The notes under the pieces: model-generated
The model's input: only the letters and a program-made list of their open reading frames with translations
The model's database searches: none
What the model was told of the DNA's origin: nothing
From: Planctomycetota bacterium
GTDB lineage: Bacteria > Planctomycetota > Phycisphaerae > Sedimentisphaerales > Anaerohalosphaeraceae
Direction of reading: 5' to 3'
DNA length: 62,259 nucleotides
NCBI GenBank assembly: GCA_019456225.1
Contig: VRUI01000021.1
Coordinates: 1-62,259 of the forward strand
Shown here: positions 1 through 62,259 of the stretch, piece after piece
How the letters are laid out: each line of letters starts with the position of its first letter
Position numbering within the stretch: the first letter of the stretch is position 1
Made by a program: the position numbers and the translations under genes

Positions 1-121
1 TAATTCAAAAAAAGTCAAAATATCGCAATTAATTTCAATTAATTTCAAAAAAAATGCAAAAAAAACGCCCAAAACCACAGGTGGGAAATGTCGACAATGT
101 CCAGAACTACCCCCAAATCGG

Positions 122-1273
122 CTATTCACGGCTCCCGGAATACAGTTCATATGTGAGCAGCCGGCACTCAATATCCCCGTTAAAAAAGACTAATCTGCGC
201 TTTGCCCGCAGTCCTACCTTCTTTCCAAGCTGCATATTGCCCGTAAATATATACCCCATATACCCCGCGCAGCACTGCTTCATAAAATCGCCCATCCCCT
301 CATAAAGCGGCTCTAATTTATCCGCATCCCCCAGCCGCATCCCGTATTCCGGGTTAAAAACAACGATTCCGCCCTCTTCGGGCACCGGCGTCTCGGAATA
401 ATCGCACACCTTAAAATCGATCAGATGCTGCACCCCCGCCGTCATCGCGTTCTTCTGCGCACACCGGATCGCATCAACACTAATATCCGTCGCCACGATC
501 CGCTTAATATCCTTACCACCCAGCTTACTCGCCTCCCGCCTGATTTCCACCCATTTCTCCTTATCAAACCCCAATTCATGCATAAACCCAAAATTACTCC
601 GCAACAACCCACAAGCCCGCCCGGCCCCGATCAGCGCCGCCTCAATCGCCAGCGTGCCGCTGCCGCACATCGGATTTACAAACGGCACCGAACCGTCGTA
701 ACCTGTTGCCATTACTATACCTGCGGCCAGCGACTCGCGCAGCGGCGCCTTATACGGCATCTTGCGATAGCTGCGGTCGGACAGTTTCAAACCGGAAGTA
801 TTCAGATACAGCCAGCACCTGTCACCGCGCCAATACAAATTATAAACCAGGCAGTCCCTTTCTGAGCCAGAATCGGGCCTTTCGCCCAGTTTTGCCGATA
901 TGCGGTCGACTATCGCATCCTTAACCTTCATGCTGGCGAACATGCTGTTATCGATAGCCGGAGTCTTAACCCGCGAAACAACCGACAGATACTCGTCCGG
1001 GCTGATCATACCCTCCCAGGGCATTGTATTGACGATTTTGTAAAGCTGTTTGGCATCGCTGCAGCGAAACTCGTTAAGCAGGTACAGCACATTATACGCC
1101 GTCCGCAGCCGAAGATTGAGCATCATCACATCGGCGCCGGTGCCCTTGATAGTAACCCCGCCGGCATGAGAAGATTCGATGTTAAAACCAAGGTCGACAA
1201 GCTCAGCTTCAAGGTACTCGGCTAGCCCGGGCCCGCAGGTGACAAGTATAGTATTTTGTTTTTGTAAGTCCAT
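122..1273 (-). CDS. THUMP-domain class I SAM-dependent RNA methyltransferase (RlmL-type)
   Basis: Predicted N2-guanine methyltransferase acting on 23S rRNA, of the family that includes the N-terminal half of E. coli RlmL. The N-terminal part carries a THUMP-like RNA-binding region and the C-terminal half a Rossmann methyltransferase. The motif NPMCGSGTLAIEAALIG is the SAM-binding motif I region. The catalytic motif, normally NPPYG, reads NPEYG here. An in-frame GTG lies two codons upstream at 1279, but the ATG at 1273 gives a family-typical N-terminus. At about 383 residues it is the usual length for stand-alone members. It is divergent from the HzsA-like gene. The family call is strong; the exact rRNA position cannot be read from sequence. 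Confidence 0.85.
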   Translation of the reverse strand: MDLQKQNTILVTCGPGLAEYLEAELVDLGFNIESSHAGGVTIKGTGADVMMLNLRLRTAYNVLYLLNEFRCSDAKQLYKIVNTMPWEGMISPDEYLSVVSRVKTPAIDNSMFASMKVKDAIVDRISAKLGERPDSGSERDCLVYNLYWRGDRCWLYLNTSGLKLSDRSYRKMPYKAPLRESLAAGIVMATGYDGSVPFVNPMCGSGTLAIEAALIGAGRACGLLRSNFGFMHELGFDKEKWVEIRREASKLGGKDIKRIVATDISVDAIRCAQKNAMTAGVQHLIDFKVCDYSETPVPEEGGIVVFNPEYGMRLGDADKLEPLYEGMGDFMKQCCAGYMGYIFTGNMQLGKKVGLRAKRRLVFFNGDIECRLLTYELYSGSRE

Positions 1274-1380
1274 CAGCACATAATCACCGATTTACGCCGA
1301 ATAAACAAGCAAAAAACAAAAATTAGAATCTGAATCACCGTACCCCGTTTCGTTTCGTGAACGGTTACTTATTGTATTTG

Positions 1381-1410
1381 TTGGCCAATTACGCCTCAGC
1401 ATGCTATAAT
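1381..1410 (+). promoter_or_regulatory. Sigma-70-type promoter for the HzsA-like gene
   Basis: A TATAAT box at 1405-1410 is preceded by TG plus one base (extended -10), with a weak -35 (TTGGCC, 1381-1386) 18 bp upstream. Predicted transcription starts near 1417. The promoter lies inside the longest possible reading frame (which opens at 1357), which argues for the downstream ATG at 1471 as the true start. Confidence 0.6.
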
Positions 1411-1470
1411 GTGCTTAGATGGACGGTTAGATTGGATTTAACTATAGTTTATTATGGGATAGATACTAAT

Positions 1471-3939
1471 ATGGTGAAGATATTTGCGTTTTTGTTGGCG
1501 GGGATTTTGTTTGGCCAGTCGGTGTGTTTTGGCGGTGACGATAAAGCAATACTTAAGAGCAAGTACGGTTTTGATGAGATCGTTTTTGCGCGGCGCAAGC
1601 TGCACAACGACGGGCACTGGTACGCGAACCTTGGGTACTACGCCGAAGATGAGAATCGCAAAGCTTTTAAGGCGGGCGGACAACTGTGCAAGCTTAATCT
1701 TACAACCGGTGAGGTTACCGTACTTGTCGAAGATAAACTCGGGGCCGTACGTGATCCGGTCGTTCATTATGGCGCGAAGAAAATACTGTTCTCGTACCGC
1801 AAAGGCGGAGAAGATCAGTTTCATCTGTGGGAGATAAATGTCGACGGCAGCGGGCTTAAGCAGTTGACCGATGGGATATATGACGACATCGAGCCTGTTT
1901 ATCTGCCGGACGGCAGGATAATGTTTGTTTCGACCCGCGCGCGGAGATGGGTTAACTGCTGGCTGACGCAGGTGGGGACGCTGCATCGCTGTGATGGGGA
2001 CGGGGGTAATATTCATGAAATATCGGCTAACATCGAACATGACAATACGCCGTGGGTAATGCCGGACGGCAAAATCCTGTATACGCGGTGGGAGTATATC
2101 GACAGGAGCCAGGTACACTATCATCATCTTTGGACGGCGAACCCGGATGGGACGAAACAAATGGTATACTTTGGCAATTTGAATCCGGGCAGCGTTTTTA
2201 TCGATGCCAAACCGATACCGGGGACCAAGGACGTGCTGATGATCGATTCGCCCGGACACGGTCGCATTGAACATAACGGCAGAGTAGCCAGGGTGACCGA
2301 TAAATTCGGGCCTGACAAATTGAGTGCGAGAAAACATATCAGTAAATCGGCGAATTTCCGTGACCCGTATCCGCTGTCCGCCGAGCACTATCTTGCCGCC
2401 AGCGGTATTACTATTCAGCTTATGAATTCGTCAGGCGAGACTACTGTTTTGTACAAGATCAGCAAAGAACTTGCCGGGGCCGGTTTTCAATGTCATGAAC
2501 CCAGACCGATCATGGCAGGCAAGCGCGAAGTTATCATTCCTGACCGGACGGACCCTAAGCAAACTACCGGCAAGCTAATCCTTACGAATGTTTATAACGG
2601 CAGGAATATGAAAGGCGTTAAGCCGGGAAGCATTAAGAAGCTGCTTGTCATGGAAGCTTTGCCGAAACCAATCAACTATACCGGCGGGATGGATCCGTTG
2701 AGCTATGGGGGGACTTTTACGCTGGAAAGGATTCTAGGTACGGTTCCGGTCGAGAAGGATGGTTCTGCGTTTATGGAACTTCCGGCGAACCGGTCGGTTT
2801 TCTTTATCGCTTTGGATGAAAAGGATAACGCGGTAAAGAGGATGCAAAGCTTTACGTCTGTCGCACCGGGTGAAATGAGCAGTTGTCTGGGCTGCCATGA
2901 AGAGCGAACAAATGCCCCACAAAGGGTCACGCCTATGACGCCGCTGGCAGCGAGAAAACCGGCTAGGAAGCCTAAACCGATCGCAGGCATTCCGCAGCTG
3001 TTTGATTTCCCGCGTGATATTCAGCCGATACTTGACAAGCATTGCGTTAAGTGTCATAACCCGGATAAGCGTAATGGGAAGGTGCTCCTGACAGGCGATC
3101 ATGGTCCGATGTACAGTCATAGTTATATGACGCTTACAGTGCATAAGCAGTTTATCGACGGGCGTAATAATCCGAAAAGTAATTATCCGCCGTACGCTCT
3201 CGGTGCGTATCCGAGCCCGATCATGAAGAAGATTCTCGGCGGGCATAATGGGGTTAAGCTTTCGGAACATGAAATAACGATGATCCGGTACTGGATCGAA
3301 TCGGCGGCGGCGTATCCGGGGACGTATGCGGCGCTTGGAACGGGTATGATCGGCGGATACCAGGAGAACAGGCAGGTGATCAACCACGATTACAAGTGGC
3401 CCGAATCCATAAAGGCCGCCGGGGCCATTACTCGCAGGTGCGATGAGTGTCATAAGGACAAAATGCGACTGCCTAAATACCTGTCGGATGAAAGAGGGAT
3501 AAGTTTCTGGCGTCCGGACTGGAATGATAAAGCACTGATGCTTTCCAGGCATAGCGTGTTCAATCTGAGCAGGCCGGAAAAGTCGCTTATGCTTATGGCA
3601 CCTCTGGCGAAAACGGCTGGCGGATATGCCGTTGACGCAGAAAAGAAAAACGCTCACCCGGTGGTGTTTAAGGATGCAAACGACGAAGACTACCAGGCGA
3701 TCCTGGCGATGACAAGGGCCGGGAAAAGAAAACTTAATGAGGTTAAGCGTTTTGATATGCCGGGCTTTAAGCCGAGGAAAGAGTATATCCGCGAGATGAA
3801 AAGGTATGGCGTTTTGCCGGCGAGATTTGATATTGATAAAGATAGCGTGGATGTCTATGAACTGGATGAGTATTACTGGCGGCATCTGTGGTATTATCCG
3901 GAAGGTAAGGAACGACCGGGGTATTGTCCACAAAATTAA
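1471..3939 (+). CDS. Secreted HzsA-related protein: beta-propeller with three c-type heme motifs
   Basis: Exported protein of 822 residues, related to the alpha subunit of hydrazine synthase in the broad sense. A signal peptide covers about residues 1-22 (MVKIFAFLLAGILFGQSVCFG). TolB/PD40-like propeller repeats follow (about 40-420), for example a blade with LTDGIYDDIEPVYLPDGRI. The C-terminal half carries three CxxCH heme-attachment motifs, at about residues 472 (CLGCH), 525 (CVKCH) and 657 (CDECH). The middle one sits in an FPRDIQPILDKHCVKCH context typical of planctomycete cytochrome domains. The reading frame opens at 1357, but the ATG at 1471 starts the signal peptide and follows a good promoter. 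There are no hzsB or hzsC partners here, so hydrazine synthesis is not implied. The substrate is unknown; a periplasmic redox role is inferred. Confidence 0.8.
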   Translation: MVKIFAFLLAGILFGQSVCFGGDDKAILKSKYGFDEIVFARRKLHNDGHWYANLGYYAEDENRKAFKAGGQLCKLNLTTGEVTVLVEDKLGAVRDPVVHYGAKKILFSYRKGGEDQFHLWEINVDGSGLKQLTDGIYDDIEPVYLPDGRIMFVSTRARRWVNCWLTQVGTLHRCDGDGGNIHEISANIEHDNTPWVMPDGKILYTRWEYIDRSQVHYHHLWTANPDGTKQMVYFGNLNPGSVFIDAKPIPGTKDVLMIDSPGHGRIEHNGRVARVTDKFGPDKLSARKHISKSANFRDPYPLSAEHYLAASGITIQLMNSSGETTVLYKISKELAGAGFQCHEPRPIMAGKREVIIPDRTDPKQTTGKLILTNVYNGRNMKGVKPGSIKKLLVMEALPKPINYTGGMDPLSYGGTFTLERILGTVPVEKDGSAFMELPANRSVFFIALDEKDNAVKRMQSFTSVAPGEMSSCLGCHEERTNAPQRVTPMTPLAARKPARKPKPIAGIPQLFDFPRDIQPILDKHCVKCHNPDKRNGKVLLTGDHGPMYSHSYMTLTVHKQFIDGRNNPKSNYPPYALGAYPSPIMKKILGGHNGVKLSEHEITMIRYWIESAAAYPGTYAALGTGMIGGYQENRQVINHDYKWPESIKAAGAITRRCDECHKDKMRLPKYLSDERGISFWRPDWNDKALMLSRHSVFNLSRPEKSLMLMAPLAKTAGGYAVDAEKKNAHPVVFKDANDEDYQAILAMTRAGKRKLNEVKRFDMPGFKPRKEYIREMKRYGVLPARFDIDKDSVDVYELDEYYWRHLWYYPEGKERPGYCPQN

Positions 3940-4044
3940 CGAACATACGGAAGGCAATAAGTATAAATGAAAAAACGCAACACAACAACCTAAATACTAA
4001 GTGATAAGTGGGCAACAGTATTTTTATTTCAGTGAGGTTTAGAA

Positions 4045-5013
4045 ATGGCAGACTATCTTTTGGGTATTGATCTTGGCGGAACGAATATTAAAATCGGCTG
4101 TTTTGATAAAGAGCTGAATCTTATTGGCAAAACTTCGGTTCCGACCGGCAGTGAAATGTCGCCGGAAGCTATTGTCGAAAAATTCTATGCGACTTCCAAC
4201 GATCTTCTAAGCGATAACGGCCTTGTTCTGGATGATGTTTGCTCGGTAGGCGTTGGGGTTCCCGGGATCATCGATGTTAATACCGGTGTAATAATGGCAT
4301 GTCCGAATCTGCCTTTATTCCGCAATGTACCCCTCAAAGACATGGTCTCGGCGCGTATGGGGAAGCCTGCAATAATCGAAAACGACGCCAATGCGGCTTG
4401 CTGGGCCGAGTATGTCAACGGTGCCGGCAAAGAAGTGAACCATATGATAATGCTTACGCTGGGAACGGGTATCGGCGGCGGGATAATCTGCGACGGCCGT
4501 TTGATCCACGGGCCAACCGGAGGCGCCGCTGAACTGGGGCATATGATCATAGAACTTGACGGACGGCCGTGCGGCTGCGGGCAGAAGGGCTGCGTGGAAG
4601 CTTATGCGTCGGCTAGTTCGACAGCAGCAAGGGCAGCAGAAGCTGTCGAAGGCAGCGCCGAATCATCACTTGCCGCTGCTTTGAAAGAAAATGGCGAGAT
4701 CACATGCAAAGATGTTTTTGATCATGCAGACAACGGCGACAAGCTGGCTAAGGAAATCATAGAAGGATCCTGCAGGGCTCTCGGTTTGATCTGTGTGCAG
4801 CTTGCCAATATTACCGACCCCCAGACGATCGTTTTTGCAGGCGGCATGATCGCTGCCGGCGATGCTTTCCTGGATCAAATAAAACATTATTACGCACAGT
4901 ATATCGGCGGGCTTTACCAGAAGGGATCGCTTGAAATATGCTTTGCTACCCTCGGCGAGGACGCCGGGATTATCGGGGCCGCCGCCTTGGGGCTGACAGC
5001 GGTCAACAATTAG
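4045..5013 (+). CDS. glk: ROK-family glucokinase
   Basis: Cytoplasmic ATP-dependent sugar kinase of the ROK family, probably phosphorylating glucose at C6. The N-terminal phosphate-binding motif GIDLGGTNIKIG is at residues 7-18. The ROK signature with its zinc-binding cysteines appears as CGCGQKGCVEAYAS, preceded by ELGHM. At 322 residues the length matches bacterial ROK glucokinases. A GTGAGG Shine-Dalgarno sequence sits about 9 bases before the ATG. It is alone on this strand and is followed by a strong 12-bp hairpin. ROK members also use fructose, allose or N-acetylmannosamine, so the substrate is likely but not certain. Confidence 0.85.
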   Translation: MADYLLGIDLGGTNIKIGCFDKELNLIGKTSVPTGSEMSPEAIVEKFYATSNDLLSDNGLVLDDVCSVGVGVPGIIDVNTGVIMACPNLPLFRNVPLKDMVSARMGKPAIIENDANAACWAEYVNGAGKEVNHMIMLTLGTGIGGGIICDGRLIHGPTGGAAELGHMIIELDGRPCGCGQKGCVEAYASASSTAARAAEAVEGSAESSLAAALKENGEITCKDVFDHADNGDKLAKEIIEGSCRALGLICVQLANITDPQTIVFAGGMIAAGDAFLDQIKHYYAQYIGGLYQKGSLEICFATLGEDAGIIGAAALGLTAVNN

Positions 5014-5098
5014 CAATTTGTTTGTGCTCTCTGAAGGTTATTTTGCCACAGAGGAAAATGAGAAAAAATGAGTTAAAAGAGAAAAGCATTAAAAGATA

Positions 5099-5135
5099 AA
5101 TATCCAATCCCGGCGTGAAGTCAGGATTGGATATT
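5099..5135. terminator. 12-bp perfect hairpin between convergent genes
   Basis: AATATCCAATCC (5099-5110) pairs perfectly with GGATTGGATATT (5124-5135) around a 13-base loop. It lies between the converging ends of glk and the glycyl radical enzyme gene and could act as a bidirectional terminator, though it lacks a run of T. The core TCCCGGCGTGAAG resembles the hairpin at 53928-53946, so it may be a dispersed repeat serving as a terminator. Confidence 0.5.
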
Positions 5136-5150
5136 CAAGTCTAGAAACAA

Positions 5151-5169
5151 TGTCGGCAGGATGCCGACA
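5151..5169. repeat. REP-like palindrome (GGCAGGATGCC core)
   Basis: TGTCGGCA-GGA-TGCCGACA forms an 8-bp perfect stem just downstream of the glycyl radical enzyme stop codon. Related hairpins with the same layout occur at 10984-11006 and 45292-45306. The similarity suggests a dispersed intergenic element. Confidence 0.5.
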
Positions 5170-5175
5170 CTACGA

Positions 5176-7539
5176 CTAAAACACCTTTTGTTCTGTTCTG
5201 TTTATTATTTCATCCTGCAGGTCTTTTCCGAGGTCTATGAAGCAGTCGCTGTAGCCGGCGACTCTTACGATAAGGTTTCGGTTTTCTTCGGGTTTTTCCT
5301 GGGCCTGCCGGAGCGTCTTAACGTCGATGACGTTGAACTGGATATGATGGCCGTCCATTTTGAAATAAGTACGGATGAGCGGCATTAGCTTGTTCAGATT
5401 GTCGCCTTCGAGTACCTGCGGGCTGAACTTCATATTCAGCAGGGTCCCGCCCGTTCGCGAATGGTCTATCCTTGCCGCTGATTTGATAACGGCTGTCGGG
5501 CCTTTCAAGTCTGAGCCCTGGTGCGGGGATATGCCGTCTGAAAGCGGAAGGCCTGCGAGTCTGCCGTTGGGCAATGCTCCGCATACCTGGCCGAAATAAA
5601 TGTGAACTGTTGTCGGCAGGAGATTTACGCGGTACTTTCCGCCCTTGGTGTTCGGGCGGCCGTCAATGACATCGAGATACGCGTTGAAAAGCTCCACTGT
5701 AATACAGTCGGCGTAATCTTCGTCGTTGCCGTATCTTGCAGTGCGATTTATGAGCGTCTGTCGGAGCTGCTCGTGACCGACAAAATTGCTTTCGGTAGCG
5801 GCGAGCATCTCATCCATCGTAACTGTCTTCTTGTCAAAGACGTGGCATTTGATCGCCGCGACCGCATCGGTGACTGTGCCGATACCTACGCCCTGGATAT
5901 ACGACGTGTTATAGCGAGGGCCGCCATTGTGGTAATCCAGTGCGCGGTCGATGCAATCGTCCATCAGCACCGACATGAACGGCGAGGGCATTTCGTTGGC
6001 GAAAAGTCTTTCGATCGAATTGTTGCCCTCTATTTTCAGGTCGGCAAAGTAACGCAACTGTGTTTTGTAGGCATCCATAAACTGATCATAAGATGTAAAC
6101 TGACGCGGGTCGCCGGTTTCCGGTCCGATCTGCTCACCCGTAACCGGATCCATTCCGTTGTTGCATGCAAGCTCGAATACTTTGGCCCAGTTGTAGTATC
6201 CTGTGAGGATGCAGCTTTCTTTGCCGAATGAACTGATCGTGACGCAGCCGCTTGGGCCCCCTGTTCTGGCGTCGACCATGTTCTTGTCATTATACAGCAT
6301 TTCCTTGATGATGACGTCTGTGTTGAAAAGCGATGGCTGGCCGAAACCGGCTCGGACGACCTGGCATGCGCGCTTGAGGAAACTGTCGGGGTTCTTTGCG
6401 CTTAGCTGTATGCACGCACTTGGCTGGATGAGCCGCATCTCCTGGACGACGTCAAGGACGAGATACGATAATTCGTTGACGGCGTCTGCGCCGGTATCGG
6501 GGTGTACGCCGCCTACGTTTATGAGCGCAAAATCTGTGTATGTTCCGCTGGCTTCTTCTGTGATGCCTACCTTCGGCGGTGCGGGGTGATTGTGGAACTT
6601 GATCCAGAAGCACTGGAGGAGTTCTGTGGCGCTATCTTTTGTAAGTTCGCCTGCGTCGATCTGTTTTTTATAGAATGGGTACAGGTTGTAATCCAAACGG
6701 CCGGGGTTAAACGAGTCCCATGTATTAAGCTCGGAAATTACGCCGAGGTGAATGAACCAGTATGTCTGGAGAGCTTCGTGGAAGGTTCTCGGTGCGTTTG
6801 CCGGGACGTGTTTGCAGACTTCGGCAATATTAAGCAATTCGGCTTTGCGTACCGGGTCCGTCTCTACTTTCGCAAGCTGCCGTACTTTGTCCTCGCATCG
6901 GCGGGCGAACGTCATGATCGCGTCACAGGCGATGTCCATGGCTTGGAGCTGCTGGTCTTTATTATATGCGTCGTGATCGTTGAGGAAGTCGAGCTTGGCG
7001 CGAGTCTCGGCGATCCTTTCCTTAAAGCGAAGCATTCCGTATTTGTATATCTTGTCGTCCATAATGGCATGGCCGGGTGATCGCTGCTCCATGAACTCGG
7101 TAAAGATGCCTGCGTCATGGGCCTGGTGCCATTTGTCGGTCATGGCTCTGAACAATTTTTCGCGCATGGTCTTGCCAGACCAGAACGGGATTATCCTTTC
7201 TTCGTAGACTTGCTTGACCTGGTCGCAAACATCGTAGCGGGTGCGGTCCCTGGTACTCATGATACGGAAGTCTTCGAGGTCATGGCAGCACAACTCCGGG
7301 TATGTCGGTGTTGCCTTCGGAGCCGGTCCGCGTTCGCCGACGATCAACTCGCCTTCGTTTATGCAGATGGATTTATTTTCCATGATATACTTAAAAGACA
7401 ACGCCCTGCATACCGGTGTGGAGACCTGCATTGGGACATTGGACTGGTAAAAATCCGTGATCAATTCTGCCCGCTCCGATGAAATATACGGAAGTATATC
7501 CAGGCTCTGCTGACGAAGTTTACTTACTCGCTCATTCAT
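5176..7539 (-). CDS. HypD-like glycyl radical enzyme
   Basis: Oxygen-sensitive glycyl radical enzyme of 787 residues, PFL-like fold. From memory it resembles trans-4-hydroxy-L-proline dehydratase (HypD) over its whole length. The C-terminal glycyl radical loop is RVAGYSDCF (radical Gly about 762). The thiyl-radical Cys is about residue 432 in GGPSGCVTISSFGKES. HypD has Cys-Val-Glu there and uses the Glu as a base; this protein has Cys-Val-Thr. Other HypD pocket positions look kept: His157 (SPGHA), Asp275 (NTWDSFNPGRLD), Tyr448 (LTGYYN) and the LPTT segment near 641-644. The gene overlaps its activase by 8 bp, so the two are probably translationally coupled. The fold is certain; the substrate may differ from hydroxyproline. 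Confidence 0.85.
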   Translation of the reverse strand: MNERVSKLRQQSLDILPYISSERAELITDFYQSNVPMQVSTPVCRALSFKYIMENKSICINEGELIVGERGPAPKATPTYPELCCHDLEDFRIMSTRDRTRYDVCDQVKQVYEERIIPFWSGKTMREKLFRAMTDKWHQAHDAGIFTEFMEQRSPGHAIMDDKIYKYGMLRFKERIAETRAKLDFLNDHDAYNKDQQLQAMDIACDAIMTFARRCEDKVRQLAKVETDPVRKAELLNIAEVCKHVPANAPRTFHEALQTYWFIHLGVISELNTWDSFNPGRLDYNLYPFYKKQIDAGELTKDSATELLQCFWIKFHNHPAPPKVGITEEASGTYTDFALINVGGVHPDTGADAVNELSYLVLDVVQEMRLIQPSACIQLSAKNPDSFLKRACQVVRAGFGQPSLFNTDVIIKEMLYNDKNMVDARTGGPSGCVTISSFGKESCILTGYYNWAKVFELACNNGMDPVTGEQIGPETGDPRQFTSYDQFMDAYKTQLRYFADLKIEGNNSIERLFANEMPSPFMSVLMDDCIDRALDYHNGGPRYNTSYIQGVGIGTVTDAVAAIKCHVFDKKTVTMDEMLAATESNFVGHEQLRQTLINRTARYGNDEDYADCITVELFNAYLDVIDGRPNTKGGKYRVNLLPTTVHIYFGQVCGALPNGRLAGLPLSDGISPHQGSDLKGPTAVIKSAARIDHSRTGGTLLNMKFSPQVLEGDNLNKLMPLIRTYFKMDGHHIQFNVIDVKTLRQAQEKPEENRNLIVRVAGYSDCFIDLGKDLQDEIINRTEQKVF

Positions 7540-8434
7540 TATAACTGCCCGCCTTAACTTCTAAACCATAACTCTCAAGTATTCTGGTCGCCGCCTCTAC
7601 GCTTTCATCTTCGGCGTGTTTGGCGCGAACGATATCGACGAATTTGACAAGACGTTTGGCCTTCTCTCTTCCGCCGCTGTTGTATAACAAAAGCTCTATA
7701 AATAAAACGCTGGAGAGCGAAGAAACAAACTCGCCCAGTGCTTTAATATTCGACTCACTGTCATTATAGCCGGGGACAAACGGCATACGTATTATAATAT
7801 CGGCACCGGAATCGTCGAGCCACCTGATATTGCTCAGGATCAGCTCGTTCGAGACGCCGGTTATCTTACGATGAATCTTGTCATCGAGATGTTTGACATC
7901 GCACAAAAACAAATCGCCTAAAGGCCTGACGCGCTTGACGACATCGAGCTTTGCATAACAGGTGGTATCGACTGTCGTATGGATACCTCGATCTCTGCAT
8001 TCGGTCAGCAAAGCACAAAGCACGTCGGGCTGGGCGAGCGGTTCGCCGCCGGATATCGTCACACCGCCGCCGGATGAATCATAAAACATTATGTCCTTTT
8101 CGATCTCATCGACTATCTCATTGATGCCGCGTTCGGAGCCTATGATCTCGCGGGCCGCGGGAATACACGCGTCAACACACTTGCAGCATTGCGTGCATTT
8201 GGCAGAGTCGGTTGTAATGACGCCGTCGACAACGGAAATCGCGTCATCCGGACAAACCTCAATACATTGCCCGCATCCGATACAGCGGCTCTGGCGAAAG
8301 CCCAACTCAGGGGAAGTTCGGATGCTCTCGGGGTTATGGCACCACTTGCAATGCAAAGGACATCCCTTAAAGAATACGGTCGTCCGAATTCCGGGCCCAT
8401 CGTGAATAGCATATTTCTTAATGTCAAAAATCAT
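7532..8434 (-). CDS. Glycyl-radical enzyme activating protein (radical SAM)
   Basis: Radical SAM activase that installs the glycyl radical on the enzyme encoded immediately downstream. The radical SAM cluster motif CPLHCKWC (Cx3Cx2C) lies about residues 25-32, followed by a two-[4Fe-4S] ferredoxin insertion (CIGCGQCIEVCP and CTQCCKCVDAC) typical of PFL-AE-like activases of dehydratase-type glycyl radical enzymes. The SAM-binding GGGVTISGGEP motif is present. The length of 300 residues is normal. It is the first gene of a two-gene unit and its end overlaps the start of the enzyme gene. No convincing Shine-Dalgarno sequence precedes the ATG. Confidence 0.92.
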   Translation of the reverse strand: MIFDIKKYAIHDGPGIRTTVFFKGCPLHCKWCHNPESIRTSPELGFRQSRCIGCGQCIEVCPDDAISVVDGVITTDSAKCTQCCKCVDACIPAAREIIGSERGINEIVDEIEKDIMFYDSSGGGVTISGGEPLAQPDVLCALLTECRDRGIHTTVDTTCYAKLDVVKRVRPLGDLFLCDVKHLDDKIHRKITGVSNELILSNIRWLDDSGADIIIRMPFVPGYNDSESNIKALGEFVSSLSSVLFIELLLYNSGGREKAKRLVKFVDIVRAKHAEDESVEAATRILESYGLEVKAGSYNE

Positions 8435-8443
8435 CTTAGATAA

Positions 8444-8485
8444 CAGATATTAGATGTCAGATATTAGATGTCAGATATTAGATTA
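8444..8485. repeat. Three tandem 14-bp repeats
   Basis: The unit CAGATATTAGATGT occurs twice exactly (8444-8457, 8458-8471) and a third time with the last two bases changed (8472-8485). It lies directly upstream of the activase start. Similar CAGAT/TGTCA modules appear after hemC (about 23531) and at the 3' end of aroDE (57758-57795). It is too short and too close-packed to be a CRISPR array. Confidence 0.7.
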
Positions 8486-8690
8486 CGGATTTTTTTTGCA
8501 AGCAATACATTATACAGCAAAAATGGGGGTTTTGCAAGCATTTAATGTGGGTTTGGGGTAGAAATATGCGGACCCAGACGTTAGTAACGTCTTTTCTTAC
8601 AAGGACTTACATATAATAACCAACCGATAATCGGGCAGGAAAACAGCATGAGCGGCCATATATGTTAAGCACCTGCAGCGTTTTGGTTTC

Positions 8691-9860
8691 TTAGTCGTAC
8701 CAGCTGTTTTCGTAGGCACCGTCTAATAGGGCTACTATATTTTCGGCTGGGACACCGCCCTGGATGTTGTGGATGTTATTGAAGACATAGCCGCCGCCTG
8801 GTTTGAAGATTCGCATCACTTGGGCTACTTCTTCTTTAACTGCCTGGGGGCTTGCGAATGGTAATGTGTGCTGGCTGTCGCAGCCGGCGCCCCAGAATAC
8901 CATTGTTTTGCCAAATTCATCTTTCAGTTCCTGGGGGTCCATTCCTTCTGCACTTGTCTGGACGGGATTTAAAATGTCTACACCGTTGTCGGCGAGTTCC
9001 GGGATCAGAGGTTTGCAACTTCCGCAGGTATGGTACCATATCTTTGCATCTGAGAGGCTTTTGATATGCTGAACAAGTTTTTTCTGCCTTGGTTTGACGA
9101 TGTTCTTGTAGAAATCAGCACGGAACAGCGGGCCGGACTGCCCTGCCAGGTCATCGCCGATCATTATAACGTCGACAATATCACCGACGGCTTCCATAAA
9201 TCCTGTGCTGAAATCCATCCAGAACTGAAGCGTTTTATCCAGTACGGCCTCACAAAATTCCGGATTTAAAATAGTATCCATAAGCCACTGTTCCAGGCCT
9301 CGCATATACCAGCAGTATTCATATACAACGCCGTGGATGCCGGTGCATAGCGCGTACGGGGTTTCCTCACGCATCTTCAGGGCTTCTTCCCTTACGCCTG
9401 TAAACCTTGTAGGGTCGTTGCCTTTGGGGAACGGGTAGCTGGCGATGTCTTCAATGGTTGCCTCGGCTAGCGGATGATGTGAAATGTCCATGAAGAGATT
9501 CTGGTCGTCCGGCATGGACCAGACTACGCCGAATTCATCCTTTAAGTCATGCCACAGTCTGCCGTCTCTTTCGTTTTTCTCGATACCGCCCTTGAAGCTG
9601 TCGGGGCCGTGGGCACATATATATCGGGTATCGACGTGGAATCTTTTCAAAACTTCTTCGCTTGGTTTTGCCAATTGCTGGACCGGGTCGAGAATTACTA
9701 TCTCCTCTTGCAGACCAAGATGGTCAAGCAGGTCTTTGTACGCGTTTTTATGAATGCCGGTTTGAAATCCGCCGAGATCGATCGGTACTCTGTCGGCTTC
9801 CTGGTGATTGATCGCTTTCAGGAGTCTTTCTCTTGAAGTCATGGTCTCTTTGTTTGACAT
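8691..9860 (-). CDS. Uroporphyrinogen decarboxylase-family protein, MtaA/CmuA-like
   Basis: TIM-barrel protein of the URO-D superfamily, 389 residues. It is not a convincing HemE. It carries the zinc-site pattern of methylcobamide:CoM or corrinoid methyltransferases (MtaA/CmuA/MtbA): WYHTCGSC, with a His-x-Cys pair, and a downstream Cys in WGAGCDSQHTLP. The NGVDILNPVQ and NIQGGVPAENI segments are typical of this branch. It starts 17 bp after hemB and is probably co-transcribed with it. In planctomycetes such paralogues are numerous and their substrates are mostly unknown. A methyl-transfer role, or an accessory role in tetrapyrrole metabolism, is inference only. Confidence 0.75.
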   Translation of the reverse strand: MSNKETMTSRERLLKAINHQEADRVPIDLGGFQTGIHKNAYKDLLDHLGLQEEIVILDPVQQLAKPSEEVLKRFHVDTRYICAHGPDSFKGGIEKNERDGRLWHDLKDEFGVVWSMPDDQNLFMDISHHPLAEATIEDIASYPFPKGNDPTRFTGVREEALKMREETPYALCTGIHGVVYEYCWYMRGLEQWLMDTILNPEFCEAVLDKTLQFWMDFSTGFMEAVGDIVDVIMIGDDLAGQSGPLFRADFYKNIVKPRQKKLVQHIKSLSDAKIWYHTCGSCKPLIPELADNGVDILNPVQTSAEGMDPQELKDEFGKTMVFWGAGCDSQHTLPFASPQAVKEEVAQVMRIFKPGGGYVFNNIHNIQGGVPAENIVALLDGAYENSWYD

Positions 9861-9877
9861 TCATCTTCCTTGATTTG

Positions 9878-10852
9878 TTATTTTGCGATCAGCTTTGCCG
9901 CTTCTTTTGCGTGGTATGTGATAATTATCCCTGCACCGGCTCTTTTTAGCGAAATCAGCGACTCCATCATGGCAGCCTCCCTGTCGATGAGGCCGGCGGC
10001 GGCGGCGGCGTTGATACACATGTATTCGCCGGAAACATTATACACGGCGATGGGGACGTTGAACTTCTGTCTTGCCCGATAAATGATATCGAGGTATGGC
10101 AGACCGGGTTTTACCATTAGGATATCGGCACCTTCTTCGAGATCCAGCTGCATCTCAACGATTGCTTCGTCGGAATTTGGCGGATCCATCTGGTAGCTTT
10201 TGCGGTCGCCTTCACCGGGTGCGCTGTGAGCGGCGTCACGGAACGGGCCGTAGAAGGCCGATGCGTATTTTGCCGAGTATGCCATGATCGCGATATCAAC
10301 AAGCCCTTCGGCGTCGAGTTTTTGACGTATTGCGCCGATGCGTCCGTCCATCATATCGGATGGGGCGACGATGTCTGCGCCGGCACGCGCGTGGGCCAGG
10401 GCCATCTCGGCAAGGAGCTGACAGGTAACGTCATTTTCGATTTTGCCATCCTTTACCACTCCGCAGTGACCGTGATCGGTGTATGCACACAGGCAAACGT
10501 CAGTGATGACGAGCAGATCGGGACAGGCCTTCTTAATGGCTTTAATAGCCAGCGGGACGGGACCGTTTGGGTCGGCGGCCTCTGAGCCGGTTGCGTCTTT
10601 GCCGGTCGGAAGACCGAAGATAAGCACCGCCGGTATGCCAAGCGAAGCAATCTCGATCGCTTCTTCGGCGATAATATCAGGCGACAAATGGAAGCAGCCG
10701 TCCATCGATGGGATGGGCTCTTTAACATTAGTGCCGGGGCAGGTAAACAACGGGTAAACCAGGTCGTTTACAGAAAGCTCATTTTCGGCGACGAGCCTGC
10801 GCATAGTTTTGGTAGTGCGAAGTCTTCGCGGTCTTGTAGTCGGAAAAGGCAT
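9878..10852 (-). CDS. hemB: Delta-aminolevulinic acid dehydratase (porphobilinogen synthase)
   Basis: Cytoplasmic enzyme condensing two 5-aminolevulinate molecules into porphobilinogen. It has 324 residues, the family's normal size. The zinc-dependent form is shown by the cysteine cluster DVCLCAYTDHGHCG (Cys120, Cys122, Cys130). The two catalytic lysines are Lys195 (AYSAKYASAFYGPFRDA) and Lys248 (LMVKPGLPYLD), the latter forming the Schiff base. It lies downstream of ahbA on the same strand with a 405-bp gap, and is followed after 17 bp by the URO-D-family gene. Confidence 0.96.
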   Translation of the reverse strand: MPFPTTRPRRLRTTKTMRRLVAENELSVNDLVYPLFTCPGTNVKEPIPSMDGCFHLSPDIIAEEAIEIASLGIPAVLIFGLPTGKDATGSEAADPNGPVPLAIKAIKKACPDLLVITDVCLCAYTDHGHCGVVKDGKIENDVTCQLLAEMALAHARAGADIVAPSDMMDGRIGAIRQKLDAEGLVDIAIMAYSAKYASAFYGPFRDAAHSAPGEGDRKSYQMDPPNSDEAIVEMQLDLEEGADILMVKPGLPYLDIIYRARQKFNVPIAVYNVSGEYMCINAAAAAGLIDREAAMMESLISLKRAGAGIIITYHAKEAAKLIAK

Positions 10853-10983
10853 TTCAATTCTCCAGAAATTTATTTACTTGTAAGCGTTCAATATACTCTA
10901 TTTTAGCAAATTCTCATGGATAATCCAGTCAAATACTATTAAAGTAAGCGAGTATATTTAGCGGCAATATGCTGCATGCAGCA

Positions 10984-11006
10984 TCTGCGGGCAGGATACC
11001 CGCAGA
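10984..11006. repeat. REP-like palindrome (GCGGGCAGGATACCCGC)
   Basis: TCTGCGGG and CCCGCAGA form a perfect 8-bp stem around CAGGATA. It matches the design of the element at 5151-5169 (stem, GCAGGAT centre, stem). Confidence 0.5.
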
Positions 11007-11121
11007 ACGAAATATTGCCAAAAGCCATCAAACTGCGGCTAGCGAGATCCGGGCGGCAGATGGTCAGTGAGAAAACGCGAGATAAGCATTCGCAGGTGTA
11101 CCGACGTGCCGGGGCCCTTGT

Positions 11122-11147
11122 GGTGATGAGCATTTAAAAGAGAGCCA
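11122..11147 (+). repeat. 26-bp repeat, inverted partner at 14768-14793
   Basis: The 26 bases starting GGTGATGAGCATTT at 11122 are an exact reverse complement of 14768-14793. The pair faces each other across 3.6 kb that carries ahbA, cobA-hemD and hemL. Flanking bases do not match. Confidence 0.8.
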
Positions 11148-11257
11148 GTTGAGCATCGAAAACCATCGTAATTCCCAAAATCGGGAATTATCGCGCAGGT
11201 TCAAAATAAATGGAAAGTCGCCCTGCAAAAAAAGGGGAAATGGGTTGAGTGCGGGAA

Positions 11258-11716
11258 TTATTTTGTGGGTTTAAATCGTGCGTCAAGCTTGAAAAGTTGC
11301 TTAACTGGAAGATCCAGGACGTCAGAAAGCTCTATATTCAACTTAACTCTAAGCTCTTCTAGCACCTCGTGTACTCTTTGCTGACTAATTGCAATAACTG
11401 TAAACCAGATATTGAATTCATCAGCCCTGAGATAGCTATGGGTAATTTCCGGGTAGGTCTCTATTATCTCACAAGCCGACTCGACACTGTCAGGGGCGAC
11501 CCTTACCGCTGCCAATGTGCTGGAATAGCCCATTTTGCGTGAATCGACGCTTATTCCGATACGCCTGATCGTGCCGGAACCTATTAAAGCCTGCACCCTG
11601 TCAAGCAGAATATCTGTATCAATCCCAAGCCTATCGGCAATAATTCCATAAGGATCGGGCGATATGGGGAAGTCCATCTGCAACTCTGTTATGATCTGTC
11701 GGTCTAATTTATCCAA
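11258..11716 (-). CDS. ahbA: Siroheme decarboxylase, AhbA-type (Lrp/AsnC-fold)
   Basis: One half of the siroheme decarboxylase pair that removes two acetate carboxyls from siroheme to give 12,18-didecarboxysiroheme. The protein has an Lrp/AsnC-like winged helix at the N-terminus (LDKLDRQIITELQMDFPI) and a C-terminal RAM-like half with HSYLRADEFNIWFTVIA, where heme-enzyme members keep a His/Tyr/Arg pattern. The start is set to TTG at 11716, with AGAAGGA in ideal position. The longer reading frame to 11791 overlaps the -35 box of the predicted promoter. The result is 152 residues, normal for AhbA. Assignment to A rather than B rests on comparison with the second copy at 21857-22345. Confidence 0.85.
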   Translation of the reverse strand: MDKLDRQIITELQMDFPISPDPYGIIADRLGIDTDILLDRVQALIGSGTIRRIGISVDSRKMGYSSTLAAVRVAPDSVESACEIIETYPEITHSYLRADEFNIWFTVIAISQQRVHEVLEELRVKLNIELSDVLDLPVKQLFKLDARFKPTK

Positions 11717-11762
11717 TTGAAATCCTTCTAAAATAACGGCTAATAACCTCTTACAAATAACT

Positions 11763-11791
11763 ATAATAATAAAACTGGCAATCCATGTCAA
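11763..11791 (-). promoter_or_regulatory. Promoter of ahbA
   Basis: Read on the minus strand, TTGACA (11791-11786) is followed after exactly 17 bp by TATTAT (11768-11763). Transcription would begin near 11756, leaving a leader of about 40 bases to the TTG start. It is back-to-back with the cobA-hemD promoter. Confidence 0.7.
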
Positions 11792-11821
11792 TTACTGGTA
11801 TTGAACTAAACTGCTTTTCTG

Positions 11822-11850
11822 TTGACTTTTATAATCATAAACGTTATAAA
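11822..11850 (+). promoter_or_regulatory. Promoter of cobA-hemD/hemL
   Basis: TTGACT (11822-11827) and TATAAA (11845-11850) are separated by 17 bp. The leader to the TTG start at 11983 would be about 125 bases. The repeated motif ATAAACGTTATAAACGT overlaps the -10 region and could be an operator. Confidence 0.6.
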
Positions 11851-11982
11851 CGTGTCAAAGTAATGGCTTGGCGACTTACCCTGCCTGGCTCAGAGACGGC
11901 CTAACATAGGACAATAAACACCCTATTCTCATTTGTAAGAAAGTTTAGTTTTTTTAAAAAAATTATCTCAGGAGTAATAATT

Positions 11983-13380
11983 TTGACCGCTGGAAAAGTA
12001 TATCTCGTAGGTTCTGGCCCCGGTGACATGGAATTGATCACACTGAAGGGCTATCGGCTTCTGCTTCAAGCAGATGTTATCCTTTACGATCACCTGCTGT
12101 CAATGGACCTGCTGTCGGTTACGCGGAAAGATGCCGAGAAAATATCCGTAGGCAAGTTTGCCGGCAATCACACACTCCCCCAGGAAGGTATCAACCAGCT
12201 CATAATCGATAAGGCCAAAGAAGGGAAAATGGTCGTTCGTCTCAAGGGCGGCGATCCATATATCTTTGGCCGCGGCGGCGAAGAAGCAGAGGCATGCTTT
12301 GATGACGGAATAGACTTTGAGGTCGTCCCGGGCGTAACGAGCGCATTTTCCGCGCCGTGCTACGCGGGTGTGCCGCCGACACACAGAGACTGCACAACCA
12401 ACGTCGCCATAGTTACCGGTCACAGAAAAAAAGGTGACGACCGCCCTATCGACATACCAAAGGCAGGCACTGTAATATTCCTTATGTCCGTCGGTAACAT
12501 CCCGAGGATCATTAAGCAGCTGCTCGAAGAAGGCTGGGAATCAGACACCCCAATCGCCGTCATCGAACACGGCACATGGTACGACCAGCGTGTAATAGAG
12601 GGCAAACTCGACAACTTCCTGTCGATCATAAAAGAGAAACCGCTGAGAACACCCGGCATTTTCGTAGTCGGCAAGGTAGTCGGGATGAGGGAGAAACTTG
12701 GCTGGTACTCAAAGAAGCCCCGTATACTCATACTCGGCACACATCCGGAAATTTACCTTAATCTTGGCACAATAGTACACAGGCAATTGATTGAATGCGT
12801 AGCCGTTGACGATTATACAGACGCCGACAAACAAATCGAAAATCTTGATGCGTTCAACTGGATCGTTTTCACGAGTGCCAACGGTATTCGACATTTCTTT
12901 GCAAGGCTAAAAGCCAAAGGCCTCGACTGCCGGGCACTGGCAAATACAAAGATCGCTGTTATCGGCAAAACTACCGGAGAAACTCTCACCGAATACGGTA
13001 TTAATGCCGACCTGTGCTCAAAAGTGCAATCAAGCAAGGGACTTCTCGAAGCATTCGCAGACATTGACATTACAGGCAAAGCAATTCTTCTACCGCAAGC
13101 GGAGGTTGCCTCGCAGGTTCTGCCAGACGGCTTGCAGCGAATGGGCGCAGATGTGACAAAAATGCCTGTATACAGAACCATCGAAAAGCAATGCCCCGAC
13201 GTCGACTTCGACTATATCGACCAGGTACTGTTTACCAGCGGATCAAGCGTTCGGGCATTCATTAAACGGTTTGGAAAGGTTCCCGAAAATGTAAAAGCTT
13301 TCTGCCTGGGACTGCCGACACTAACAATAGCAAAAGAAAACGGAATCGATGCAGAAGTATTGCCGAAAAACCAGGAGTAG
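11983..13380 (+). CDS. cobA-hemD: Uroporphyrinogen-III C-methyltransferase / uroporphyrinogen-III synthase fusion
   Basis: Bifunctional cytoplasmic enzyme that closes hydroxymethylbilane to uroporphyrinogen III and methylates it at C2 and C7 to precorrin-2. Residues 1 to about 240 are the SUMT domain: VYLVGSGPGDMELITLKG at the start, then RLKGGDPYIFGRGGEEAE and VVPGVTSAFSAPCYAGVP. Residues about 248-465 are the HemD domain with FTSANGIRHFF and LFTSGSSVRAF. It uses a TTG start with GGAG 8 bases upstream. hemL follows after 2 bp. Committing uroporphyrinogen III to precorrin-2 fits the siroheme-based heme route in the neighbouring genes. There is no precorrin-2 dehydrogenase domain. Confidence 0.95.
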   Translation: MTAGKVYLVGSGPGDMELITLKGYRLLLQADVILYDHLLSMDLLSVTRKDAEKISVGKFAGNHTLPQEGINQLIIDKAKEGKMVVRLKGGDPYIFGRGGEEAEACFDDGIDFEVVPGVTSAFSAPCYAGVPPTHRDCTTNVAIVTGHRKKGDDRPIDIPKAGTVIFLMSVGNIPRIIKQLLEEGWESDTPIAVIEHGTWYDQRVIEGKLDNFLSIIKEKPLRTPGIFVVGKVVGMREKLGWYSKKPRILILGTHPEIYLNLGTIVHRQLIECVAVDDYTDADKQIENLDAFNWIVFTSANGIRHFFARLKAKGLDCRALANTKIAVIGKTTGETLTEYGINADLCSKVQSSKGLLEAFADIDITGKAILLPQAEVASQVLPDGLQRMGADVTKMPVYRTIEKQCPDVDFDYIDQVLFTSGSSVRAFIKRFGKVPENVKAFCLGLPTLTIAKENGIDAEVLPKNQE

Positions 13381-13382
13381 AT

Positions 13383-14660
13383 ATGCGTAACGCTAAAAGT
13401 GCAAAATTATTCAAAAAAGCCCTACAGGTCATCCCCGGCGGAGTAAACAGCCCCGTGCGAGCACTTAAGTCGGTCGAGGCGAAACCGATCTTCATAGAAA
13501 AGGCAAAAGGCCCCTACCTGTACGACGCCGACGGAAACAAGTTTATCGACTACTGCCTGTCGTGGGGGCCGATGATACTCGGACATGCAAACAAAGACAT
13601 CCTTAGCGACGTTCGCAAGGCAATGGCAAAGGGAACCAGCTACGGAATACCCACCGAGGCCGAGACAATACTCGCCGAGATGATCGTCAAAGCCATCGCC
13701 TCTATCGGCAAAGTCCGCCTGGTAAGCTCCGGCACAGAAGCTGTGATGACAGCTATCCGCCTGGCACGGGGATTTACGGGCAGAGACAAGGTCGTAAAAT
13801 TCATCGGCTGCTACCACGGCCACGTAGACCACATGCTGGTAAGTGCAGGTTCCGGTCTTGCGACGCTGGGCTCTCCTTCCAGCCCGGGCGTGCCTAAAGA
13901 CTTCGCTAAAAACACGATCGTACTTCCTTACAACGATCTGAACGCGGTGAAAAAAGTCTTCGCCAAAGAAGGCGACAGGATCGCCGCGATAATAGTAGAG
14001 CCGGTTGCGGGCAACATGGGAACTATCGTCCCGCCAAACAGCTTTCTTAAGGGCCTTAGAAGCATTTGCACAAAGAACAAATCGCTGCTGATATTCGATG
14101 AGGTCATTAACGGCTTCAGGCTCACCTATGGCGGATACCAGGACATTATTGGAGTAAGGCCGGACCTTACTACTCTGGGTAAGATCATCGGCGGCGGTTT
14201 CCCGATAGGAGCAGTAGGCGGAAAGAAAAAGATCATGGATTTCCTATCGCCGGTCGGCAGCGTCTACCAGGCAGGCACACTTTCGGGCAACCCGGTATGC
14301 GTAGCAGCCGGTATCGCAACCCTGAAATTGCTCAAATCTACAAAGCCCTACGCAAAACTCAACCGCACAACGGAAAAACTGTGCAAAGGGATAACAGAAA
14401 TTCTTACCGAAAAATCCATCGGCCACACGATCAATCAGATCGGCTCGATGTTTACGCTGTTCTTTAACGATGGCGCGGTCAAGGATTTCGATTCGGCTGC
14501 AAAATCGGACACTAAACGGTACGGGGCATACTTCAGGCAAATGCTCGAAGCCGGGATATACGTCCCGCCAAGCCAGTTCGAGGCCAGCTTCATATCAACC
14601 ACACATACGCAGAAGGATTTTGACAAAACGCTGAAAGCAATTGGGAATCTGAAGCTCTAA
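13383..14660 (+). CDS. hemL: Glutamate-1-semialdehyde 2,1-aminomutase
   Basis: PLP-dependent enzyme making 5-aminolevulinate from glutamate-1-semialdehyde in the C5 pathway, the step after HemA. Residues show the class III aminotransferase fold: PGGVNSPVRA near the N-terminus, SSGTEAVMTAIRLARG, and the PLP lysine Lys267 in TTLGKIIGGGFPIGA. At 425 residues it is the usual length. It lies 2 bp after cobA-hemD and is almost certainly co-transcribed. Confidence 0.96.
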   Translation: MRNAKSAKLFKKALQVIPGGVNSPVRALKSVEAKPIFIEKAKGPYLYDADGNKFIDYCLSWGPMILGHANKDILSDVRKAMAKGTSYGIPTEAETILAEMIVKAIASIGKVRLVSSGTEAVMTAIRLARGFTGRDKVVKFIGCYHGHVDHMLVSAGSGLATLGSPSSPGVPKDFAKNTIVLPYNDLNAVKKVFAKEGDRIAAIIVEPVAGNMGTIVPPNSFLKGLRSICTKNKSLLIFDEVINGFRLTYGGYQDIIGVRPDLTTLGKIIGGGFPIGAVGGKKKIMDFLSPVGSVYQAGTLSGNPVCVAAGIATLKLLKSTKPYAKLNRTTEKLCKGITEILTEKSIGHTINQIGSMFTLFFNDGAVKDFDSAAKSDTKRYGAYFRQMLEAGIYVPPSQFEASFISTTHTQKDFDKTLKAIGNLKL

Positions 14661-15024
14661 ATTAAGATTTGGCTGAGCAATTTACTCGGAATTGGCTTAC
14701 TTAAGCCCGCGAAAAAGTTTACCATATTTTACCATTTTTGACCGGTTTTTGTTTTTGTCCGAGAAAATGGCTCTCTTTTAAATGCTCATCACCAGGCCTC
14801 GAAAAAAGCCCAAAAGAGACACTATTAGAATACTACATCAGTCTGTTTTTTGCAAGATAAAAACCACCGCCGAAAGCGGCAAAAGAAGTTTTTTGTGTCG
14901 CCAAGAAAAGGGGGCGGTAAGCCCTTATTTAACAAGAACTTACGGCGAACCACTATAGCTAAAAAAATGAAAGAAGTCCCCCAGAACCCAAAAAAACCAC
15001 TTTCCACCTGTCATTTTTAACCTG
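14661..15024. other. 364-bp intergenic region after hemL
   Basis: No gene is supported. It contains the second copy of the 26-bp repeat (14768-14793), a small CCGC/GCGG hairpin near 14871-14883, and a CACCTGTCA direct repeat (15005-15030) that runs into the end of the Rrf2 gene. The sequence is otherwise A-rich. hemL and the Rrf2 gene converge here. Confidence 0.45.
14768..14793 (-). repeat. 26-bp repeat, inverted partner of 11122-11147
   Basis: Exact reverse complement of the copy at 11122-11147. A short frame MLITRPRKK opens inside this copy, as MLITTRAP does in the other, so the repeat may be a conserved 5' segment of some larger element, here truncated. Confidence 0.8.
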
Positions 15025-15030
15025 TCACCC
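15005..15030. repeat. CACCTGTCA mini-repeat at the Rrf2 stop codon
   Basis: CACCTGTCATTTTTAACCTGTCACCC closely matches 21844-21868 (CACCTGTCACTTTTTACTTGTCACC). Both copies supply or overlap the stop codon of a minus-strand gene (Rrf2 here, ahbB there). Confidence 0.55.
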
Positions 15031-15465
15031 ATCCGGTAGTTCGTTAAATCTGTGTTCGGGATGGTTCCATGCGGCATCTACCAGGCTGGTTTCAGTGAGC
15101 AGAGCAGCCATCTTTTTGGTAGATTTGTGCCATGCGGCGTAAATATAACAATTTTCAGGTGTGCCTCCGCACTGACAGTGCTTCATGAAGCAGTCTTTAA
15201 ACAAGGCATTACCCTCCATCACATCAAAAAGCTGCAAAAGATTGGTTTGATCTGGCGGATTGACAAAGTTGTATCCCTTTCCTTTGGGCTTTGACAATTC
15301 TACGATACCTGCCTTGATAAGTTTTTGAAATATTCTTGACAGATAACTTTGTGGTATGCCTTCTGCTTTTGAGATCGCTTCAAGGTTAACAGGTAATTGG
15401 GATAAATGCCTGGTCATATACATTAAAGCATGAAGAGCGTAACTGGTTGCTTTTTTAAGTTTCAT
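15025..15465 (-). CDS. Rrf2-family transcriptional regulator, Fe-S type
   Basis: Winged-helix DNA-binding regulator of 146 residues with MKLKKATSYALHALMYM at the start, a helix-turn-helix around residues 26-52 and cysteines at about 92, 97, 99 and 106 (DCFMKHCQCGG, then ENC). Three of these could hold an Fe-S cluster, as in IscR, NsrR and RsrR, so it may sense oxygen, NO or iron. It is the last gene of the ahbB-hemX-hemA-ahbD-ahbC operon, 22 bp after the NtrC-type regulator. Autoregulation of heme synthesis is a reasonable inference. Confidence 0.88.
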   Translation of the reverse strand: MKLKKATSYALHALMYMTRHLSQLPVNLEAISKAEGIPQSYLSRIFQKLIKAGIVELSKPKGKGYNFVNPPDQTNLLQLFDVMEGNALFKDCFMKHCQCGGTPENCYIYAAWHKSTKKMAALLTETSLVDAAWNHPEHRFNELPDG

Positions 15466-15487
15466 TAGAATTCCACTTCCATGATTT

Positions 15488-16861
15488 CTAGGCCAGATTA
15501 GTCACTTTCCTGTTTCCGTTAATTTCCAGTTCATCGATTTTCCTGTAAAGGCTTGAAAGACCAACGCCAAGTGACTTGGCGGCGAGGGACTTGTTTCCAT
15601 CACATTTATCAAGAACGTGAATAATGTACTGTCTTTCGTAATTTCTCATGGCATTGTGTAAATCATATTCATCATTATCATTCTTGATAGCAGCAGCATT
15701 AAAAATCCCTATATCGGATACTTTAATGGTATCTCCCTCGGCAAAAATGATAGCTCGCTCAATTACATTCTGCAGTTCTCTTATATTACCCCTCCACTCG
15801 TAATTGATCAGCACCTGCATTGCGTCTTCATTGATATGGACGCACTCTTTGCCCATCTCTGAATTATATTTGGTCATAAAGAAATGAATTAGCTTCGGTA
15901 TATCTTCTCTTCTTTCCCGTAGCGGAGGCAAATGTATACCTACTACATTGAGTCGATAGTAAAGATCCTCCCTAAACCTTTCTTCCTTAATTTCCTCAAG
16001 CAGTCTTTTGTTTGTGGCAGCTATAAGCCTGAGATTAATTTCAATTGGCTGTGTTGAACCTACCGGCCATATTTCCCTTTCCTCTACGGCCCGCAGCAGT
16101 TTAACCTGGCAGCTTAGAGGCATGTGTCCGATTTCATCAAGAAACAGGGTTCCATTTTCTGCTGCTTGAAACAAGCCCTTCTTGTCGACGTGAGCACCTG
16201 TAAAGCTGCCCTTGAGATGTCCAAAAAGCTCACTCTCGATAAGGCCTTCCGGAATCGCTCCGCAATTAATCGCAATAAACCGACTCGATGAGGCAGGACT
16301 TGTGGTATGTATCGCCCTGGCAACCATTTCCTTACCCGTTCCGCTTTCACCCGTGACGAGAACGTTACTTTTTGTACCGGACACCTTGTATATCGTCTCG
16401 AAAACATGCTTCATTGACTGGGCTTCACCTATTATGCTATCAATGTTGAACTGGCCGTCAAGCTGCGTTTTAAGCTCTGTATTTTCCTGCTGCAACTGAC
16501 GATATCGCCACTGCTGCTGAATCTTCAAAATAACATCGTCAAAGATGATCGGCTTCATTACATATTCGCTTGCACCGAGCTTAATAGCCTCTACTGCCAT
16601 TTCTACCGTGCCGAATGCGGTTACCATAATAACCCTGGTATCCGGACGAAGACTCATCGTTTCGCGAAGCACCTTGATCCCGTCGGCGCCTGGCATCTGA
16701 ATATCGAGGATAACAACATCATACGGATCTTTTCGAATAGCATCTATCGCCTGGAGACCGTCACAAGCTTCTGTAACTTCAAAACCTTCTTCCATTAAAA
16801 CCCTGGAAAAAGTCTCCCTGAATGTCTGCTCGTCATCTGCTATTAATACTCTTATTTTCAT
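15488..16861 (-). CDS. Sigma-54-dependent NtrC-family response regulator
   Basis: Response regulator of 457 residues: a receiver domain (phospho-acceptor Asp53 in VVILDIQMPG), an AAA+ sigma-54 activation domain (Walker A GESGTGKE; sigma-54 contact loop GSFTGA where GAFTGA is usual; Walker B LFLDEIG) and a Fis-type helix-turn-helix at the C-terminus (NKSLAAKSLGVGLSSLYRKI). Its start codon overlaps the stop of the 94-residue membrane protein upstream (TAATG). That upstream gene looks like a histidine kinase N-terminus, so the regulator may have lost its cognate kinase. It sits inside the heme operon. Confidence 0.95.
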   Translation of the reverse strand: MKIRVLIADDEQTFRETFSRVLMEEGFEVTEACDGLQAIDAIRKDPYDVVILDIQMPGADGIKVLRETMSLRPDTRVIMVTAFGTVEMAVEAIKLGASEYVMKPIIFDDVILKIQQQWRYRQLQQENTELKTQLDGQFNIDSIIGEAQSMKHVFETIYKVSGTKSNVLVTGESGTGKEMVARAIHTTSPASSSRFIAINCGAIPEGLIESELFGHLKGSFTGAHVDKKGLFQAAENGTLFLDEIGHMPLSCQVKLLRAVEEREIWPVGSTQPIEINLRLIAATNKRLLEEIKEERFREDLYYRLNVVGIHLPPLRERREDIPKLIHFFMTKYNSEMGKECVHINEDAMQVLINYEWRGNIRELQNVIERAIIFAEGDTIKVSDIGIFNAAAIKNDNDEYDLHNAMRNYERQYIIHVLDKCDGNKSLAAKSLGVGLSSLYRKIDELEINGNRKVTNLA

Positions 16862-17145
16862 TAGTATTTCCTACTCAAAAATAACGTAACCGTTAATACC
16901 ACCAAAACCACTAATAAACACGAATATACACTGAATATAAGCAGGAAAAGGGCGCACTTATGTATTATGTTAACTTCCGGCAAAACATCAAATATATAGG
17001 TACACACCAGGGACGAAACTACAATCCCGGCGACAGCAAACCAGCGAAGCTTTATCAGCCACTTGATCTGCTCGATCAACACGGTACGTTTAAGCTCTGG
17101 AAGCTTTTCGTTATCGGCTTTAAATATATCCTGCTTTGTTATCAT
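16861..17145 (-). CDS. 94-residue membrane protein, apparent N-terminal remnant of a sensor kinase
   Basis: The small protein has a charged N-terminus, then LIEQIKWLIKLRWFAVAGIVV and two or three transmembrane helices, ending LFLSRKY. The pattern 'LxWLIxLRWFAVAG' is the usual membrane entry of a class of sensor histidine kinases, which would continue with more helices and a kinase core. Here the frame stops and the NtrC-type regulator begins in a TAATG overlap. It is either a truncated kinase kept for translational coupling or a small membrane partner. It lies 24 bp after ahbC. Confidence 0.6.
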   Translation of the reverse strand: MITKQDIFKADNEKLPELKRTVLIEQIKWLIKLRWFAVAGIVVSSLVCTYIFDVLPEVNIIHKCALFLLIFSVYSCLLVVLVVLTVTLFLSRKY

Positions 17146-17169
17146 ATTTCAGGTTCGGGTTTTAACCAA

Positions 17170-18420
17170 CTACTCCGGCATTTTGTAAAGTTCGCCGGCT
17201 GCCTCAAGCTCGGCTTTTTTCTCATCATCGAGACCAATTTGTTCGTCGGTAAGATAACAAGCCGGCTCCGGTGCCCATGGGTCATCGAAATATAAATCGG
17301 CCCGAACTCTTAAAGCTCCGCCGCAAGCATCCAGAAACTTACACATTCGGCATCTGCCCTTGACGTAATTCTTCCTGTCGCGAAGCCCCTTAAGCAATGG
17401 CTCGTCCGGGTTGCTCCAGATCTCGCTAAACGGTTTTTCATGAACATTACCCAGCGAATAGTGATACCAGAACTGATCGGGATGAACATGGCCATGGAAA
17501 TCCAGACAGCTGATCCCAACACCGCTGCTGTTAAGTCCTCCACCGTTCCAGGTCAAAAGCTTCCAGACTTCCTCTGCCCTTGCAGGGTCTTCTTCAAGCA
17601 GTTTCAGGTAAAGATAAACGCCGTCGACATGATTATCAACTGTAAGAATATCCGTTTTTTTGCCGGCTTCTTTAAGCTGCTTTGTTTTTGCCAGAATAGT
17701 TTCCATCGCCTTAATACTCTGGGCCGGGGCAAGGTCATCGGTAAACATCGAATCGGCCCGGCCGCTCGGAACGAGATGGTAAAAACACGCCCGCTCTACA
17801 CCTTCATTATCCATAAATTCAAACAACTGCTCGATATCCTGAACATTACGTTTTGTCAGTGTTAATCGCAACCCAACGCGCACGCCTGCTTCCATACAAT
17901 TGCGGATGCCGACAACGGCCCTGTCAAACGCACCTTCAACGCCGCGGAACTTATCGTTTACAGGACCGATACCATCAAGACTTATGCCGACATACGACAC
18001 GCCGTATTCCTTTATCGTCTTGGCCTTTTCAGATGTGATCAGCGTACCGTTGGTCGAAATGACCGTACGCAGCCCTTTATCGCGTGCATAGGGGATAAGC
18101 TCAAAAAGATCTTCACGCATCAAAGGCTCGCCGCCGCTAAACAGCACAGACGGAACGCCGAAACCGGCAAGGTCATCAAGTATCTCTTTAGCCTTTTCGG
18201 TAGTAACCTCGATGCAATCGTTATTGAGCCCGCTGTCATTATAACAGTGCACACATTTCAAATTGCACTTGCTGGTAATATTCCATACAACGATGGGCTT
18301 ACGCTCGGATGCCTTCTTCGGCACTGTCTCGCCATCCCTTTCGCCGCTGCCTTGCATACCATATCTAAGCCAGTCACCCGGCGTTACTTCATCGCAATAA
18401 AGTTTCGTAACATTAATCAT
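17170..18420 (-). CDS. ahbC: Radical SAM protein AhbC (Fe-coproporphyrin III-forming)
   Basis: Radical SAM/SPASM-type enzyme of 416 residues that removes two acetate side chains from 12,18-didecarboxysiroheme to give Fe-coproporphyrin III. The radical SAM cluster is Cys52-x3-Cys56-x2-Cys59 in ITSKCNLKCVHCY, followed by VLFSGGEPLMRED. The C-terminal auxiliary cluster region is CRMCKFLDACGG, then RADLYFDDPWAPEPACYLTDE, which resembles the NirJ/AhbC tail. It lies 43 bp after ahbD. NirJ, the heme d1 enzyme, is the main alternative, but a complete ahb set and the absence of nirS, nirF or nirE-like genes favour AhbC. Confidence 0.87.
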   Translation of the reverse strand: MINVTKLYCDEVTPGDWLRYGMQGSGERDGETVPKKASERKPIVVWNITSKCNLKCVHCYNDSGLNNDCIEVTTEKAKEILDDLAGFGVPSVLFSGGEPLMREDLFELIPYARDKGLRTVISTNGTLITSEKAKTIKEYGVSYVGISLDGIGPVNDKFRGVEGAFDRAVVGIRNCMEAGVRVGLRLTLTKRNVQDIEQLFEFMDNEGVERACFYHLVPSGRADSMFTDDLAPAQSIKAMETILAKTKQLKEAGKKTDILTVDNHVDGVYLYLKLLEEDPARAEEVWKLLTWNGGGLNSSGVGISCLDFHGHVHPDQFWYHYSLGNVHEKPFSEIWSNPDEPLLKGLRDRKNYVKGRCRMCKFLDACGGALRVRADLYFDDPWAPEPACYLTDEQIGLDDEKKAELEAAGELYKMPE

Positions 18421-18463
18421 ATTTTAGTCCTATTCAGTTCTGTAAAAAATTTAAAAGGTTTAT

Positions 18464-19591
18464 TTATTTGTTTGTTTGAGGCAGATAATCGCAGAACGGT
18501 TCTTCGGCCATGTAATCGCCTTTTACAGAGAATGCTCTGGCCCTGCATCCGCCGCAGAGATTCCGATATTCACAAATACCGCACTTACCCGTTAGCTTGC
18601 TGGTATCGCGCATATTCGCGAGGTCGGTGTTGTTATTCCAGATGTCTGCGAGCGGCGTTTGAAGAATATTTCCACAATTAACCGGCAGATAACCGCAGGG
18701 GAAAACGTCACCCTGATGACCGACAAAAATCACGCTAACGCCGGCAAGACAGCCCTTAGAGCTATGCATGGGTTTACCGCCGGGATGGCCGCCTTTTCCA
18801 TGTCCGTGCGGACAAGCCGCCTCAGGCATATCTGCCATATGCGGCTGTTTACGAAGACCCGCCTGGCGTACAACCCTTTCGTAATGCGGTCCGCAGGTGA
18901 CCTTGATCTGCAGGTCCTGCGAAACTTCGAGGGCGGCGATGAGCTCCATCATTTTTTCGTATTCGTCGGCAGAGAGCATATCTTCTTCGGCAAACTCTTC
19001 GCCGCATCCTACCGGAACGAGCATAAACAAATGGACCGCAACAGCCCCAAGCTGTTTGGCCAGGGCAAAAACATCGTCAAGCTGATGAGCGTTGTGACGC
19101 GTAATGGTAACATTGATCTGGAAAGGTACGCCTGCCTTTTTCAAATGACCGATCCCTTCGATGGCCCCCTCAAAAGAGCCTTCAAGCTGGCGAAGCTTGT
19201 TATGAATATCGCTTGTCGCCCCGTCGAGACTGATCGAAACCCTTTGAATGCCTGCATCTTTTATCTTCTCGGCTACGGTTGAATCGATAAGCGTGCCATT
19301 GCTGGCAAGGGCAAGCTGCAATTCTTTTTTTCGGGCATGCTTTATAAGTTCAAAGATGTCATCCCTGCAAAGCGGCTCACCACCGCTGAAAACGAACACC
19401 GGCATAAACCCTTGTTCCTTACCAAGGGCAGCAAGCTGATCTATCATATCCATCGCCTGATCGGTTGCCATGTCACTAGGAGCGGCATCATCACCTTCAA
19501 CCCGCCTGCAATGCGCGCAAGTGAGATTGCACTTAATCGTGCTCTCCCAGAACAACAAACGCATAATCCTATTCTTTTCTGTATTCAACAT
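18464..19591 (-). CDS. ahbD: Radical SAM protein AhbD (heme synthase from Fe-coproporphyrin III)
   Basis: Last enzyme of the siroheme-dependent heme pathway: oxidative decarboxylation of two propionates of Fe-coproporphyrin III to vinyl groups, giving heme b. The radical SAM motif is Cys21-x3-Cys25-x2-Cys28 (TIKCNLTCAHCRR), with FVFSGGEPLCRDD after it. The C-terminus has the AhbD-type pattern PCGYLPVNCGNI and GKCGICEYRNLCGGCRARA, holding the second [4Fe-4S] cluster. A His/Gly-rich insert (HGHGKGGHPGGK) precedes KGCLAG. The length of 375 residues is typical. It is followed by ahbC and preceded by hemA. Confidence 0.9.
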   Translation of the reverse strand: MLNTEKNRIMRLLFWESTIKCNLTCAHCRRVEGDDAAPSDMATDQAMDMIDQLAALGKEQGFMPVFVFSGGEPLCRDDIFELIKHARKKELQLALASNGTLIDSTVAEKIKDAGIQRVSISLDGATSDIHNKLRQLEGSFEGAIEGIGHLKKAGVPFQINVTITRHNAHQLDDVFALAKQLGAVAVHLFMLVPVGCGEEFAEEDMLSADEYEKMMELIAALEVSQDLQIKVTCGPHYERVVRQAGLRKQPHMADMPEAACPHGHGKGGHPGGKPMHSSKGCLAGVSVIFVGHQGDVFPCGYLPVNCGNILQTPLADIWNNNTDLANMRDTSKLTGKCGICEYRNLCGGCRARAFSVKGDYMAEEPFCDYLPQTNK

Positions 19592-19613
19592 TAGTCCTTA
19601 AATTAAAACAGCC

Positions 19614-19655
19614 TCGGCCAAAGGCCGAATCCTCAATTTGTAATTCGTAATTAAC
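19614..19655. repeat. Intergenic hairpin plus AT-rich module
   Basis: TCGGCC-AAA-GGCCGA (19614-19628) followed by TTTGTAATTCGTAATTAAC, lying in the hemA-ahbD gap. The same layout (short GC hairpin beside an AATT-rich segment) recurs near 42871, 43404, 45262 and 62141. Confidence 0.5.
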
Positions 19656-19659
19656 TCAT

Positions 19660-20949
19660 TTATTTCTCGCCGCCGGCGACACTTTCGGCATTGGCAAGAA
19701 TACTCTTGGCGAGCTGCACGGCATCGGCCGGGCCCTGCTTACTGGCAACAGTATCGATATTCTGGATGACGCAATGGAGAAGTTTATTAACAACTCGGCT
19801 AACCGTCGCATCCATAACATCTTTGCAGCACGCCTGCTCACGCTCGCCGGCAAAGAACTTTTGCATCTCACCCTTCTGAATATTCTCAAAGGCCACCTTC
19901 ATCCTGCCGATCAGCGGGCCGATATCCCTTCTGGCAAACCACTCCATGTATTGGCCAACTCCCTGGCAGATAATCTCGACAGCCTTTTCAAGATCGCCTT
20001 CACGAAGCTTAATATTTTTTTCAACCACCTGCGCCAAATCGTCAATGCAGTAGAGGTACACGCCTTCAAGTTTGTTTATGTCCGGGTCAAAACTTCGCGG
20101 AACCGTGATGTCGACAGCCAGCAGAGTTTTGCCGCGTCTTTTCGAGACAACTTCGGAAAATCCCTTCTTGTCGAACAAATACCCCGAATCAGGCGAAGCG
20201 GCTCCTACCACAATATTTGCACCGACAAGCTGATTTTCAAGATCATCCCACTTTGCCGCCTTGACACCATGCCTTTCAGCGACACTGCACCCGCGATGCT
20301 GGGTTCGATTTACAACCGTAATATCGGCGCATTTAATATGAAGAAAGTGCTCGACAAGCAGTTCTCCCATCTCACCGGCACCTATTACTACGACCCTGGC
20401 AGACTTAATATCATCGAAGAGTTGCTTTGCCAGGTCGACGGCAACACCGGCGACACTTACGCGGCGATTTGCGATCGAAGTATTAGTAAACACCTTCTTG
20501 CTGACAGCAAATGCACTATGGAAAAGATGATTAAGCACCTTTGACGAACTCTTAATATCGCAGGCAAGGGTATAGCTGTCTCTAACCTGCGAACTGATCT
20601 GGTTTTCACCGATGACCATACTGTCAAGGCTCGATGTGACCGTGAGCAGATGCCTGACAACCTGCTGGCCCCGCATAATATAAAGATGCTTCCTGAATTC
20701 ACTGAAATCAACGCCGCGCATCTCAGCAAGGGATACAGCCATATCCGTCGGAGAAACATCCGACGACTTTTCCATCGCGATATACAACTCCACACGATTG
20801 CAAGTGGACAAAAGAACAAACTCGCCGCCAGGATACTGGCGTTTAAGCTTTTCCAAAGCTATCGCGGTAGACTGACCGTTAAACGCCAGCTTCTCGCGGA
20901 CTTCAACGGGAGCACTTTTATGATTAAGACCGACAAGCAAAATATACAT
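19660..20949 (-). CDS. hemA: Glutamyl-tRNA reductase
   Basis: First enzyme of the C5 tetrapyrrole pathway: NADPH reduction of glutamyl-tRNA to glutamate-1-semialdehyde. The catalytic Cys50 is in LLSTCNRVELY, the N-terminal VGLNHKSAPVEVREK is intact and the NADP-binding motif VVIGAGEMGELL is present. The length of 429 residues is normal. The start ATG overlaps the stop of hemX (TAATG), a common hemX-hemA pairing in which HemX influences HemA level. ahbD follows after 68 bp. Confidence 0.96.
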   Translation of the reverse strand: MYILLVGLNHKSAPVEVREKLAFNGQSTAIALEKLKRQYPGGEFVLLSTCNRVELYIAMEKSSDVSPTDMAVSLAEMRGVDFSEFRKHLYIMRGQQVVRHLLTVTSSLDSMVIGENQISSQVRDSYTLACDIKSSSKVLNHLFHSAFAVSKKVFTNTSIANRRVSVAGVAVDLAKQLFDDIKSARVVVIGAGEMGELLVEHFLHIKCADITVVNRTQHRGCSVAERHGVKAAKWDDLENQLVGANIVVGAASPDSGYLFDKKGFSEVVSKRRGKTLLAVDITVPRSFDPDINKLEGVYLYCIDDLAQVVEKNIKLREGDLEKAVEIICQGVGQYMEWFARRDIGPLIGRMKVAFENIQKGEMQKFFAGEREQACCKDVMDATVSRVVNKLLHCVIQNIDTVASKQGPADAVQLAKSILANAESVAGGEK

Positions 20950-21836
20950 TATTGCAGGTCCTCGGTATTAACAGTCTCTACACTTTTGTCGGAAAAGTCA
21001 TGTTCACTGTCGCAAAATATACTCGTCCCGAGAATCGAAAAGATAATCAAAAAACTGGCAACCAAAGTGATGATCGCAATTCCGCGTCCTCTAAGGGTCA
21101 ACTGACGCAAAACAAGAATAGCTGCAAGCAAAAACCATGCGACAATTACAAGTATTATCTTAGAGTCGGTAACCCAGTCAAAGAATGATATCGAATTTTC
21201 CGGATTCGTTACAACGGCAAGGCCGATACCGCTCATCAAACCAAACGTCAGAAAAACAAAGGAAGCCTTTATACCGATAACATTAAGTTTCTCAAGCTTT
21301 TCAATATTTGGAACCTTACCGATCACCCTGGCGATCTTTTTATTCTTTAGATTTCGTCTGGTAATAAGAAAGAGAGCGGCCATGCAACAGGAAAAAACAA
21401 TCGAAGTCCCCGAAAAGACCATCGAAAGACCATGCCAGACAACCCACGGAGTTTTGGCAAGCAACTCAATCTTAGATGCAGGTACCGCAACCAACGCAGA
21501 CAATATCGTAAGGGCGAAAATAAACCAGACCATCACCGATGAAAACCATACCTGATGGATCGTTACGCTGAGAAAGAGAAACGTTAAACCAAACGCTATC
21601 GAAAGGACGATCATAGACTCAAACAATCCGGTAAGCGGTATAGCTTGAATCGCAACAGCCCTGAAAACAAGAAGCAAAGACTCCAGCGAAACACCGAGAG
21701 CAACCAGCGAAATAATCACTGTACGGAACTTATCGCCGGATCGAAACAACTGAATAAACGCAAGTATCGAGCAGACTAAATAAATAGCCGTCACAGTAAG
21801 AAAAATATATCGTTCTTGAATCGGTAATCCTGGCAT
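20949..21836 (-). CDS. HemX/CcsA-like cytochrome c assembly-family membrane protein
   Basis: Integral membrane protein of 295 residues with about eight predicted transmembrane helices and the segment LLAKTPWVVWHGLSMVFSGTSIVFS typical of the CcmC/CcsA/HemX family. Positioned directly upstream of and overlapping hemA, as HemX is in Bacillus. The family handles or senses heme in the membrane; in Bacillus HemX lowers HemA abundance. A CcsA role in cytochrome c assembly is possible, but the tryptophan-rich WxWD heme motif is not obvious. Confidence 0.8.
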   Translation of the reverse strand: MPGLPIQERYIFLTVTAIYLVCSILAFIQLFRSGDKFRTVIISLVALGVSLESLLLVFRAVAIQAIPLTGLFESMIVLSIAFGLTFLFLSVTIHQVWFSSVMVWFIFALTILSALVAVPASKIELLAKTPWVVWHGLSMVFSGTSIVFSCCMAALFLITRRNLKNKKIARVIGKVPNIEKLEKLNVIGIKASFVFLTFGLMSGIGLAVVTNPENSISFFDWVTDSKIILVIVAWFLLAAILVLRQLTLRGRGIAIITLVASFLIIFSILGTSIFCDSEHDFSDKSVETVNTEDLQ

Positions 21837-21843
21837 AGCATAT

Positions 21844-21868
21844 CACCTGTCACTTTTTACTTGTCACC
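21844..21868. repeat. CACCTGTCA mini-repeat at the ahbB stop codon
   Basis: Near copy of 15005-15030. On the minus strand it provides the last codons and TAA stop of ahbB and the spacer before hemX. Confidence 0.55.
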
Positions 21869-22345
21869 GGTTAAAATATAAGTAGGTGGAACCTTTTTTA
21901 ATTCTCTGATCGTTTCAAGCTGCTTATAATTTTTAATTCCAACTTTTGCACTCATTTTCTTGATAGTGTCTCTAACGTCTTCGGCACCGGGGCCATGTAC
22001 CATGGTGTAAACATTAAAAGGCCACTGATCATTCGAGGGTCTCTCATACGCATGAGAAACCTCTGGAAACGATGCCATCATCTTTCCGACCTCTTCGATC
22101 CTGTCTTCTTCAACCTGCCAGACAACCATTGCACCTGCCTGCAGGCCAACTTTAAAATGATTTACAATGGCCCCTACACGCCGCATACGGCCATCTTTTT
22201 TCCAACTATTGAGAATCTCCAGTACATCATCAATATCAACGCCGATTTTTTCGGCAACATCCCTATATGGCGTGGAACTTGCGGGCATCCCATGCTGAAT
22301 TTCAGCCAATAATCTTCGTTCAATTTCGCTTAATGCAATTACCAT
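21857..22345 (-). CDS. ahbB: Siroheme decarboxylase, AhbB-type (Lrp/AsnC-fold)
   Basis: Partner of AhbA in decarboxylating siroheme. An Lrp/AsnC-like helix-turn-helix (SEIERRLLAEIQHGMPA) is followed by the characteristic RVGAIVNHFKVGL and VSHAYERPSNDQWPFNVYTMVHG. The His of the first and the Tyr/His region of the second correspond to heme-binding and catalytic positions in described decarboxylases. Length is 162 residues. First gene of an eight-gene minus-strand operon (ahbB, hemX, hemA, ahbD, ahbC, membrane stub, NtrC-type, Rrf2), divergent from hemC. Confidence 0.88.
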   Translation of the reverse strand: MVIALSEIERRLLAEIQHGMPASSTPYRDVAEKIGVDIDDVLEILNSWKKDGRMRRVGAIVNHFKVGLQAGAMVVWQVEEDRIEEVGKMMASFPEVSHAYERPSNDQWPFNVYTMVHGPGAEDVRDTIKKMSAKVGIKNYKQLETIRELKKVPPTYILTGDK

Positions 22346-22407
22346 ACTTGAGAAACCCTAAACACTTTAAAGTCTTGTCTTGTTCCATTTAACGGAAACG
22401 ATTTGTT

Positions 22408-22436
22408 ATTTTACCAAATTTGAGAAAATATGTCAA
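22408..22436 (-). promoter_or_regulatory. Promoter of the ahbB-hemX-hemA-ahbDC operon
   Basis: On the minus strand, TTGACA (22436-22431) precedes TAAAAT (22413-22408) with a 17-bp spacer. Transcription would begin near 22401, about 56 bases before ahbB. Confidence 0.7.
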
Positions 22437-22468
22437 CCCGGCAATTAATATTCAGTAAATTGCTTGTT

Positions 22469-22489
22469 ATTACAGTATTTCGCTGTAAT
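22469..22489. promoter_or_regulatory. Candidate operator ATTACAG-N7-CTGTAAT
   Basis: Perfect 7-bp inverted repeat with a 7-bp spacer (TATTTCG), midway between ahbB and hemC. It lies upstream of the ahbB -35 box and about 94 bp before hemC. The symmetry suits a dimeric regulator such as the Rrf2 protein or a CRP/FNR-family protein; which one is unknown. Confidence 0.4.
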
Positions 22490-22582
22490 TTAGCAGGAAA
22501 ACCATTAAATACTTGAACTTTTGCTCAAGAAGTAATAAAAATAGGATATATTAGTTTATTTTTCAGTATTGAGGTAGTAATT

Positions 22583-23512
22583 ATGAGACAAATCAGAATT
22601 GCAACAAGGGCCAGCAAACTGGCCACGACCCAGTCTGGGCATGTTCGTGACATGATAAAATCAATTTGTCCGGATGCCGACATTAGTTTTGTCCACGTCT
22701 CTACAAAGGGTGACCGCGACAAAACCGACTTCCTTTACAAAGTGGATTCGGTTGGTTTCTTTACATCTGAAGTCGAGAATGCCCTGCTTCAAAACCAGGC
22801 AGACATCGCCGTCCACAGCCTAAAAGACCTGCCAACGGCAATAACCGACGGCCTTACTATCGCCGCTATTCCACCGCGTGAGCAGGTTTGCGACGTTATG
22901 GTTGCCGGTGTCAATATCAATTCTATAAACGACCTGCCGCAAGGAGCGACTGTCGGAACCTCAAGCCTTAGAAGAATCGCCCAGATCAAACACCTTCGAA
23001 GCGATCTGGACTGCCAACCTCTTCGCGGAAACGTGGAAACAAGAGTCAACAAAGTTAAATCTGGCCAGATCGATGCCATCATCATAGCCCAGGCGGGCCT
23101 AAACAGACTTTCAATGTCTGATAACATTTCTGTAGTACTCACTCCTGAAGAATTTGTTCCTGCACCGGGACAGGGAGCATTGGCTATACAGACCAGAAGC
23201 GATGACAGCGAGTTGATCGATCTGTTATCTGTGATCGATGATCAAAATGCCCGTTTAACGACTGATATTGAGCGTTCCATACTCTCGAAACTGCATGGCG
23301 GATGCAGCATTCCGCTTGGTGTTTACTCGCAAGTCGAAGGAGATGAGATTTCGCTGATAGCCGTCATATCCAATATCGACGCAACGCGATATATCAGGAA
23401 AACAGCAAAATGTGCGATATCTGACTCGGAAATAATTGCCGAAAAGATCGCCTCCGAACTGCTCAATGAAGGCGGCAGGGAAATACTCGAAGAAATAAGG
23501 AACTCAAACTGA
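22583..23512 (+). CDS. hemC: Hydroxymethylbilane synthase (porphobilinogen deaminase)
   Basis: Cytoplasmic enzyme polymerising four porphobilinogens to hydroxymethylbilane. The dipyrromethane cofactor is carried on Cys241 (SKLHGGCSIPLG). RIATRASKLATTQ at the start and VHSLKDLP near residue 77 are diagnostic. The length of 309 residues is standard. A GAGGT ribosome site lies 8 bases before the ATG. It is divergent from the ahbB operon and ends in a hairpin that overlaps its stop codon. Confidence 0.96.
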   Translation: MRQIRIATRASKLATTQSGHVRDMIKSICPDADISFVHVSTKGDRDKTDFLYKVDSVGFFTSEVENALLQNQADIAVHSLKDLPTAITDGLTIAAIPPREQVCDVMVAGVNINSINDLPQGATVGTSSLRRIAQIKHLRSDLDCQPLRGNVETRVNKVKSGQIDAIIIAQAGLNRLSMSDNISVVLTPEEFVPAPGQGALAIQTRSDDSELIDLLSVIDDQNARLTTDIERSILSKLHGGCSIPLGVYSQVEGDEISLIAVISNIDATRYIRKTAKCAISDSEIIAEKIASELLNEGGREILEEIRNSN

Positions 23513-23530
23513 CCTATCGGTCAGATTGAG
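23503..23530 (+). terminator. Hairpin at the end of hemC, same family as 43345-43372
   Basis: CTCAAACTGACC-TATC-GGTCAGATTGAG: a 12-bp stem with one mismatch, overlapping the TGA stop of hemC. There is no T-tract, so it may act as an RNA-stabilising or REP-like element. A near copy lies after the acyl carrier protein gene. Confidence 0.55.
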
Positions 23531-23578
23531 AGATGTCAGATTAAGGATTCGGGCCGTTTGAGTGACTAAACTAAGCTT

Positions 23579-24127
23579 TTAGAGTTTTTCGACGGGCAGT
23601 GTTATTTCGATAATGCTTAGATCATCTTGCCGTTTGGCATCGATAGTTCCATTGTAAGTTAAGACGAGCCTTTTGAGTACCACTAATCCGAATGAATTCG
23701 CTGATGGGGTGTCGGCGGTTGACGAGAACGGCTCAAAAATTTCATTGGGATTGTCAAAAGGAATGCTTCCAAAGTTATCTGTGAAAACAAGCTCAAGTTT
23801 TTCGTCGGTAAGATCACATTTAATTGAAAAATCTCCGACTTCATTACCACCTGCCGAATGCACCACATTTTGTATTATCGCGAAAAAAAACTGGTCCATT
23901 TCATGTGAGGATATAAACATACACGGCAAGACATCAATACCGGATGTTTCAACTCTCAACATCGCCTGATTAATCTGGTCTCTAAAAACAGCCAGAACCC
24001 GATTAATTATCTGTTCTATATCAATTGGCTCTGCCTTGGGATTAGGGGTGATATTCGCAAAGCTAAAAAATTTATCAATAATATTCATGGCCTGCGATTT
24101 TAAGGTTTTGAGTAACCGTTTTGACAC
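23579..24127 (-). pseudogene. Histidine kinase C-terminal ATPase fragment
   Basis: The reading frame encodes an HATPase_c-like domain (EMDQFFFAIIQNVVHSAG as N-box-like, then VFTDNFGSIPF, NSFGLVVLKRLV and ITLPVEKL). It has no sensor or HisKA phospho-acceptor helix and the ATP-binding glycine boxes are weak. An in-frame ATG at 24088 (MNIIDKFFSFANITPNP) matches where a kinase dimerisation helix normally ends. It abuts the membrane fragment at 24075-24594 in another frame. Together they look like one sensor kinase that lost its central part. It is unlikely to be a working kinase. Confidence 0.6.
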
Positions 24128-24594
24128 GGGCAGGCTCTACATGGGGTACATAAAGCAGCAAGGCAAGCCCGGTCAGGAAAGCGCCGGGAACGCACAGAAT
24201 ATACCGCGACCAGATATCCCACATAAGCATTGACTGATCCCAGTCTTGATGCTTTAGCATTGCATGCGAACTGACAAGGAAAACCACTGCCCATATTACA
24301 CTCAAAATCACTGTTAAAAACCTGTAATACCGCCTTGATGATCGGCAGCCGAGAACTTTTGAAGCGAAATGAACCAGAAATATAAAGGATATGGGCAAGG
24401 TTGCCATACGAATAATTTTAAGCAGTTGTGTGCTTTTCCAGGTATTCAATAAGGATAAAAAGGTCAAGCCATTCATTGATGCCATGAAGAATGCCAAAAC
24501 AGGCGATTAGCTTAATATTATCACTCAGATCGAGTGAGCTACCCTGCATGAAACAATAAACACAAAGGAATACAATTTTGCCACAAAGAATATC
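24075..24594 (-). pseudogene. Histidine kinase membrane-sensor fragment, frameshifted
   Basis: Two frames are needed to read this segment. One, from about 24594 to 24418, gives SSLDLSDNIKLIACFGILHG and then INEWLDLFILIEYLEKHTTA, with the FGxLHGxxEW motif typical of a multi-helix sensor kinase. Then the frame must change near 24421-24430 to continue QLLKIIRMATLPISFIFLVH through MWDIWSRYILCVPGAFLTGL, ending VTQNLKIAGHEYY at 24075. A large deletion then joins it to the ATPase fragment. No intact protein is possible without correcting the frame. A sequencing error could explain the frameshift but not the missing kinase core. Confidence 0.6.
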
Positions 24595-24667
24595 TTATTT
24601 CAATTTGTCTCTGACGTCAATTCCAAAATCTTAAATCATTGAAATTCAGTGCGAACTAAGTGAAATA

Positions 24668-26206
24668 CTATTTTCGCAGGAACATAAGCTTAGCCGGCAG
24701 CGGGATATTGTTGCCAAGGTAATCCTCTCCATAACCGGCTTCTGCCAGTACTTCAATATCAGCTAATGCTCGCTTGTCTCCAATAAAATTCACTTTAAAA
24801 TCAACTTCGATGTCTATTTGTCCGGTAACCTGAAATTGCGTGATTTCATCCATTACTCGCTCCAGCAAAGTGCCCTCTTTTTCGTTTTCCTTAGGAAAAA
24901 AATCCAGTGATTCTGAGTATATGACCAACTTGCCCATATCTGCAAGCATAAGAATGATCCCTTTTACAATTTCGCTAATACTTCTATTGCTGTCTTTTTC
25001 CTGTACCAGGCGAAGGCGTACTATTTCTGTGGCAAGCCATCTGCGCTTCTGAGCGTTTATTTTTTCGTTGACCCGAAAGATGTCAAGGGGCATGCTTGCA
25101 TTGAAGTTTCTGTCTTCAAACTCCATAGTTACATCAGTTCCATAATGAAGAACAAGTGCGGAAATTAGCGTTGAAGGCCGAACGTGAAATCCACGATATC
25201 GGGGAATGCTGACTTCTATCTGGCCTATCTCGGCATAACGAGCCAACATACCCTGAGACAAATCCTTACCGCAGCCAAGATATTGACTTATGTAATTGGT
25301 GCAATAATCCTTTAGCATCTCCAGCAGCTTCTGCGGGTCTACTAACTGACGGCCGGTCTCGGCCTGGTCGTCCTCGATCAAAGCTAAATGCCGCTCAAAA
25401 TAATGTGTCAATACCGTTGCTATTTGTAACAGATGCAATGTTGTCCCTATATCACTCCTTAAGGCCTTCATGTGCGAATCGACACTTACTGCATCTGTTT
25501 CGGATATATGTGTATCGTAAAGTGACTGAAGATTGTGGAATCTGAATTCAAATATTCTCAGGTTCTCTTCGTTTAAAATTGTCAGATAAGGTTCAATGTC
25601 TCGCTGCCGTTTGATCTGATCATAAAGATCGATCAAGCCGCAGTCTTTTTCAAGATTCAGAAATGCCGTTGCCAGTTTTGTTATCGTAATTGGGACCTTC
25701 TCAACTTGGCGCGAACCATGATCGGAGGCCAATTGGCCCGTGGGAAGTTCTTCAAAATAATCAGAAATATCAAAAGGTTCTTCAGAGACCGACAAACATA
25801 GATCGCCGGCTTGCTGGAGCAATCGCTTCATGGACTTTAATAAAATATCTATGACAAATTTTATCGCAGAATCTGTTGCTCCAAAGAAATTCCGGCTAAC
25901 AAATACAAAAGTCTGCCTCGGCAAACTATGATTAATATTCAAAAGTTCATAATTAATCTCAGAAAAATTCTTTATCGTGGCAACCGTTAAACGAAACGGA
26001 CTCCATTGGATGTTGTTCTTAGTTCCGTAAGTATCAAGATATTCTTCAACCTGCGAGGAGTGTGACAACAAGTCCCCTATCAATGGGCGCAGTAGAAAAT
26101 CTTCATTAAATTCCTGCTGTGTTAAATATTTTGAAATACTAAGCAATACTTTGGCACGCCTGGATATCAAGCGGGCAAATTCCTGATCACTGATTATCGA
26201 ACTCAC
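24668..26206 (-). CDS. Large protein with an HPr-like segment
   Basis: A 512-residue soluble protein I cannot assign to a characterised family. Residues about 1-325 look mostly helical. Residues about 328-400 resemble HPr: EVSIPRYRGFHVRPSTLISA has the GxHxRPS pattern in which HPr's phospho-His sits (His341 here), followed by a beta strand, VTMEFEDRNFNASMPLDIF. The C-terminal 110 residues are alpha/beta. It lies beside kinase fragments and downstream of an NtrC-type regulator island, so a role in a phospho-relay or nitrogen-type PTS is conceivable. It starts 140 bp from a small conserved gene on the other strand. Confidence 0.6.
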   Translation of the reverse strand: MSSIISDQEFARLISRRAKVLLSISKYLTQQEFNEDFLLRPLIGDLLSHSSQVEEYLDTYGTKNNIQWSPFRLTVATIKNFSEINYELLNINHSLPRQTFVFVSRNFFGATDSAIKFVIDILLKSMKRLLQQAGDLCLSVSEEPFDISDYFEELPTGQLASDHGSRQVEKVPITITKLATAFLNLEKDCGLIDLYDQIKRQRDIEPYLTILNEENLRIFEFRFHNLQSLYDTHISETDAVSVDSHMKALRSDIGTTLHLLQIATVLTHYFERHLALIEDDQAETGRQLVDPQKLLEMLKDYCTNYISQYLGCGKDLSQGMLARYAEIGQIEVSIPRYRGFHVRPSTLISALVLHYGTDVTMEFEDRNFNASMPLDIFRVNEKINAQKRRWLATEIVRLRLVQEKDSNRSISEIVKGIILMLADMGKLVIYSESLDFFPKENEKEGTLLERVMDEITQFQVTGQIDIEVDFKVNFIGDKRALADIEVLAEAGYGEDYLGNNIPLPAKLMFLRK

Positions 26207-26372
26207 TATAATGTCACCTTTTCATAGAAGCAATGTCGCACTCAGTTTATTCATCGCAGCTTCAAATTACAAATTATACTTACCAATATACTATCGGCAC
26301 ATTGCAATTAAAATTGAATTTTTAGTCATCTGGAAATATTTCACCATTTAATTGCTTAAAACAGGGACGATT

Positions 26373-26573
26373 ATGGACTGTACAACAATACATGAATCTA
26401 ATTTCAGTGTTGAATTAGGAGTTAATGGGCAAAAGATCGATTTAAATAGATTTGTTGAAAGTTTCATCTCACAAGCTGTAATCGGAATGCTCAAGTCACT
26501 GAGAGGCGTCGGTGAGGTTGAAAATATTGATCTGAAGATTTCAAAAGAAGCTAAGGGGCCGAAGGCACAGTAG
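26373..26573 (+). CDS. Small conserved protein of unknown function
   Basis: A 66-residue protein starting MDCTTIHESNFSVELGVNGQ and containing IDLNRFVESFISQAVIGMLKSL. An AGGGA site precedes the ATG at 26373; the longer frame from 26352 lacks one. I recall similar short proteins (a 'VNG..I.LN.FV..F' pattern) beside P-loop proteins related to MobB, and here a truncated P-loop gene follows 55 bp downstream. Function is unknown. Confidence 0.55.
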   Translation: MDCTTIHESNFSVELGVNGQKIDLNRFVESFISQAVIGMLKSLRGVGEVENIDLKISKEAKGPKAQ

Positions 26574-26628
26574 AGTATTTGGGATTTCGCAATGAACTTA
26601 GGGTACTAAAATGATTAAGATTTAAGGT

Positions 26629-26781
26629 ATGATAATGATTGGTGCAGGTGACAGGAATGTCGGTAAGACCGAGTTTGCCTGCTCATTGATCTGGAAATTT
26701 GGTTCGCAGCATAATATCATTGGTATAAAAGTAACCACGATAGATCATGATTTCTTTTATTGTAACATTGGTCCTCACTGA
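26629..26781 (+). pseudogene. Truncated P-loop NTPase (MobB-like N-terminus)
   Basis: A 50-codon frame starts MIMIGAGDRNVGKTEFACSL, a Walker A loop followed by IWKFGSQHNIIGIKVTTIDH, then stops at TGA. Full-length relatives continue well past this point. It is probably the 5' remnant of a gene paired with the small gene before it. The truncation point lies about 40 bp from the end of the PQQ-propeller gene on the opposite strand, so a rearrangement at the operon end probably removed the rest. Confidence 0.5.
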
Positions 26782-26819
26782 ATCGTTACGTCTGATCGGA
26801 GCCTTGCGTTTCCGCGTTT

Positions 26820-27950
26820 CTATTGTTGTTCTACGGCGTTAAATTTTGCCGAGCCGCTGTTGGTAATGCTTGCACGAAACTTTGGCCATGGTGAATCGGC
26901 AAGTCCTTTAGTTTCCGTTTGCAGGGCGTAGAGTGTGCCATCATCGGAGCCGACTAACAGCAACCCATCAGAGCAAATTGTTGGCGAAGAGAATATAAAC
27001 TTTTGTGTTTTGAATTTCCATAGCACCTTTCCGGTACTTTGAAATACATATAGATAATGATTGTATGATCCGACATATATTGTTCCGTCAGCAGCGATAC
27101 AGGCCGAAGAAATCACCCAGTCTCGCGTGTTAAATTTCCATTTTAGTTTGCCTTGAGGTGATACAGCATAAAAATATCGACTCATCGAGCCGATATAAAT
27201 AGTTCCGTCAGGACCGAGCGACGGTGATGCAAATATGCTTGCTTCTGTGTCGAATCTCCATTTTTCCGCGCCCTGAGATGTGAGAGCGTATAGATTCCCA
27301 TCATTCGAACCAAAATATATTGTCCCGTCGCTATCGAGTGCAGGTGACGATAACACTTTATCTCCGGCTTTGAATTTCCATCGCAAGCTGGAGTCCGGGT
27401 TTATCGCATAGAGATAATGATCGCCGGAGCCTACATAGATACAACCATCGGGACCAACGGCAGGCGAAGAAGCAACTTTGCCTTGTGTCTGGAATTTCCA
27501 TCGCAAATTGCCATTATTGGAATCTAAAGCGTAAATATAACTGTCATCAGAGGATACATAGAGTGTACCATCGGAACCAATCGCCGGAGACGATTCGATT
27601 TTATCTGAAGTTTTAAATCTCCATAGCTCCCGGCCGGCTGAATTTAAGGCGTAAACATTTCCATCGAATGAACCGAAGTAGATATTGCCATTATTATCCA
27701 GGGTAGAACTTCCGTGAACGAAATCACCGGTTTTGAAACTCCAATTCATTTTGCCGTCTTTATTGATAGAATAGAGGTGGTGATCATGCGAGCCGATATA
27801 GATGGTTCCATCCGGAGCGACAGTTGGGCAAGTCGGCATAACATTGCCTGTTTTGAAACTCCAGAGCAGATGTTCATCTCCAGACCGCTTTAAACAGATA
27901 GCCAGCAAAACGGCAAACAACAAAATAATGCAAAAAAGAATCTTTTTCAT
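26820..27950 (-). CDS. PQQ-type beta-propeller protein, membrane-anchored or secreted
   Basis: A 376-residue extracytoplasmic protein. A hydrophobic N-terminal segment (KKILFCIILLFAVLLAICL) works as signal anchor. The rest is at least eight repeats of the pattern 'xWxFxTxxxVxSSPAxxxDGTIYxGSxDxxLYAL', a PQQ/BamB-like propeller without evident quinoprotein catalytic residues. Last gene of the molybdoenzyme operon, overlapping the ABC ATPase gene by 4 bp. It could scaffold or fold the periplasmic complex; no direct evidence for substrate. Confidence 0.8.
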   Translation of the reverse strand: MKKILFCIILLFAVLLAICLKRSGDEHLLWSFKTGNVMPTCPTVAPDGTIYIGSHDHHLYSINKDGKMNWSFKTGDFVHGSSTLDNNGNIYFGSFDGNVYALNSAGRELWRFKTSDKIESSPAIGSDGTLYVSSDDSYIYALDSNNGNLRWKFQTQGKVASSPAVGPDGCIYVGSGDHYLYAINPDSSLRWKFKAGDKVLSSPALDSDGTIYFGSNDGNLYALTSQGAEKWRFDTEASIFASPSLGPDGTIYIGSMSRYFYAVSPQGKLKWKFNTRDWVISSACIAADGTIYVGSYNHYLYVFQSTGKVLWKFKTQKFIFSSPTICSDGLLLVGSDDGTLYALQTETKGLADSPWPKFRASITNSGSAKFNAVEQQ

Positions 27951-28645
27951 GAAAGAGAATTCTCCGTCGGGGTTTGTCCTGATGATTCAGTCATAATACC
28001 ATCGTCCATTTTAAATATTCGGTTGCCGTAATTGGATAGCTGCTGATTGTGTGTAACCATTATAATTGTTGTTCCGCTTTTCCAGAGTCCGGCAAAGAAA
28101 TCCATAATCTCTAACTCTGTTTCGCTGTCAAGGTCGCCGGTAGGCTCGTCAGCTAACAATAAGGCAGGAGCGTTCATCAAAGCACTGGCTATCGCTACAC
28201 GGCGTTTCTCGCCGCCTGAGAGTTGATCAGGATAAGCATGTGTTCTATGGGCAAGTCCTACCGATTCGAGAAGGTTTTTTGCTCGCGGCATATTTGACCT
28301 GGTTGGTTTCGGCAAAAAACTCTGTGGCAAAATAACATTTTCAAGAACCGTCAGAGAACTAATGACAGAAGCATTTTGAAAAACAAATCCGATTTTTTGA
28401 GCACGAATCTGTGCCCTCAATTGTTCGTCAAGATTCCAAATGGATTGGCCGTCGAGTAAGATTTCTCCGCTGGAAGGCTTTAGTAATCCACCGATTACAC
28501 CAAGAAGAGTTGATTTGCCAGTTCCCGAGCGGCCAATTACAGCAACAAAATCTCCTTTTGCAACCTTAAAGCTAACGCCGCCAAGTGCTGCGATCGTTCC
28601 ATCTTTTCCAGTATAATTTTTTGTAATATCAATTGCGGAGATCAT
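27947..28645 (-). CDS. MacB/LolD-type ABC transporter ATP-binding protein
   Basis: A 232-residue ABC ATPase with Walker A GRSGTGKS, signature LSGGEKRRVAIASAL and Walker B LLLADEPTGDLD. The LolD/MacB family drives mechanotransmission rather than classical transport. It overlaps the permease gene by 4 bp upstream and the propeller gene by 4 bp downstream, so the four-gene end of the operon (DUF4418, permease, ATPase, propeller) is tightly coupled. Confidence 0.93.
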   Translation of the reverse strand: MISAIDITKNYTGKDGTIAALGGVSFKVAKGDFVAVIGRSGTGKSTLLGVIGGLLKPSSGEILLDGQSIWNLDEQLRAQIRAQKIGFVFQNASVISSLTVLENVILPQSFLPKPTRSNMPRAKNLLESVGLAHRTHAYPDQLSGGEKRRVAIASALMNAPALLLADEPTGDLDSETELEIMDFFAGLWKSGTTIIMVTHNQQLSNYGNRIFKMDDGIMTESSGQTPTENSLS

Positions 28646-29853
28646 GTTAGTCTCCCCTGTTTTATAGACTCGTACGGTTCTGCTTTCAAGACAGATATAA
28701 CAGGCATTATTGCAGTAATTACAGCAGTGGCAGTGCCTAAAACGTTAAATGCCGCAACAAAGAGGGCTGTGGTAGCAGCAGTAGGCAGGACATCAGGTGT
28801 ACCAAGAGCATTGGATAGTAATTCTCTAAAAGAAATAACGATTAATAATCCCACAAGGCATCCAGAGAGAGACGATGTGGCAGCTATCGCGATAGATTCT
28901 TTGGTGAGCATCTTGAAAATAAAGCGTTTGTTTGCGCCTTTGGCTATGAGCAGCCCTATCTGGCTTCGGCGTTCTCTTACTGCCATAGAGAAAATCACAC
29001 CACTCATGATTAGTGCCATTACCCACAGTCCGGCAACGACGCAAACAAGTACGCTGGCAATTGCGAATAATTGCTGCCTGGCAAGTTTGGCAACTGTTGA
29101 AGAAAGTACCACCTGTATTTCCGGGGCGGCTTGCTCTATTCGTTCAGCAAGATCAATAAGATCGACACCTGTTTCAGCTTTGACTAATATTGTCGAAACA
29201 TCCCCCTGGCGAATTCTCAATGGCATTTCAGCTTTTGCCTGTGAGGCGATTACCATTTTTCGCAATGACTTTTCGGACATATAAATCGTCCAATCCATTC
29301 CTGTACCGGTAGGCTCTAAAACGCCGGCTACGGTAAAAGATGTTCCATAGAATTGAGCCTCATTCCCCTGGCGAAGGAGTATTCTATCTCCAACTATCAT
29401 CCAGTTTTCGGTTTGGGAAATAGATTGCGGAACTTTACTTTTAAGCCATGGTTTTATCGTGAAATCTGTTACAGGATCAAAAGCAACGATAAAGAATTTC
29501 CCTGCACAGCATCGTGCGTTTGTAAGCGTTTCAACGAAAGTCTGGTTAGATGTGTGGTCAACTCCAGGTACTTTGGATACTTTTTCGGCAGCAGAAGGGT
29601 CTAGATAGAATGTAGCTGGTTTGCCGGTTATTAAAGCTTCATTGAACTGTTTTGCGACCTCCTCGCCTCTTGGCACAACCATTATATCTGCGCCCAATCG
29701 GTTTACAGTGTTTGTTATGCCTTCATTGACACCGACAATCAGAAGCGCGACAGCAGTCATAACTGCCGCGGCAATGACAATGCCACTTGCCATCAGCGAT
29801 GAGCGTAAGGGATTACGCTTGATCTGACTTAATGCGAGATACCAGTCGTTCAT
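28642..29853 (-). CDS. MacB/FtsX-type ABC transporter permease
   Basis: A 403-residue permease of the MacB/LolC class: one N-terminal transmembrane helix (SSLMASGIVIAAAVMTAVALL), a large periplasmic domain (about residues 45-250), then three C-terminal helices (FAIASVLVCVVAGLWVMALI, ITAATSS-type segment, and a final helix near residue 365). The periplasmic part contains a CC pair (TNARCCAGKFF) not usual for the family, which could bind metal or form a disulfide. It pairs with the adjacent ATPase. Confidence 0.9.
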   Translation of the reverse strand: MNDWYLALSQIKRNPLRSSLMASGIVIAAAVMTAVALLIVGVNEGITNTVNRLGADIMVVPRGEEVAKQFNEALITGKPATFYLDPSAAEKVSKVPGVDHTSNQTFVETLTNARCCAGKFFIVAFDPVTDFTIKPWLKSKVPQSISQTENWMIVGDRILLRQGNEAQFYGTSFTVAGVLEPTGTGMDWTIYMSEKSLRKMVIASQAKAEMPLRIRQGDVSTILVKAETGVDLIDLAERIEQAAPEIQVVLSSTVAKLARQQLFAIASVLVCVVAGLWVMALIMSGVIFSMAVRERRSQIGLLIAKGANKRFIFKMLTKESIAIAATSSLSGCLVGLLIVISFRELLSNALGTPDVLPTAATTALFVAAFNVLGTATAVITAIMPVISVLKAEPYESIKQGRLT

Positions 29854-30287
29854 TTCTGCTTAAACCTTTTACCGGGAAAAAACACCATTATTAATCCGGA
29901 GATTATTACGATCGATCCAACAATACGTTCAGCCGGTTTGGTTCCGATTTGGCAAAGAGAGTGATCATGCCCACAGGTACTCCCAATAACCGTATTGAAT
30001 GAAACCAATATTATAACCAAACCCAAGCCTATAAGTAAAGCTCCAATTGAAAAATGAGTCTCTCGGGTGGGTCTAAAGAAAAGAATCAAGCCGGAAAGAA
30101 CAACTAATCCGCCCATGAATAATTCAATCCTCCCAAACCAGAAGCATCGCATAACCGGTTCATAAGAGCTGAAAAAACTGAGATCGCCGGACTCGCATAT
30201 AGGAAATATATATTTAGGAATCATCGCAACAAATAGGCCGAGAACTGCAATAATCGCAGCAAAGATTTTAGAAAGTTTAGTTTTCAT
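29850..30287 (-). CDS. DUF4418-family membrane protein
   Basis: A 145-residue protein with four transmembrane helices and conserved features PICESG near residue 31, MRCFWFGRIELFMGGL, and a periplasmic HDHSLC loop. This matches what I know of DUF4418, a family commonly encoded beside MacB-like ABC genes. The ATG at 30287 has an AAGGTGA site and is preferred over an in-frame GTG three codons upstream. Its function is unknown; an ABC-associated role fits its position and its 4-bp overlap with the permease. Confidence 0.75.
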   Translation of the reverse strand: MKTKLSKIFAAIIAVLGLFVAMIPKYIFPICESGDLSFFSSYEPVMRCFWFGRIELFMGGLVVLSGLILFFRPTRETHFSIGALLIGLGLVIILVSFNTVIGSTCGHDHSLCQIGTKPAERIVGSIVIISGLIMVFFPGKRFKQK

Positions 30288-30441
30288 AGAGATCACCTTT
30301 ATCTTATTAATATTTTAATCTTTCTGTAAGAGTATTTCCCGAGAAAAACTAAAATAGATTAGTTAATTACAAAGCACACCGCTGCTTTTGAGAAAAGCAG
30401 TTTCGCTGAAGTATGCCGATTGGAATAGGGACTATGAAGAC

Positions 30442-30933
30442 TTAGATAGGGATCTTATCAGGTGAATCTACGAAGACCGTGGGGGGAGTAAGACCATTTC
30501 TGATAAATGCTCGGCCTGTGAAAGGCAATGGCATTACAGAAGGCAACTGAACCAGAAGATGCGGACCAGTCCTTTGAAAGCTTACGTTGTGTTTACCATA
30601 ATGCCCGGAACACTGTGCAGAAGAGATGTAAGTGACTTTGACTGTGACAGGCTTTTTAGCACAGTGATTCTCCGGTGAAGAACGTCGAACCATTTGGTTG
30701 TTGCCGCTGGGAACACAGCAACAGTTGCTGAGGCATTGGTCTGCGGTCATACAGCCACAGTCGTGGCCGGCACATGGGAAATCGGAATTTGAAACAACTT
30801 TTGCCAATGGCGCAATCCAGTCCAGGGCAATGTAAATAAAGTTAGTTGCGATAACGAAATAGCAGATGCCTACTAACGCACAAAAGCTACGTCTGTGGAA
30901 TCGTTTTATGGATTTTCTTTTACTTTTAGTCAT
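30442..30933 (-). CDS. Cys-rich membrane-anchored protein of unknown function
   Basis: A 163-residue protein with a basic N-terminus, one transmembrane helix (CALVGICYFVIATNFIYIAL) and then a periplasmic Cys/His cluster PCAGHDCGCMTADQCLSNCC. The tail of about 90 residues carries two more Cys and several His. A GTG three codons upstream (30942) is an alternative start. It lies between two clear copper-protein genes and the DUF4418 gene. Metal (copper) handling is the natural inference, but no characterised homologue comes to mind. Confidence 0.6.
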   Translation of the reverse strand: MTKSKRKSIKRFHRRSFCALVGICYFVIATNFIYIALDWIAPLAKVVSNSDFPCAGHDCGCMTADQCLSNCCCVPSGNNQMVRRSSPENHCAKKPVTVKVTYISSAQCSGHYGKHNVSFQRTGPHLLVQLPSVMPLPFTGRAFIRNGLTPPTVFVDSPDKIPI

Positions 30934-30988
30934 TTGGTACACTCGTGCGCAGCTGACAAATCCGTAAACAGCTACTTAAAACTTACCA

Positions 30989-31375
30989 TTACTCCACTTC
31001 GAGGATCCCTCTCATCTGAAGATGAAACTCGCTGCACCATGTTGTGCAGTAAAAATCATATATACCAGGCTTTGTGGGTGTAAATTCCAATATCTTATTT
31101 TTTCCGGCCTTCAATTCGCCGGCATCAATACCTAATGCCGGGATTGCAAAGCCATGCATGACGGTATCAACATTCCTGACCCTGAGTTTAACCTTCTGGC
31201 CAACCTGGACTTTGATATGCCGTGGCGAGAAATTACCTTTCTCCGGAGTGCGGGCAACAATATCAGCCGTAAAGTCTTTGGTTAGAGAAGCCTCATACCT
31301 CAGTGACGCGTAAATAGGCCCAATAGTACAGAACAGGAGCAGAAGTATAGAAAGAGTCGATTTTATTATTTTCAT
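30989..31375 (-). CDS. Secreted CuA-type cupredoxin (COX2-like domain)
   Basis: A 128-residue exported cupredoxin. A signal peptide covers about residues 1-24 (MKIIKSTLSILLLLFCTIGP). The CuA ligand set is complete: His74 (VMHGFAIP), Cys110 and Cys114 (FYCTTWCSEFH), His118 and Met121, the Cx3Cx3Hx2M arrangement of cytochrome oxidase subunit II and N2O reductase. The start ATG at 31375 has a GGAGG site inside the end of the preceding gene; the longer frame to 31420 lies within that gene. No oxidase subunit I or nosZ is present, so it should be an electron carrier for this operon. Confidence 0.88.
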   Translation of the reverse strand: MKIIKSTLSILLLLFCTIGPIYASLRYEASLTKDFTADIVARTPEKGNFSPRHIKVQVGQKVKLRVRNVDTVMHGFAIPALGIDAGELKAGKNKILEFTPTKPGIYDFYCTTWCSEFHLQMRGILEVE

Positions 31376-31382
31376 AGGTAAA

Positions 31383-32867
31383 TTAGCCTCCATAAAGCCA
31401 TCCGAACGCAATCGTAACAAGAGTTAACAATACAAGCAGGGGAATAAACCCGCGTTTAGCCGTAGCGGTATCTGCAAACGTCTGTAAACACAACTTATAA
31501 CCATAATCTACTGATACAAGATACCCGCCCAACAGTGTGAAAAATTGCAGCGGTACAAGCCAAACTGTTCCAAACGGAGTCCATGGAATCCCGGCGGTTC
31601 CAAACAGATCCCAGCCTCTAGCGAAGGGATCTGAAAAAATATGTAAAAGATAAGATCCATTGGGCAGCAGGAAACCAAAACTAAAAGCTATCCACGCCGC
31701 CAGTCCCATAGGAACGAGGCTATAAGACAGATTGACAAAAACTTTTTTTAGCCGGATATCTTTTTCACCACTAACGACCTTTGACAACCATGCGAAGATA
31801 CCGAATATACCTGGAATCACCACAAGTGCAAAAAATGTATGCAAACTTATGAATTTAAACCAACCAATAAAAGTTTCCCCTCGGACCCAGTTTTTGATGG
31901 TTCCCCATGGGCCCATCATGGCAACGTAAAACATTACCGCAATCGCAAGCATAATAAAACATTTCCACGCCTCATCAAGACCTCTTTTCTCATCTACAAG
32001 GAGATCCGTAGCAGGCGGCCTTAGGTTAAATGCCATGTTGTCAAAGGGACAGCTTTTAAAACACTCAAGGCACATTCCGCAGTAAGTGTTTTTCTTGAAA
32101 CTATGCGGTTCCAGCATCCACGGACAGCCATACCCATTCTTATTTCCGGTTACACAAGTTTTTTTCTTGTGTTTTTCACATATTTTCGGGTCCTTGACCC
32201 TTATCTCCGACATCCCCAAATTGGAGTACAAACCCTGGAAACCGCTAACAGGACAAACATATAAGCAAAACGTTCTTTTCTCGAAAATCATCATAAAAAC
32301 TATACCAAGAACGATAAGAGAACCGAGCATAAAGAAAGTTGCTAATGGCCTGACAGTAAAAAAGCCACTGAAATATGTTGTCATGAGAAAAAGAATATTC
32401 ATAATCCACATGTTGCTTAGTTTTTTGGGCCACTTGAGATTTAGCCCGCCGACTTTTTTACCTACGCCGAAAATTTTAATTCGCTGCAGCCATTCTCCAA
32501 ATGACGGCAAGGGGCAGACCATACACCAGGTTCTGCTAAAAACAGGAACAAGAATCATCATCAGCACAACCCACCAAAGTATCCAGACCATCATGATACC
32601 AAAGGAGTAATTACCGGAAGAAAAGCCTCCTATAACACCACTCATGAGTATCAACATAAATAGAAACATATTCATGAAGATGAAACACAAAGGGAACCAA
32701 CGTTGTTTGAGTATCCAGCGTATCAAAGGAATTGATGCCAGATCAAATCGCCAGTCTAAGGGTATAATACCAAGCAACTTTTGCCTGCTGCCTGACTGAT
32801 TACAACCTGCTTGATCACAACATGGTTGATCATTATCTGTTTGATTATTATTATTTTCATTAGACAT
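31383..32867 (-). CDS. Polyferredoxin-type membrane protein (NapH/NosR/CcoG-like)
   Basis: A 494-residue membrane protein. The soluble N-terminus contains CCDQAGCNQ. Six or more transmembrane helices follow. Cytoplasmic-type Fe-S motifs are WCMVCPLPSFGEW, FCLYVCPVSGFQG and CGMCLECFKSCPFDNM, as in the C-terminal modules of NosR and NapH. The ATG at 32867 has GGAG nine bases before it and overlaps the stop of the gamma-subunit gene. It probably exchanges electrons between the periplasmic copper/heme proteins and a membrane or cytoplasmic partner. The direction is unknown. Confidence 0.8.
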   Translation of the reverse strand: MSNENNNNQTDNDQPCCDQAGCNQSGSRQKLLGIIPLDWRFDLASIPLIRWILKQRWFPLCFIFMNMFLFMLILMSGVIGGFSSGNYSFGIMMVWILWWVVLMMILVPVFSRTWCMVCPLPSFGEWLQRIKIFGVGKKVGGLNLKWPKKLSNMWIMNILFLMTTYFSGFFTVRPLATFFMLGSLIVLGIVFMMIFEKRTFCLYVCPVSGFQGLYSNLGMSEIRVKDPKICEKHKKKTCVTGNKNGYGCPWMLEPHSFKKNTYCGMCLECFKSCPFDNMAFNLRPPATDLLVDEKRGLDEAWKCFIMLAIAVMFYVAMMGPWGTIKNWVRGETFIGWFKFISLHTFFALVVIPGIFGIFAWLSKVVSGEKDIRLKKVFVNLSYSLVPMGLAAWIAFSFGFLLPNGSYLLHIFSDPFARGWDLFGTAGIPWTPFGTVWLVPLQFFTLLGGYLVSVDYGYKLCLQTFADTATAKRGFIPLLVLLTLVTIAFGWLYGG

Positions 32868-34248
32868 TTGTTTCGACTCCATTTTTCTGTTTGCCCTTGA
32901 AGAGAACCAAACCCAAAATTAATACAAAGGTAACACCTGTAGCGCCAACAAATGCGTTGAAGCGGGAATTCGGAGTGACATCAAGAAACCCTATCATATA
33001 AGGATGAAATTCTCCGCATGTTTCCGAGCACCTGAATGTAAAACGTCCTGGCTTATCTGCTACGAAAGTCACCTTACCGATAAGCCCGGGCCTGGCTTTG
33101 ATCTTTAAGTCGTAACCGTCAATATATAACCCGTGAGTTACGTCAAGTGATTCCATCCTGAGTGTAACGAGTTCTCCTTTTTCAAGTCTTATTCGATTTG
33201 GTGTGTACTCGAAACGTTTGGCTACAATGTTAATAACTCTCGGTTCTTTTACAGTTTCGATCGCTTGAGTTTGTGAAGTTGCTGCATTCGCCGTACTTAC
33301 GAATGAAAACGAAGACAGCTTTTCTATCCATGATTTTTTATGAGCATCAACATTGCTTGCGACATCTGAAGTTTTTTGCTCTGCGGGCTTTTTAGACTGT
33401 GGCGGCTGGATTTGTAAATCAACCCATTCACTTATCGATTTGCGAGAACCTCGATCGTCTTGGTCGCCATCCCAGACAGCGAATGATACTGACTGCTTAG
33501 TCTCCGAAAATTGGCAGTCGTTCTCTTTATCTTCAGTCGTTAGCGACCTTTTAAAAACCACGTTCCAACTTCCATCACGCCATATACCCCGCCCCTGAAC
33601 AATCTGGTCATCCTTTCTGGTAACAGAGCCTGCTCTCTGGGCCAACAGATCTGAAACAGCGCTGTTAAGCTCCGGAATACTCACAGTGAAAATTTCTTCC
33701 TTCTCAAAGGGATAAACAAAATCAGCATAAGTTTGCTCAGCACCTGTTTTGCCCTGCCAATATTGCATATCCTTGTTTGCCTGCCATTGCCAGAGATTAA
33801 CAGGACTGGAAAAACCCATCATAATAGAACGCGGCGGTGCATCCGTATCGATTGGAGCAGCCACTGCGCAACCATCAACAAAAGAATCTACTAGTGCGGT
33901 CTTATCTGCATGGTCATCTTCCCATGTCATCTTAAAATATATATCTTTTCCATTATGGAACGCCTGTACATCAACTGAAGGAGTCGAACTTTTAGGCCAA
34001 GGTCTTTCAGTTATCTGGTGGTTTAACAAAACTTTTAAGACAGGTGTATTTTGCCAAACCTCAGCAAAGACGTCTGCCTCCTTTAGAGCTAAATCCTCTG
34101 CGTGAAAATTTACCGCAAGTACGCCAGGTTCAACTATCTCGTAGGTTTCCGATGAACCATAGCGATTTATCCATCCATAGCTAGCTAACCAGACAAAAAG
34201 TCCCGCCGCTATCAGGATAACAATTGTAACAGAAATTTTATTGTTCAT
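32860..34248 (-). CDS. NxrC/EbdC-type heme b gamma subunit fused to a CuA cupredoxin domain
   Basis: A 462-residue protein with an N-terminal signal anchor (residues 5-25). An ethylbenzene-dehydrogenase-like heme-b domain spans about 38-282, with FHNGKDIYFKMTWEDDH, a candidate axial Met at 143/144 (SIMMGFSSPVNLWQW) and a candidate axial Lys270 (SRKSISEWVDL). A linker of about 50 residues carries an AxA-like patch (STANAATS). A cupredoxin domain at about 335-425 has all CuA ligands: His372, Cys407, Cys411, His415, Met418 (CSETCGEFHPYM). A C-terminal transmembrane helix spans 430-450. The heme b subunit of type II DMSO reductases normally stands alone, so the CuA fusion is unusual. AGAGGA precedes the ATG. 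Predicted job: take electrons from the NarH-like subunit and hand them to copper. Confidence 0.85.
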   Translation of the reverse strand: MNNKISVTIVILIAAGLFVWLASYGWINRYGSSETYEIVEPGVLAVNFHAEDLALKEADVFAEVWQNTPVLKVLLNHQITERPWPKSSTPSVDVQAFHNGKDIYFKMTWEDDHADKTALVDSFVDGCAVAAPIDTDAPPRSIMMGFSSPVNLWQWQANKDMQYWQGKTGAEQTYADFVYPFEKEEIFTVSIPELNSAVSDLLAQRAGSVTRKDDQIVQGRGIWRDGSWNVVFKRSLTTEDKENDCQFSETKQSVSFAVWDGDQDDRGSRKSISEWVDLQIQPPQSKKPAEQKTSDVASNVDAHKKSWIEKLSSFSFVSTANAATSQTQAIETVKEPRVINIVAKRFEYTPNRIRLEKGELVTLRMESLDVTHGLYIDGYDLKIKARPGLIGKVTFVADKPGRFTFRCSETCGEFHPYMIGFLDVTPNSRFNAFVGATGVTFVLILGLVLFKGKQKNGVETNV

Positions 34249-34268
34249 TTAGTATTTCCTCTTCTATA

Positions 34269-34886
34269 TTATTGCTTTATACCTGTAGCGGCTATCAGAA
34301 CAAAATGCTCTCGCTCAGATGCCAAAAACTCCAGGACATCTTTAGCGATATTGACATAAAAAGAATTTTCTGATTGAGAAATTATCTTTTCAGCGATTAA
34401 CACAGTAGCAGGTTCCAAATGCTCTATAAAAAATTTCTTTTGCGAATCGAGACAAACTTCCATTTTTTCTTTGGCTTGTTCGCCGTCCGGCAACTGACCG
34501 GCACGATCGGCTTTAAGAATAAGACCATACATAAATTCCATCTCACAGGTTATCGAGTCGGGCCTTTCCTTATCCGGTTCGAAACCAAAGGCTGTATAAA
34601 AGCCCATGATATCAGAAAGCATGTTTGCTCTTTGAAATTCGTTTTTGACCAGATGCTCAGCACCGTAAAGCCAAACTGTCCCCGCTCTAAAAAGCGAGTC
34701 ATATTCAGCCATCAGGTTTCGCTGCTCATCTTTCAAATCCGGAAAATTGGCAAAAAACGAATCGTCAGGATAACTAAACGCAGCTGCCAATGTTTTGTAC
34801 TGGCGCATCCGCTGATCATTATTTTTCGTATCAATACCCAAGTTTGGCAACTCCGAATTATCAGGTAACGCTGATTCTGTTGACAT
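34269..34886 (-). CDS. TorD/NarJ-type molybdoenzyme assembly chaperone
   Basis: A 205-residue cytoplasmic chaperone for cofactor insertion and Tat proofreading of the catalytic subunit. YDSLFRAG, then FYTAFGFEPDKERPDSIT and CEMEFMYGL, are typical of the TorD/NarJ/DmsD helical family in NXR and type II clusters. ATG 34886 has AAGGA five bases upstream; an ATG at 34901 is the alternative. It overlaps the beta-subunit gene by 26 bp. Confidence 0.88.
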   Translation of the reverse strand: MSTESALPDNSELPNLGIDTKNNDQRMRQYKTLAAAFSYPDDSFFANFPDLKDEQRNLMAEYDSLFRAGTVWLYGAEHLVKNEFQRANMLSDIMGFYTAFGFEPDKERPDSITCEMEFMYGLILKADRAGQLPDGEQAKEKMEVCLDSQKKFFIEHLEPATVLIAEKIISQSENSFYVNIAKDVLEFLASEREHFVLIAATGIKQ

Positions 34887-36000
34887 TTCTTTCCTTGTCA
34901 TGTTTTTCTCTAATGATTATAGGCTCTTTTATAGGAACCTTCACTATTTCATGGCCCTTTTCGTCATAGCCGACGCAGTGACCTGTCTCTAAATCGCCCT
35001 GGACATCGAAGGAATGAATAATTTTGCCGGTACAGCCAAAAAGCATCAACAGGGCGACAAGCGATTTGTCGTTAATCGCGTTTTTATACATTTCAACGGC
35101 CTTGGCGGCACCTGGACCGAACAACTGTTTGTTAAACGATTCGGGAGTGTTGATCGGCGGAATATAGTAAACATTCGGCTCGGTTCCAAACTGCGGATAC
35201 AGCGGAAGAGCGATCTTCTTTACATGGACGAGATAATCTATCGGATTCTTCGGATCGATCTTGTCGGGCTGGTTTTTGAAACCGAACATTCTGATCTTTC
35301 CGATACAGTTCTGGACGCATTGTGTTTGCTCGCCTTTTTCAGTGGCGGGATAACAAGCAATACATTTCTCAGATTTGCCGGTAAGCGTGCGGAACATGCT
35401 CTTTTTGTATGGGCATGCCCTGACACATTCTCTGTATCCGCGGCATCTTTTCTGGTCGATAAGAACCGTTCCCTCGTCCCTCTTGTAGATAGCCTTACGC
35501 GGGCAACCGCCGAGGCAGCCGGGATATGTGCAGTGATTGCAAATTCTCGCCAGATAGAACATCCATGGTTGGTGTGGGATTTTTATAAATTGACCTTGCT
35601 TGACTAATTCGCTTACTTCATCTTCGCCTAAGTTGGGATAACTAAAGTCTTCCTTATCTGGCACGTATCCCGTGATATTCTCACCGGCCCCGGCAGATTC
35701 AAAAATAGTTTTGCCCTTGTATGTATCACCATCCCACTTCTGATCTTCGAGTTTGCCAAGCAGGTTGACGTCCCAGCCTAAAGGATAAAATCCCCAGGGC
35801 TTGGTTTCGACATTGTTCCACCACATGTATTCCTGGCCCTTGCCGGATGTCCATGCGTTCTTACAGGCCATCGTACAGGTTTGGCAGGCAATGCACTTAT
35901 TTGTGTCAAATACCCACGAAACCTGCTTGTCTGGTCTGCTTTGAGGATAGATATAATCCATCTCACGATTTAACTGCCAGTTGTGTACTTTATGACTCAT
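34861..36000 (-). CDS. nxrB: NxrB/NarH-type iron-sulfur beta subunit
   Basis: A 379-residue electron-transfer subunit with four cysteine groups for one [3Fe-4S] and three [4Fe-4S] clusters: Cys36-39-42-46 (CIACQTCTMAC), Cys154-157-162-166 (CNHCTYPGCLGGC), Cys186/192/196 (CRGYRECVRAC, where Tyr in the NarH CxxW position marks the [3Fe-4S]-type site), and Cys213/216/228/232. The segment TSGKGQEYMWWNNVETKPWG is characteristic of nitrite oxidoreductase-type and related type II beta subunits. It overlaps the catalytic gene by 4 bp. It has no signal peptide, so it would be co-exported with the Tat substrate. The symbol denotes family; nitrite oxidation itself is unproven. Confidence 0.88.
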   Translation of the reverse strand: MSHKVHNWQLNREMDYIYPQSRPDKQVSWVFDTNKCIACQTCTMACKNAWTSGKGQEYMWWNNVETKPWGFYPLGWDVNLLGKLEDQKWDGDTYKGKTIFESAGAGENITGYVPDKEDFSYPNLGEDEVSELVKQGQFIKIPHQPWMFYLARICNHCTYPGCLGGCPRKAIYKRDEGTVLIDQKRCRGYRECVRACPYKKSMFRTLTGKSEKCIACYPATEKGEQTQCVQNCIGKIRMFGFKNQPDKIDPKNPIDYLVHVKKIALPLYPQFGTEPNVYYIPPINTPESFNKQLFGPGAAKAVEMYKNAINDKSLVALLMLFGCTGKIIHSFDVQGDLETGHCVGYDEKGHEIVKVPIKEPIIIREKHDKERNVNRISVT

Positions 36001-39000
36001 GTAACATAGTCTCCATCAATAAATTTCTTCATGGCATCACTTTCATACGACGGCCTGAATCCTAGCTTAGCAGGCCTCCAGAGCTTATTGCCTCCGGTTC
36101 CGCCATCTTCGGCCTTGGTAAATTTAACAAAACTTTCTCTCGGTGCGCCATTTGGACAATTAACATCGGGAGCGAATCCCTTGCCAATGACCGGCCCGAT
36201 AGTATTTTTTCTCACTAAACTATCAGTCATAAGTGTTGGTCTCAGCCAGCCGCGTGTAGCACTTTGATGAGAACCAAATCTGAACATCGATTGATACCCG
36301 GTCCTTGGATTTTTCGCTAAGCCATCCTTGTTTTTCAAATGTCCTTCAACAGATCCATACGTCGCGCCATACATGTTGAACCACGAACGTGTGACTTTTT
36401 GCGGGACGCCGCGATAGTACCTGGCTCGCAGCATTAGTCGCGAAAGCCGGTATTCTTCGCTTCCTTCAATCTTTTCACCATGATACGGACGGTCTTCCGG
36501 GTCAGCATCGACCCAGACATAATCGCCGTCTTCAATCCCCAATTCCTTTGCGTCAAGAGGATTAATATCGACGTACCCTTCACCGACCCACGGCATACGC
36601 TTGTCTCTACGATGAGTGTCACCGAAAGGACCAAACCATACAGCGATAATATCCGTATCGACCGGCAATGTATGAGAACCGTGTCTGTATTTTGGAGTCA
36701 GATAGATATATTCAAACCCTTCGTCTAATTCGCGAAGAGGATGCTTTGATTTAAGCAGTTTAGCCGGCGAGAAAACAACATTTCTAACCTGCCTGGTCTC
36801 TCCGGAACGATCATCCATTGGTATTCCGTATTTCTCAGGACCAAACGGCCTTATCGCCGGGTGAGGCTTTGCCACAATAGCATTAGGTTCATAGAATGTC
36901 GCATCAATGGCTTCGCGATGAACAGGGAGGTTTTCTCCGTACTCAATAAACTCATCTTCATCACGGTAGAATTCCATTCTGCCGGTCTTGTTATACCATT
37001 GCTTGCTCTCAACAGCCTGTTCATACCCAATTATTTTCGGATATGTTCGACTCATCAGAAGTGCCGGAACACCCTTCTTGGCATCTTCTTCCAGCTTATT
37101 AACATCGTATCCTTTGGTCATAGATGTCGCATCCATAATCCTCTGCAGATACACATCAACTTTGCCTTCATGTACGAACTTCCAGTAATCTTCAAATCGT
37201 TTATCGTTATGAAGTTTACCGAGAGCTTTCGATATACCTGCATGCACTTCAATGTCGCTGCGGGTATCATGGATTCGTTTCATACCTGACCGCGGGAACA
37301 TCTGAAGGAACGGATTCGTTACCGATGCTGTGGCGTCAGGGAACTGGAATTCGCCCCATGAATCAACACCCCAAACGATGTCTGCATACTCACACGATGT
37401 CGACCACCACCAATCAGCAACGGATATGAACTCGATATTGGGCAAAGTGTTAACAACGGCCTCGTAATGGCCCTTCAAATTGCCAAGAATAGAGTTGGCG
37501 TTGCAGAAGGTCAGAGATTTCGTTGGAGTAGGCATGTGAGTTTTGCCCGTAAAGTTTTTGTTACCCACTCTAAGAGGCTTATCACTGTGGTTATAGTAAT
37601 GAGCGGACTCAAATTTAAAGAACTTCTTAAAGTTTAGTTTCCCCTTCTCTTCGAGTTGGATATTAAAGGGGTTCTCTGCGATGTATGTGCCCATCCCATC
37701 GAAATACGCTGCCCGGTAATTTCCGGCATAACTTCCTACGTTTCCGCTGTGAGTTCCAATATTTTTAGTCAAAGCACATAACAGCAAAATGCCTCTGTCT
37801 TTAAGGTCTCCATTGAAAAACTGGTTCGTCCCCATACCGCAGGCAATAAGCGTATTACCCGCGTTCTCGGCGACCTGATGGGCCAGACTGGTAATCGCTT
37901 CTTTGGGAGCCCATGTCAGCTTTGACACGGCGTCAAGATCAAAAGTATCGTTGAGATATTGGCTCGTCAGACTAAATGCAGTCCTAACCTTGACTTTTTT
38001 ACCGTCAAGTTCGATTTCATATTCACCGTCCAACTCAGGATCGATTCCGGTTTCTTTTAGATGATCGCCAACGTCATCACGGGTAATTGCAGCGAAATCT
38101 TTTGTGTTTTTATCCCAGACAACAAAACTACCCCACTCCTGAAGCAACTCCTCTGGAATAACCTGTTTGCCGCCGGCTGATATGGGAGAACCGGCCTTTT
38201 CGCCCTTCTTGAGAACTCTGGTGTCCCTTCTTTCCTTTGGTGGCACAAAACCAGGAATTGCATCTTCTGCCCGCACAAGTTTAAGAGTATCCATTCTTAC
38301 CAATAATGGCAAGTCCGTTCTACTCTTGACATACTCAGCATCGTAGAGTTTTTCCTGCATAATTATATTGGCCATACCAAGGGCAAGAACAGTATCCGTA
38401 GCCGGACGAATTATAAGGACTTCATCGGATTTGGAGGCAACAGAAGAATATTCAACCGTAATGCTTATTACCTTTGTACCTTTTAATCGGGCTTCGGTCA
38501 GCCAGTGAGAATCCGGCATTTTCGTCGAAATCCAGTTAATACCCCAGGCTATTAGCAGTTTTGCGTTTTCAACTGAAAACAGATCCCAGTCAATCGTCTG
38601 TTGACCCGTGACCATTGTATGCCCCGGCGGAAGGTCCGTATGGAACGTGTAGTTATCAAAACCTCTGGCACCCATCGCTGTTTTTTCATCGGTTCCACGG
38701 ACGTGTGAATCCAATAAAGCCATTGCATTTGCCAATCGGTACATGCCAAATACACGAGTTATACCCAACAGGGGCATTCCACCCCGAAATTTCATCACCT
38801 GCGTTCCCGCGTTCGCCATTACCTCGATTGAATCGTCATCGTAAACACCTTGCGATTTCAATAATGCCTTACCCTCTTCGCCGCTATAAGTTGTGGCGAT
38901 GTTTGTGTACACCTTAGCAGCAATATCAAAAGCATCATCCCATGAAAGTCGCAAAAACGGCTCTTTGCCGCGATTTAGATACTTAGAATGCGGTTTACCG

Positions 39001-39497
39001 TTAGCTTCTCTGGGGAAACCTGCGTCAACCCACTTCTTAAAACCTTCCCGTATCATCGGGTATTTTACTCTGCGCGGGCCCTGTATCCTGCGAATAAGCG
39101 CCAATCCCTTTTGGCATAAACGCGGCTCCCAACGAGATGAGGCCTGATTGCCATAGAGATCTTTGGCTTTTCCGTAACCATAACTCGGACCTATTCTTGT
39201 GATTACATTATTTTTCACATAGGCCTTGAGCAGACAGTTATGGGTATCATTCGGTGCACAAAGAAAATGATAGGTGAAGTCATGCTTGAACTGATTGCGG
39301 TAAATCTTTTCCCAGTCTCTGGCAGGATAGAAGTCCAGTGGGTTATCCACATCTTCTATAAGCTTAAGAGCTGCGAATGCCGGCTGAGCTGTTGTCAAAG
39401 CCAAACCGCCTACAGCCAATTGGAGGAAATCACGGCGAGGTAAACCACCCTGACTTTTTCGTTTCGATTCTTTCTTATGCTTTTTCTGCATAGCCAC
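35997..39497 (-). CDS. nxrA: NxrA/NarG-family periplasmic molybdopterin oxidoreductase, catalytic subunit
   Basis: A 1166-residue type II DMSO-reductase-family enzyme with a twin-arginine signal (LPRRDFLQLAVGGLAL, Arg21-Arg22), so it acts in the periplasm. The Fe-S/FS0 region is HFLCAPNDTHNCLLKAY with Cys80 and Cys88, and Cys128 in RWEPRLCQKGLALIRR. Typical segments of the NXR clade include ITRIGPSYGYGKAKDLYGNQ, FHTDLPPGHTMVTGQQT and DSHWLTEARLKGTKVI. The start is GTG at 39497 or ATG two codons later. Length agrees with anammox and Nitrospira NxrA. It could run as nitrite oxidase, nitrate reductase or act on another oxyanion. First gene of an eleven-gene operon. Confidence 0.85.
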   Translation of the reverse strand: MAMQKKHKKESKRKSQGGLPRRDFLQLAVGGLALTTAQPAFAALKLIEDVDNPLDFYPARDWEKIYRNQFKHDFTYHFLCAPNDTHNCLLKAYVKNNVITRIGPSYGYGKAKDLYGNQASSRWEPRLCQKGLALIRRIQGPRRVKYPMIREGFKKWVDAGFPREANGKPHSKYLNRGKEPFLRLSWDDAFDIAAKVYTNIATTYSGEEGKALLKSQGVYDDDSIEVMANAGTQVMKFRGGMPLLGITRVFGMYRLANAMALLDSHVRGTDEKTAMGARGFDNYTFHTDLPPGHTMVTGQQTIDWDLFSVENAKLLIAWGINWISTKMPDSHWLTEARLKGTKVISITVEYSSVASKSDEVLIIRPATDTVLALGMANIIMQEKLYDAEYVKSRTDLPLLVRMDTLKLVRAEDAIPGFVPPKERRDTRVLKKGEKAGSPISAGGKQVIPEELLQEWGSFVVWDKNTKDFAAITRDDVGDHLKETGIDPELDGEYEIELDGKKVKVRTAFSLTSQYLNDTFDLDAVSKLTWAPKEAITSLAHQVAENAGNTLIACGMGTNQFFNGDLKDRGILLLCALTKNIGTHSGNVGSYAGNYRAAYFDGMGTYIAENPFNIQLEEKGKLNFKKFFKFESAHYYNHSDKPLRVGNKNFTGKTHMPTPTKSLTFCNANSILGNLKGHYEAVVNTLPNIEFISVADWWWSTSCEYADIVWGVDSWGEFQFPDATASVTNPFLQMFPRSGMKRIHDTRSDIEVHAGISKALGKLHNDKRFEDYWKFVHEGKVDVYLQRIMDATSMTKGYDVNKLEEDAKKGVPALLMSRTYPKIIGYEQAVESKQWYNKTGRMEFYRDEDEFIEYGENLPVHREAIDATFYEPNAIVAKPHPAIRPFGPEKYGIPMDDRSGETRQVRNVVFSPAKLLKSKHPLRELDEGFEYIYLTPKYRHGSHTLPVDTDIIAVWFGPFGDTHRRDKRMPWVGEGYVDINPLDAKELGIEDGDYVWVDADPEDRPYHGEKIEGSEEYRLSRLMLRARYYRGVPQKVTRSWFNMYGATYGSVEGHLKNKDGLAKNPRTGYQSMFRFGSHQSATRGWLRPTLMTDSLVRKNTIGPVIGKGFAPDVNCPNGAPRESFVKFTKAEDGGTGGNKLWRPAKLGFRPSYESDAMKKFIDGDYVT

Positions 39498-40225
39498 TTG
39501 TTCCTTTTAAAATACAGCCTGAGAATTGCAATCAGACTTAAAATACCAGGTTATATGAAAATAAGTTAGTTCAAGACGATAAGCTTTACTGCCATTGTCG
39601 CATCAAATGGGCATACTGGGTTTATGCATCAGGCCAGGAGTGGCCAATGCCACCCGATGTATAGGCTTTTATTGACTGGGATGACTATTTTAAACTAACG
39701 GTACTACAAAAAAATACTCAAATAGCAATAAAGGCCATATCGGTCTTAGTTAAATTAGCACAATCTGAAAGAACTGTCAAGAATATATTCAATTTTTTTT
39801 AGATTAACTCAAAAAAATATTTAGCTTGCTATCAGTTCCTGAGTTTAGCTAATAAAAAAGAAGAATTATACGGATTGAAAAAAATTGCAAGAGTCATAGG
39901 CCTAAACTGTAATTAAACGTTCGGCCGTAAAAGCAATTCTGTTGTCCATTGGCTAATTCACCCTTTAAGCAATCAATGATCAAACCACTTAACTAAACAA
40001 CAGTAAACAAGGCTTTTCCTACGAAAATTCAAGATTGTATAGTGAAATAGGTCTACTATATCAACTAACTGGAGTGAGGCAAAAACCCGCCCTGAAAGGC
40101 TCAAAGTAATGAATTAAGAGGACATAACAGGCATTTAAATTTCACAAAATGAAAAACGTACCAGTTTCGTACCAGTTTTTCGAGGAGTTTACTGAGTGAA
40201 ATCCACGAAATAAACTCGCTTACTG
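39498..40225. other. 728-bp intergenic region upstream of the molybdoenzyme operon
   Basis: No gene is supported; it is AT-rich. It must hold the operon promoter, but I see no strong minus-strand -35/-10 pair (TTGAAC near 39573 has a poorly spaced TATAAC). A small GGCCA/TGGCC hairpin lies near 39632-39645. Near 40160 the sequence GTACCAGTTTCGTACCAGTTTTT is a short direct repeat of unknown meaning. Confidence 0.4.
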
Positions 40226-40603
40226 CTAAACTCTCTCATCAATTTGTCGGATAATTTTCATAATTTCGTTGATTCTCCACTCAATCGATGATTGCATCCA
40301 AATCTGAAAATGATTGACACGATTTTGGCAGTGCATCATGTAGAGTATCTTAATCGACAAGGCAACTGTGGCAAATTCTATCATCAGCAGCGTTATCTCG
40401 CTGCTACGCATGAAAAATGAGATTATCAGCGGGCAAACTATCAACAAGGCAAAAACGATGTTGACTATTTTTCTATTAAAAGTCGGAACTCCGCCTATTC
40501 CACCTACAATGGCACGAACGCGTTCTTTTTCCTTTTGAAAATTTTTAAGTTCTTTTTTTAAATCGTCAATCTCGTCTTTAAAATCATTCGGCATTTCTTC
40601 CAT
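40226..40603 (-). CDS. Small coiled-coil membrane protein of unknown function
   Basis: A 125-residue protein: MEEMPNDFKDEIDDLKKELK opens a charged coiled coil to about residue 37, followed by two hydrophobic helices (VNIVFALLIVCPLIISFFM and LLMIEFATVALSIKILYMM) and a short C-terminal amphipathic helix. The ATG at 40603 has GGAGT four bases upstream, so the 23-residue longer frame is not used. It is isolated between two non-coding regions, and I recognise no family. Confidence 0.6.
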   Translation of the reverse strand: MEEMPNDFKDEIDDLKKELKNFQKEKERVRAIVGGIGGVPTFNRKIVNIVFALLIVCPLIISFFMRSSEITLLMIEFATVALSIKILYMMHCQNRVNHFQIWMQSSIEWRINEIMKIIRQIDERV

Positions 40604-40989
40604 ACGTACTCCTTTATCAGGTCTTAAAGTTTCGTAATATTTTTGTAAACCGTTGGATAAATATGTCTGCACACTATATAGCCGACACCGCCACGGCTGT
40701 CAATATTCAATTCTGGCCATATCTTTTCTGCCGTACCAGGCGCCTGCCGAAGTGTGATCTGCTCGAGATACTACTCAGCCGGCACGGTAGATCGTCTTGT
40801 AATTAAAGAAAAGAGAAATCCTTGAAGGTTCAACTTGAATCCGCCAACCTCTAAAATTCATTTTGGCGGTCAAGCGTACCCAATGGGTATTATTGCTATG
40901 AATGTTCCACTAAATAAGCTAAGTCAATTTAATATTATTGATTTCGTGCGCGCGATTATCTAAAGTAAGGCAAAATTAAGGAGAAATTA
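40604..40989. other. 386-bp intergenic region before the SDR gene
   Basis: Nothing firmly identifiable. Around 40680-40800 a minus-strand reading gives a coding-looking stretch (YLEQITLRQAPGTAEKIWPE) interrupted by stops, possibly gene debris. AAGGAG at 40978-40983 is the ribosome site for the SDR gene. Confidence 0.3.
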
Positions 40990-41754
40990 ATGAAACTGAC
41001 TGATAAAGTGGCGATTATAACCGGTGGTAACTCCGGGATCGGAGAAGCGACAGCCAAACTTTTTTCCAGGGAAGGGGCCCGGGTATGCATCACAGGCCGG
41101 AATGAAGAAAGATGTCGGAAGGTTGTCGAAGAGATTAATAAGACCGGCGGACAAGCCGTATTCGTTGTTGCTGATGTCCGGTTTCCCGATGAATGCCGAA
41201 AAACGCTGGAGACCACTGTCGAGGCATTCGGCAAGGTGGACATTCTGTTCAATAATGCCGGTGTCTATTTTGCTGAGAATGCTGTCGACTGCCCGGAAGA
41301 GCACTGGGATCTCACCATCGATATCAGCCTCAAAGGAACGTTCCTGATGTCCAAGTTCGCTTTGCCTTCGATGATCGAGCAGCAAAGCGGTGTGATAATC
41401 AACGTCAGTTCGGGATGGGGAATCCTGGGCGGAAAGAAAGCAGTCTCTTACTGCGCTGCCAAAGGCGGTATCGTTTTGATGACCAAGGCTATGGCCCTCG
41501 ACCACGCAGGCCAGGGTATCCGCGTAAACTCCCTCTGTCCCGGCGATGTGCAAACGCCGATGCTCAAAGAGGATGCCAGGATGCAAGGGATGACCTGGGA
41601 TGAATACCACGCCCAGGCTGCTGCCCAACGCCCGATGGGCCGCATCGGCACTGTCGAAGAGATCGCCAAGGCCGCCCTCTTTCTTGCATCGGATGATTCT
41701 ACCTTTATGACCGGAGCCTCTCTGGTAGTCGATGGAGGAGGAACGGCAGGTTAG
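40990..41754 (+). CDS. Short-chain dehydrogenase/reductase (SDR)
   Basis: A 254-residue classical SDR with the NAD(P)-binding TGGNSGIG motif (residues 11-18), NNAG (about 91-94), a catalytic Ser in INVSSGWG and Tyr/Lys in YCAAKGG. The C-terminus DGGGTAG and the PGDVQTPM segment are normal. The family covers 3-oxoacyl-ACP reductases, glucose dehydrogenases and many alcohol dehydrogenases; the substrate cannot be read. It may supply a ketoreductase to the downstream fatty-acid-type operon, but 0.6 kb and a broken SDR gene intervene. Confidence 0.85.
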   Translation: MKLTDKVAIITGGNSGIGEATAKLFSREGARVCITGRNEERCRKVVEEINKTGGQAVFVVADVRFPDECRKTLETTVEAFGKVDILFNNAGVYFAENAVDCPEEHWDLTIDISLKGTFLMSKFALPSMIEQQSGVIINVSSGWGILGGKKAVSYCAAKGGIVLMTKAMALDHAGQGIRVNSLCPGDVQTPMLKEDARMQGMTWDEYHAQAAAQRPMGRIGTVEEIAKAALFLASDDSTFMTGASLVVDGGGTAG

Positions 41755-41762
41755 CCTGTATC

Positions 41763-42086
41763 CTACCGGCTGGCCAATCCTCCGGTGATTTCACCTCCGT
41801 CGATTATATATTCGTGGCCTGTGATATAGCTTGCGTCATCCGACGCCAGGAAGGCGAATAAGCCGGCGATCTCCTCCGGCATTGCATGCCGTTTAAGCGG
41901 AATCTTACTGTTGACCTTATCCATCATCTCCGGTGTGTATTCCGCTTTCTGCATGGGAGTTAACACATAGCCAGGGCAGACGGCAACAACGCGAACCTTC
42001 GGGGCAAGTTCCAGGGCCATGGTCTTTGTCAATTCAATTACGCCCGCTTTGGCGGCGTTGTAGTCGGCGTAATAGGGGTACCGCAA
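41763..42086 (-). pseudogene. 3' half of a second SDR gene
   Basis: The frame opens at RYPYYADYNAAKAGVIELTK, that is, at the catalytic Tyr-x3-Lys of an SDR, and continues to a normal C-terminus (ITGHEYIIDGGEITGG). The whole cofactor-binding half is missing. Upstream in frame there is a stop after unrelated residues, so the junction lies near 42080. A 34-codon fragment on the plus strand (42085-42190) begins at this breakpoint and may be debris of another gene. It converges on the intact SDR gene (8 bp between stops), consistent with a deletion or rearrangement. Confidence 0.7.
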
Positions 42087-42290
42087 TGAGAATGGCAGAG
42101 CGAATTACCCAACGAAGCGAGATACTTGTTGTCGATATCGAAAAGGCTCAAATAAAGCTAAAGAGCCTTTACCCTAATCTTTTGGCGTGACATAGCACTA
42201 GCTATTTTTGCCCTGTTTGGCGTAAAAAACCTCACTGGATGTTTTCTGTAAGGCACTTTGGTCCGGCCCTACAGGGTATATCAGACAAAA

Positions 42291-42318
42291 TTGAACAGTT
42301 ATGTTGCAGTATTGTTAA
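42291..42318 (+). promoter_or_regulatory. Possible promoter of the fabZ/ACP/ketosynthase operon
   Basis: TTGAAC (42291-42296) and TGTTAA (42313-42318) with a 16-bp spacer, about 55 bases before the first gene. The -10 match is weak. Confidence 0.3.
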
Positions 42319-42372
42319 AAAAGATTAAAAAAAAGCTGGTAAATTCGGCTGATTTCACTACAATCACACTTT

Positions 42373-42840
42373 ATGAAATTTGTACTTATTGACAAAATAG
42401 TTTCGCTTGACAGCGGAAACGAGATTACGGCGGTTAAAAGCGTCTCGCTAGCCGAAGAATACCTTGGCGACCATTTTCCGGCTTTTCCGGTTCTTCCGGG
42501 TGTTCTTCTGCTTGAAGGCCTTATCGAGTCGGCATCTTGGCTTGTGCGCGAAAAACAGGGTTTTTCTAACAGTATGGTCTTGCTTGAACAGGCCAGAAAT
42601 GTTAAATATAAGAGTTTTGCGGTGCCGGGAATGCAGATCAAATATACCGTCAAGGCGAAAATGATCGAAGAAAACGTCAGCAGCTTCACCGGTGTAGGCA
42701 AGTGCGGCGATAAAACTATAGTAGAGGCGAAACTGAGCCTGAGACATTTTAATCTCTCGCAGGAAAATCCGAAAATGGCCTCTGTTGACGGAACTGTCGT
42801 AGAAAATATGAAACAACGGTTTAAGCTATTAACTGCTTAG
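42373..42840 (+). CDS. FabZ-like 3-hydroxyacyl-ACP dehydratase (first copy)
   Basis: A 155-residue hotdog-fold protein. The active-site His34 is in GDHFPAFPVLPGVLLLEGL, with Glu48 at the FabZ spacing (His to Glu 14 residues), so dehydratase chemistry is plausible. First gene of a five-gene cluster: dehydratase, ACP, dehydratase, CLF-like, KS. FabA/FabZ-like copies of this kind also occur in aryl polyene and polyketide clusters. Confidence 0.82.
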   Translation: MKFVLIDKIVSLDSGNEITAVKSVSLAEEYLGDHFPAFPVLPGVLLLEGLIESASWLVREKQGFSNSMVLLEQARNVKYKSFAVPGMQIKYTVKAKMIEENVSSFTGVGKCGDKTIVEAKLSLRHFNLSQENPKMASVDGTVVENMKQRFKLLTA

Positions 42841-42870
42841 AATTATGAATGAAGAAGGAAGAAGGAGGTT

Positions 42871-42883
42871 TCGCCTTCGGCGA
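42871..42883. repeat. Short GC hairpin of the dispersed family
   Basis: TCGCC-TTC-GGCGA after an A/G-rich stretch that begins AATTATGAATGAAG, in the gap before the ACP gene. Same design as 43404-43419 and 45262-45276. Confidence 0.4.
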
Positions 42884-42954
42884 GACTGTATTATTAAATA
42901 TAACAATAACTAAGAAAAATTAAAATAAATAAGTCAAAAACGGAGATTTTTATT

Positions 42955-43344
42955 ATGGCAATGAGTCGGGATGACATTTACACAGAGGTTGAAGAAGTTC
43001 TAATTGACGCACTTGGTCTTGACGATGACGAAGTAACGCCGGAAGCTACCCTAATGGGCGACCTCGGTGCCGAGAGTATCGATTTTCTGGACATCGTGTT
43101 CAGACTCGAAAAATCTTTCGATGTGAAGATTCCAAGAGAAGAACTCTTCCCTGCTGAGAACCTTATCAGTAACCCGGAATATATTGACAACGGAAAAGTG
43201 ACCGAAAAGGGACTGGAAGTATTCAAGGAACAAATGCCGCATACGGATTTCTCCGGTTTTGCAGCTGACCCGGACATAAACAAGATCGCAGACCTGTTTA
43301 CTGTCAATTCGGTTGTTAACTTCATCGAACTTAAGCTTAAATAG
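42955..43344 (+). CDS. Acyl carrier protein with an internal extension
   Basis: A 129-residue carrier protein. The phosphopantetheine attachment Ser41 is in LGAESIDFLDIVFRLE (GAES in place of the usual ADSL). Normal ACPs have about 80 residues; here roughly 45 extra residues (about 62-105, PREELFPAENLISNPEYIDN onward) separate helix II from the last helices (VNSVVNFIELKL). GGAG lies upstream of the ATG. It is placed between the two dehydratase genes, so it is the dedicated carrier for this operon rather than the housekeeping AcpP. Confidence 0.85.
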   Translation: MAMSRDDIYTEVEEVLIDALGLDDDEVTPEATLMGDLGAESIDFLDIVFRLEKSFDVKIPREELFPAENLISNPEYIDNGKVTEKGLEVFKEQMPHTDFSGFAADPDINKIADLFTVNSVVNFIELKLK

Positions 43345-43372
43345 CTCAAACTAACCAATCGGTCAGTTTGAG
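43345..43372 (+). terminator. Hairpin after the ACP gene, same family as 23503-23530
   Basis: CTCAAACT-A-ACC-AATC-GGT-C-AGTTTGAG: 8 bp, one mismatch, 3 bp, loop AATC. It begins one base after the ACP stop codon. Within an operon it may stabilise the ACP mRNA, giving more ACP than enzyme, rather than terminate. Confidence 0.5.
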
Positions 43373-43419
43373 ATTTATAATTGATGATTTATAATTAAAG
43401 GATTCGGCCTTACGGCCGA
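43373..43419. repeat. AT module plus GC hairpin
   Basis: ATTTATAATTGATGATTTATAATT (43373-43396 region) followed by TCGGCC-TTAC-GGCCGA (43404-43419). The same combination appears at 45234-45276 and 62126-62153. Confidence 0.5.
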
Positions 43420-43431
43420 GGCTATTTTTTT

Positions 43432-43920
43432 ATGCGTTGGATTTGGATAGATAAATTTCTGGAGTTTAACAGCGGCAAGAGCGCTGTGTCTCTTAAAAAT
43501 GTTACCCTTGCCGAGGAACATCTGCACGACCACTTTCCGGGCTTTCCGGTAATGCCGGAATGCCTGATGATCGAGGCGATGGCGCAAACGGCGGGTATAC
43601 TGTGCGGTGAGGCGAGGAACTTCGAGGAAAAGGTTATCCTGGCCAAGATCAGGAAGGCAGTCTTTTTCCACTTTGTTCGCCCCGGCGATACGATAATCCT
43701 GCACGCCGAGATCGAGTCGATCGCGCCGGAAGCGGCAAGTACGGTCGGCAAGATCATGCGAGGCGAGACACTTATCGCGGAGATCAGCCTGATGTTCAGC
43801 CATATCGACAACAATATTTCCGGGTTGGAATTCCCCGAGGAGAACTTCGTCTTTACCGACATGTTCAACTCGCTTTTGACCGGGTTTGTAGACGAGAAAT
43901 CGAAGACGGAGCAACCATGA
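43432..43920 (+). CDS. FabZ-like 3-hydroxyacyl-ACP dehydratase (second copy)
   Basis: A 162-residue hotdog protein, similar in layout to the first copy but diverged. HDHFPGFPVMPECLMIEAM carries His34 and Glu48; the usual Gly after MP is Glu here. The C-terminal 20 residues are longer and charged. It overlaps the CLF-like gene by 4 bp (ATGA), so the two are translationally coupled. Having two dehydratases suggests a heterodimer or sequential dehydrations giving a conjugated or unusual acyl chain. Confidence 0.82.
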   Translation: MRWIWIDKFLEFNSGKSAVSLKNVTLAEEHLHDHFPGFPVMPECLMIEAMAQTAGILCGEARNFEEKVILAKIRKAVFFHFVRPGDTIILHAEIESIAPEAASTVGKIMRGETLIAEISLMFSHIDNNISGLEFPEENFVFTDMFNSLLTGFVDEKSKTEQP

Positions 43921-45233
43921 AGACAGACCGGCAAGTAGTAGTAACCGGAATCGGCGCGGTTAGCCCGCTTGGAATGGATGTTGAGAGCCTCTGGCAGGGA
44001 CTGCTGGACGGCAAGAGCGGAATCGACACGATCAAAGCATTCGACCCGAGCGGATTTACATGCAAACTGGCCGGCGAGGTCGGTGAATTCAATATCAGAA
44101 AACACGTCCCGAAAAGTTTCCGCAAATCAACCAAGCTTATGTGCCGTGACATCGAGCTTTCGGTGCTGGCGGCGAACGAAGCATTCGCCTCGAGCGGAAT
44201 AGTAACAAAAGCGACGGATCCGGAAAATACGACCGTCGACCCAACTCGTATGGCGATCAACTTTGGCGCCAACGTCATCTGCTGCAACCTTGAAGAGATC
44301 GCGCCTTCCATCGCCAAAAGCTCTGTCGACGGGAAATTTGATGTTAAAAAATGGGGGACAGACGGGCTTGAAACACTTACGCCGCTGTGGCTGCTGAAAT
44401 ACCTTCCGAATATGCTGGCGTGCCACGTTGGGATAATACACGACATCCGGGGCCCAAGCAATTCGATAACCTGCGGTGAAGCAGGAGCACATATTGCAAT
44501 CGCAGAAGCTGCACAGGTAATCGCTCGCGATGACGCAGATGTCGCACTTGCAGGCGGCGGCGAATCCAAGGTTAACGCGTTGATGATGCTTCGCCAGCGC
44601 CTTAACGAAAGAGCGACGACCGAAAACAACGATAACCCCGAAACTGCGTGCAGGCCATTCGACGCGGACGCAAAGGGATCGGTATTCGGCGAAGGGGCGG
44701 GCATGCTGGTTCTGGAAGAAAAGGGATACGCCGAAAAACGCGGTGCGAAAATACTTGCTGAACTTGTTGGATTTGGGGAAAGCAACAATATCAATAACGC
44801 TTTCAACAGGCTCGAACCTGGGGCCAAAGGGACACAGTTTGCCATCGAGATGGCTTTGGAAGACGCCGGCATTACGACCGACCAGATCGACCTGGTTATT
44901 CCGCATGGTACCGGAATACCCCAAGACGACATTGCAGAAGCAACTGCTATCAGGAATGCACTTGGCGACGCCACCGACAGTGCGATTGTACTGCCGACGA
45001 AAAGTATGCTTAGCAACACATCGGCTGCGGCGGGAGCACTGGATATAATCGCGGCGATAAAGGCTATGCAGACGTCGACGATACCGGCTGCGAAGAACTG
45101 TGAGAATAAAGCGGCGGGATGCAAGCTGAATATTTCGCAAAGCAAACAGCAAAAAGAAATACGCTATGCACTGTGCATAAGCTACACATACGGCGGACAG
45201 ACGGCGGCGGTGGTGGTTAAAAATAATTACTAA
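43917..45233 (+). CDS. Ketosynthase-like chain-length factor (catalytic Cys replaced)
   Basis: A 438-residue thiolase-fold protein of the FabF family. Ungapped alignment of GPSNSITCGEAGAHIAIAEA with the FabF nucleophile region puts Glu188 at the catalytic Cys. The first His is kept (His330, PHGTG), Lys362 is kept (TKSM), and the second His is Asn367 (SNTSAAAG). Loss of the Cys with Glu/Gln in its place is the mark of chain-length factors (KS-beta) in type II PKS and aryl polyene systems. The intact partner is the next gene. Probable role: shape the pocket of a KS/CLF heterodimer, possibly with decarboxylase-type priming activity. Confidence 0.82.
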   Translation: MKTDRQVVVTGIGAVSPLGMDVESLWQGLLDGKSGIDTIKAFDPSGFTCKLAGEVGEFNIRKHVPKSFRKSTKLMCRDIELSVLAANEAFASSGIVTKATDPENTTVDPTRMAINFGANVICCNLEEIAPSIAKSSVDGKFDVKKWGTDGLETLTPLWLLKYLPNMLACHVGIIHDIRGPSNSITCGEAGAHIAIAEAAQVIARDDADVALAGGGESKVNALMMLRQRLNERATTENNDNPETACRPFDADAKGSVFGEGAGMLVLEEKGYAEKRGAKILAELVGFGESNNINNAFNRLEPGAKGTQFAIEMALEDAGITTDQIDLVIPHGTGIPQDDIAEATAIRNALGDATDSAIVLPTKSMLSNTSAAAGALDIIAAIKAMQTSTIPAAKNCENKAAGCKLNISQSKQQKEIRYALCISYTYGGQTAAVVVKNNY

Positions 45234-45323
45234 TTACGAATTACGAATTACAAATTTTGGAATCGCCTTTGGCGATGCTATTTTAATCAGCGTGGGCACG
45301 GCCCACCCTACAGCAGATACATA
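45234..45323. repeat. Composite of mini-repeats between CLF and KS genes
   Basis: AATTACGAATTACGAATTAC, then hairpin ATCGCC-TTT-GGCGAT (45262-45276), then hairpin GTGGGC-ACG-GCCCAC (45292-45306). Two different mini-repeat families are stacked in a 90-bp gap that otherwise separates co-transcribed partners. Confidence 0.5.
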
Positions 45324-46628
45324 ATGAAAGAACGAGTTGTAATTACAGGTATGGGTTTGGTTTGCCCTATGGGTAATGACGTTGCGAGCGTCTGGCAGGG
45401 TATCCTTGCCGGCAAAAACGGGGTCGCAAATACGACCGTTTTTGACGCTTCTACATTTCCTACAAAATTCGGGGCAGAAGTTAAAGATTACGATGTCAGG
45501 AACTTTACAAAAAACCCGGCACTTCACGAAAATGCCAGCCGCGGAACTACTTTCGCAGTCGGAGCGACCGCACAGGCGTGCAAACAAGCGGGTATTGAAA
45601 TAGATACAGACTCGCCTTCCGACGGTATTGACCGGCGCAAAATGGGTGTATACCTCGGTGCGGGTGAAGGGTCCGTCGATAACGTCAATTTCTTTAACGC
45701 TGTGGCCAATGCCTGGGACGATGAGAACAATGAAATGGACTGGGGCAAGTGGGCCGATGTTGCTTTCTCGAATATGGACGCGTCTTACGAACTTGAGCAG
45801 GAACCGCAGATGACCGGCGGACACCTTGCACTGCTGACCGGTGCGAGAGGGCCTTCGAGAAGCTGCTTGACGGCGTGTGCGGCGAGTACCCAGGCGATCG
45901 GCGAGGCGGCGATGATGATACGCTCGGGACAAGCCGACATTATGATCTCAGGCGGTGCGCATTCGATGATACATCCGCTTGGCGTGTCGGGATTCAGCAG
46001 ACTGACTGCCCTTTCGAGACGTAATGACAGCCCGGAGACCGCATCAAGACCGTTCACCGCGAGCAGAGACGGTTTCGTGCTGGGCGAAGGCGGTGCGATA
46101 GTGATCCTGGAATCTCTTACTTCGGCACAAAAACGCGGGGCAAAAATACTCGCCGAGATCAGCGGATTCGGATCGAGCAATGACGCCTTCCGGGTAACAG
46201 ATATGCACGAAGAAGCAAGAGGTGCGGTACAGGCAATGAAGGCAGCATTGAAAGACGCAGATGTCGGTATCGATGGCATCGACTATATAAGCACGCACGG
46301 AACAAGTACCTCCGAAAACGATTCCATCGAGACACTGGCGATCAAAACGGTTTTTAAAGAACATGCCAAAGACACACCGGCATCGAGTCCAAAGAGTATG
46401 TTCGGACATCTGATCGGGGCGACGGGATGTGCCGAGCTGATAACCTGCGTGATGGCGATCCGCGACAACATACTGCCGCAGACGATGAACCTAAACGACC
46501 CTGACCCGGAACTGGATCTGGACTTCATACCGAATAAGCCACGCAAAGCAGAGGTCAACACAGTAATGAGCGAATCATTCGGTTTCGGCGGACAGAATAA
46601 CGTACTGATAATTAAAAGATTCGAGTAA
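45324..46628 (+). CDS. Beta-ketoacyl-ACP synthase (FabF-type), KS partner of the CLF
   Basis: A 434-residue condensing enzyme with the full catalytic set: Cys185 (SCLTACAASTQAIGEAA), His325 (STHGTSTSEND), Lys357 and His362 (PKSMFGHLIGATG). The C-terminus SFGFGGQNNVLI is normal. It follows the CLF-like gene after 90 bp of repeats. It condenses malonyl-ACP onto an acyl chain; as part of this operon it probably builds a dedicated, non-housekeeping acyl product. Confidence 0.9.
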   Translation: MKERVVITGMGLVCPMGNDVASVWQGILAGKNGVANTTVFDASTFPTKFGAEVKDYDVRNFTKNPALHENASRGTTFAVGATAQACKQAGIEIDTDSPSDGIDRRKMGVYLGAGEGSVDNVNFFNAVANAWDDENNEMDWGKWADVAFSNMDASYELEQEPQMTGGHLALLTGARGPSRSCLTACAASTQAIGEAAMMIRSGQADIMISGGAHSMIHPLGVSGFSRLTALSRRNDSPETASRPFTASRDGFVLGEGGAIVILESLTSAQKRGAKILAEISGFGSSNDAFRVTDMHEEARGAVQAMKAALKDADVGIDGIDYISTHGTSTSENDSIETLAIKTVFKEHAKDTPASSPKSMFGHLIGATGCAELITCVMAIRDNILPQTMNLNDPDPELDLDFIPNKPRKAEVNTVMSESFGFGGQNNVLIIKRFE

Positions 46629-46646
46629 ACATACGAGTAAATCAAA

Positions 46647-47918
46647 ATGATCGACATTAAGCTTATCAGGGAAAACCCGAAAAAATATCACGACGGCGCG
46701 ATCGCAAAGAATCTGGGAGTTGATATTGACAAACTCCTTGCCGTCGATAAAAAACTTCTGGCCGGCAAAAAACAGCTTCAGCAAATCGCGACCGAAAAGA
46801 ATGCTATCGGCAAATCTATTCCGAAACTCAGCGCCGAAGAAAAGCCCGAAGCACTGGCGAAACTTGCCGATCTTAAAAGTAAGGAAGCGGCGAGCAACGA
46901 AGAAGTGAACGCCCTTCAGCCGCAATACGATGATCTAATGGGAAAGGTTCCCCAGCCCGCGTCGCCGGATGTGCCCTATGGCGAAGATGACACGGAAAAC
47001 GTCAAACTCCGCAAATGGGGGACGATTCGTGAATTTGATTTTACTCCCAAAGACCACGTCGAACTCGGTCTGGACCTTGATATTATCGATATTGAACGCG
47101 GTGTCAAACTTGCCGGGACACGTAACTATTTCCTTAAAGGCGACGGGGCAATGCTCCACTGGGCGGTGCTGAGATTTTCGATGGACTTCATGATCGAAAG
47201 AGGATACACACCGATGGCTGTGCCGCTGCTTATGCGAGACGAAGCGATGAGAGGGACCGGATACTTTCCAGGCTCTGAAGAACAGACGTATCAGATGGAA
47301 CGCGACGGGCTAAACCTCGTCGGAACCGCAGAAGTACCGGTGACGGCATATCATTCGGGCGAGCTGCTCAAAGAAGATATGCTGCCGATCAAGTCGGTTG
47401 CTATGAGCACATGTTTTCGACGTGAAGCCGGTGCTGCCGGTAAAGATACTCGCGGACTCTACCGCATACACCAGTTTGACAAAGTCGAGCAGGTGATCAT
47501 CGCTAAAAACAGCGAAGAGGCAAGCATCGAATACCACAAAGAGATACTGGCGAACTCCGAAGGTGTGATGCAGGCTATCGGGCTGCCCTACCAGGTTGTA
47601 AACGTTTGCACCGGCGACCTTGGGCGTGGACAGGTACAGAAATTCGATATCGAAGCGTGGATGCCCTCGCGAGACAGCTATGGCGAGACACACAGCGCAA
47701 GCCGCTTCTACGATTTCCAGGCCCGGCGGATGAATCTTCGTTACAAAAACAGCGAAAAGAAAAACGTATTCTGCCACACGCTCAATAACACAGTAATCGC
47801 ATCGCCAAGAATACTGATACCGATCCTCGAACTAAACCAGAACGAAGACGGGTCAATTACGATACCCCAAGTCTTGCGAAAATACTTGGGTGGCAAAGAG
47901 CTAATCACAAAAAAATAA
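46647..47918 (+). CDS. serS: Seryl-tRNA synthetase
   Basis: Class II aminoacyl-tRNA synthetase charging tRNA-Ser. The N-terminal coiled-coil arm runs over residues 25-100 after MIDIKLIRENPKKY. Motif 2 appears as TCFRREAGAAGKDTRGLYRI and motif 3 near the C-terminus, with NNTVIASPRILIPILE. At 423 residues it is full-length. It starts 18 bp after the KS gene, so it probably shares the transcript. Confidence 0.97.
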   Translation: MIDIKLIRENPKKYHDGAIAKNLGVDIDKLLAVDKKLLAGKKQLQQIATEKNAIGKSIPKLSAEEKPEALAKLADLKSKEAASNEEVNALQPQYDDLMGKVPQPASPDVPYGEDDTENVKLRKWGTIREFDFTPKDHVELGLDLDIIDIERGVKLAGTRNYFLKGDGAMLHWAVLRFSMDFMIERGYTPMAVPLLMRDEAMRGTGYFPGSEEQTYQMERDGLNLVGTAEVPVTAYHSGELLKEDMLPIKSVAMSTCFRREAGAAGKDTRGLYRIHQFDKVEQVIIAKNSEEASIEYHKEILANSEGVMQAIGLPYQVVNVCTGDLGRGQVQKFDIEAWMPSRDSYGETHSASRFYDFQARRMNLRYKNSEKKNVFCHTLNNTVIASPRILIPILELNQNEDGSITIPQVLRKYLGGKELITKK

Positions 47919-47930
47919 TGGAAGCCACTT

Positions 47931-48845
47931 ATGAATGTACCAGGGTTTATTTTAGATAATAAAGTTGCAACTGTAACTATCGACCCTGATGACAAACCTA
48001 GTATCTTCCGACTTTTGTATTCCAATTATCCGGGGAGATACTTCCAGACGAATGACTGTGGCTACATAACAGAATTCATTATCGGCAGAGGTTCGCATAC
48101 TGCACTTTACAAGATCGAAAGTCATAAGATGGACGAAAATGTGCCCGAGCTTTTGACAGTCGGCAATATGTGTGCATTTGGCAAAAACTGTTCAATCATC
48201 GTAGATGGAGAACACACGAATCACCGGCTTATAAACCTTGAACTAAACGCTTTTCCGTACCCTTTCTCCTTGCTAAAGCAAACTGCCCAAATCGATTCAA
48301 CCGTTACCTGCAAAGGAAAAACGGTAATCGGAAGCAACGTCGTTATCTCAAGCGGGGCAACTATCCTTTCGGGTGTTAAAATCGGCAATGGAGTGGTAAT
48401 TGGAGCAGACGCACTGATAACAAAAGATGTTCCGGATTTCGCGATTGTCGGAGGCAATCCCGCAAGAGTACTCCGCTACAGGTTTTCAGAAAATATCATC
48501 GGCAAACTTCTTGAAATACGATGGTGGGACTTTGAGTTTAAATTTCTCTTTGCGAGGCTGGCCAAAATCCAAAAAATGCCCATTGATGAGTTTGCCGACA
48601 TGTACGGCGATATTTCAAAAAACATTTATGATGCCAATAAAAACAGATTCGTGTTTGAAGTACGAGGACTTGATAAAGGTAAAATTGACTTAAAATGCGT
48701 AGGTTGCGATATCGACGATACATTTGTTAAGCTTGATGATCTTAACGACGCTATCAATTTCTATGTAAACCAGTTTAATGCAAAAACTGTAAACCATGAA
48801 TTGTATTTTGTCGACAACATTCTGGATTCAATGCAAATAAGTTAA
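47931..48845 (+). CDS. Hexapeptide-repeat acyltransferase (CatB/LacA-like), extended C-terminus
   Basis: A 304-residue protein with a left-handed beta-helix domain: hexapeptide repeats near [20 protein letters not shown] and [20 protein letters not shown], then [17 protein letters not shown], the standard acetyltransferase end. The 100-residue C-terminal extension (from about 205) and the first 90 residues are not typical. It follows serS by 12 bp. It probably acylates a sugar or a surface component; substrate unknown. Confidence 0.78.
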
Positions 48846-48883
48846 AAGCGGAAACCTTCACAGTTAAAACTCTGAAGAGGATT

Positions 48884-51424
48884 ATGCTATCAAAAGACCC
48901 CATTAAGCGCAGGCTGGATCTGCTGGACGAACATTTCAAGGAGAGGGAGTCTCTGATGGCTTCTTTTCTTGAGCGATCTCCGCTGGTTTTTGCGGCGTGC
49001 GGCATCATCTGCGGGATCGCCCTTGCAAATATGATTGCAAATTTTCCAGTATGGGTTCCGCTGGTGCTGCTTGCTGTTAATACCACCGTATGCGTTTTTC
49101 TGCTGAAAAAGAAATTACCTCACCGCCGCATTGGGATGCTCGCCTTTCTTACATTCAGTTCTTTTCTTTTTCTTGGTTCTATCAGGTTGTGTGTTTTTAA
49201 CGATCCGCCGGTTAGCGACATATCGAACTTCGTCACACAGGACCGTCAGATGGCAACCTTACGCGGTACGGTTATTACTGATATCCGGCAGGAGGACCGG
49301 GGGAGTTGGAAATTCGGCGCGTTTTTGCCGCTGAGTCCTTCGAGCAGTTTTTACCTTGATCTTGAACAGATAAAAACGAAGACCTCCTGGGCGGATATCA
49401 CCGGCAAAGTGCGTGTAAATATTTCGGCGACGCTTACCGGCATATCGGCTGGCGACCGGGTGGAAATCTATTGCACGCTGTCGAAATTCCCGAATGCTTC
49501 CAATCCCGGCCAGTTTGAAATGGCCCGCTATATGAAACGTAAATCCGTTTTGTACGGGGCGGCGATATATTCGCCAGGCGGTGTAAAGGTGATGGAGAAA
49601 GGAGCTGCAGCTCTTACAAAATTACGATATAAACTAAAAACTGTTGCTAACAGCGCGTTGTTTTCGGATACGCAGATCGAAAGCGATAATGCCGGACTGC
49701 TTGCGGCGCTATTGCTGGGAACAAGGGGACAGATCGACACAAGTACATACGAGGCATTTCGGCGGACGGGGCTGTCGCACTTTATCAGCCTGTCCGGGAT
49801 GCACATGGCAATACTGGCATCGATCCTGTGGTGGTCGTGCCGGTATACGGGACTTTCGAAGCCATATCGTGCGGCGATCTGCATCGCTCTAATTGTTCTG
49901 TACGTTCTGACCATCCCGCCGCGTCCGCCGTCACTGCGAGCGGCGATCATCTGCTGCTTTTTCTTCTTTTCGATGATCGTAAGACGAAAACCAAACCCGC
50001 TCAACACACTGTCGCTTGCTGCGATAATCCTGCTGCTTGGTCAGCCGGCGAGCCTTTTTCAGGCCGGGTGGCAACTGTCATTTTCCTGCGTCGCCGGAAT
50101 TATCCTCTTCTATAAAAGCATCGAACACTATATCATATCTAAAACAATAGACCGCATCGCATTTTTCAGCCGCGAACACGAAAAGGCCGGTGCAATTTTC
50201 ATTCAGTCCTTTTCAATCAAAACGATTGGGCTGCTTTCTGCGGGGCTTTCGGCATGGATCGGCGGGTCGGGGGTAATGCTCTACCACTTCTCGACGATAA
50301 CGCCGCTTGCTTGCGTTTGGACAGTGACGGTCTATGGTTTTATAATGCTAATTCTGCCTATCGGTTATTTTAAGATCCTCCTTGCCGCCGTTTTGCCGAC
50401 GGTCTCTATGGTGCTGGCGTTTGCGCTCGACATCCTTTCAGAGTGGCTGATCGGCGTTGTCGGCTTCATCGCCGAATATGACTTTTCGCAGATCGTCATT
50501 GGCAAGGTGCCTCTAATAGTCATCGCCGCATTTTACTTAAATATTGTCTTGCTTAGATTCTGGCATACTGATCGGCGAGTGCTTAGAAAGGCTGTGCTGT
50601 ACGGTCTGGCGATCAGTGTGGCGGTTTCGCTTATGGTGATAAAAATTGCCCCTCACAGACGAAATACGCTGGAGCTTACATGCCTTGATGTTGGTCACGG
50701 ACAGGCAATCGTAGCGTTTTTTCCGGACGGAAGTAATATTCTCTTCGACGCCGGTTCGCTTAGCGCCAAGAACAGCGGAGCGTCTATCGTGGTGCCCTTT
50801 CTGCAAACGAAAGGTATATCAAAACTCGATGCTATCATCGCAAGTCACGAAGACATCGACCATATAAACGGGATACCCGAAGTGGTGGGCCGGTACAGAA
50901 GTGCAAGGGTTTATGGAAACTCGGCGTTGCTGGGACAGGTGGAATTGCCGACGAAAATCCGACACCTGAATAATGCACTTCTGGAAGTCTCATCCGGTCT
51001 GAAACCGGTAGAGGAATACCCAAACAAATACATCACCGCCCTCTGGCCGACTGAGGAAATCTGCAACGATCCGGCAATCAGCACAAACAATAAATCACAG
51101 GTCTCGTTGATCGAATACGCTGGCAAAAAGATACTGATATGCAGCGATATAGAGATATTCGCACAGTCAAAAATATTCGAAATGTATCCGGACCTGACCG
51201 CAGACATAATAGTGATGCCGCACCACGGTTCAAAGACAAATCTGCTGGAAAACTATGCGGAGAAATTAGGGGCGAAAATTGCTATCGTCAGCTGCGCAAA
51301 AAGAAGACTGCAAAGCAACTGGAAAGCGCCCGGCGAAATCGAAGCATACTACACACCTATCGATGGCGCAATTACAATAAGAATCAAAAAAGACGGAACA
51401 ATAAAAATAACTACCCATAAATAA
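48884..51424 (+). CDS. comEC: ComEC/Rec2-type DNA-uptake channel protein
   Basis: An 846-residue membrane protein. Two N-terminal helices precede an OB-like soluble part (about 100-230), then a competence transmembrane domain containing FRRTGLSHFISLSGMHMAIL and RPPSLRAAIICCFFFF. The C-terminal metallo-beta-lactamase-like domain (from about 600) has LDVGHGQAIVAFFPDG, FDAGS, SHEDIDHINGIP and MPHHGSK. All three ComEC parts are present at normal length. It would move single-stranded DNA across the inner membrane; a prepilin peptidase is encoded nearby. Confidence 0.93.
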   Translation: MLSKDPIKRRLDLLDEHFKERESLMASFLERSPLVFAACGIICGIALANMIANFPVWVPLVLLAVNTTVCVFLLKKKLPHRRIGMLAFLTFSSFLFLGSIRLCVFNDPPVSDISNFVTQDRQMATLRGTVITDIRQEDRGSWKFGAFLPLSPSSSFYLDLEQIKTKTSWADITGKVRVNISATLTGISAGDRVEIYCTLSKFPNASNPGQFEMARYMKRKSVLYGAAIYSPGGVKVMEKGAAALTKLRYKLKTVANSALFSDTQIESDNAGLLAALLLGTRGQIDTSTYEAFRRTGLSHFISLSGMHMAILASILWWSCRYTGLSKPYRAAICIALIVLYVLTIPPRPPSLRAAIICCFFFFSMIVRRKPNPLNTLSLAAIILLLGQPASLFQAGWQLSFSCVAGIILFYKSIEHYIISKTIDRIAFFSREHEKAGAIFIQSFSIKTIGLLSAGLSAWIGGSGVMLYHFSTITPLACVWTVTVYGFIMLILPIGYFKILLAAVLPTVSMVLAFALDILSEWLIGVVGFIAEYDFSQIVIGKVPLIVIAAFYLNIVLLRFWHTDRRVLRKAVLYGLAISVAVSLMVIKIAPHRRNTLELTCLDVGHGQAIVAFFPDGSNILFDAGSLSAKNSGASIVVPFLQTKGISKLDAIIASHEDIDHINGIPEVVGRYRSARVYGNSALLGQVELPTKIRHLNNALLEVSSGLKPVEEYPNKYITALWPTEEICNDPAISTNNKSQVSLIEYAGKKILICSDIEIFAQSKIFEMYPDLTADIIVMPHHGSKTNLLENYAEKLGAKIAIVSCAKRRLQSNWKAPGEIEAYYTPIDGAITIRIKKDGTIKITTHK

Positions 51425-51449
51425 TTATTCTCATTATCATTTATCCTTC

Positions 51450-51836
51450 TTATTTTTTTTGCAGAGTTATCTTATGGGTAGCGGTTTGGCCGACCTTTGT
51501 AGACAGGATCCCGTTGTATGGTTTGTAACCATCCTTTTCGATACGAACCATAACATTGCCAGTAGCTCTCATTAACTCCTGTGCTCTATGATAGGGCATA
51601 TTCTTCATTTTAACAGATGTAATGACCACAACGGGCTGATCTGTAATGGGAGTAGTTCCCAGGTGCGAAGAGGCCTGACCAAGCACTTGTTTTTGTATCA
51701 CTTTCGCACCTTCAGGTTCGGTTATTATAGTAATCCGGCGACTTTCCATTTTACAACTACCTCTAGGGTTTGATTGGCATCCGCAAACAAACAATAAAAC
51801 GGCAGCGAGAGTGACAATAAACAATCTTTTCTTCAT
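51450..51836 (-). CDS. PEGA-domain lipoprotein
   Basis: A 128-residue lipoprotein: signal peptide MKKRLFIVTLAAVLLFVCGC with lipobox VCGC (Cys20). The mature part has a PEGA-like module (ITIITEPEGAKVI through LGTTPIT, and MVRIEKDGYKP). PEGA domains decorate surface and cell-envelope proteins. No partner is obvious; it is convergent with comEC. Confidence 0.78.
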   Translation of the reverse strand: MKKRLFIVTLAAVLLFVCGCQSNPRGSCKMESRRITIITEPEGAKVIQKQVLGQASSHLGTTPITDQPVVVITSVKMKNMPYHRAQELMRATGNVMVRIEKDGYKPYNGILSTKVGQTATHKITLQKK

Positions 51837-51931
51837 TTCAAATCCCTTAATAAAAATATATGTTCTTTACTATAACAGACGCTATAAGTGCAAAAATGTT
51901 ACAAAAAAAACTAAAATAAGTACATATTCAC

Positions 51932-51968
51932 AAAAAAAAGGGACACCAGAGCAAAAGCCCGGCATCCC
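51932..51968 (-). terminator. Intrinsic terminator after the OmpA-type gene
   Basis: On the minus strand GGGATGCC (51968-51961) pairs with GGTGTCCC (51947-51940), with two G-U pairs, followed directly by eight T (51939-51932). It lies 44 bp after the stop of the OmpA-type lipoprotein gene. Confidence 0.75.
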
Positions 51969-52011
51969 TATGAAATTTTGAGCAGGCTGACTAATAATCA
52001 ATTATAAATCC

Positions 52012-52683
52012 CTACCTCGTGTGTACTACTATCTCTACCCTTCTGTTCTGGGATTTGCCCGATACAGTTTTATTGGAGGCAACAGGTCTTGACGAACCGG
52101 CCGCGACTGCACGTATTTGCTTGGAACTGACGCCCTTGCTGTTTAGATACCGCAGTACCGCAAGAGCTCTCTCTGCAGAAAGCTGCCAGTTGTCCTTCCA
52201 CTTACTCTTTTTGATCGGATCAGAATCGGTATGCCCGACGACATCAATCTTCATTCCACTATAAAGCTTCTGAATAACGCTTCTGATATGATCAAGTTCG
52301 CTGATAGTCGATTTTTTCAGAGTAGCCTTGCCGGATGAGAAAAGAACTGTATTCTGCAGTATAACAGTGATCGTACCAGCAGCCGTATCACGTCTAACAA
52401 CCATTCCATCAAAACCGGTGTTGGAATCATCGGTTCCTGGCCTGCCCTGTCTATTAAAGTCCTCTATCGTCAGAAGACTTTGTTTAAGCTTATCGCCAAG
52501 CCGTATTCTTTCGGCATCAACGCTCTCAAGATTATCCTGACAGTACTTGAGTTCTCCCTGGCGGTTCTTGTAAAGCATCTCGAGGTTACTGTATTCCTTC
52601 TCCCAGTTGGTACAACCAGTCAATGCTGAAAGACAAATTACCGCAAACAACGCAACACATACTCTCTTCAAATAAATTCTCAT
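52012..52683 (-). CDS. OmpA/MotB-type peptidoglycan-binding lipoprotein
   Basis: A 223-residue lipoprotein with lipobox LTGC (signal peptide MRIYLKRVCVALFAVICLSA). A coiled-coil segment follows (about 30-80). The C-terminal OmpA-like domain has ILQNTVLFSSGKATLKKS, VVGHTDSDPIKKSKWKDNW, LSAERALAVLRYL and NRRVEIVV, with the Asp and Arg that grip meso-diaminopimelate. It would tie the outer membrane to peptidoglycan, Pal/OmpA fashion. It ends with a good terminator. Confidence 0.9.
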   Translation of the reverse strand: MRIYLKRVCVALFAVICLSALTGCTNWEKEYSNLEMLYKNRQGELKYCQDNLESVDAERIRLGDKLKQSLLTIEDFNRQGRPGTDDSNTGFDGMVVRRDTAAGTITVILQNTVLFSSGKATLKKSTISELDHIRSVIQKLYSGMKIDVVGHTDSDPIKKSKWKDNWQLSAERALAVLRYLNSKGVSSKQIRAVAAGSSRPVASNKTVSGKSQNRRVEIVVHTR

Positions 52684-52710
52684 TTCGATATTCCTTTCGA
52701 CTAAATACGT

Positions 52711-53898
52711 TTAACCATTCGACAAATAAACATTTTTCATGTACTCCATAAAAAACTTATGGAAAATCATAACAGCAAAGACCGCGATTGACAAGAACGG
52801 ACCATACGGAATTTGCCGGGTTTTTTTAAAAAACATCTGGTAGAGAGCCCATGCAAGCCCGAAAAACGGAGCTATAAAGAATGCGATAACCACAAATACA
52901 GGTCCGATAACAGCCCCTGCCGCACCCATAAGGTGCACATCGCCAAGTCCCATCGCTTCCTTACCGAAACCGAGCGTGCCGAGTATCCTGGTTGCCCAGA
53001 CAACTGCGCAACCGACGAAATACCCCCATAAACTTGTCAGGAAGCCATAAACCAGCAGAATTTCCGTCCAACTCTGCCATCTTCCAGCCAGGACAGGTAA
53101 CTTACATGCCATGTACCAGACGAACGAACAGGCAATGATCGGGGCAAGAAAAACTATCTCCTTGGTAACTTCAAGGCGATGAGGGAAATTTTTGTCGTTG
53201 AGCTGCTCTTGAACGTCCTCGAGGCCCTGATCTTCGTAGCTCCTCTTGATGACTCCGGTCATTAATAAAACCATCGATATGATCAGTCCAACACCTGCGC
53301 CAGCCGAAAGAGATGTTACCGTCGATGATTTAACCATCGGAAAATTGGTATAAAAACCTATGATCAGCGGATCCGGCGGGCCGATGTCGACTATTGTACG
53401 TCCTATTGCCGTGCCAACCAGCCCGACAATAGTACAAAACCAGCACAGCGAAAGAGGGATAACCCACAGTTCCAGGTCTATCGCACTGGCGGCGAGCAAA
53501 CAGCATAGCAAAGCGATGTGGATTAGATAAAAGAACCAGCCGCCTGCCTGAAAAGCTTCGATACCTATTTTGCCGCCCAGCAACTCGAAGCGGTTTTCGC
53601 CATACATGAAATAAAGTACAAAGACCGCGACAAAAAGCAGGCCCGTCATAAGCTCAATGATCATATACCGCGGGGTGATGAGCATCTTGCAATTTCTGCA
53701 CCTGCCGCCAAGCAGCAGCCAGGAAAGGATCGGAATGTTGTCATAAAAGCGTATTGACTTTTCGCAGCCGGGGCACATCGATGGCGGAAAAGCCAGCGAT
53801 CTGTCGCGAGGAAGCCTGTATACGACAACATTTAAAAAGCTGCCGATACAACTGCCAAAAGCAAACGCGCATACCAGGTAAAACCAAATCGGTATCAT
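52711..53898 (-). CDS. pilD: Prepilin peptidase (type IV leader peptidase, A24 family)
   Basis: A 395-residue membrane protease/N-methyltransferase processing type IV pilin or pseudopilin signals. The N-terminal zinc-finger-like domain has CPGCEKSIRFYDNIPILSW and GRCRNCK. The two catalytic aspartates are in ASAIDLELWVIP and the GxGD motif MGLGDVHLMGA. Total transmembrane helices number about eight. A stretch near residues 215-240 is inserted and charged, making the protein longer than the usual 260-290. It is 27 bp upstream of the OmpA-type gene. Confidence 0.92.
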   Translation of the reverse strand: MIPIWFYLVCAFAFGSCIGSFLNVVVYRLPRDRSLAFPPSMCPGCEKSIRFYDNIPILSWLLLGGRCRNCKMLITPRYMIIELMTGLLFVAVFVLYFMYGENRFELLGGKIGIEAFQAGGWFFYLIHIALLCCLLAASAIDLELWVIPLSLCWFCTIVGLVGTAIGRTIVDIGPPDPLIIGFYTNFPMVKSSTVTSLSAGAGVGLIISMVLLMTGVIKRSYEDQGLEDVQEQLNDKNFPHRLEVTKEIVFLAPIIACSFVWYMACKLPVLAGRWQSWTEILLVYGFLTSLWGYFVGCAVVWATRILGTLGFGKEAMGLGDVHLMGAAGAVIGPVFVVIAFFIAPFFGLAWALYQMFFKKTRQIPYGPFLSIAVFAVMIFHKFFMEYMKNVYLSNG

Positions 53899-53927
53899 TT
53901 AACATCCCTGTATAAATGTCTATTGAT

Positions 53928-53946
53928 TCCCGACGTAAAGCCGGGA
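53928..53946. repeat. TCCCG/CGGGA hairpin resembling 5099-5135
   Basis: TCCCG-ACGTAAAGC-CGGGA, followed by GATGTTCCATATT. The TTCCCGACGTAAAGCCGGGAT stretch resembles 5107-5127, and GGATGTTCCATATT recurs at 62152-62165. It lies between argG and the prepilin peptidase gene. Confidence 0.45.
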
Positions 53947-53979
53947 TGTTCCATATTGTATAATGTTTAATGCAACAAA

Positions 53980-55218
53980 CTACTTTTTACGCTTGGTAGT
54001 CTTCTTTTTACCCTTGCGGTCAATTACGCCTTCTACCTGCATCTGCAGACCAAACAGCTTGATAAAGCCGGTCGCATCGGTAGAGTCGTATTCGTCACCC
54101 ATGGTAAAGCTGGCCAGGTCGGCGCTGTACTGGCTCTTCGGGCTCTTCATACCGGCGAGCGTGCAGCGGCCCTTAAAGAGCTTCATACGAACTGTCCCGC
54201 TGACATTTTCCTGCGTAACGTCGACAAAAGCGTCAAGAGCCTTGCGAATCTTCGTAAACCACTGGCCGTTATATACGAGATCGGCATACTTCAAAGCGAT
54301 CTGCTGTTTGTAGTGCTGGGTCTCTTTATCGAGCGTAAGCATCTCCAGCCCGCGGTGTGCGGTCATCAGAATAGTTCCGCCGGGAGTTTCATAAACGCCC
54401 CTGCTCTTGATGCCGACAAGGCGGTTTTCGACAAGATCGGCCTGGCCGACAGCATGTTTTCCGCCGATGGCGTTAAGCGTCTCGATCATCTTAACCGGCC
54501 CGACAGCCTTGCCGTTCAATCTAACCGGAATGCCCTGCTTAAAACCAATCTCAACATATTCAGCTTTATTGGGAGCCTTGGAAACGGGCCTGCTAATTAC
54601 GAACAGATCGTCCTTTGGCTCGTTCCATGGATTTTCTAGGTCTGCGCCTTCATGGCTGATATGCCAGAGATTGCGGTCCCGCGAATAAATCTTCTTCTTG
54701 CTTTGATCGATAGGGATCTTGCGAGCCCTGGCATAGTCGACAGCCGCTTCACGCGATCTCAATTTAAAATTGGGATCCTTCCACGGAGCGACGATCTTAA
54801 GCGTTGGGTCAAGTGCCATAAAGGTAAGCTCGAAGCGAACCTGGTCGTTACCCTTGCCGGTTGCGCCGTGAGCGACGGCGACGGCACCTTCGGCATGGGC
54901 GACTTCGACCTGCTTTTTGGCGATCAAAGGCCGGGCTATACTGGTACCAAGCAGATAGTCATTTTCATAAATCGCTCCGCTCTTGAGCATGGGCCAGATA
55001 TAATCGGTTACGAATTCCTTGCGGAGATCGCCAACAATGCACTTAACGGCACCGGAAGCCATCGCCTTTTTCTTTATGCCGTCAAGCTCATCGCCCTGCC
55101 CGAGCTCGGCTGCATAGCAGATAACATCATAGCCGTATGTCTCTTTGAGCCACGGTAAAATAACACTGGTATCAAGCCCGCCACTGTAGGCTAGGACTAC
55201 TTTCTCAGCTTTAGCCAT
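53980..55218 (-). CDS. argG: Argininosuccinate synthase
   Basis: ATP-dependent ligation of citrulline and aspartate, arginine pathway. The PP-loop [16 protein letters not shown] is at residues 9-24, with further family motifs [16 protein letters not shown] and [13 protein letters not shown]-like ([20 protein letters not shown]). The length of 412 residues includes a short lysine-rich tail ([13 protein letters not shown]) not usual in the family. Single gene; other arginine genes are not in the window. Confidence 0.97.
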
Positions 55219-55340
55219 CTAAAATCCCTTTAAAATCCACGAATAAAAGCTGATTATACACCGCACTTGCAGCAAAAACAACCCAGAAAAAACAATATTA
55301 TTCAAACCGACCTGCCGGCCTGTTCGAGACGTCAGATCGG

Positions 55341-57722
55341 TTACGATGCTATTGCAGCGGCTACTGCTTTGTGGCCACCCTTTTTGGGCCTGACCTTTTT
55401 GGGCTTTACATCTTTCTTTTGCAGATCCTTCGTTTTCTCCTGCTCTTCAAGCTGCTTTTTAATCTTCTCCTGCGATTTTTTCATCTGCTCCTGAAACTCC
55501 TGGTCCTGCTTATTCTTTTTTCCCGCCTGAATGTCCTTGAGAAACTTGATCTCCGGAGCCTCTTTGCCAAGGCGTTTATAAGTGGCCTTGAGATCCTTAA
55601 TGAACTTATCGCATTTGACTCTTTCGACATGTCCGTCAACATAAAGCACATTGGTCTTATCAAGCAGGTATGCCGGATTTTCATAAACCAGGATATTACC
55701 GGGGTTTGAAGGGCCATCCTGTCCGGCAATATAAATATAGCTCGGTCCTTTGAAATTCTTTGGCTTTTGAGGAGACACAAGAGTTTTCGGGCTAAGGTCT
55801 GCTTCCTTAATAAGAATCTCAAGATTCGGCGGGTATGTATCCGTGTTGTCAAAAGCATACACCATACATGCTCTGCCAATAACTTTCAGATTAGTTGCCG
55901 ACACAAGACTTGTAGAGAGCTTCTTTACCTTTCCCAGCGCTGGCATTACAATCGCCACACCCATAGCACCGCCGACAATAGCGGCAGCACCTACCTCGAC
56001 GCCGCTGCCTTTGTAACGTGAATAAGCGCCGTCCTTGTCGAACCAACTGTACGATGCCGAAGGAGTAAGATCCTTCATCGCGTCATCAAAATTGGGCAGC
56101 ATGGCGGGAAGCTTTGTCCCATACCGCATGGCCATCATCGTAACCATCGGCCAGACCTGCTGAAGCTGTATTGTCATTTGCTTAAACTGAACCTTTGAGT
56201 CGGTATAAATAAGACTCGTAAGCTCATCGGGCAGGCCCTTGACAGCTGTCTTAAAAGCGACGGTACTTCGCAAAGAATCCTTCGATGCATCGTCGGACTT
56301 GATGCGATCTATGGCCTTACCGCACAATACCGCGTTACTGGCCAGTACGACATTGCCGTCGACGATCGCCCAGCAAGGCATGATCTGCATCATCGCAAGC
56401 GGCATCACTGTCCATGCGTGGATAGTAACATCGCCCTTAGGCAGCGAAGATATCTGCAGCATTCCGCCTGACTTGCCGGCTGCAAACTTCCCCAGAGCGT
56501 TCATGCTTTGCTCAAACTTTGCACCGTCATCTTTCAAACGGGCAATAGCAACAAATCCGCCGGTGGGAGATTCCATCATAACGCCGGCCGGGATAGCATA
56601 ATAAACGCCCTCACCAGCAATACTGCCAAGGATACCTTCGCGAATATTAACATTGGTCATCTTCTCGAAAGCTGAGATATGATGTGCGATCTTATTGAGT
56701 ATATTTTCCGGGACAACCTTCTTAAAAGAGTTGCAAATAACGTCACAGAACCTGGCAATATCAACGTTCATCGCACCGGCTTCGACAGCCTGCGGCTCGA
56801 CAAGATCGAATATCGCCATATCGATATTTCCGTAACAACTAAACAGACCCTTGCGAGGCGACGGAATTTCAACAGCTTCACCGACTACTATATCGGAACC
56901 GGAAAAACCAAGCCTGGCGGTAACATTGCCCATATCGGCAACACCAAGGTCGTCAAGAAGCGTCATGACCTTTTTATAGTCATTCGGAGCGGCCTTTTTC
57001 AGGAACTTTTCCATCATCGACAGGATCGCCTGGTAGTCATAGTTAATAATAAGAGCGTCGCCTGCCTGGGGTATTTTGCTTAAATTCTTCTGGGTATCCT
57101 TCGATGGCCAGAAAATGTTCTTAAGCACCAAACCGTCTTTATCGCAAACGGCAATTACGAATTTCCTGCCGGCGAAACCCCAATAAACATATTGATCGTT
57201 GAAAATCTTAACGACCTTCATCCTGCATGGACCGACGAGTTTCCTGATTATCTTTCCATCGGTGTCAAACTTCTCGTACTCCCTGAAAAGTCTATTGATC
57301 TCTTTGCGAACCGGACCTGCGTCAATAATAAGAAAACCGGAGATCGGCACCTTACCGCCGGCGGTATTTTCTGAGATACCGGCGATAAAGGGACGCCTGC
57401 ATACGAGTTTGACAAAGTCCACAACCAGATTGGCGGCTTTGGTCTCATCGGGACCGCTTCTTTTCTCGACGGTAATCATCACCTGAGCCCAAAAAGTGTC
57501 AAAGATCGTCTTAATCTGATCGTTACCGAGGACCTTGCCCAGGGCAGTCTTTTTAAACGCCGCCCCGACACTGTCCGTGCCGCTGCCGGCGACATACCCG
57601 ATCGTACCTTCAGGAAGACTACGAGTCATTTTCTCTGCGGGTGTGACCCTGCCGGCAAATCCAACCGTCAAAAAACAAGTGAACACAAAACCAATTACAA
57701 CAACGCGCATTAAATCCTTCAT
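55341..57722 (-). CDS. Large exported protein of unknown function with a DGHV segment
   Basis: A 793-residue exported protein. Signal peptide about residues 1-24 (MKDLMRVVVIGFVFTCFLTV). The N-terminal two-thirds resembles the loose DUF3352-like proteins of planctomycetes (LPEGTIGYVAGSG; long alternating hydrophobic segments). A hydrophobic patch near AAAIVGGAMGVAIVMPALGK leads into LKVIGRACMVYAFDNTDTYP and NVLYVDGHVERV, like the H-X9-DG domain associated with planctomycete prepilins. The tail is a Lys/Glu/Gln-rich coiled coil. The ATG at 57722 has AAGGAG six bases upstream; the frame to 57746 is not used. Confidence 0.65.
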   Translation of the reverse strand: MKDLMRVVVIGFVFTCFLTVGFAGRVTPAEKMTRSLPEGTIGYVAGSGTDSVGAAFKKTALGKVLGNDQIKTIFDTFWAQVMITVEKRSGPDETKAANLVVDFVKLVCRRPFIAGISENTAGGKVPISGFLIIDAGPVRKEINRLFREYEKFDTDGKIIRKLVGPCRMKVVKIFNDQYVYWGFAGRKFVIAVCDKDGLVLKNIFWPSKDTQKNLSKIPQAGDALIINYDYQAILSMMEKFLKKAAPNDYKKVMTLLDDLGVADMGNVTARLGFSGSDIVVGEAVEIPSPRKGLFSCYGNIDMAIFDLVEPQAVEAGAMNVDIARFCDVICNSFKKVVPENILNKIAHHISAFEKMTNVNIREGILGSIAGEGVYYAIPAGVMMESPTGGFVAIARLKDDGAKFEQSMNALGKFAAGKSGGMLQISSLPKGDVTIHAWTVMPLAMMQIMPCWAIVDGNVVLASNAVLCGKAIDRIKSDDASKDSLRSTVAFKTAVKGLPDELTSLIYTDSKVQFKQMTIQLQQVWPMVTMMAMRYGTKLPAMLPNFDDAMKDLTPSASYSWFDKDGAYSRYKGSGVEVGAAAIVGGAMGVAIVMPALGKVKKLSTSLVSATNLKVIGRACMVYAFDNTDTYPPNLEILIKEADLSPKTLVSPQKPKNFKGPSYIYIAGQDGPSNPGNILVYENPAYLLDKTNVLYVDGHVERVKCDKFIKDLKATYKRLGKEAPEIKFLKDIQAGKKNKQDQEFQEQMKKSQEKIKKQLEEQEKTKDLQKKDVKPKKVRPKKGGHKAVAAAIAS

Positions 57723-59334
57723 AGCTAACTCCTTTACTCCAAACATAAAATAATAAAAAACAGGTTTCAGTCATTTGACATTTGTCATCTGACACTAAAC
57801 ATTTTAGAACCGTTTGTCTCATCAGTTCCTCGTCAGCATCTTTACCTGTAAAAATTTTATACTGTGCCATCGCCTGCCTTACAAACATCTCTGCGCCGGT
57901 GACAGTCTTTGCTCCTGCATCTTTTGCGTATTTCAAAAGCAAAGTATCGAGCGGATTATAGACCGTGTCGAAAACCACCATATCGCTTTTTATGCTTTCA
58001 GCAGGCGCCGGGCTCGCATCGACCTTAGGATGCATCCCGATACTCGTACAATTTATAACGACACCGGCATCCATCGCCGCAGCCTCTTCTATAGACGCAT
58101 AGCCGCACTTAAATTCCTCTGCGAGCGATTTTGCCTTTGCCACCGTCCTGTTATACACCAGAACCTTTGCCCCGACATCGGTAAGCCCTGCGACTATTGC
58201 GCGAGCAACTCCGCCTGCCCCGAGGACCGCTGCTTTTACGTTGTGAAGACCGTGTTTGCCGATTCCCATCGCAGAAAGCAATGCGTCCATCGCACCGGCG
58301 TAATCGGTGTTAAAACCGCTTACAAGTCCGCCAAAGCCGATCTTAAGCGTATTAACGGCCCCGATGGTCGCCGCTAGAGGTTCGAGATAGTCGCCGGACT
58401 GCTCGACATAATCGAGAGCGTGAGCCTTATGCGGTATCGTAACGCTGAATCCGGCAAAACCGGCATCTCTGCACTCAATATTGCCCATAAATTCATTGAA
58501 TGATTCCTTCTCGCCTTTGACAAGTATGGGAAGGTAGACGGCGTTTAAACCCTGCTCGTCAAAACACGCGTTAAAGATCGCCGGACTTAGCGAATGGGCC
58601 ACGGGGCTTCCAATAACACCAAAGACTTTGGTATCGGCGTCGATATGGTCCCAGCGGTAAAGCTCCTTAAGCTCTTTGATTGCCAGCTGCCCAGGAGCGG
58701 TCGACTCCGCATCGCTAAGCGAAGCAAACGTAACCAGCGATCCGTATTTTTTCGCGAGAACCCTGCTGATCAAACCGTCTCCGCCCATACAGAGAACGAT
58801 GGCGTCACCCTTCTTATTATTAAGCAGATCGAACGCCACAAAACATTCATTGATATGATTAGCCTTGTAAACCAGCTTGACAACCGCCTGCGGGCAACAA
58901 TGAAATATCTCATCATAAAGACCGGCTAGATCGGGCAACGGTCCGTTAAAATCATGAGCCGAAAGAATAAGACGTGTTTTGGAATCGACCAGAACCTCGT
59001 CAATGCGTGTGCGCACATCAGAATTCTGATAATTAACATACTCGCAGTCGACAAAATCAGCGCCCTTTTGTATGGCGGCGATGAGTATCGAAACCCTCAA
59101 ATCCTGGGGCAGATCATTCAAGCCGCCCTCAGCGGCATCCCTGCAGGTAACAATAACAGGGAGGCAAACTCCGGCGGCAAGTGCAAGCAATTCGTCGAGA
59201 CAATCGGCAGTGACACTGTCAATATAGTCTACCCGCAACTCAAGCATCTCAGCGCCAGCTGTTTTTGCCTGCTTGATCTGGTCGCCTGCCTCAGAAACCG
59301 TTCTCCCGGATATTGGAACTGCAAGATAAGCCAT
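57619..59334 (-). CDS. aroDE: 3-dehydroquinate dehydratase / shikimate dehydrogenase fusion
   Basis: Bifunctional shikimate-pathway enzyme of 571 residues. Residues 1 to about 225: type I dehydroquinase, with LELRVDY, the His in SAHDF and the Schiff-base Lys in VVKLVYKAN. Residues about 237-510: shikimate dehydrogenase with GSPVAHSLSPAIFNACF, AVNTL, FNTDYAGAMDAL and GAGGVARAIV. The last roughly 55 residues (from KCLVSDDKCQMTETCFLL) look non-native: they read through a TGTCA-rich mini-repeat and the ribosome site of the next gene, overlapping it by 104 bp. The original stop was probably lost when the repeat inserted. Confidence 0.9.
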   Translation of the reverse strand: MAYLAVPISGRTVSEAGDQIKQAKTAGAEMLELRVDYIDSVTADCLDELLALAAGVCLPVIVTCRDAAEGGLNDLPQDLRVSILIAAIQKGADFVDCEYVNYQNSDVRTRIDEVLVDSKTRLILSAHDFNGPLPDLAGLYDEIFHCCPQAVVKLVYKANHINECFVAFDLLNNKKGDAIVLCMGGDGLISRVLAKKYGSLVTFASLSDAESTAPGQLAIKELKELYRWDHIDADTKVFGVIGSPVAHSLSPAIFNACFDEQGLNAVYLPILVKGEKESFNEFMGNIECRDAGFAGFSVTIPHKAHALDYVEQSGDYLEPLAATIGAVNTLKIGFGGLVSGFNTDYAGAMDALLSAMGIGKHGLHNVKAAVLGAGGVARAIVAGLTDVGAKVLVYNRTVAKAKSLAEEFKCGYASIEEAAAMDAGVVINCTSIGMHPKVDASPAPAESIKSDMVVFDTVYNPLDTLLLKYAKDAGAKTVTGAEMFVRQAMAQYKIFTGKDADEELMRQTVLKCLVSDDKCQMTETCFLLFYVWSKGVSYEGFNARCCNWFCVHLFFDGWICRQGHTRRENDS

Positions 59335-59433
59335 AAAAGACGATTTTATCTCAATTTATAGCAAAATGCAAGAAAAAAAGGCGAACTTTTACAAAAATGC
59401 GACTATAAGGCATAAAAAAAGATCAAGTTAGCC

Positions 59434-59450
59434 AGCATAGTCGCTATGCT
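59434..59450 (-). terminator. Hairpin at the end of the hypothetical gene
   Basis: AGCATAG-CGA-CTATGCT on the minus strand, a 7-bp perfect stem overlapping the stop codon region, with a run of seven T about 15 bases downstream (59415-59421). A plausible terminator, weakened by the distance to the T-run. Confidence 0.4.
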
Positions 59451-60231
59451 AAGTAATAAGTTTCATCACAAATTCTGCATCCATCTCACCATAGCTCATC
59501 GACAGCATTGAAGACTCATTGCGGATCTTTGCTATTAAATTTTCCGATAGTCCACTCGCTTCAGAAATGTCATTAAGAATAAATGTAAGCCCGCCAGCCT
59601 TGCTTATCTCAACAGTAAGCGACTCCATCAGTTTTTGCAGGCCACCGGTGGCATAACCCATCGCCTCGCGATAATCCTTGCGTTTCTTATTCTGCCTTTC
59701 CTGCTCTTTCTCGTCCTCGTAAACTTCCTCCATCATCTTATTTACATCAAAAACTATTGCACCCTCAACAATATCGATCGAAAAACCGTTACCGATATAT
59801 GCCAGCACCTGCCCCTTTTCGTTAAAGCCCTTCCCTACTTCATAGACCGGGGCATTTATACCCTTCATTAAATCTTTGACAAGTTCCGTAAATGACTTCT
59901 TGGCGCTGTTCATTTCGCCGTCAACAAGATGTTTGCTGCCCTGCTTGATCATTGACTTGATCTTATTGAGCATGCTGTTAAGCGCAGAACTTTCCCCCTC
60001 AAGAGCCTGGATAACGTTTACCGCCTGGTTAACCTGCTGCAACTTAGCGATCAATGAAGCCTGCGCAGAGCGAATATCGCCGCTATGGGCGAGCCCATCG
60101 GCAACTGCCGGGCCTGCGGCAGCAACGAGACCCCCGCCTTTGACGCCACCTGACTTACCAGGCTTCATCAGGTCCTTAGCTGCCGCAGCACCTGCTAAAT
60201 TAATATTAGTTATATTGCTAAATGGGCTCAA
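59449..60231 (-). CDS. Hypothetical protein, helical
   Basis: A protein of about 260 residues that I do not recognise. It begins SPFSNITNINLAGAAAAKDL and has a helical middle (LIAKLQQVNQAVNVIQALEG, then KSFTELVKDLMKGI) and a charged segment EVYEDEKEQERQNKKRKDYR. The overall look is of a secreted or flagellar-type helical protein, but no signature is present. Start set to TTG at 60231 with GGAG nine bases upstream; a TTG at 60249 would be an alternative. Confidence 0.5.
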   Translation of the reverse strand: MSPFSNITNINLAGAAAAKDLMKPGKSGGVKGGGLVAAAGPAVADGLAHSGDIRSAQASLIAKLQQVNQAVNVIQALEGESSALNSMLNKIKSMIKQGSKHLVDGEMNSAKKSFTELVKDLMKGINAPVYEVGKGFNEKGQVLAYIGNGFSIDIVEGAIVFDVNKMMEEVYEDEKEQERQNKKRKDYREAMGYATGGLQKLMESLTVEISKAGGLTFILNDISEASGLSENLIAKIRNESSMLSMSYGEMDAEFVMKLIT

Positions 60232-60249
60232 TAAAATAACTCCACACAA

Positions 60250-60616
60250 GCCTTGTCAATACACACCTTTTACAACATAAACATACAATTAAAATATAAG
60301 AAATAATCAAGGGATACGGACGAAAATATAAAGTTTTTTGAACCCATAAACATACGCCCGGTAACAGCTGCTCAAAACGCAAGACAAGCGAGCTTTTTAC
60401 AGGACTACAAAAAAAACTTCAACTGAGAGACCGTCAGGTTACCTTGCCGCTTAATCTCCCTATTTGCCCTATTTTAACAGGGTTTTTGTCCGGAAAAGAG
60501 AAAAAACGCTAAATATTGACATTTCGCTCTTTGCACAAAGTGTTCTGCTGTTTTTTTTAAGCCTTTTAGTGTATAATGCCGTATATATGAAAAGACAGCT
60601 ATTAAGGAGTTTTTTT
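60250..60616. other. 367-bp divergent intergenic region
   Basis: No gene is supported. A TATAAT box (60572-60577) lies 40 bp before the protease-like gene, without a clear -35 at the right distance. TTGACA at 60516-60521 is too far from it. On the minus strand TTGACA (60259-60254) runs into the start of the hypothetical gene, so it is a doubtful promoter. Confidence 0.4.
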
Positions 60617-62125
60617 ATGATTAAATATCTAACAACCGCATCAATCATCGTAATTTTGTTTTCGTCTATTTGCAGCGGTGACGTTTTCAAGCATCGTCAA
60701 AGCGGGGAAATTTTCTATGGGTATCCGACGAACCGACGCCTGGGCAATAAAACACGCGTCTATGTGGAGGAAGATGGCAAGTTCAAGGGCAAAACTGTGA
60801 TCATCGACGAATACGACGTCACCTATGACGCTAAGGGCCGCAAGAAAAACCTGATCGTCATCGGAATTGACCACCAGGACATCATCCTTTCCGATACCGT
60901 CTCGATCGCGCTAGCCAAGACCATCGAAGAAGGAGCAAACCAGGGGCCCCGCTGCATCATACTGGAGATCGACTCTCCCGGCGGACGCGGCGAGTACATG
61001 AAGAAGATCTGTGACGCGATCAAAAAAACTTCCAACTGTCCGGTCGTTGCCTTTATTACCGGCAATAAATATGGCGGTGCATTCTCGGCAGCGGCAGGGA
61101 TCGCTCTTGCCTGCGATAAAATTTATATCGCCCCGGATGCTCAGATCGGGACAGTCGCAGCGCCGGTGGAAACGACAGGACTTCAACAGGACCCGACTGA
61201 CTGGCTGGATACTTTTACCCCGAAAAGCATTGCTTCATTCGGCGAGTACCTTTCGACGTTTGCCGAAAAGAAAAATCGTCCCGCCGCAATGGTAATGGCG
61301 ATGGTCGACCAGAATATCGAGGTCGTCGAAGTCGTCACCGACGAACATGGTTCGCGGAATTTTGTGCATAAAGGTGATAAGAAACCGGCAGACGCTATTG
61401 AAAAGACCTGGTCAAAAAAGTCCAAAATCAGCCCGGCCAAGCAGGACACCGAAAAGGATGATGACCAGCAGCAATATATATATCAGTTAACTCTTTCGGC
61501 TAAGGACGCTGTCGATTATACCAAAATGGCTGACAAGATCGTCTCTTCACGCAGTGAAGTTATAAAGGACCTTCAGGCCGAGGGCGTAAAGGTTATTGTT
61601 ACGAGCAGGATCAAATTCAGGGTTCGAAAATTTGCCCAGAGCAGGGCTCAGTTGTCCAAGTATTACGCCGCGTTCAAAGAACTGGAAGGTCAGGTAGAAG
61701 ACATCGAAAAGCTGATGAAAGAAGTGTCATCGGCTGCACTGAAAAACAGGCCGTCAAAAGAGGATGAAAGGTTAAGACGCATCGAGAGAAAGGCGTACGA
61801 GAACCGGCTCCAACGCTCAACTGGAAGCAGGCGGAAACTCCGGCGACGTGTCTATGGCGAACGCAATGGCGGCAATCTGACCAGAGAGGAAATCGCAAAT
61901 CTTGAACGAGAGATGAATGAAACGTACATCGACCCGTATTTGCTGCAGCAGCGAAGACTGGCAGTAGAACTGGCGTATACACTCAACGATCTGCTCATAT
62001 ACTATTCAAGGGCGGCAAAAATTGCAAAACAATACCCCGGAGCAATGCCGAAAGGCAAAACTCTAAAGAATCTCCAGATCAAATATAACTCTGCCGCAGC
62101 AAAAAGAAACAGCCTGGGATTTTGA
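60617..62125 (+). CDS. Secreted ClpP/S49-fold protease-like protein
   Basis: A 502-residue exported protein: signal peptide about 1-20 (MIKYLTTASIIVILFSSICS). Residues about 80-190 have the ClpP/crotonase-type S49/NfeD protease fold: CIILEIDSPGGRGEYM, then YGGAFSAAAGIALACDKIYI with a candidate nucleophile Ser157, and DAQIGTVAAPVE. The C-terminal half is highly charged and coiled (EELEGQ-like, KLMKEVSSAALKNRPSKEDE). It lacks the NfeD membrane domain. The longer frame from 60464 is rejected because AAGGAG lies eight bases before the ATG at 60617. Substrate unknown. Confidence 0.75.
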   Translation: MIKYLTTASIIVILFSSICSGDVFKHRQSGEIFYGYPTNRRLGNKTRVYVEEDGKFKGKTVIIDEYDVTYDAKGRKKNLIVIGIDHQDIILSDTVSIALAKTIEEGANQGPRCIILEIDSPGGRGEYMKKICDAIKKTSNCPVVAFITGNKYGGAFSAAAGIALACDKIYIAPDAQIGTVAAPVETTGLQQDPTDWLDTFTPKSIASFGEYLSTFAEKKNRPAAMVMAMVDQNIEVVEVVTDEHGSRNFVHKGDKKPADAIEKTWSKKSKISPAKQDTEKDDDQQQYIYQLTLSAKDAVDYTKMADKIVSSRSEVIKDLQAEGVKVIVTSRIKFRVRKFAQSRAQLSKYYAAFKELEGQVEDIEKLMKEVSSAALKNRPSKEDERLRRIERKAYENRLQRSTGSRRKLRRRVYGERNGGNLTREEIANLEREMNETYIDPYLLQQRRLAVELAYTLNDLLIYYSRAAKIAKQYPGAMPKGKTLKNLQIKYNSAAAKRNSLGF

Positions 62126-62259
62126 AATTTATAATTGATCCCGCCATTGGCGGATGTTCCATATTTATGATTGATTATTAAAGGCTCTCATCCAGAAAAG
62201 TTGGTTAATTCCTGTTAGCATCAAACATAAGCCCTGCAAATCAAAGACCTTAGCTCACA
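62126..62259. repeat. Terminal non-coding stretch with a dispersed mini-repeat
   Basis: AAATTTATAATTGATC followed by hairpin CCGCC-ATT-GGCGG (62141-62153) and GGATGTTCCATATTTATGATTG. This joins the AT module and GC hairpin seen at 43373-43419 to the GGATGTTCCATATT tail seen at 53944. Nothing else is recognisable before the window ends. Confidence 0.4.

Follow-up and report, generated by a model that had tools for sequence, protein, structure and literature searches.

Among enzymes of solved structure, the one closest to the locus described here is the NXR of Kuenenia stuttgartiensis (PDB 7b04; PMC8387239), which comprises an alpha, a beta and a heme-b gamma subunit and has a TorD-type chaperone; it forms tubules with the cytochrome c NXR-T, and the available part of PMC8387239 describes neither a polyferredoxin nor a CuA cassette for it. 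Small copper proteins, with a suggested role as copper carriers, do occur in the NXR clusters of Nitrospina, Nitrospira and Kuenenia; as far as the available parts of the sources go, these are cupredoxin-like or blue copper proteins accompanied by cytochromes c, not a gamma-fused CuA domain with a polyferredoxin (PMC3578206, PMC11791136). NXR-like genes have also been reported in Planctomycetota MAGs, from the same phylum and broad NxrA branch as our locus, in a paper whose main text, in the part available, contains the words copper and cupredoxin 0 times (PMC10732223). In Nap, the quinol dehydrogenase NapGH, which combines Cys-Pro motifs in a membrane protein with ferredoxin clusters, feeds a periplasmic molybdenum nitrate reductase, and NapH/NosR-type proteins are proposed quinol oxidisers (PMC5928378, part available). 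The nos clusters (NosR, the CuA of NosZ, NosDFY) combine a CuA domain, a membrane Fe-S protein and an ABC transporter. CuA is otherwise known from terminal oxidases.

We analyzed a contig of 62,259 nucleotides from a Planctomycetota bacterium (the window), in which the following genes were found:

35997..39497, minus strand: NxrA-type catalytic subunit, 1166 aa, with a twin-arginine signal RRDFLQ assigned by eye (931 bits to Kuenenia NXR-A)
34861..36000, minus strand: NxrB-type Fe-S subunit, 379 aa (382 bits to NXR-B, 7b04)
34269..34901, minus strand: NarJ/TorD-type chaperone, 210 aa (PF02613; TIGR03482 below cut-off)
32860..34248, minus strand: gamma subunit with CuA, 462 aa (PF09459 and PF00116; NXR-C and COX II matches)
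31383..32882, minus strand: PolyFd, a NosR/NapH-like membrane protein lacking the FMN domain, 499 aa (PF12801)
30989..31420, minus strand: CuA2, a separate CuA protein, 143 aa (PF13473, PF00116)
30442..30942, minus strand: Cys-rich ORF with one hydrophobic stretch, 166 aa (no family match)
29850..30296, minus strand: DUF4418 membrane protein, 148 aa (PF14387)
28642..29853, minus strand: MacB/FtsX-type ABC permease, 403 aa (PF12704, PF02687)
27947..28645, minus strand: LolD-like ABC ATPase, 232 aa (PF00005; TIGR02211 below cut-off)
26820..27950, minus strand: PQQ-type beta-propeller with an N-terminal hydrophobic segment, 376 aa (PF13570, PF13360)

All eleven ORFs lie on the minus strand of 26820-39497, with junctions of −4, −41, +20, −23, −38, +46, +145, −4, −4 and −4 nt, in line with the preliminary description of this DNA, which had reported eleven consecutive genes with overlaps or short gaps; its list of domain families likewise agrees with the family profile matches. 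A single transcription unit is predicted from this layout, and both the promoter scan (33 found vs. 29.6 expected) and the terminator scan (17 vs. 12.9) were near chance. Gene order is kept for 10 of the 11 genes in loci L006, L007 and L008, and the order NxrA-NxrB-NarJ-gammaCuA-PolyFd-CuA in L010, L166, L167 and L168. A scan of the window and 46 loci, together 2552 ORFs, gave 11 with the CuA pattern C...C...H..M, all of them within operons of the window type, which is more than chance; because L006 and L008 are identical across 14,382 bp, these are 9 distinct ORFs. The Cys-rich ORF, previously listed as an operon member, is present in the window and has no match anywhere in the compared loci, so that it may lie outside the operon core.

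Both NxrA and NxrB are homologous along their whole length to their Kuenenia counterparts NXR-A and NXR-B (NxrA aligns over residues 19-1165), at about 45% identity between the window complex and Kuenenia NXR-ABC. Scores of NxrA against other type II enzymes were far lower than its 931 bits to NXR-A, namely 196 bits for 4ydd, which we take to be perchlorate reductase, and 112 bits for ethylbenzene dehydrogenase and NarG. The Mo Asp, the substrate Asn and the unusual 3Cys/1Asp FS0 of Kuenenia NXR-A are conserved in NxrA (reference ligands as given in the available part of PMC8387239), with Cys/Asp in FS0 where NarG has His/Cys. The NXR-type core claimed in the preliminary description is thus borne out. 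Neither an FS0 with His nor a NarI-type di-heme b membrane gamma subunit, the marks of NarGHI, was found, and no ORF of the window operon gave a family match to NarI. A substrate other than nitrate or nitrite, such as the further oxyanions or organic compounds used by other type II enzymes, is very unlikely: the gamma domain family is also used by ethylbenzene dehydrogenase, but both the scores and the active-site residues point to NXR.

The fusion of the gamma subunit to CuA, also proposed earlier, is confirmed by the domain matches and by a complete ligand set. The protein consists of an N-terminal hydrophobic segment, the heme-b domain, the CuA domain and a C-terminal hydrophobic segment; Met144 and Lys270 align with the heme-b ligands Met155/Lys305 of NXR-C, and His372, Cys407, Cys411, His415 and Met418 supply the CuA ligands, all of these residues being invariant across 4 aligned proteins. 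The Kuenenia gamma subunit, in contrast, lacks CuA. The set His...CxxxCxxxHxxM is complete in CuA2 as well, and both proteins are predicted to bind dinuclear copper. The nearest solved sequences to CuA2 are nitrous oxide reductases (34 bits). CuA2 had been described as secreted; a separate CuA protein is indeed encoded, although its one N-terminal hydrophobic segment may anchor it. An AF2 model of gamma-CuA (4 sequences, mean pLDDT 38.0) was discarded as unusable, as was one of PolyFd (5 sequences, mean pLDDT 45.9).

PolyFd fits the NapH/NosR-type family, with Cys-Pro motifs in the membrane module and C-terminal [4Fe-4S] motifs (WCxxCP, FCxYxCP and CGxCxECxxxCP); C120/C123P, C206/C210P and C268..C278P are invariant in alignments of 11 and 5 homologues. 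Its first motif is CX2CP, not CX3CP, and no match to solved-structure sequences was obtained at E up to 1. Compared with NapGH, the partner is CuA rather than NapG and the reductase is NXR-type rather than NapA. Compared with nos clusters, NosZ, an FMN-bearing NosR and NosD/NosL gave no family match in the window operon and the ABC genes are of the MacB/Lol type; the earlier proposal that the operon joins the type II and nos plans therefore holds for CuA, the NosR-like protein and the presence of an ABC transporter, and not beyond these. Quinol oxidation by PolyFd is putative. CcoG-type polyferredoxins act as copper reductases, and PolyFd and the ABC genes might instead build the CuA centres by CcoG-like reduction and Nos-like loading, with another protein as the CuA donor. 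PolyFd lies between CuA genes wherever the set was seen, and a 12-heme cytochrome adjoins another CuA protein in L140, both of which would suit such a role. However, NapH and NosR, which among described proteins come closest in these motifs, are tied to electron transfer in the available part of PMC5928378, and L168 and L126 retain PolyFd with no ABC genes adjoining CuA2, so that we regard assembly as quite improbable. In L168, the DUF4418, ABC and propeller genes are absent after CuA2, and are therefore not essential; the word DUF4418 did not occur in the literature searched.

Across 40 other NxrA loci (every one of the 22 further loci obtained in the range of 54-71% identity, the broken gene G122 and 17 of the remaining places), CuA was present in 0 of 36 gamma homologues, a diheme gamma in 9 of these 36, and a multiheme cytochrome c adjoined NxrA in 11 of 40 loci; the class scored as sister, with no multiheme cytochrome seen, takes in truncated contigs. 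The earlier suggestion that copper occurs where relatives have cytochrome c agrees with these counts. The CuA1-PolyFd-CuA2 set also exists without NXR and, in relatives at 71% identity, is unfused to gamma: at L009, and in the genomes of L009 and L040, gamma, CuA1, PolyFd and CuA2 are separate genes. L040 and L009 were classed as copper-type with CuA1-PolyFd-CuA2 (L126) or PolyFd-CuA2 (L138) on other contigs, and L005 by its 96% NxrA identity, its contig ending within NxrB; in L125, CuA2 is present, having been missed by a simple gene caller. In L167, window-type copper genes are paired with NxrAB from another lineage. Judged from sequence, CuA1-PolyFd-CuA2 is a plug-in module. The fused CuA clusters with stand-alone CuA1 (support 100/98, with a long-branch warning).

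In the NxrA tree, which excludes L075 and L079 (split or short) and Nitrospira, SerA, PcrA, ClrA, DdhA and EbdA, the window protein falls in a separate, more distant clade, outside that of anammox-like and diheme-gamma enzymes (the label anammox-like was assigned from gene order and identity), and not inside any characterised clade that shares its copper partners. A first tree of 8 rows was compatible with the copper type having arisen once; this was dropped after three loci were added, because L167 implies at least two changes. In haloarchaeal NxrA-like plasmid clusters, a CuA fusion is absent from the annotation.

In the host genome G000 (96% complete, 4% incomplete), no match was found to heme-copper oxidase/NorB (PF00115), bd oxidase (PF01654) or NrfA (PF02335), and three CuA-bearing ORFs (462, 324 and 144 aa) were found. 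G000 retains cytochrome c biogenesis, and an octaheme HAO-family gene adjoins a NapC-type gene. The earlier statement that copper replaces cytochrome c applies to the operon, with no CXXCH in its ORFs and no NarI. Strict anaerobiosis may not extend to related carriers, given a heme-copper oxidase in the genome of L009 and bd-type matches in that of L008, which counts against the nitrate-reductase reading given below. The oxidase in L009's genome would also accommodate a nitrite oxidase that passes its electrons via heme b and CuA to an acceptor not encoded in the operon, e.g. such an oxidase, in part of the carriers, or a different respiratory enzyme, and the closest solved enzyme is itself a nitrite oxidiser. 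Such a function is nevertheless unlikely, as G000 shows neither oxidase, the NapH/NosR-like partner suits flow from quinol to the enzyme, and CuA potentials near +250 mV lie below the +420 mV couple. Planctomycete NXR-like genes have been interpreted as nitrite-oxidising potential in the available part of PMC10732223; for the window enzyme, physiological nitrite oxidation of the periplasmic (anammox/Nitrospira) type is putative.

The reaction had been left open, and what the genome encodes favours the reduction of nitrate. What can be read directly from the DNA are the ligands of Mo, FS0, heme b and CuA, the fusion of gamma to CuA, the presence of a polyferredoxin, the conserved gene order and the absence of CXXCH from the operon; catalytic activity, cofactor content and expression are predicted. 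We consider the complex to be, more probably than not, an exported, copper-wired NXR-family molybdoenzyme acting mainly as a respiratory nitrate reductase. Quinol would be oxidised by PolyFd, with electrons passing to CuA2 and/or the gamma CuA domain and from CuA via heme b and the NxrB Fe-S chain to the Mo site, where nitrate would be reduced to nitrite; nitrite could then pass to the NapC-octaheme (HAO-family) pair, whose genes lie at another place in the genome. The genes for DUF4418, the ABC pair and the propeller would most likely serve assembly or loading of extracytoplasmic proteins, the weakest step of the scheme. As a separate observation against the nitrate-reductase reading, Kuenenia NXR is reversible and works in both directions (PMC8387239, part available). 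In evolution, the CuA1-PolyFd-CuA2 set may have joined an NXR lineage, CuA1 then fusing to gamma. More tentatively, this membrane set could be transferable, shuttling electrons between quinol and enzymes outside the cytoplasm with no need of cytochrome c; its coupling to two NXR lineages (the window clade and L167) would have made them quinol-driven nitrate reductases, with which anaerobic planctomycetes carry nitrate towards ammonium.

That canonical nxr clusters contain small copper proteins, and that planctomycetes have NXR-like genes, is already known. In the literature searched (CC-licensed PMC papers), no description of a CuA-linked NXR or of a CuA1-PolyFd-CuA2 cassette was found, in keeping with the earlier remark that no enzyme of such composition had been described, which suggests that the gamma-CuA fusion and the copper cassette are new relative to that literature. 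A contig identical to the window across 6,527 bp stems from core GC08, and the data suggest that the host is a deep-sediment planctomycete, an uncultured nitrate user. Planctomycetes-affiliated NarG has been reported in the GC08 nitrate-ammonium transition zone (PMC7768721, part available); thus, the carrier of the operon there may help to name the nitrite supplier for anammox. Here CuA, through its fusion to the heme-b subunit, would form an integral relay within a molybdenum nitrate enzyme. These observations suggest that NXR-type enzymes can exchange one kind of wiring for another (multiheme c, diheme gamma or CuA), which bears on what determines their direction and partners.

The interval 26820-39497 holds eleven ORFs, all on the minus strand, whose junctions from NxrA to the propeller gene measure −4, −41, +20, −23, −38, +46, +145, −4, −4 and −4 nt. 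Domain searches bore out the protein families that the preliminary description had listed for these eleven genes.

Operon genes assigned by domain search
alpha, minus strand: NxrA/NarG-type subunit
beta, minus strand: NarH-type subunit
chaperone, minus strand: NarJ-type protein
gamma, minus strand: ethylbenzene-dehydrogenase-type domain plus COX2-type CuA domain
PolyFd, minus strand: Fer4_5 membrane protein
CuA2, 30989-31420, minus strand: cupredoxin/COX2 protein
last four genes, minus strand: DUF4418, MacB-like permease, ABC ATPase, PQQ-type propeller

The Cys-rich ORF between CuA2 and DUF4418 (30442-30942) matched no family in domain searches and nothing in the compared loci; it may encode a copper-binding protein, or may not be a gene. 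Past the propeller lie an ORF without a Pfam family (24668-26206) and, farther out, heme-synthesis genes; the NxrA side has a 148-aa ORF without a family, an ORF that by eye resembles short-chain dehydrogenases, and a ketoacyl synthase. The heme-synthesis run, a few kb from the operon (17170-23512), comprises AhbC-like, AhbD-like, HemA, CcsB-like, NirDL-like siroheme decarboxylase and HemC genes, a composition typical of the siroheme-dependent (Ahb) route; the AhbC-like and AhbD-like ORFs both score below the NCBIfam cut-offs.

Among solved sequences, alpha was best matched by Kuenenia NXR-A (931 bits, residues 19 to 1165), with far weaker matches to 4ydd, which we take to be perchlorate reductase (196 bits), NarG (112 bits) and ethylbenzene dehydrogenase (112 bits); beta matched NXR-B with 382 bits. 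The available text of Chicano et al. (PMC8387239) names the Mo ligand, the substrate Asn, the FS0 ligands and the gamma heme-b ligands of NXR; of the residues named there, alpha retains Asp275 as ligand of the Mo, Asn70 at the substrate site and the 3Cys/1Asp set that binds FS0, and the heme-b ligands Met155 and Lys305 of NXR-C are kept in gamma as Met144 and Lys270. The CuA domain occupies the C-terminal part of gamma, which ends in a hydrophobic segment, and its residues His372, Cys407, Cys411, His415 and Met418 are invariant in all four fused proteins aligned. Among solved sequences, CuA2 is most similar to the C-terminal regions of nitrous oxide reductases (34 bits). Across 2552 ORFs (46 loci plus the window), the CuA pattern turned up 11 times, always within an operon of the gamma-CuA/PolyFd type, and it was found in 0 of the 36 gamma-bearing loci among L040-L079.

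In these 40 other NxrA loci, which include L040, itself classed as copper-type on indirect grounds, an ORF with at least four CXXCH motifs lay no more than 4 kb from NxrA, on the same strand, in 11 cases, and gamma was diheme in 9 of the 36 loci that have it. The multiheme protein of L045 is made up of class I cytochrome c domains and is preceded by a cytochrome b-type gene. No CXXCH-bearing ORF was seen in window 24001-42500 or in the copper-type loci L006, L007, L008 and L010; copper-type L009 has a single small one, far off. Small copper proteins have already been described in canonical nxr clusters: in the available text of the two reports (PMC3578206, PMC11791136), the one on Nitrospina lists two proteins of cupredoxin-like type in the nxr cluster and suggests copper carriers, and the one on Kuenenia mentions blue copper proteins. 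In L048 a Copper-bind protein adjoins NxrA. Unlike in canonical clusters, the CuA site here is fused to gamma and a polyferredoxin is added; copper wiring of this kind was not found in the available text of the CC-licensed papers searched.

Planctomycete NXR-like genes as such have been reported earlier, according to the accessible part of PMC10732223, and NxrA of any type (1e-50) was present in 87 of the 392 genomes sampled from the phylum, the window's own included, and in 2 of 40 relatives. A gamma match at E ≤1e-25 was obtained in 6 of the 397 class genomes, again counting the window's own, and one at E ≤1e-30 in that genome alone among 39 of the family. The named relatives are Planctomycetota MAGs from MohnsGC08, a Planctomycetes B3_Pla MAG and SpSt-1156; the window shares an identical stretch of 6,527 bp with a contig of MohnsGC08_bin191. 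Separately, plasmid 2 of Natronococcus occultus (L147, 9055-12198) carries an NxrA-like gene (about 49% identity) for which the record lists no feature; a 4Fe-4S gene and a TorD-type gene come after it.

The copper genes also occur apart from NXR.

Copper gene sets in other contexts
L124, 7175-17811 (contig 33 of the window's own genome): CuA1-PolyFd-CuA2/cytochrome c without NXR
L167, 1284-9706: mosaic operon of canonical-side NxrAB with copper-type gamma-CuA, PolyFd and CuA2

Besides the window's own genome (L124), two more (L125, L132) had a homologous CuA1-PolyFd-CuA2 set without NXR; CuA2 bears CXXCH motifs in L124 and L132, and in L124 also cytochrome c families. Neighbours of the L124 set are a plastocyanin-like protein, a sigma-54 two-component pair and a 514-aa one-CXXCH protein that by eye looks like a Cyc2-type cytochrome-porin. 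In L009 (72% NxrA identity) gamma and CuA1 are unfused genes, with PolyFd-CuA2 on a separate contig (L138) of its genome; for L040 (71%), CuA1-PolyFd-CuA2 likewise sits elsewhere in the genome, on a different contig (L126). Fused CuA and stand-alone CuA1 group together, apart from CuA2 (bootstrap 100, SH-aLRT 98), in a tree where, by the program's warning, long branches meet at the split. L167 has a PolyFd (69% to the window's) and a gamma-CuA that fall in the copper-type groups (100/100 each), whereas its NxrB groups with the canonical/anammox-like side (100/99) and its NxrA lies outside the copper clade; therefore, either NxrAB was exchanged or the copper set was acquired twice. These placements overturned the single copper-type clade of the first NxrA tree.

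DUF4418, permease, ATPase and propeller genes follow CuA2 in L006, L007 and L008, and the Cys-rich ORF in the window; the latter three are also downstream in L166, and none of the four was seen past CuA2 in L168. In L140 (1-7303), a different CuA protein and a 12-CXXCH ExtM-like cytochrome precede DUF4418-ABC-ABC-propeller. L156 (1-9983), from a second MAG, shares an identical 2,570-base overlap with L140, beyond which come an ammonium transporter and NapC-type, octaheme, FGE-like, Band 7 and octaheme genes. Only their neighbours link the accessory four to copper and to the respiration of nitrogen oxides, and an assembly function is conjectural.

In the window's own genome (95.76% complete, about 4% missing), no heme-copper oxidase/NorB, bd oxidase or NrfA was found at E 0.001. 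It encodes cytochrome c assembly genes, an ArrA-like protein (1270 bits, cut-off 1600) and an octaheme HAO-family protein adjoining a NapC/NirT-type protein; the octaheme protein matched 4qo5 ('hypothetical multiheme protein') with 169 bits and HAO 1fgj with 93 bits. For Nautilia, the available text of PMC3701875 proposes an HAO-type module for nitrite reduction. At L141 4036-8983 the same genome has a respiratory cluster of ArrA/ArrB/NrfD-like proteins, under the ArrA cut-off, that includes a TorD-type chaperone. Because of this gene content taken together, an anaerobe that would reduce nitrate is favoured. Against this reading stand the heme-copper oxidase in the genome of L009, the bd-type matches in that of L008, the bidirectionality of Kuenenia NXR according to the available text of PMC8387239, and the missing part of the window's own genome.

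Described proteins of the PolyFd kind, NapH and NosR, are linked to quinol-driven electron transfer in the accessible part of PMC5928378. From the observed ligands and gene linkage we infer the order of electron transfer, its direction and the use of quinol: most likely, quinol would reduce PolyFd, from which electrons would pass to CuA2/CuA1, on to heme b of gamma, and through NxrB to the Mo site, where nitrate would be reduced.
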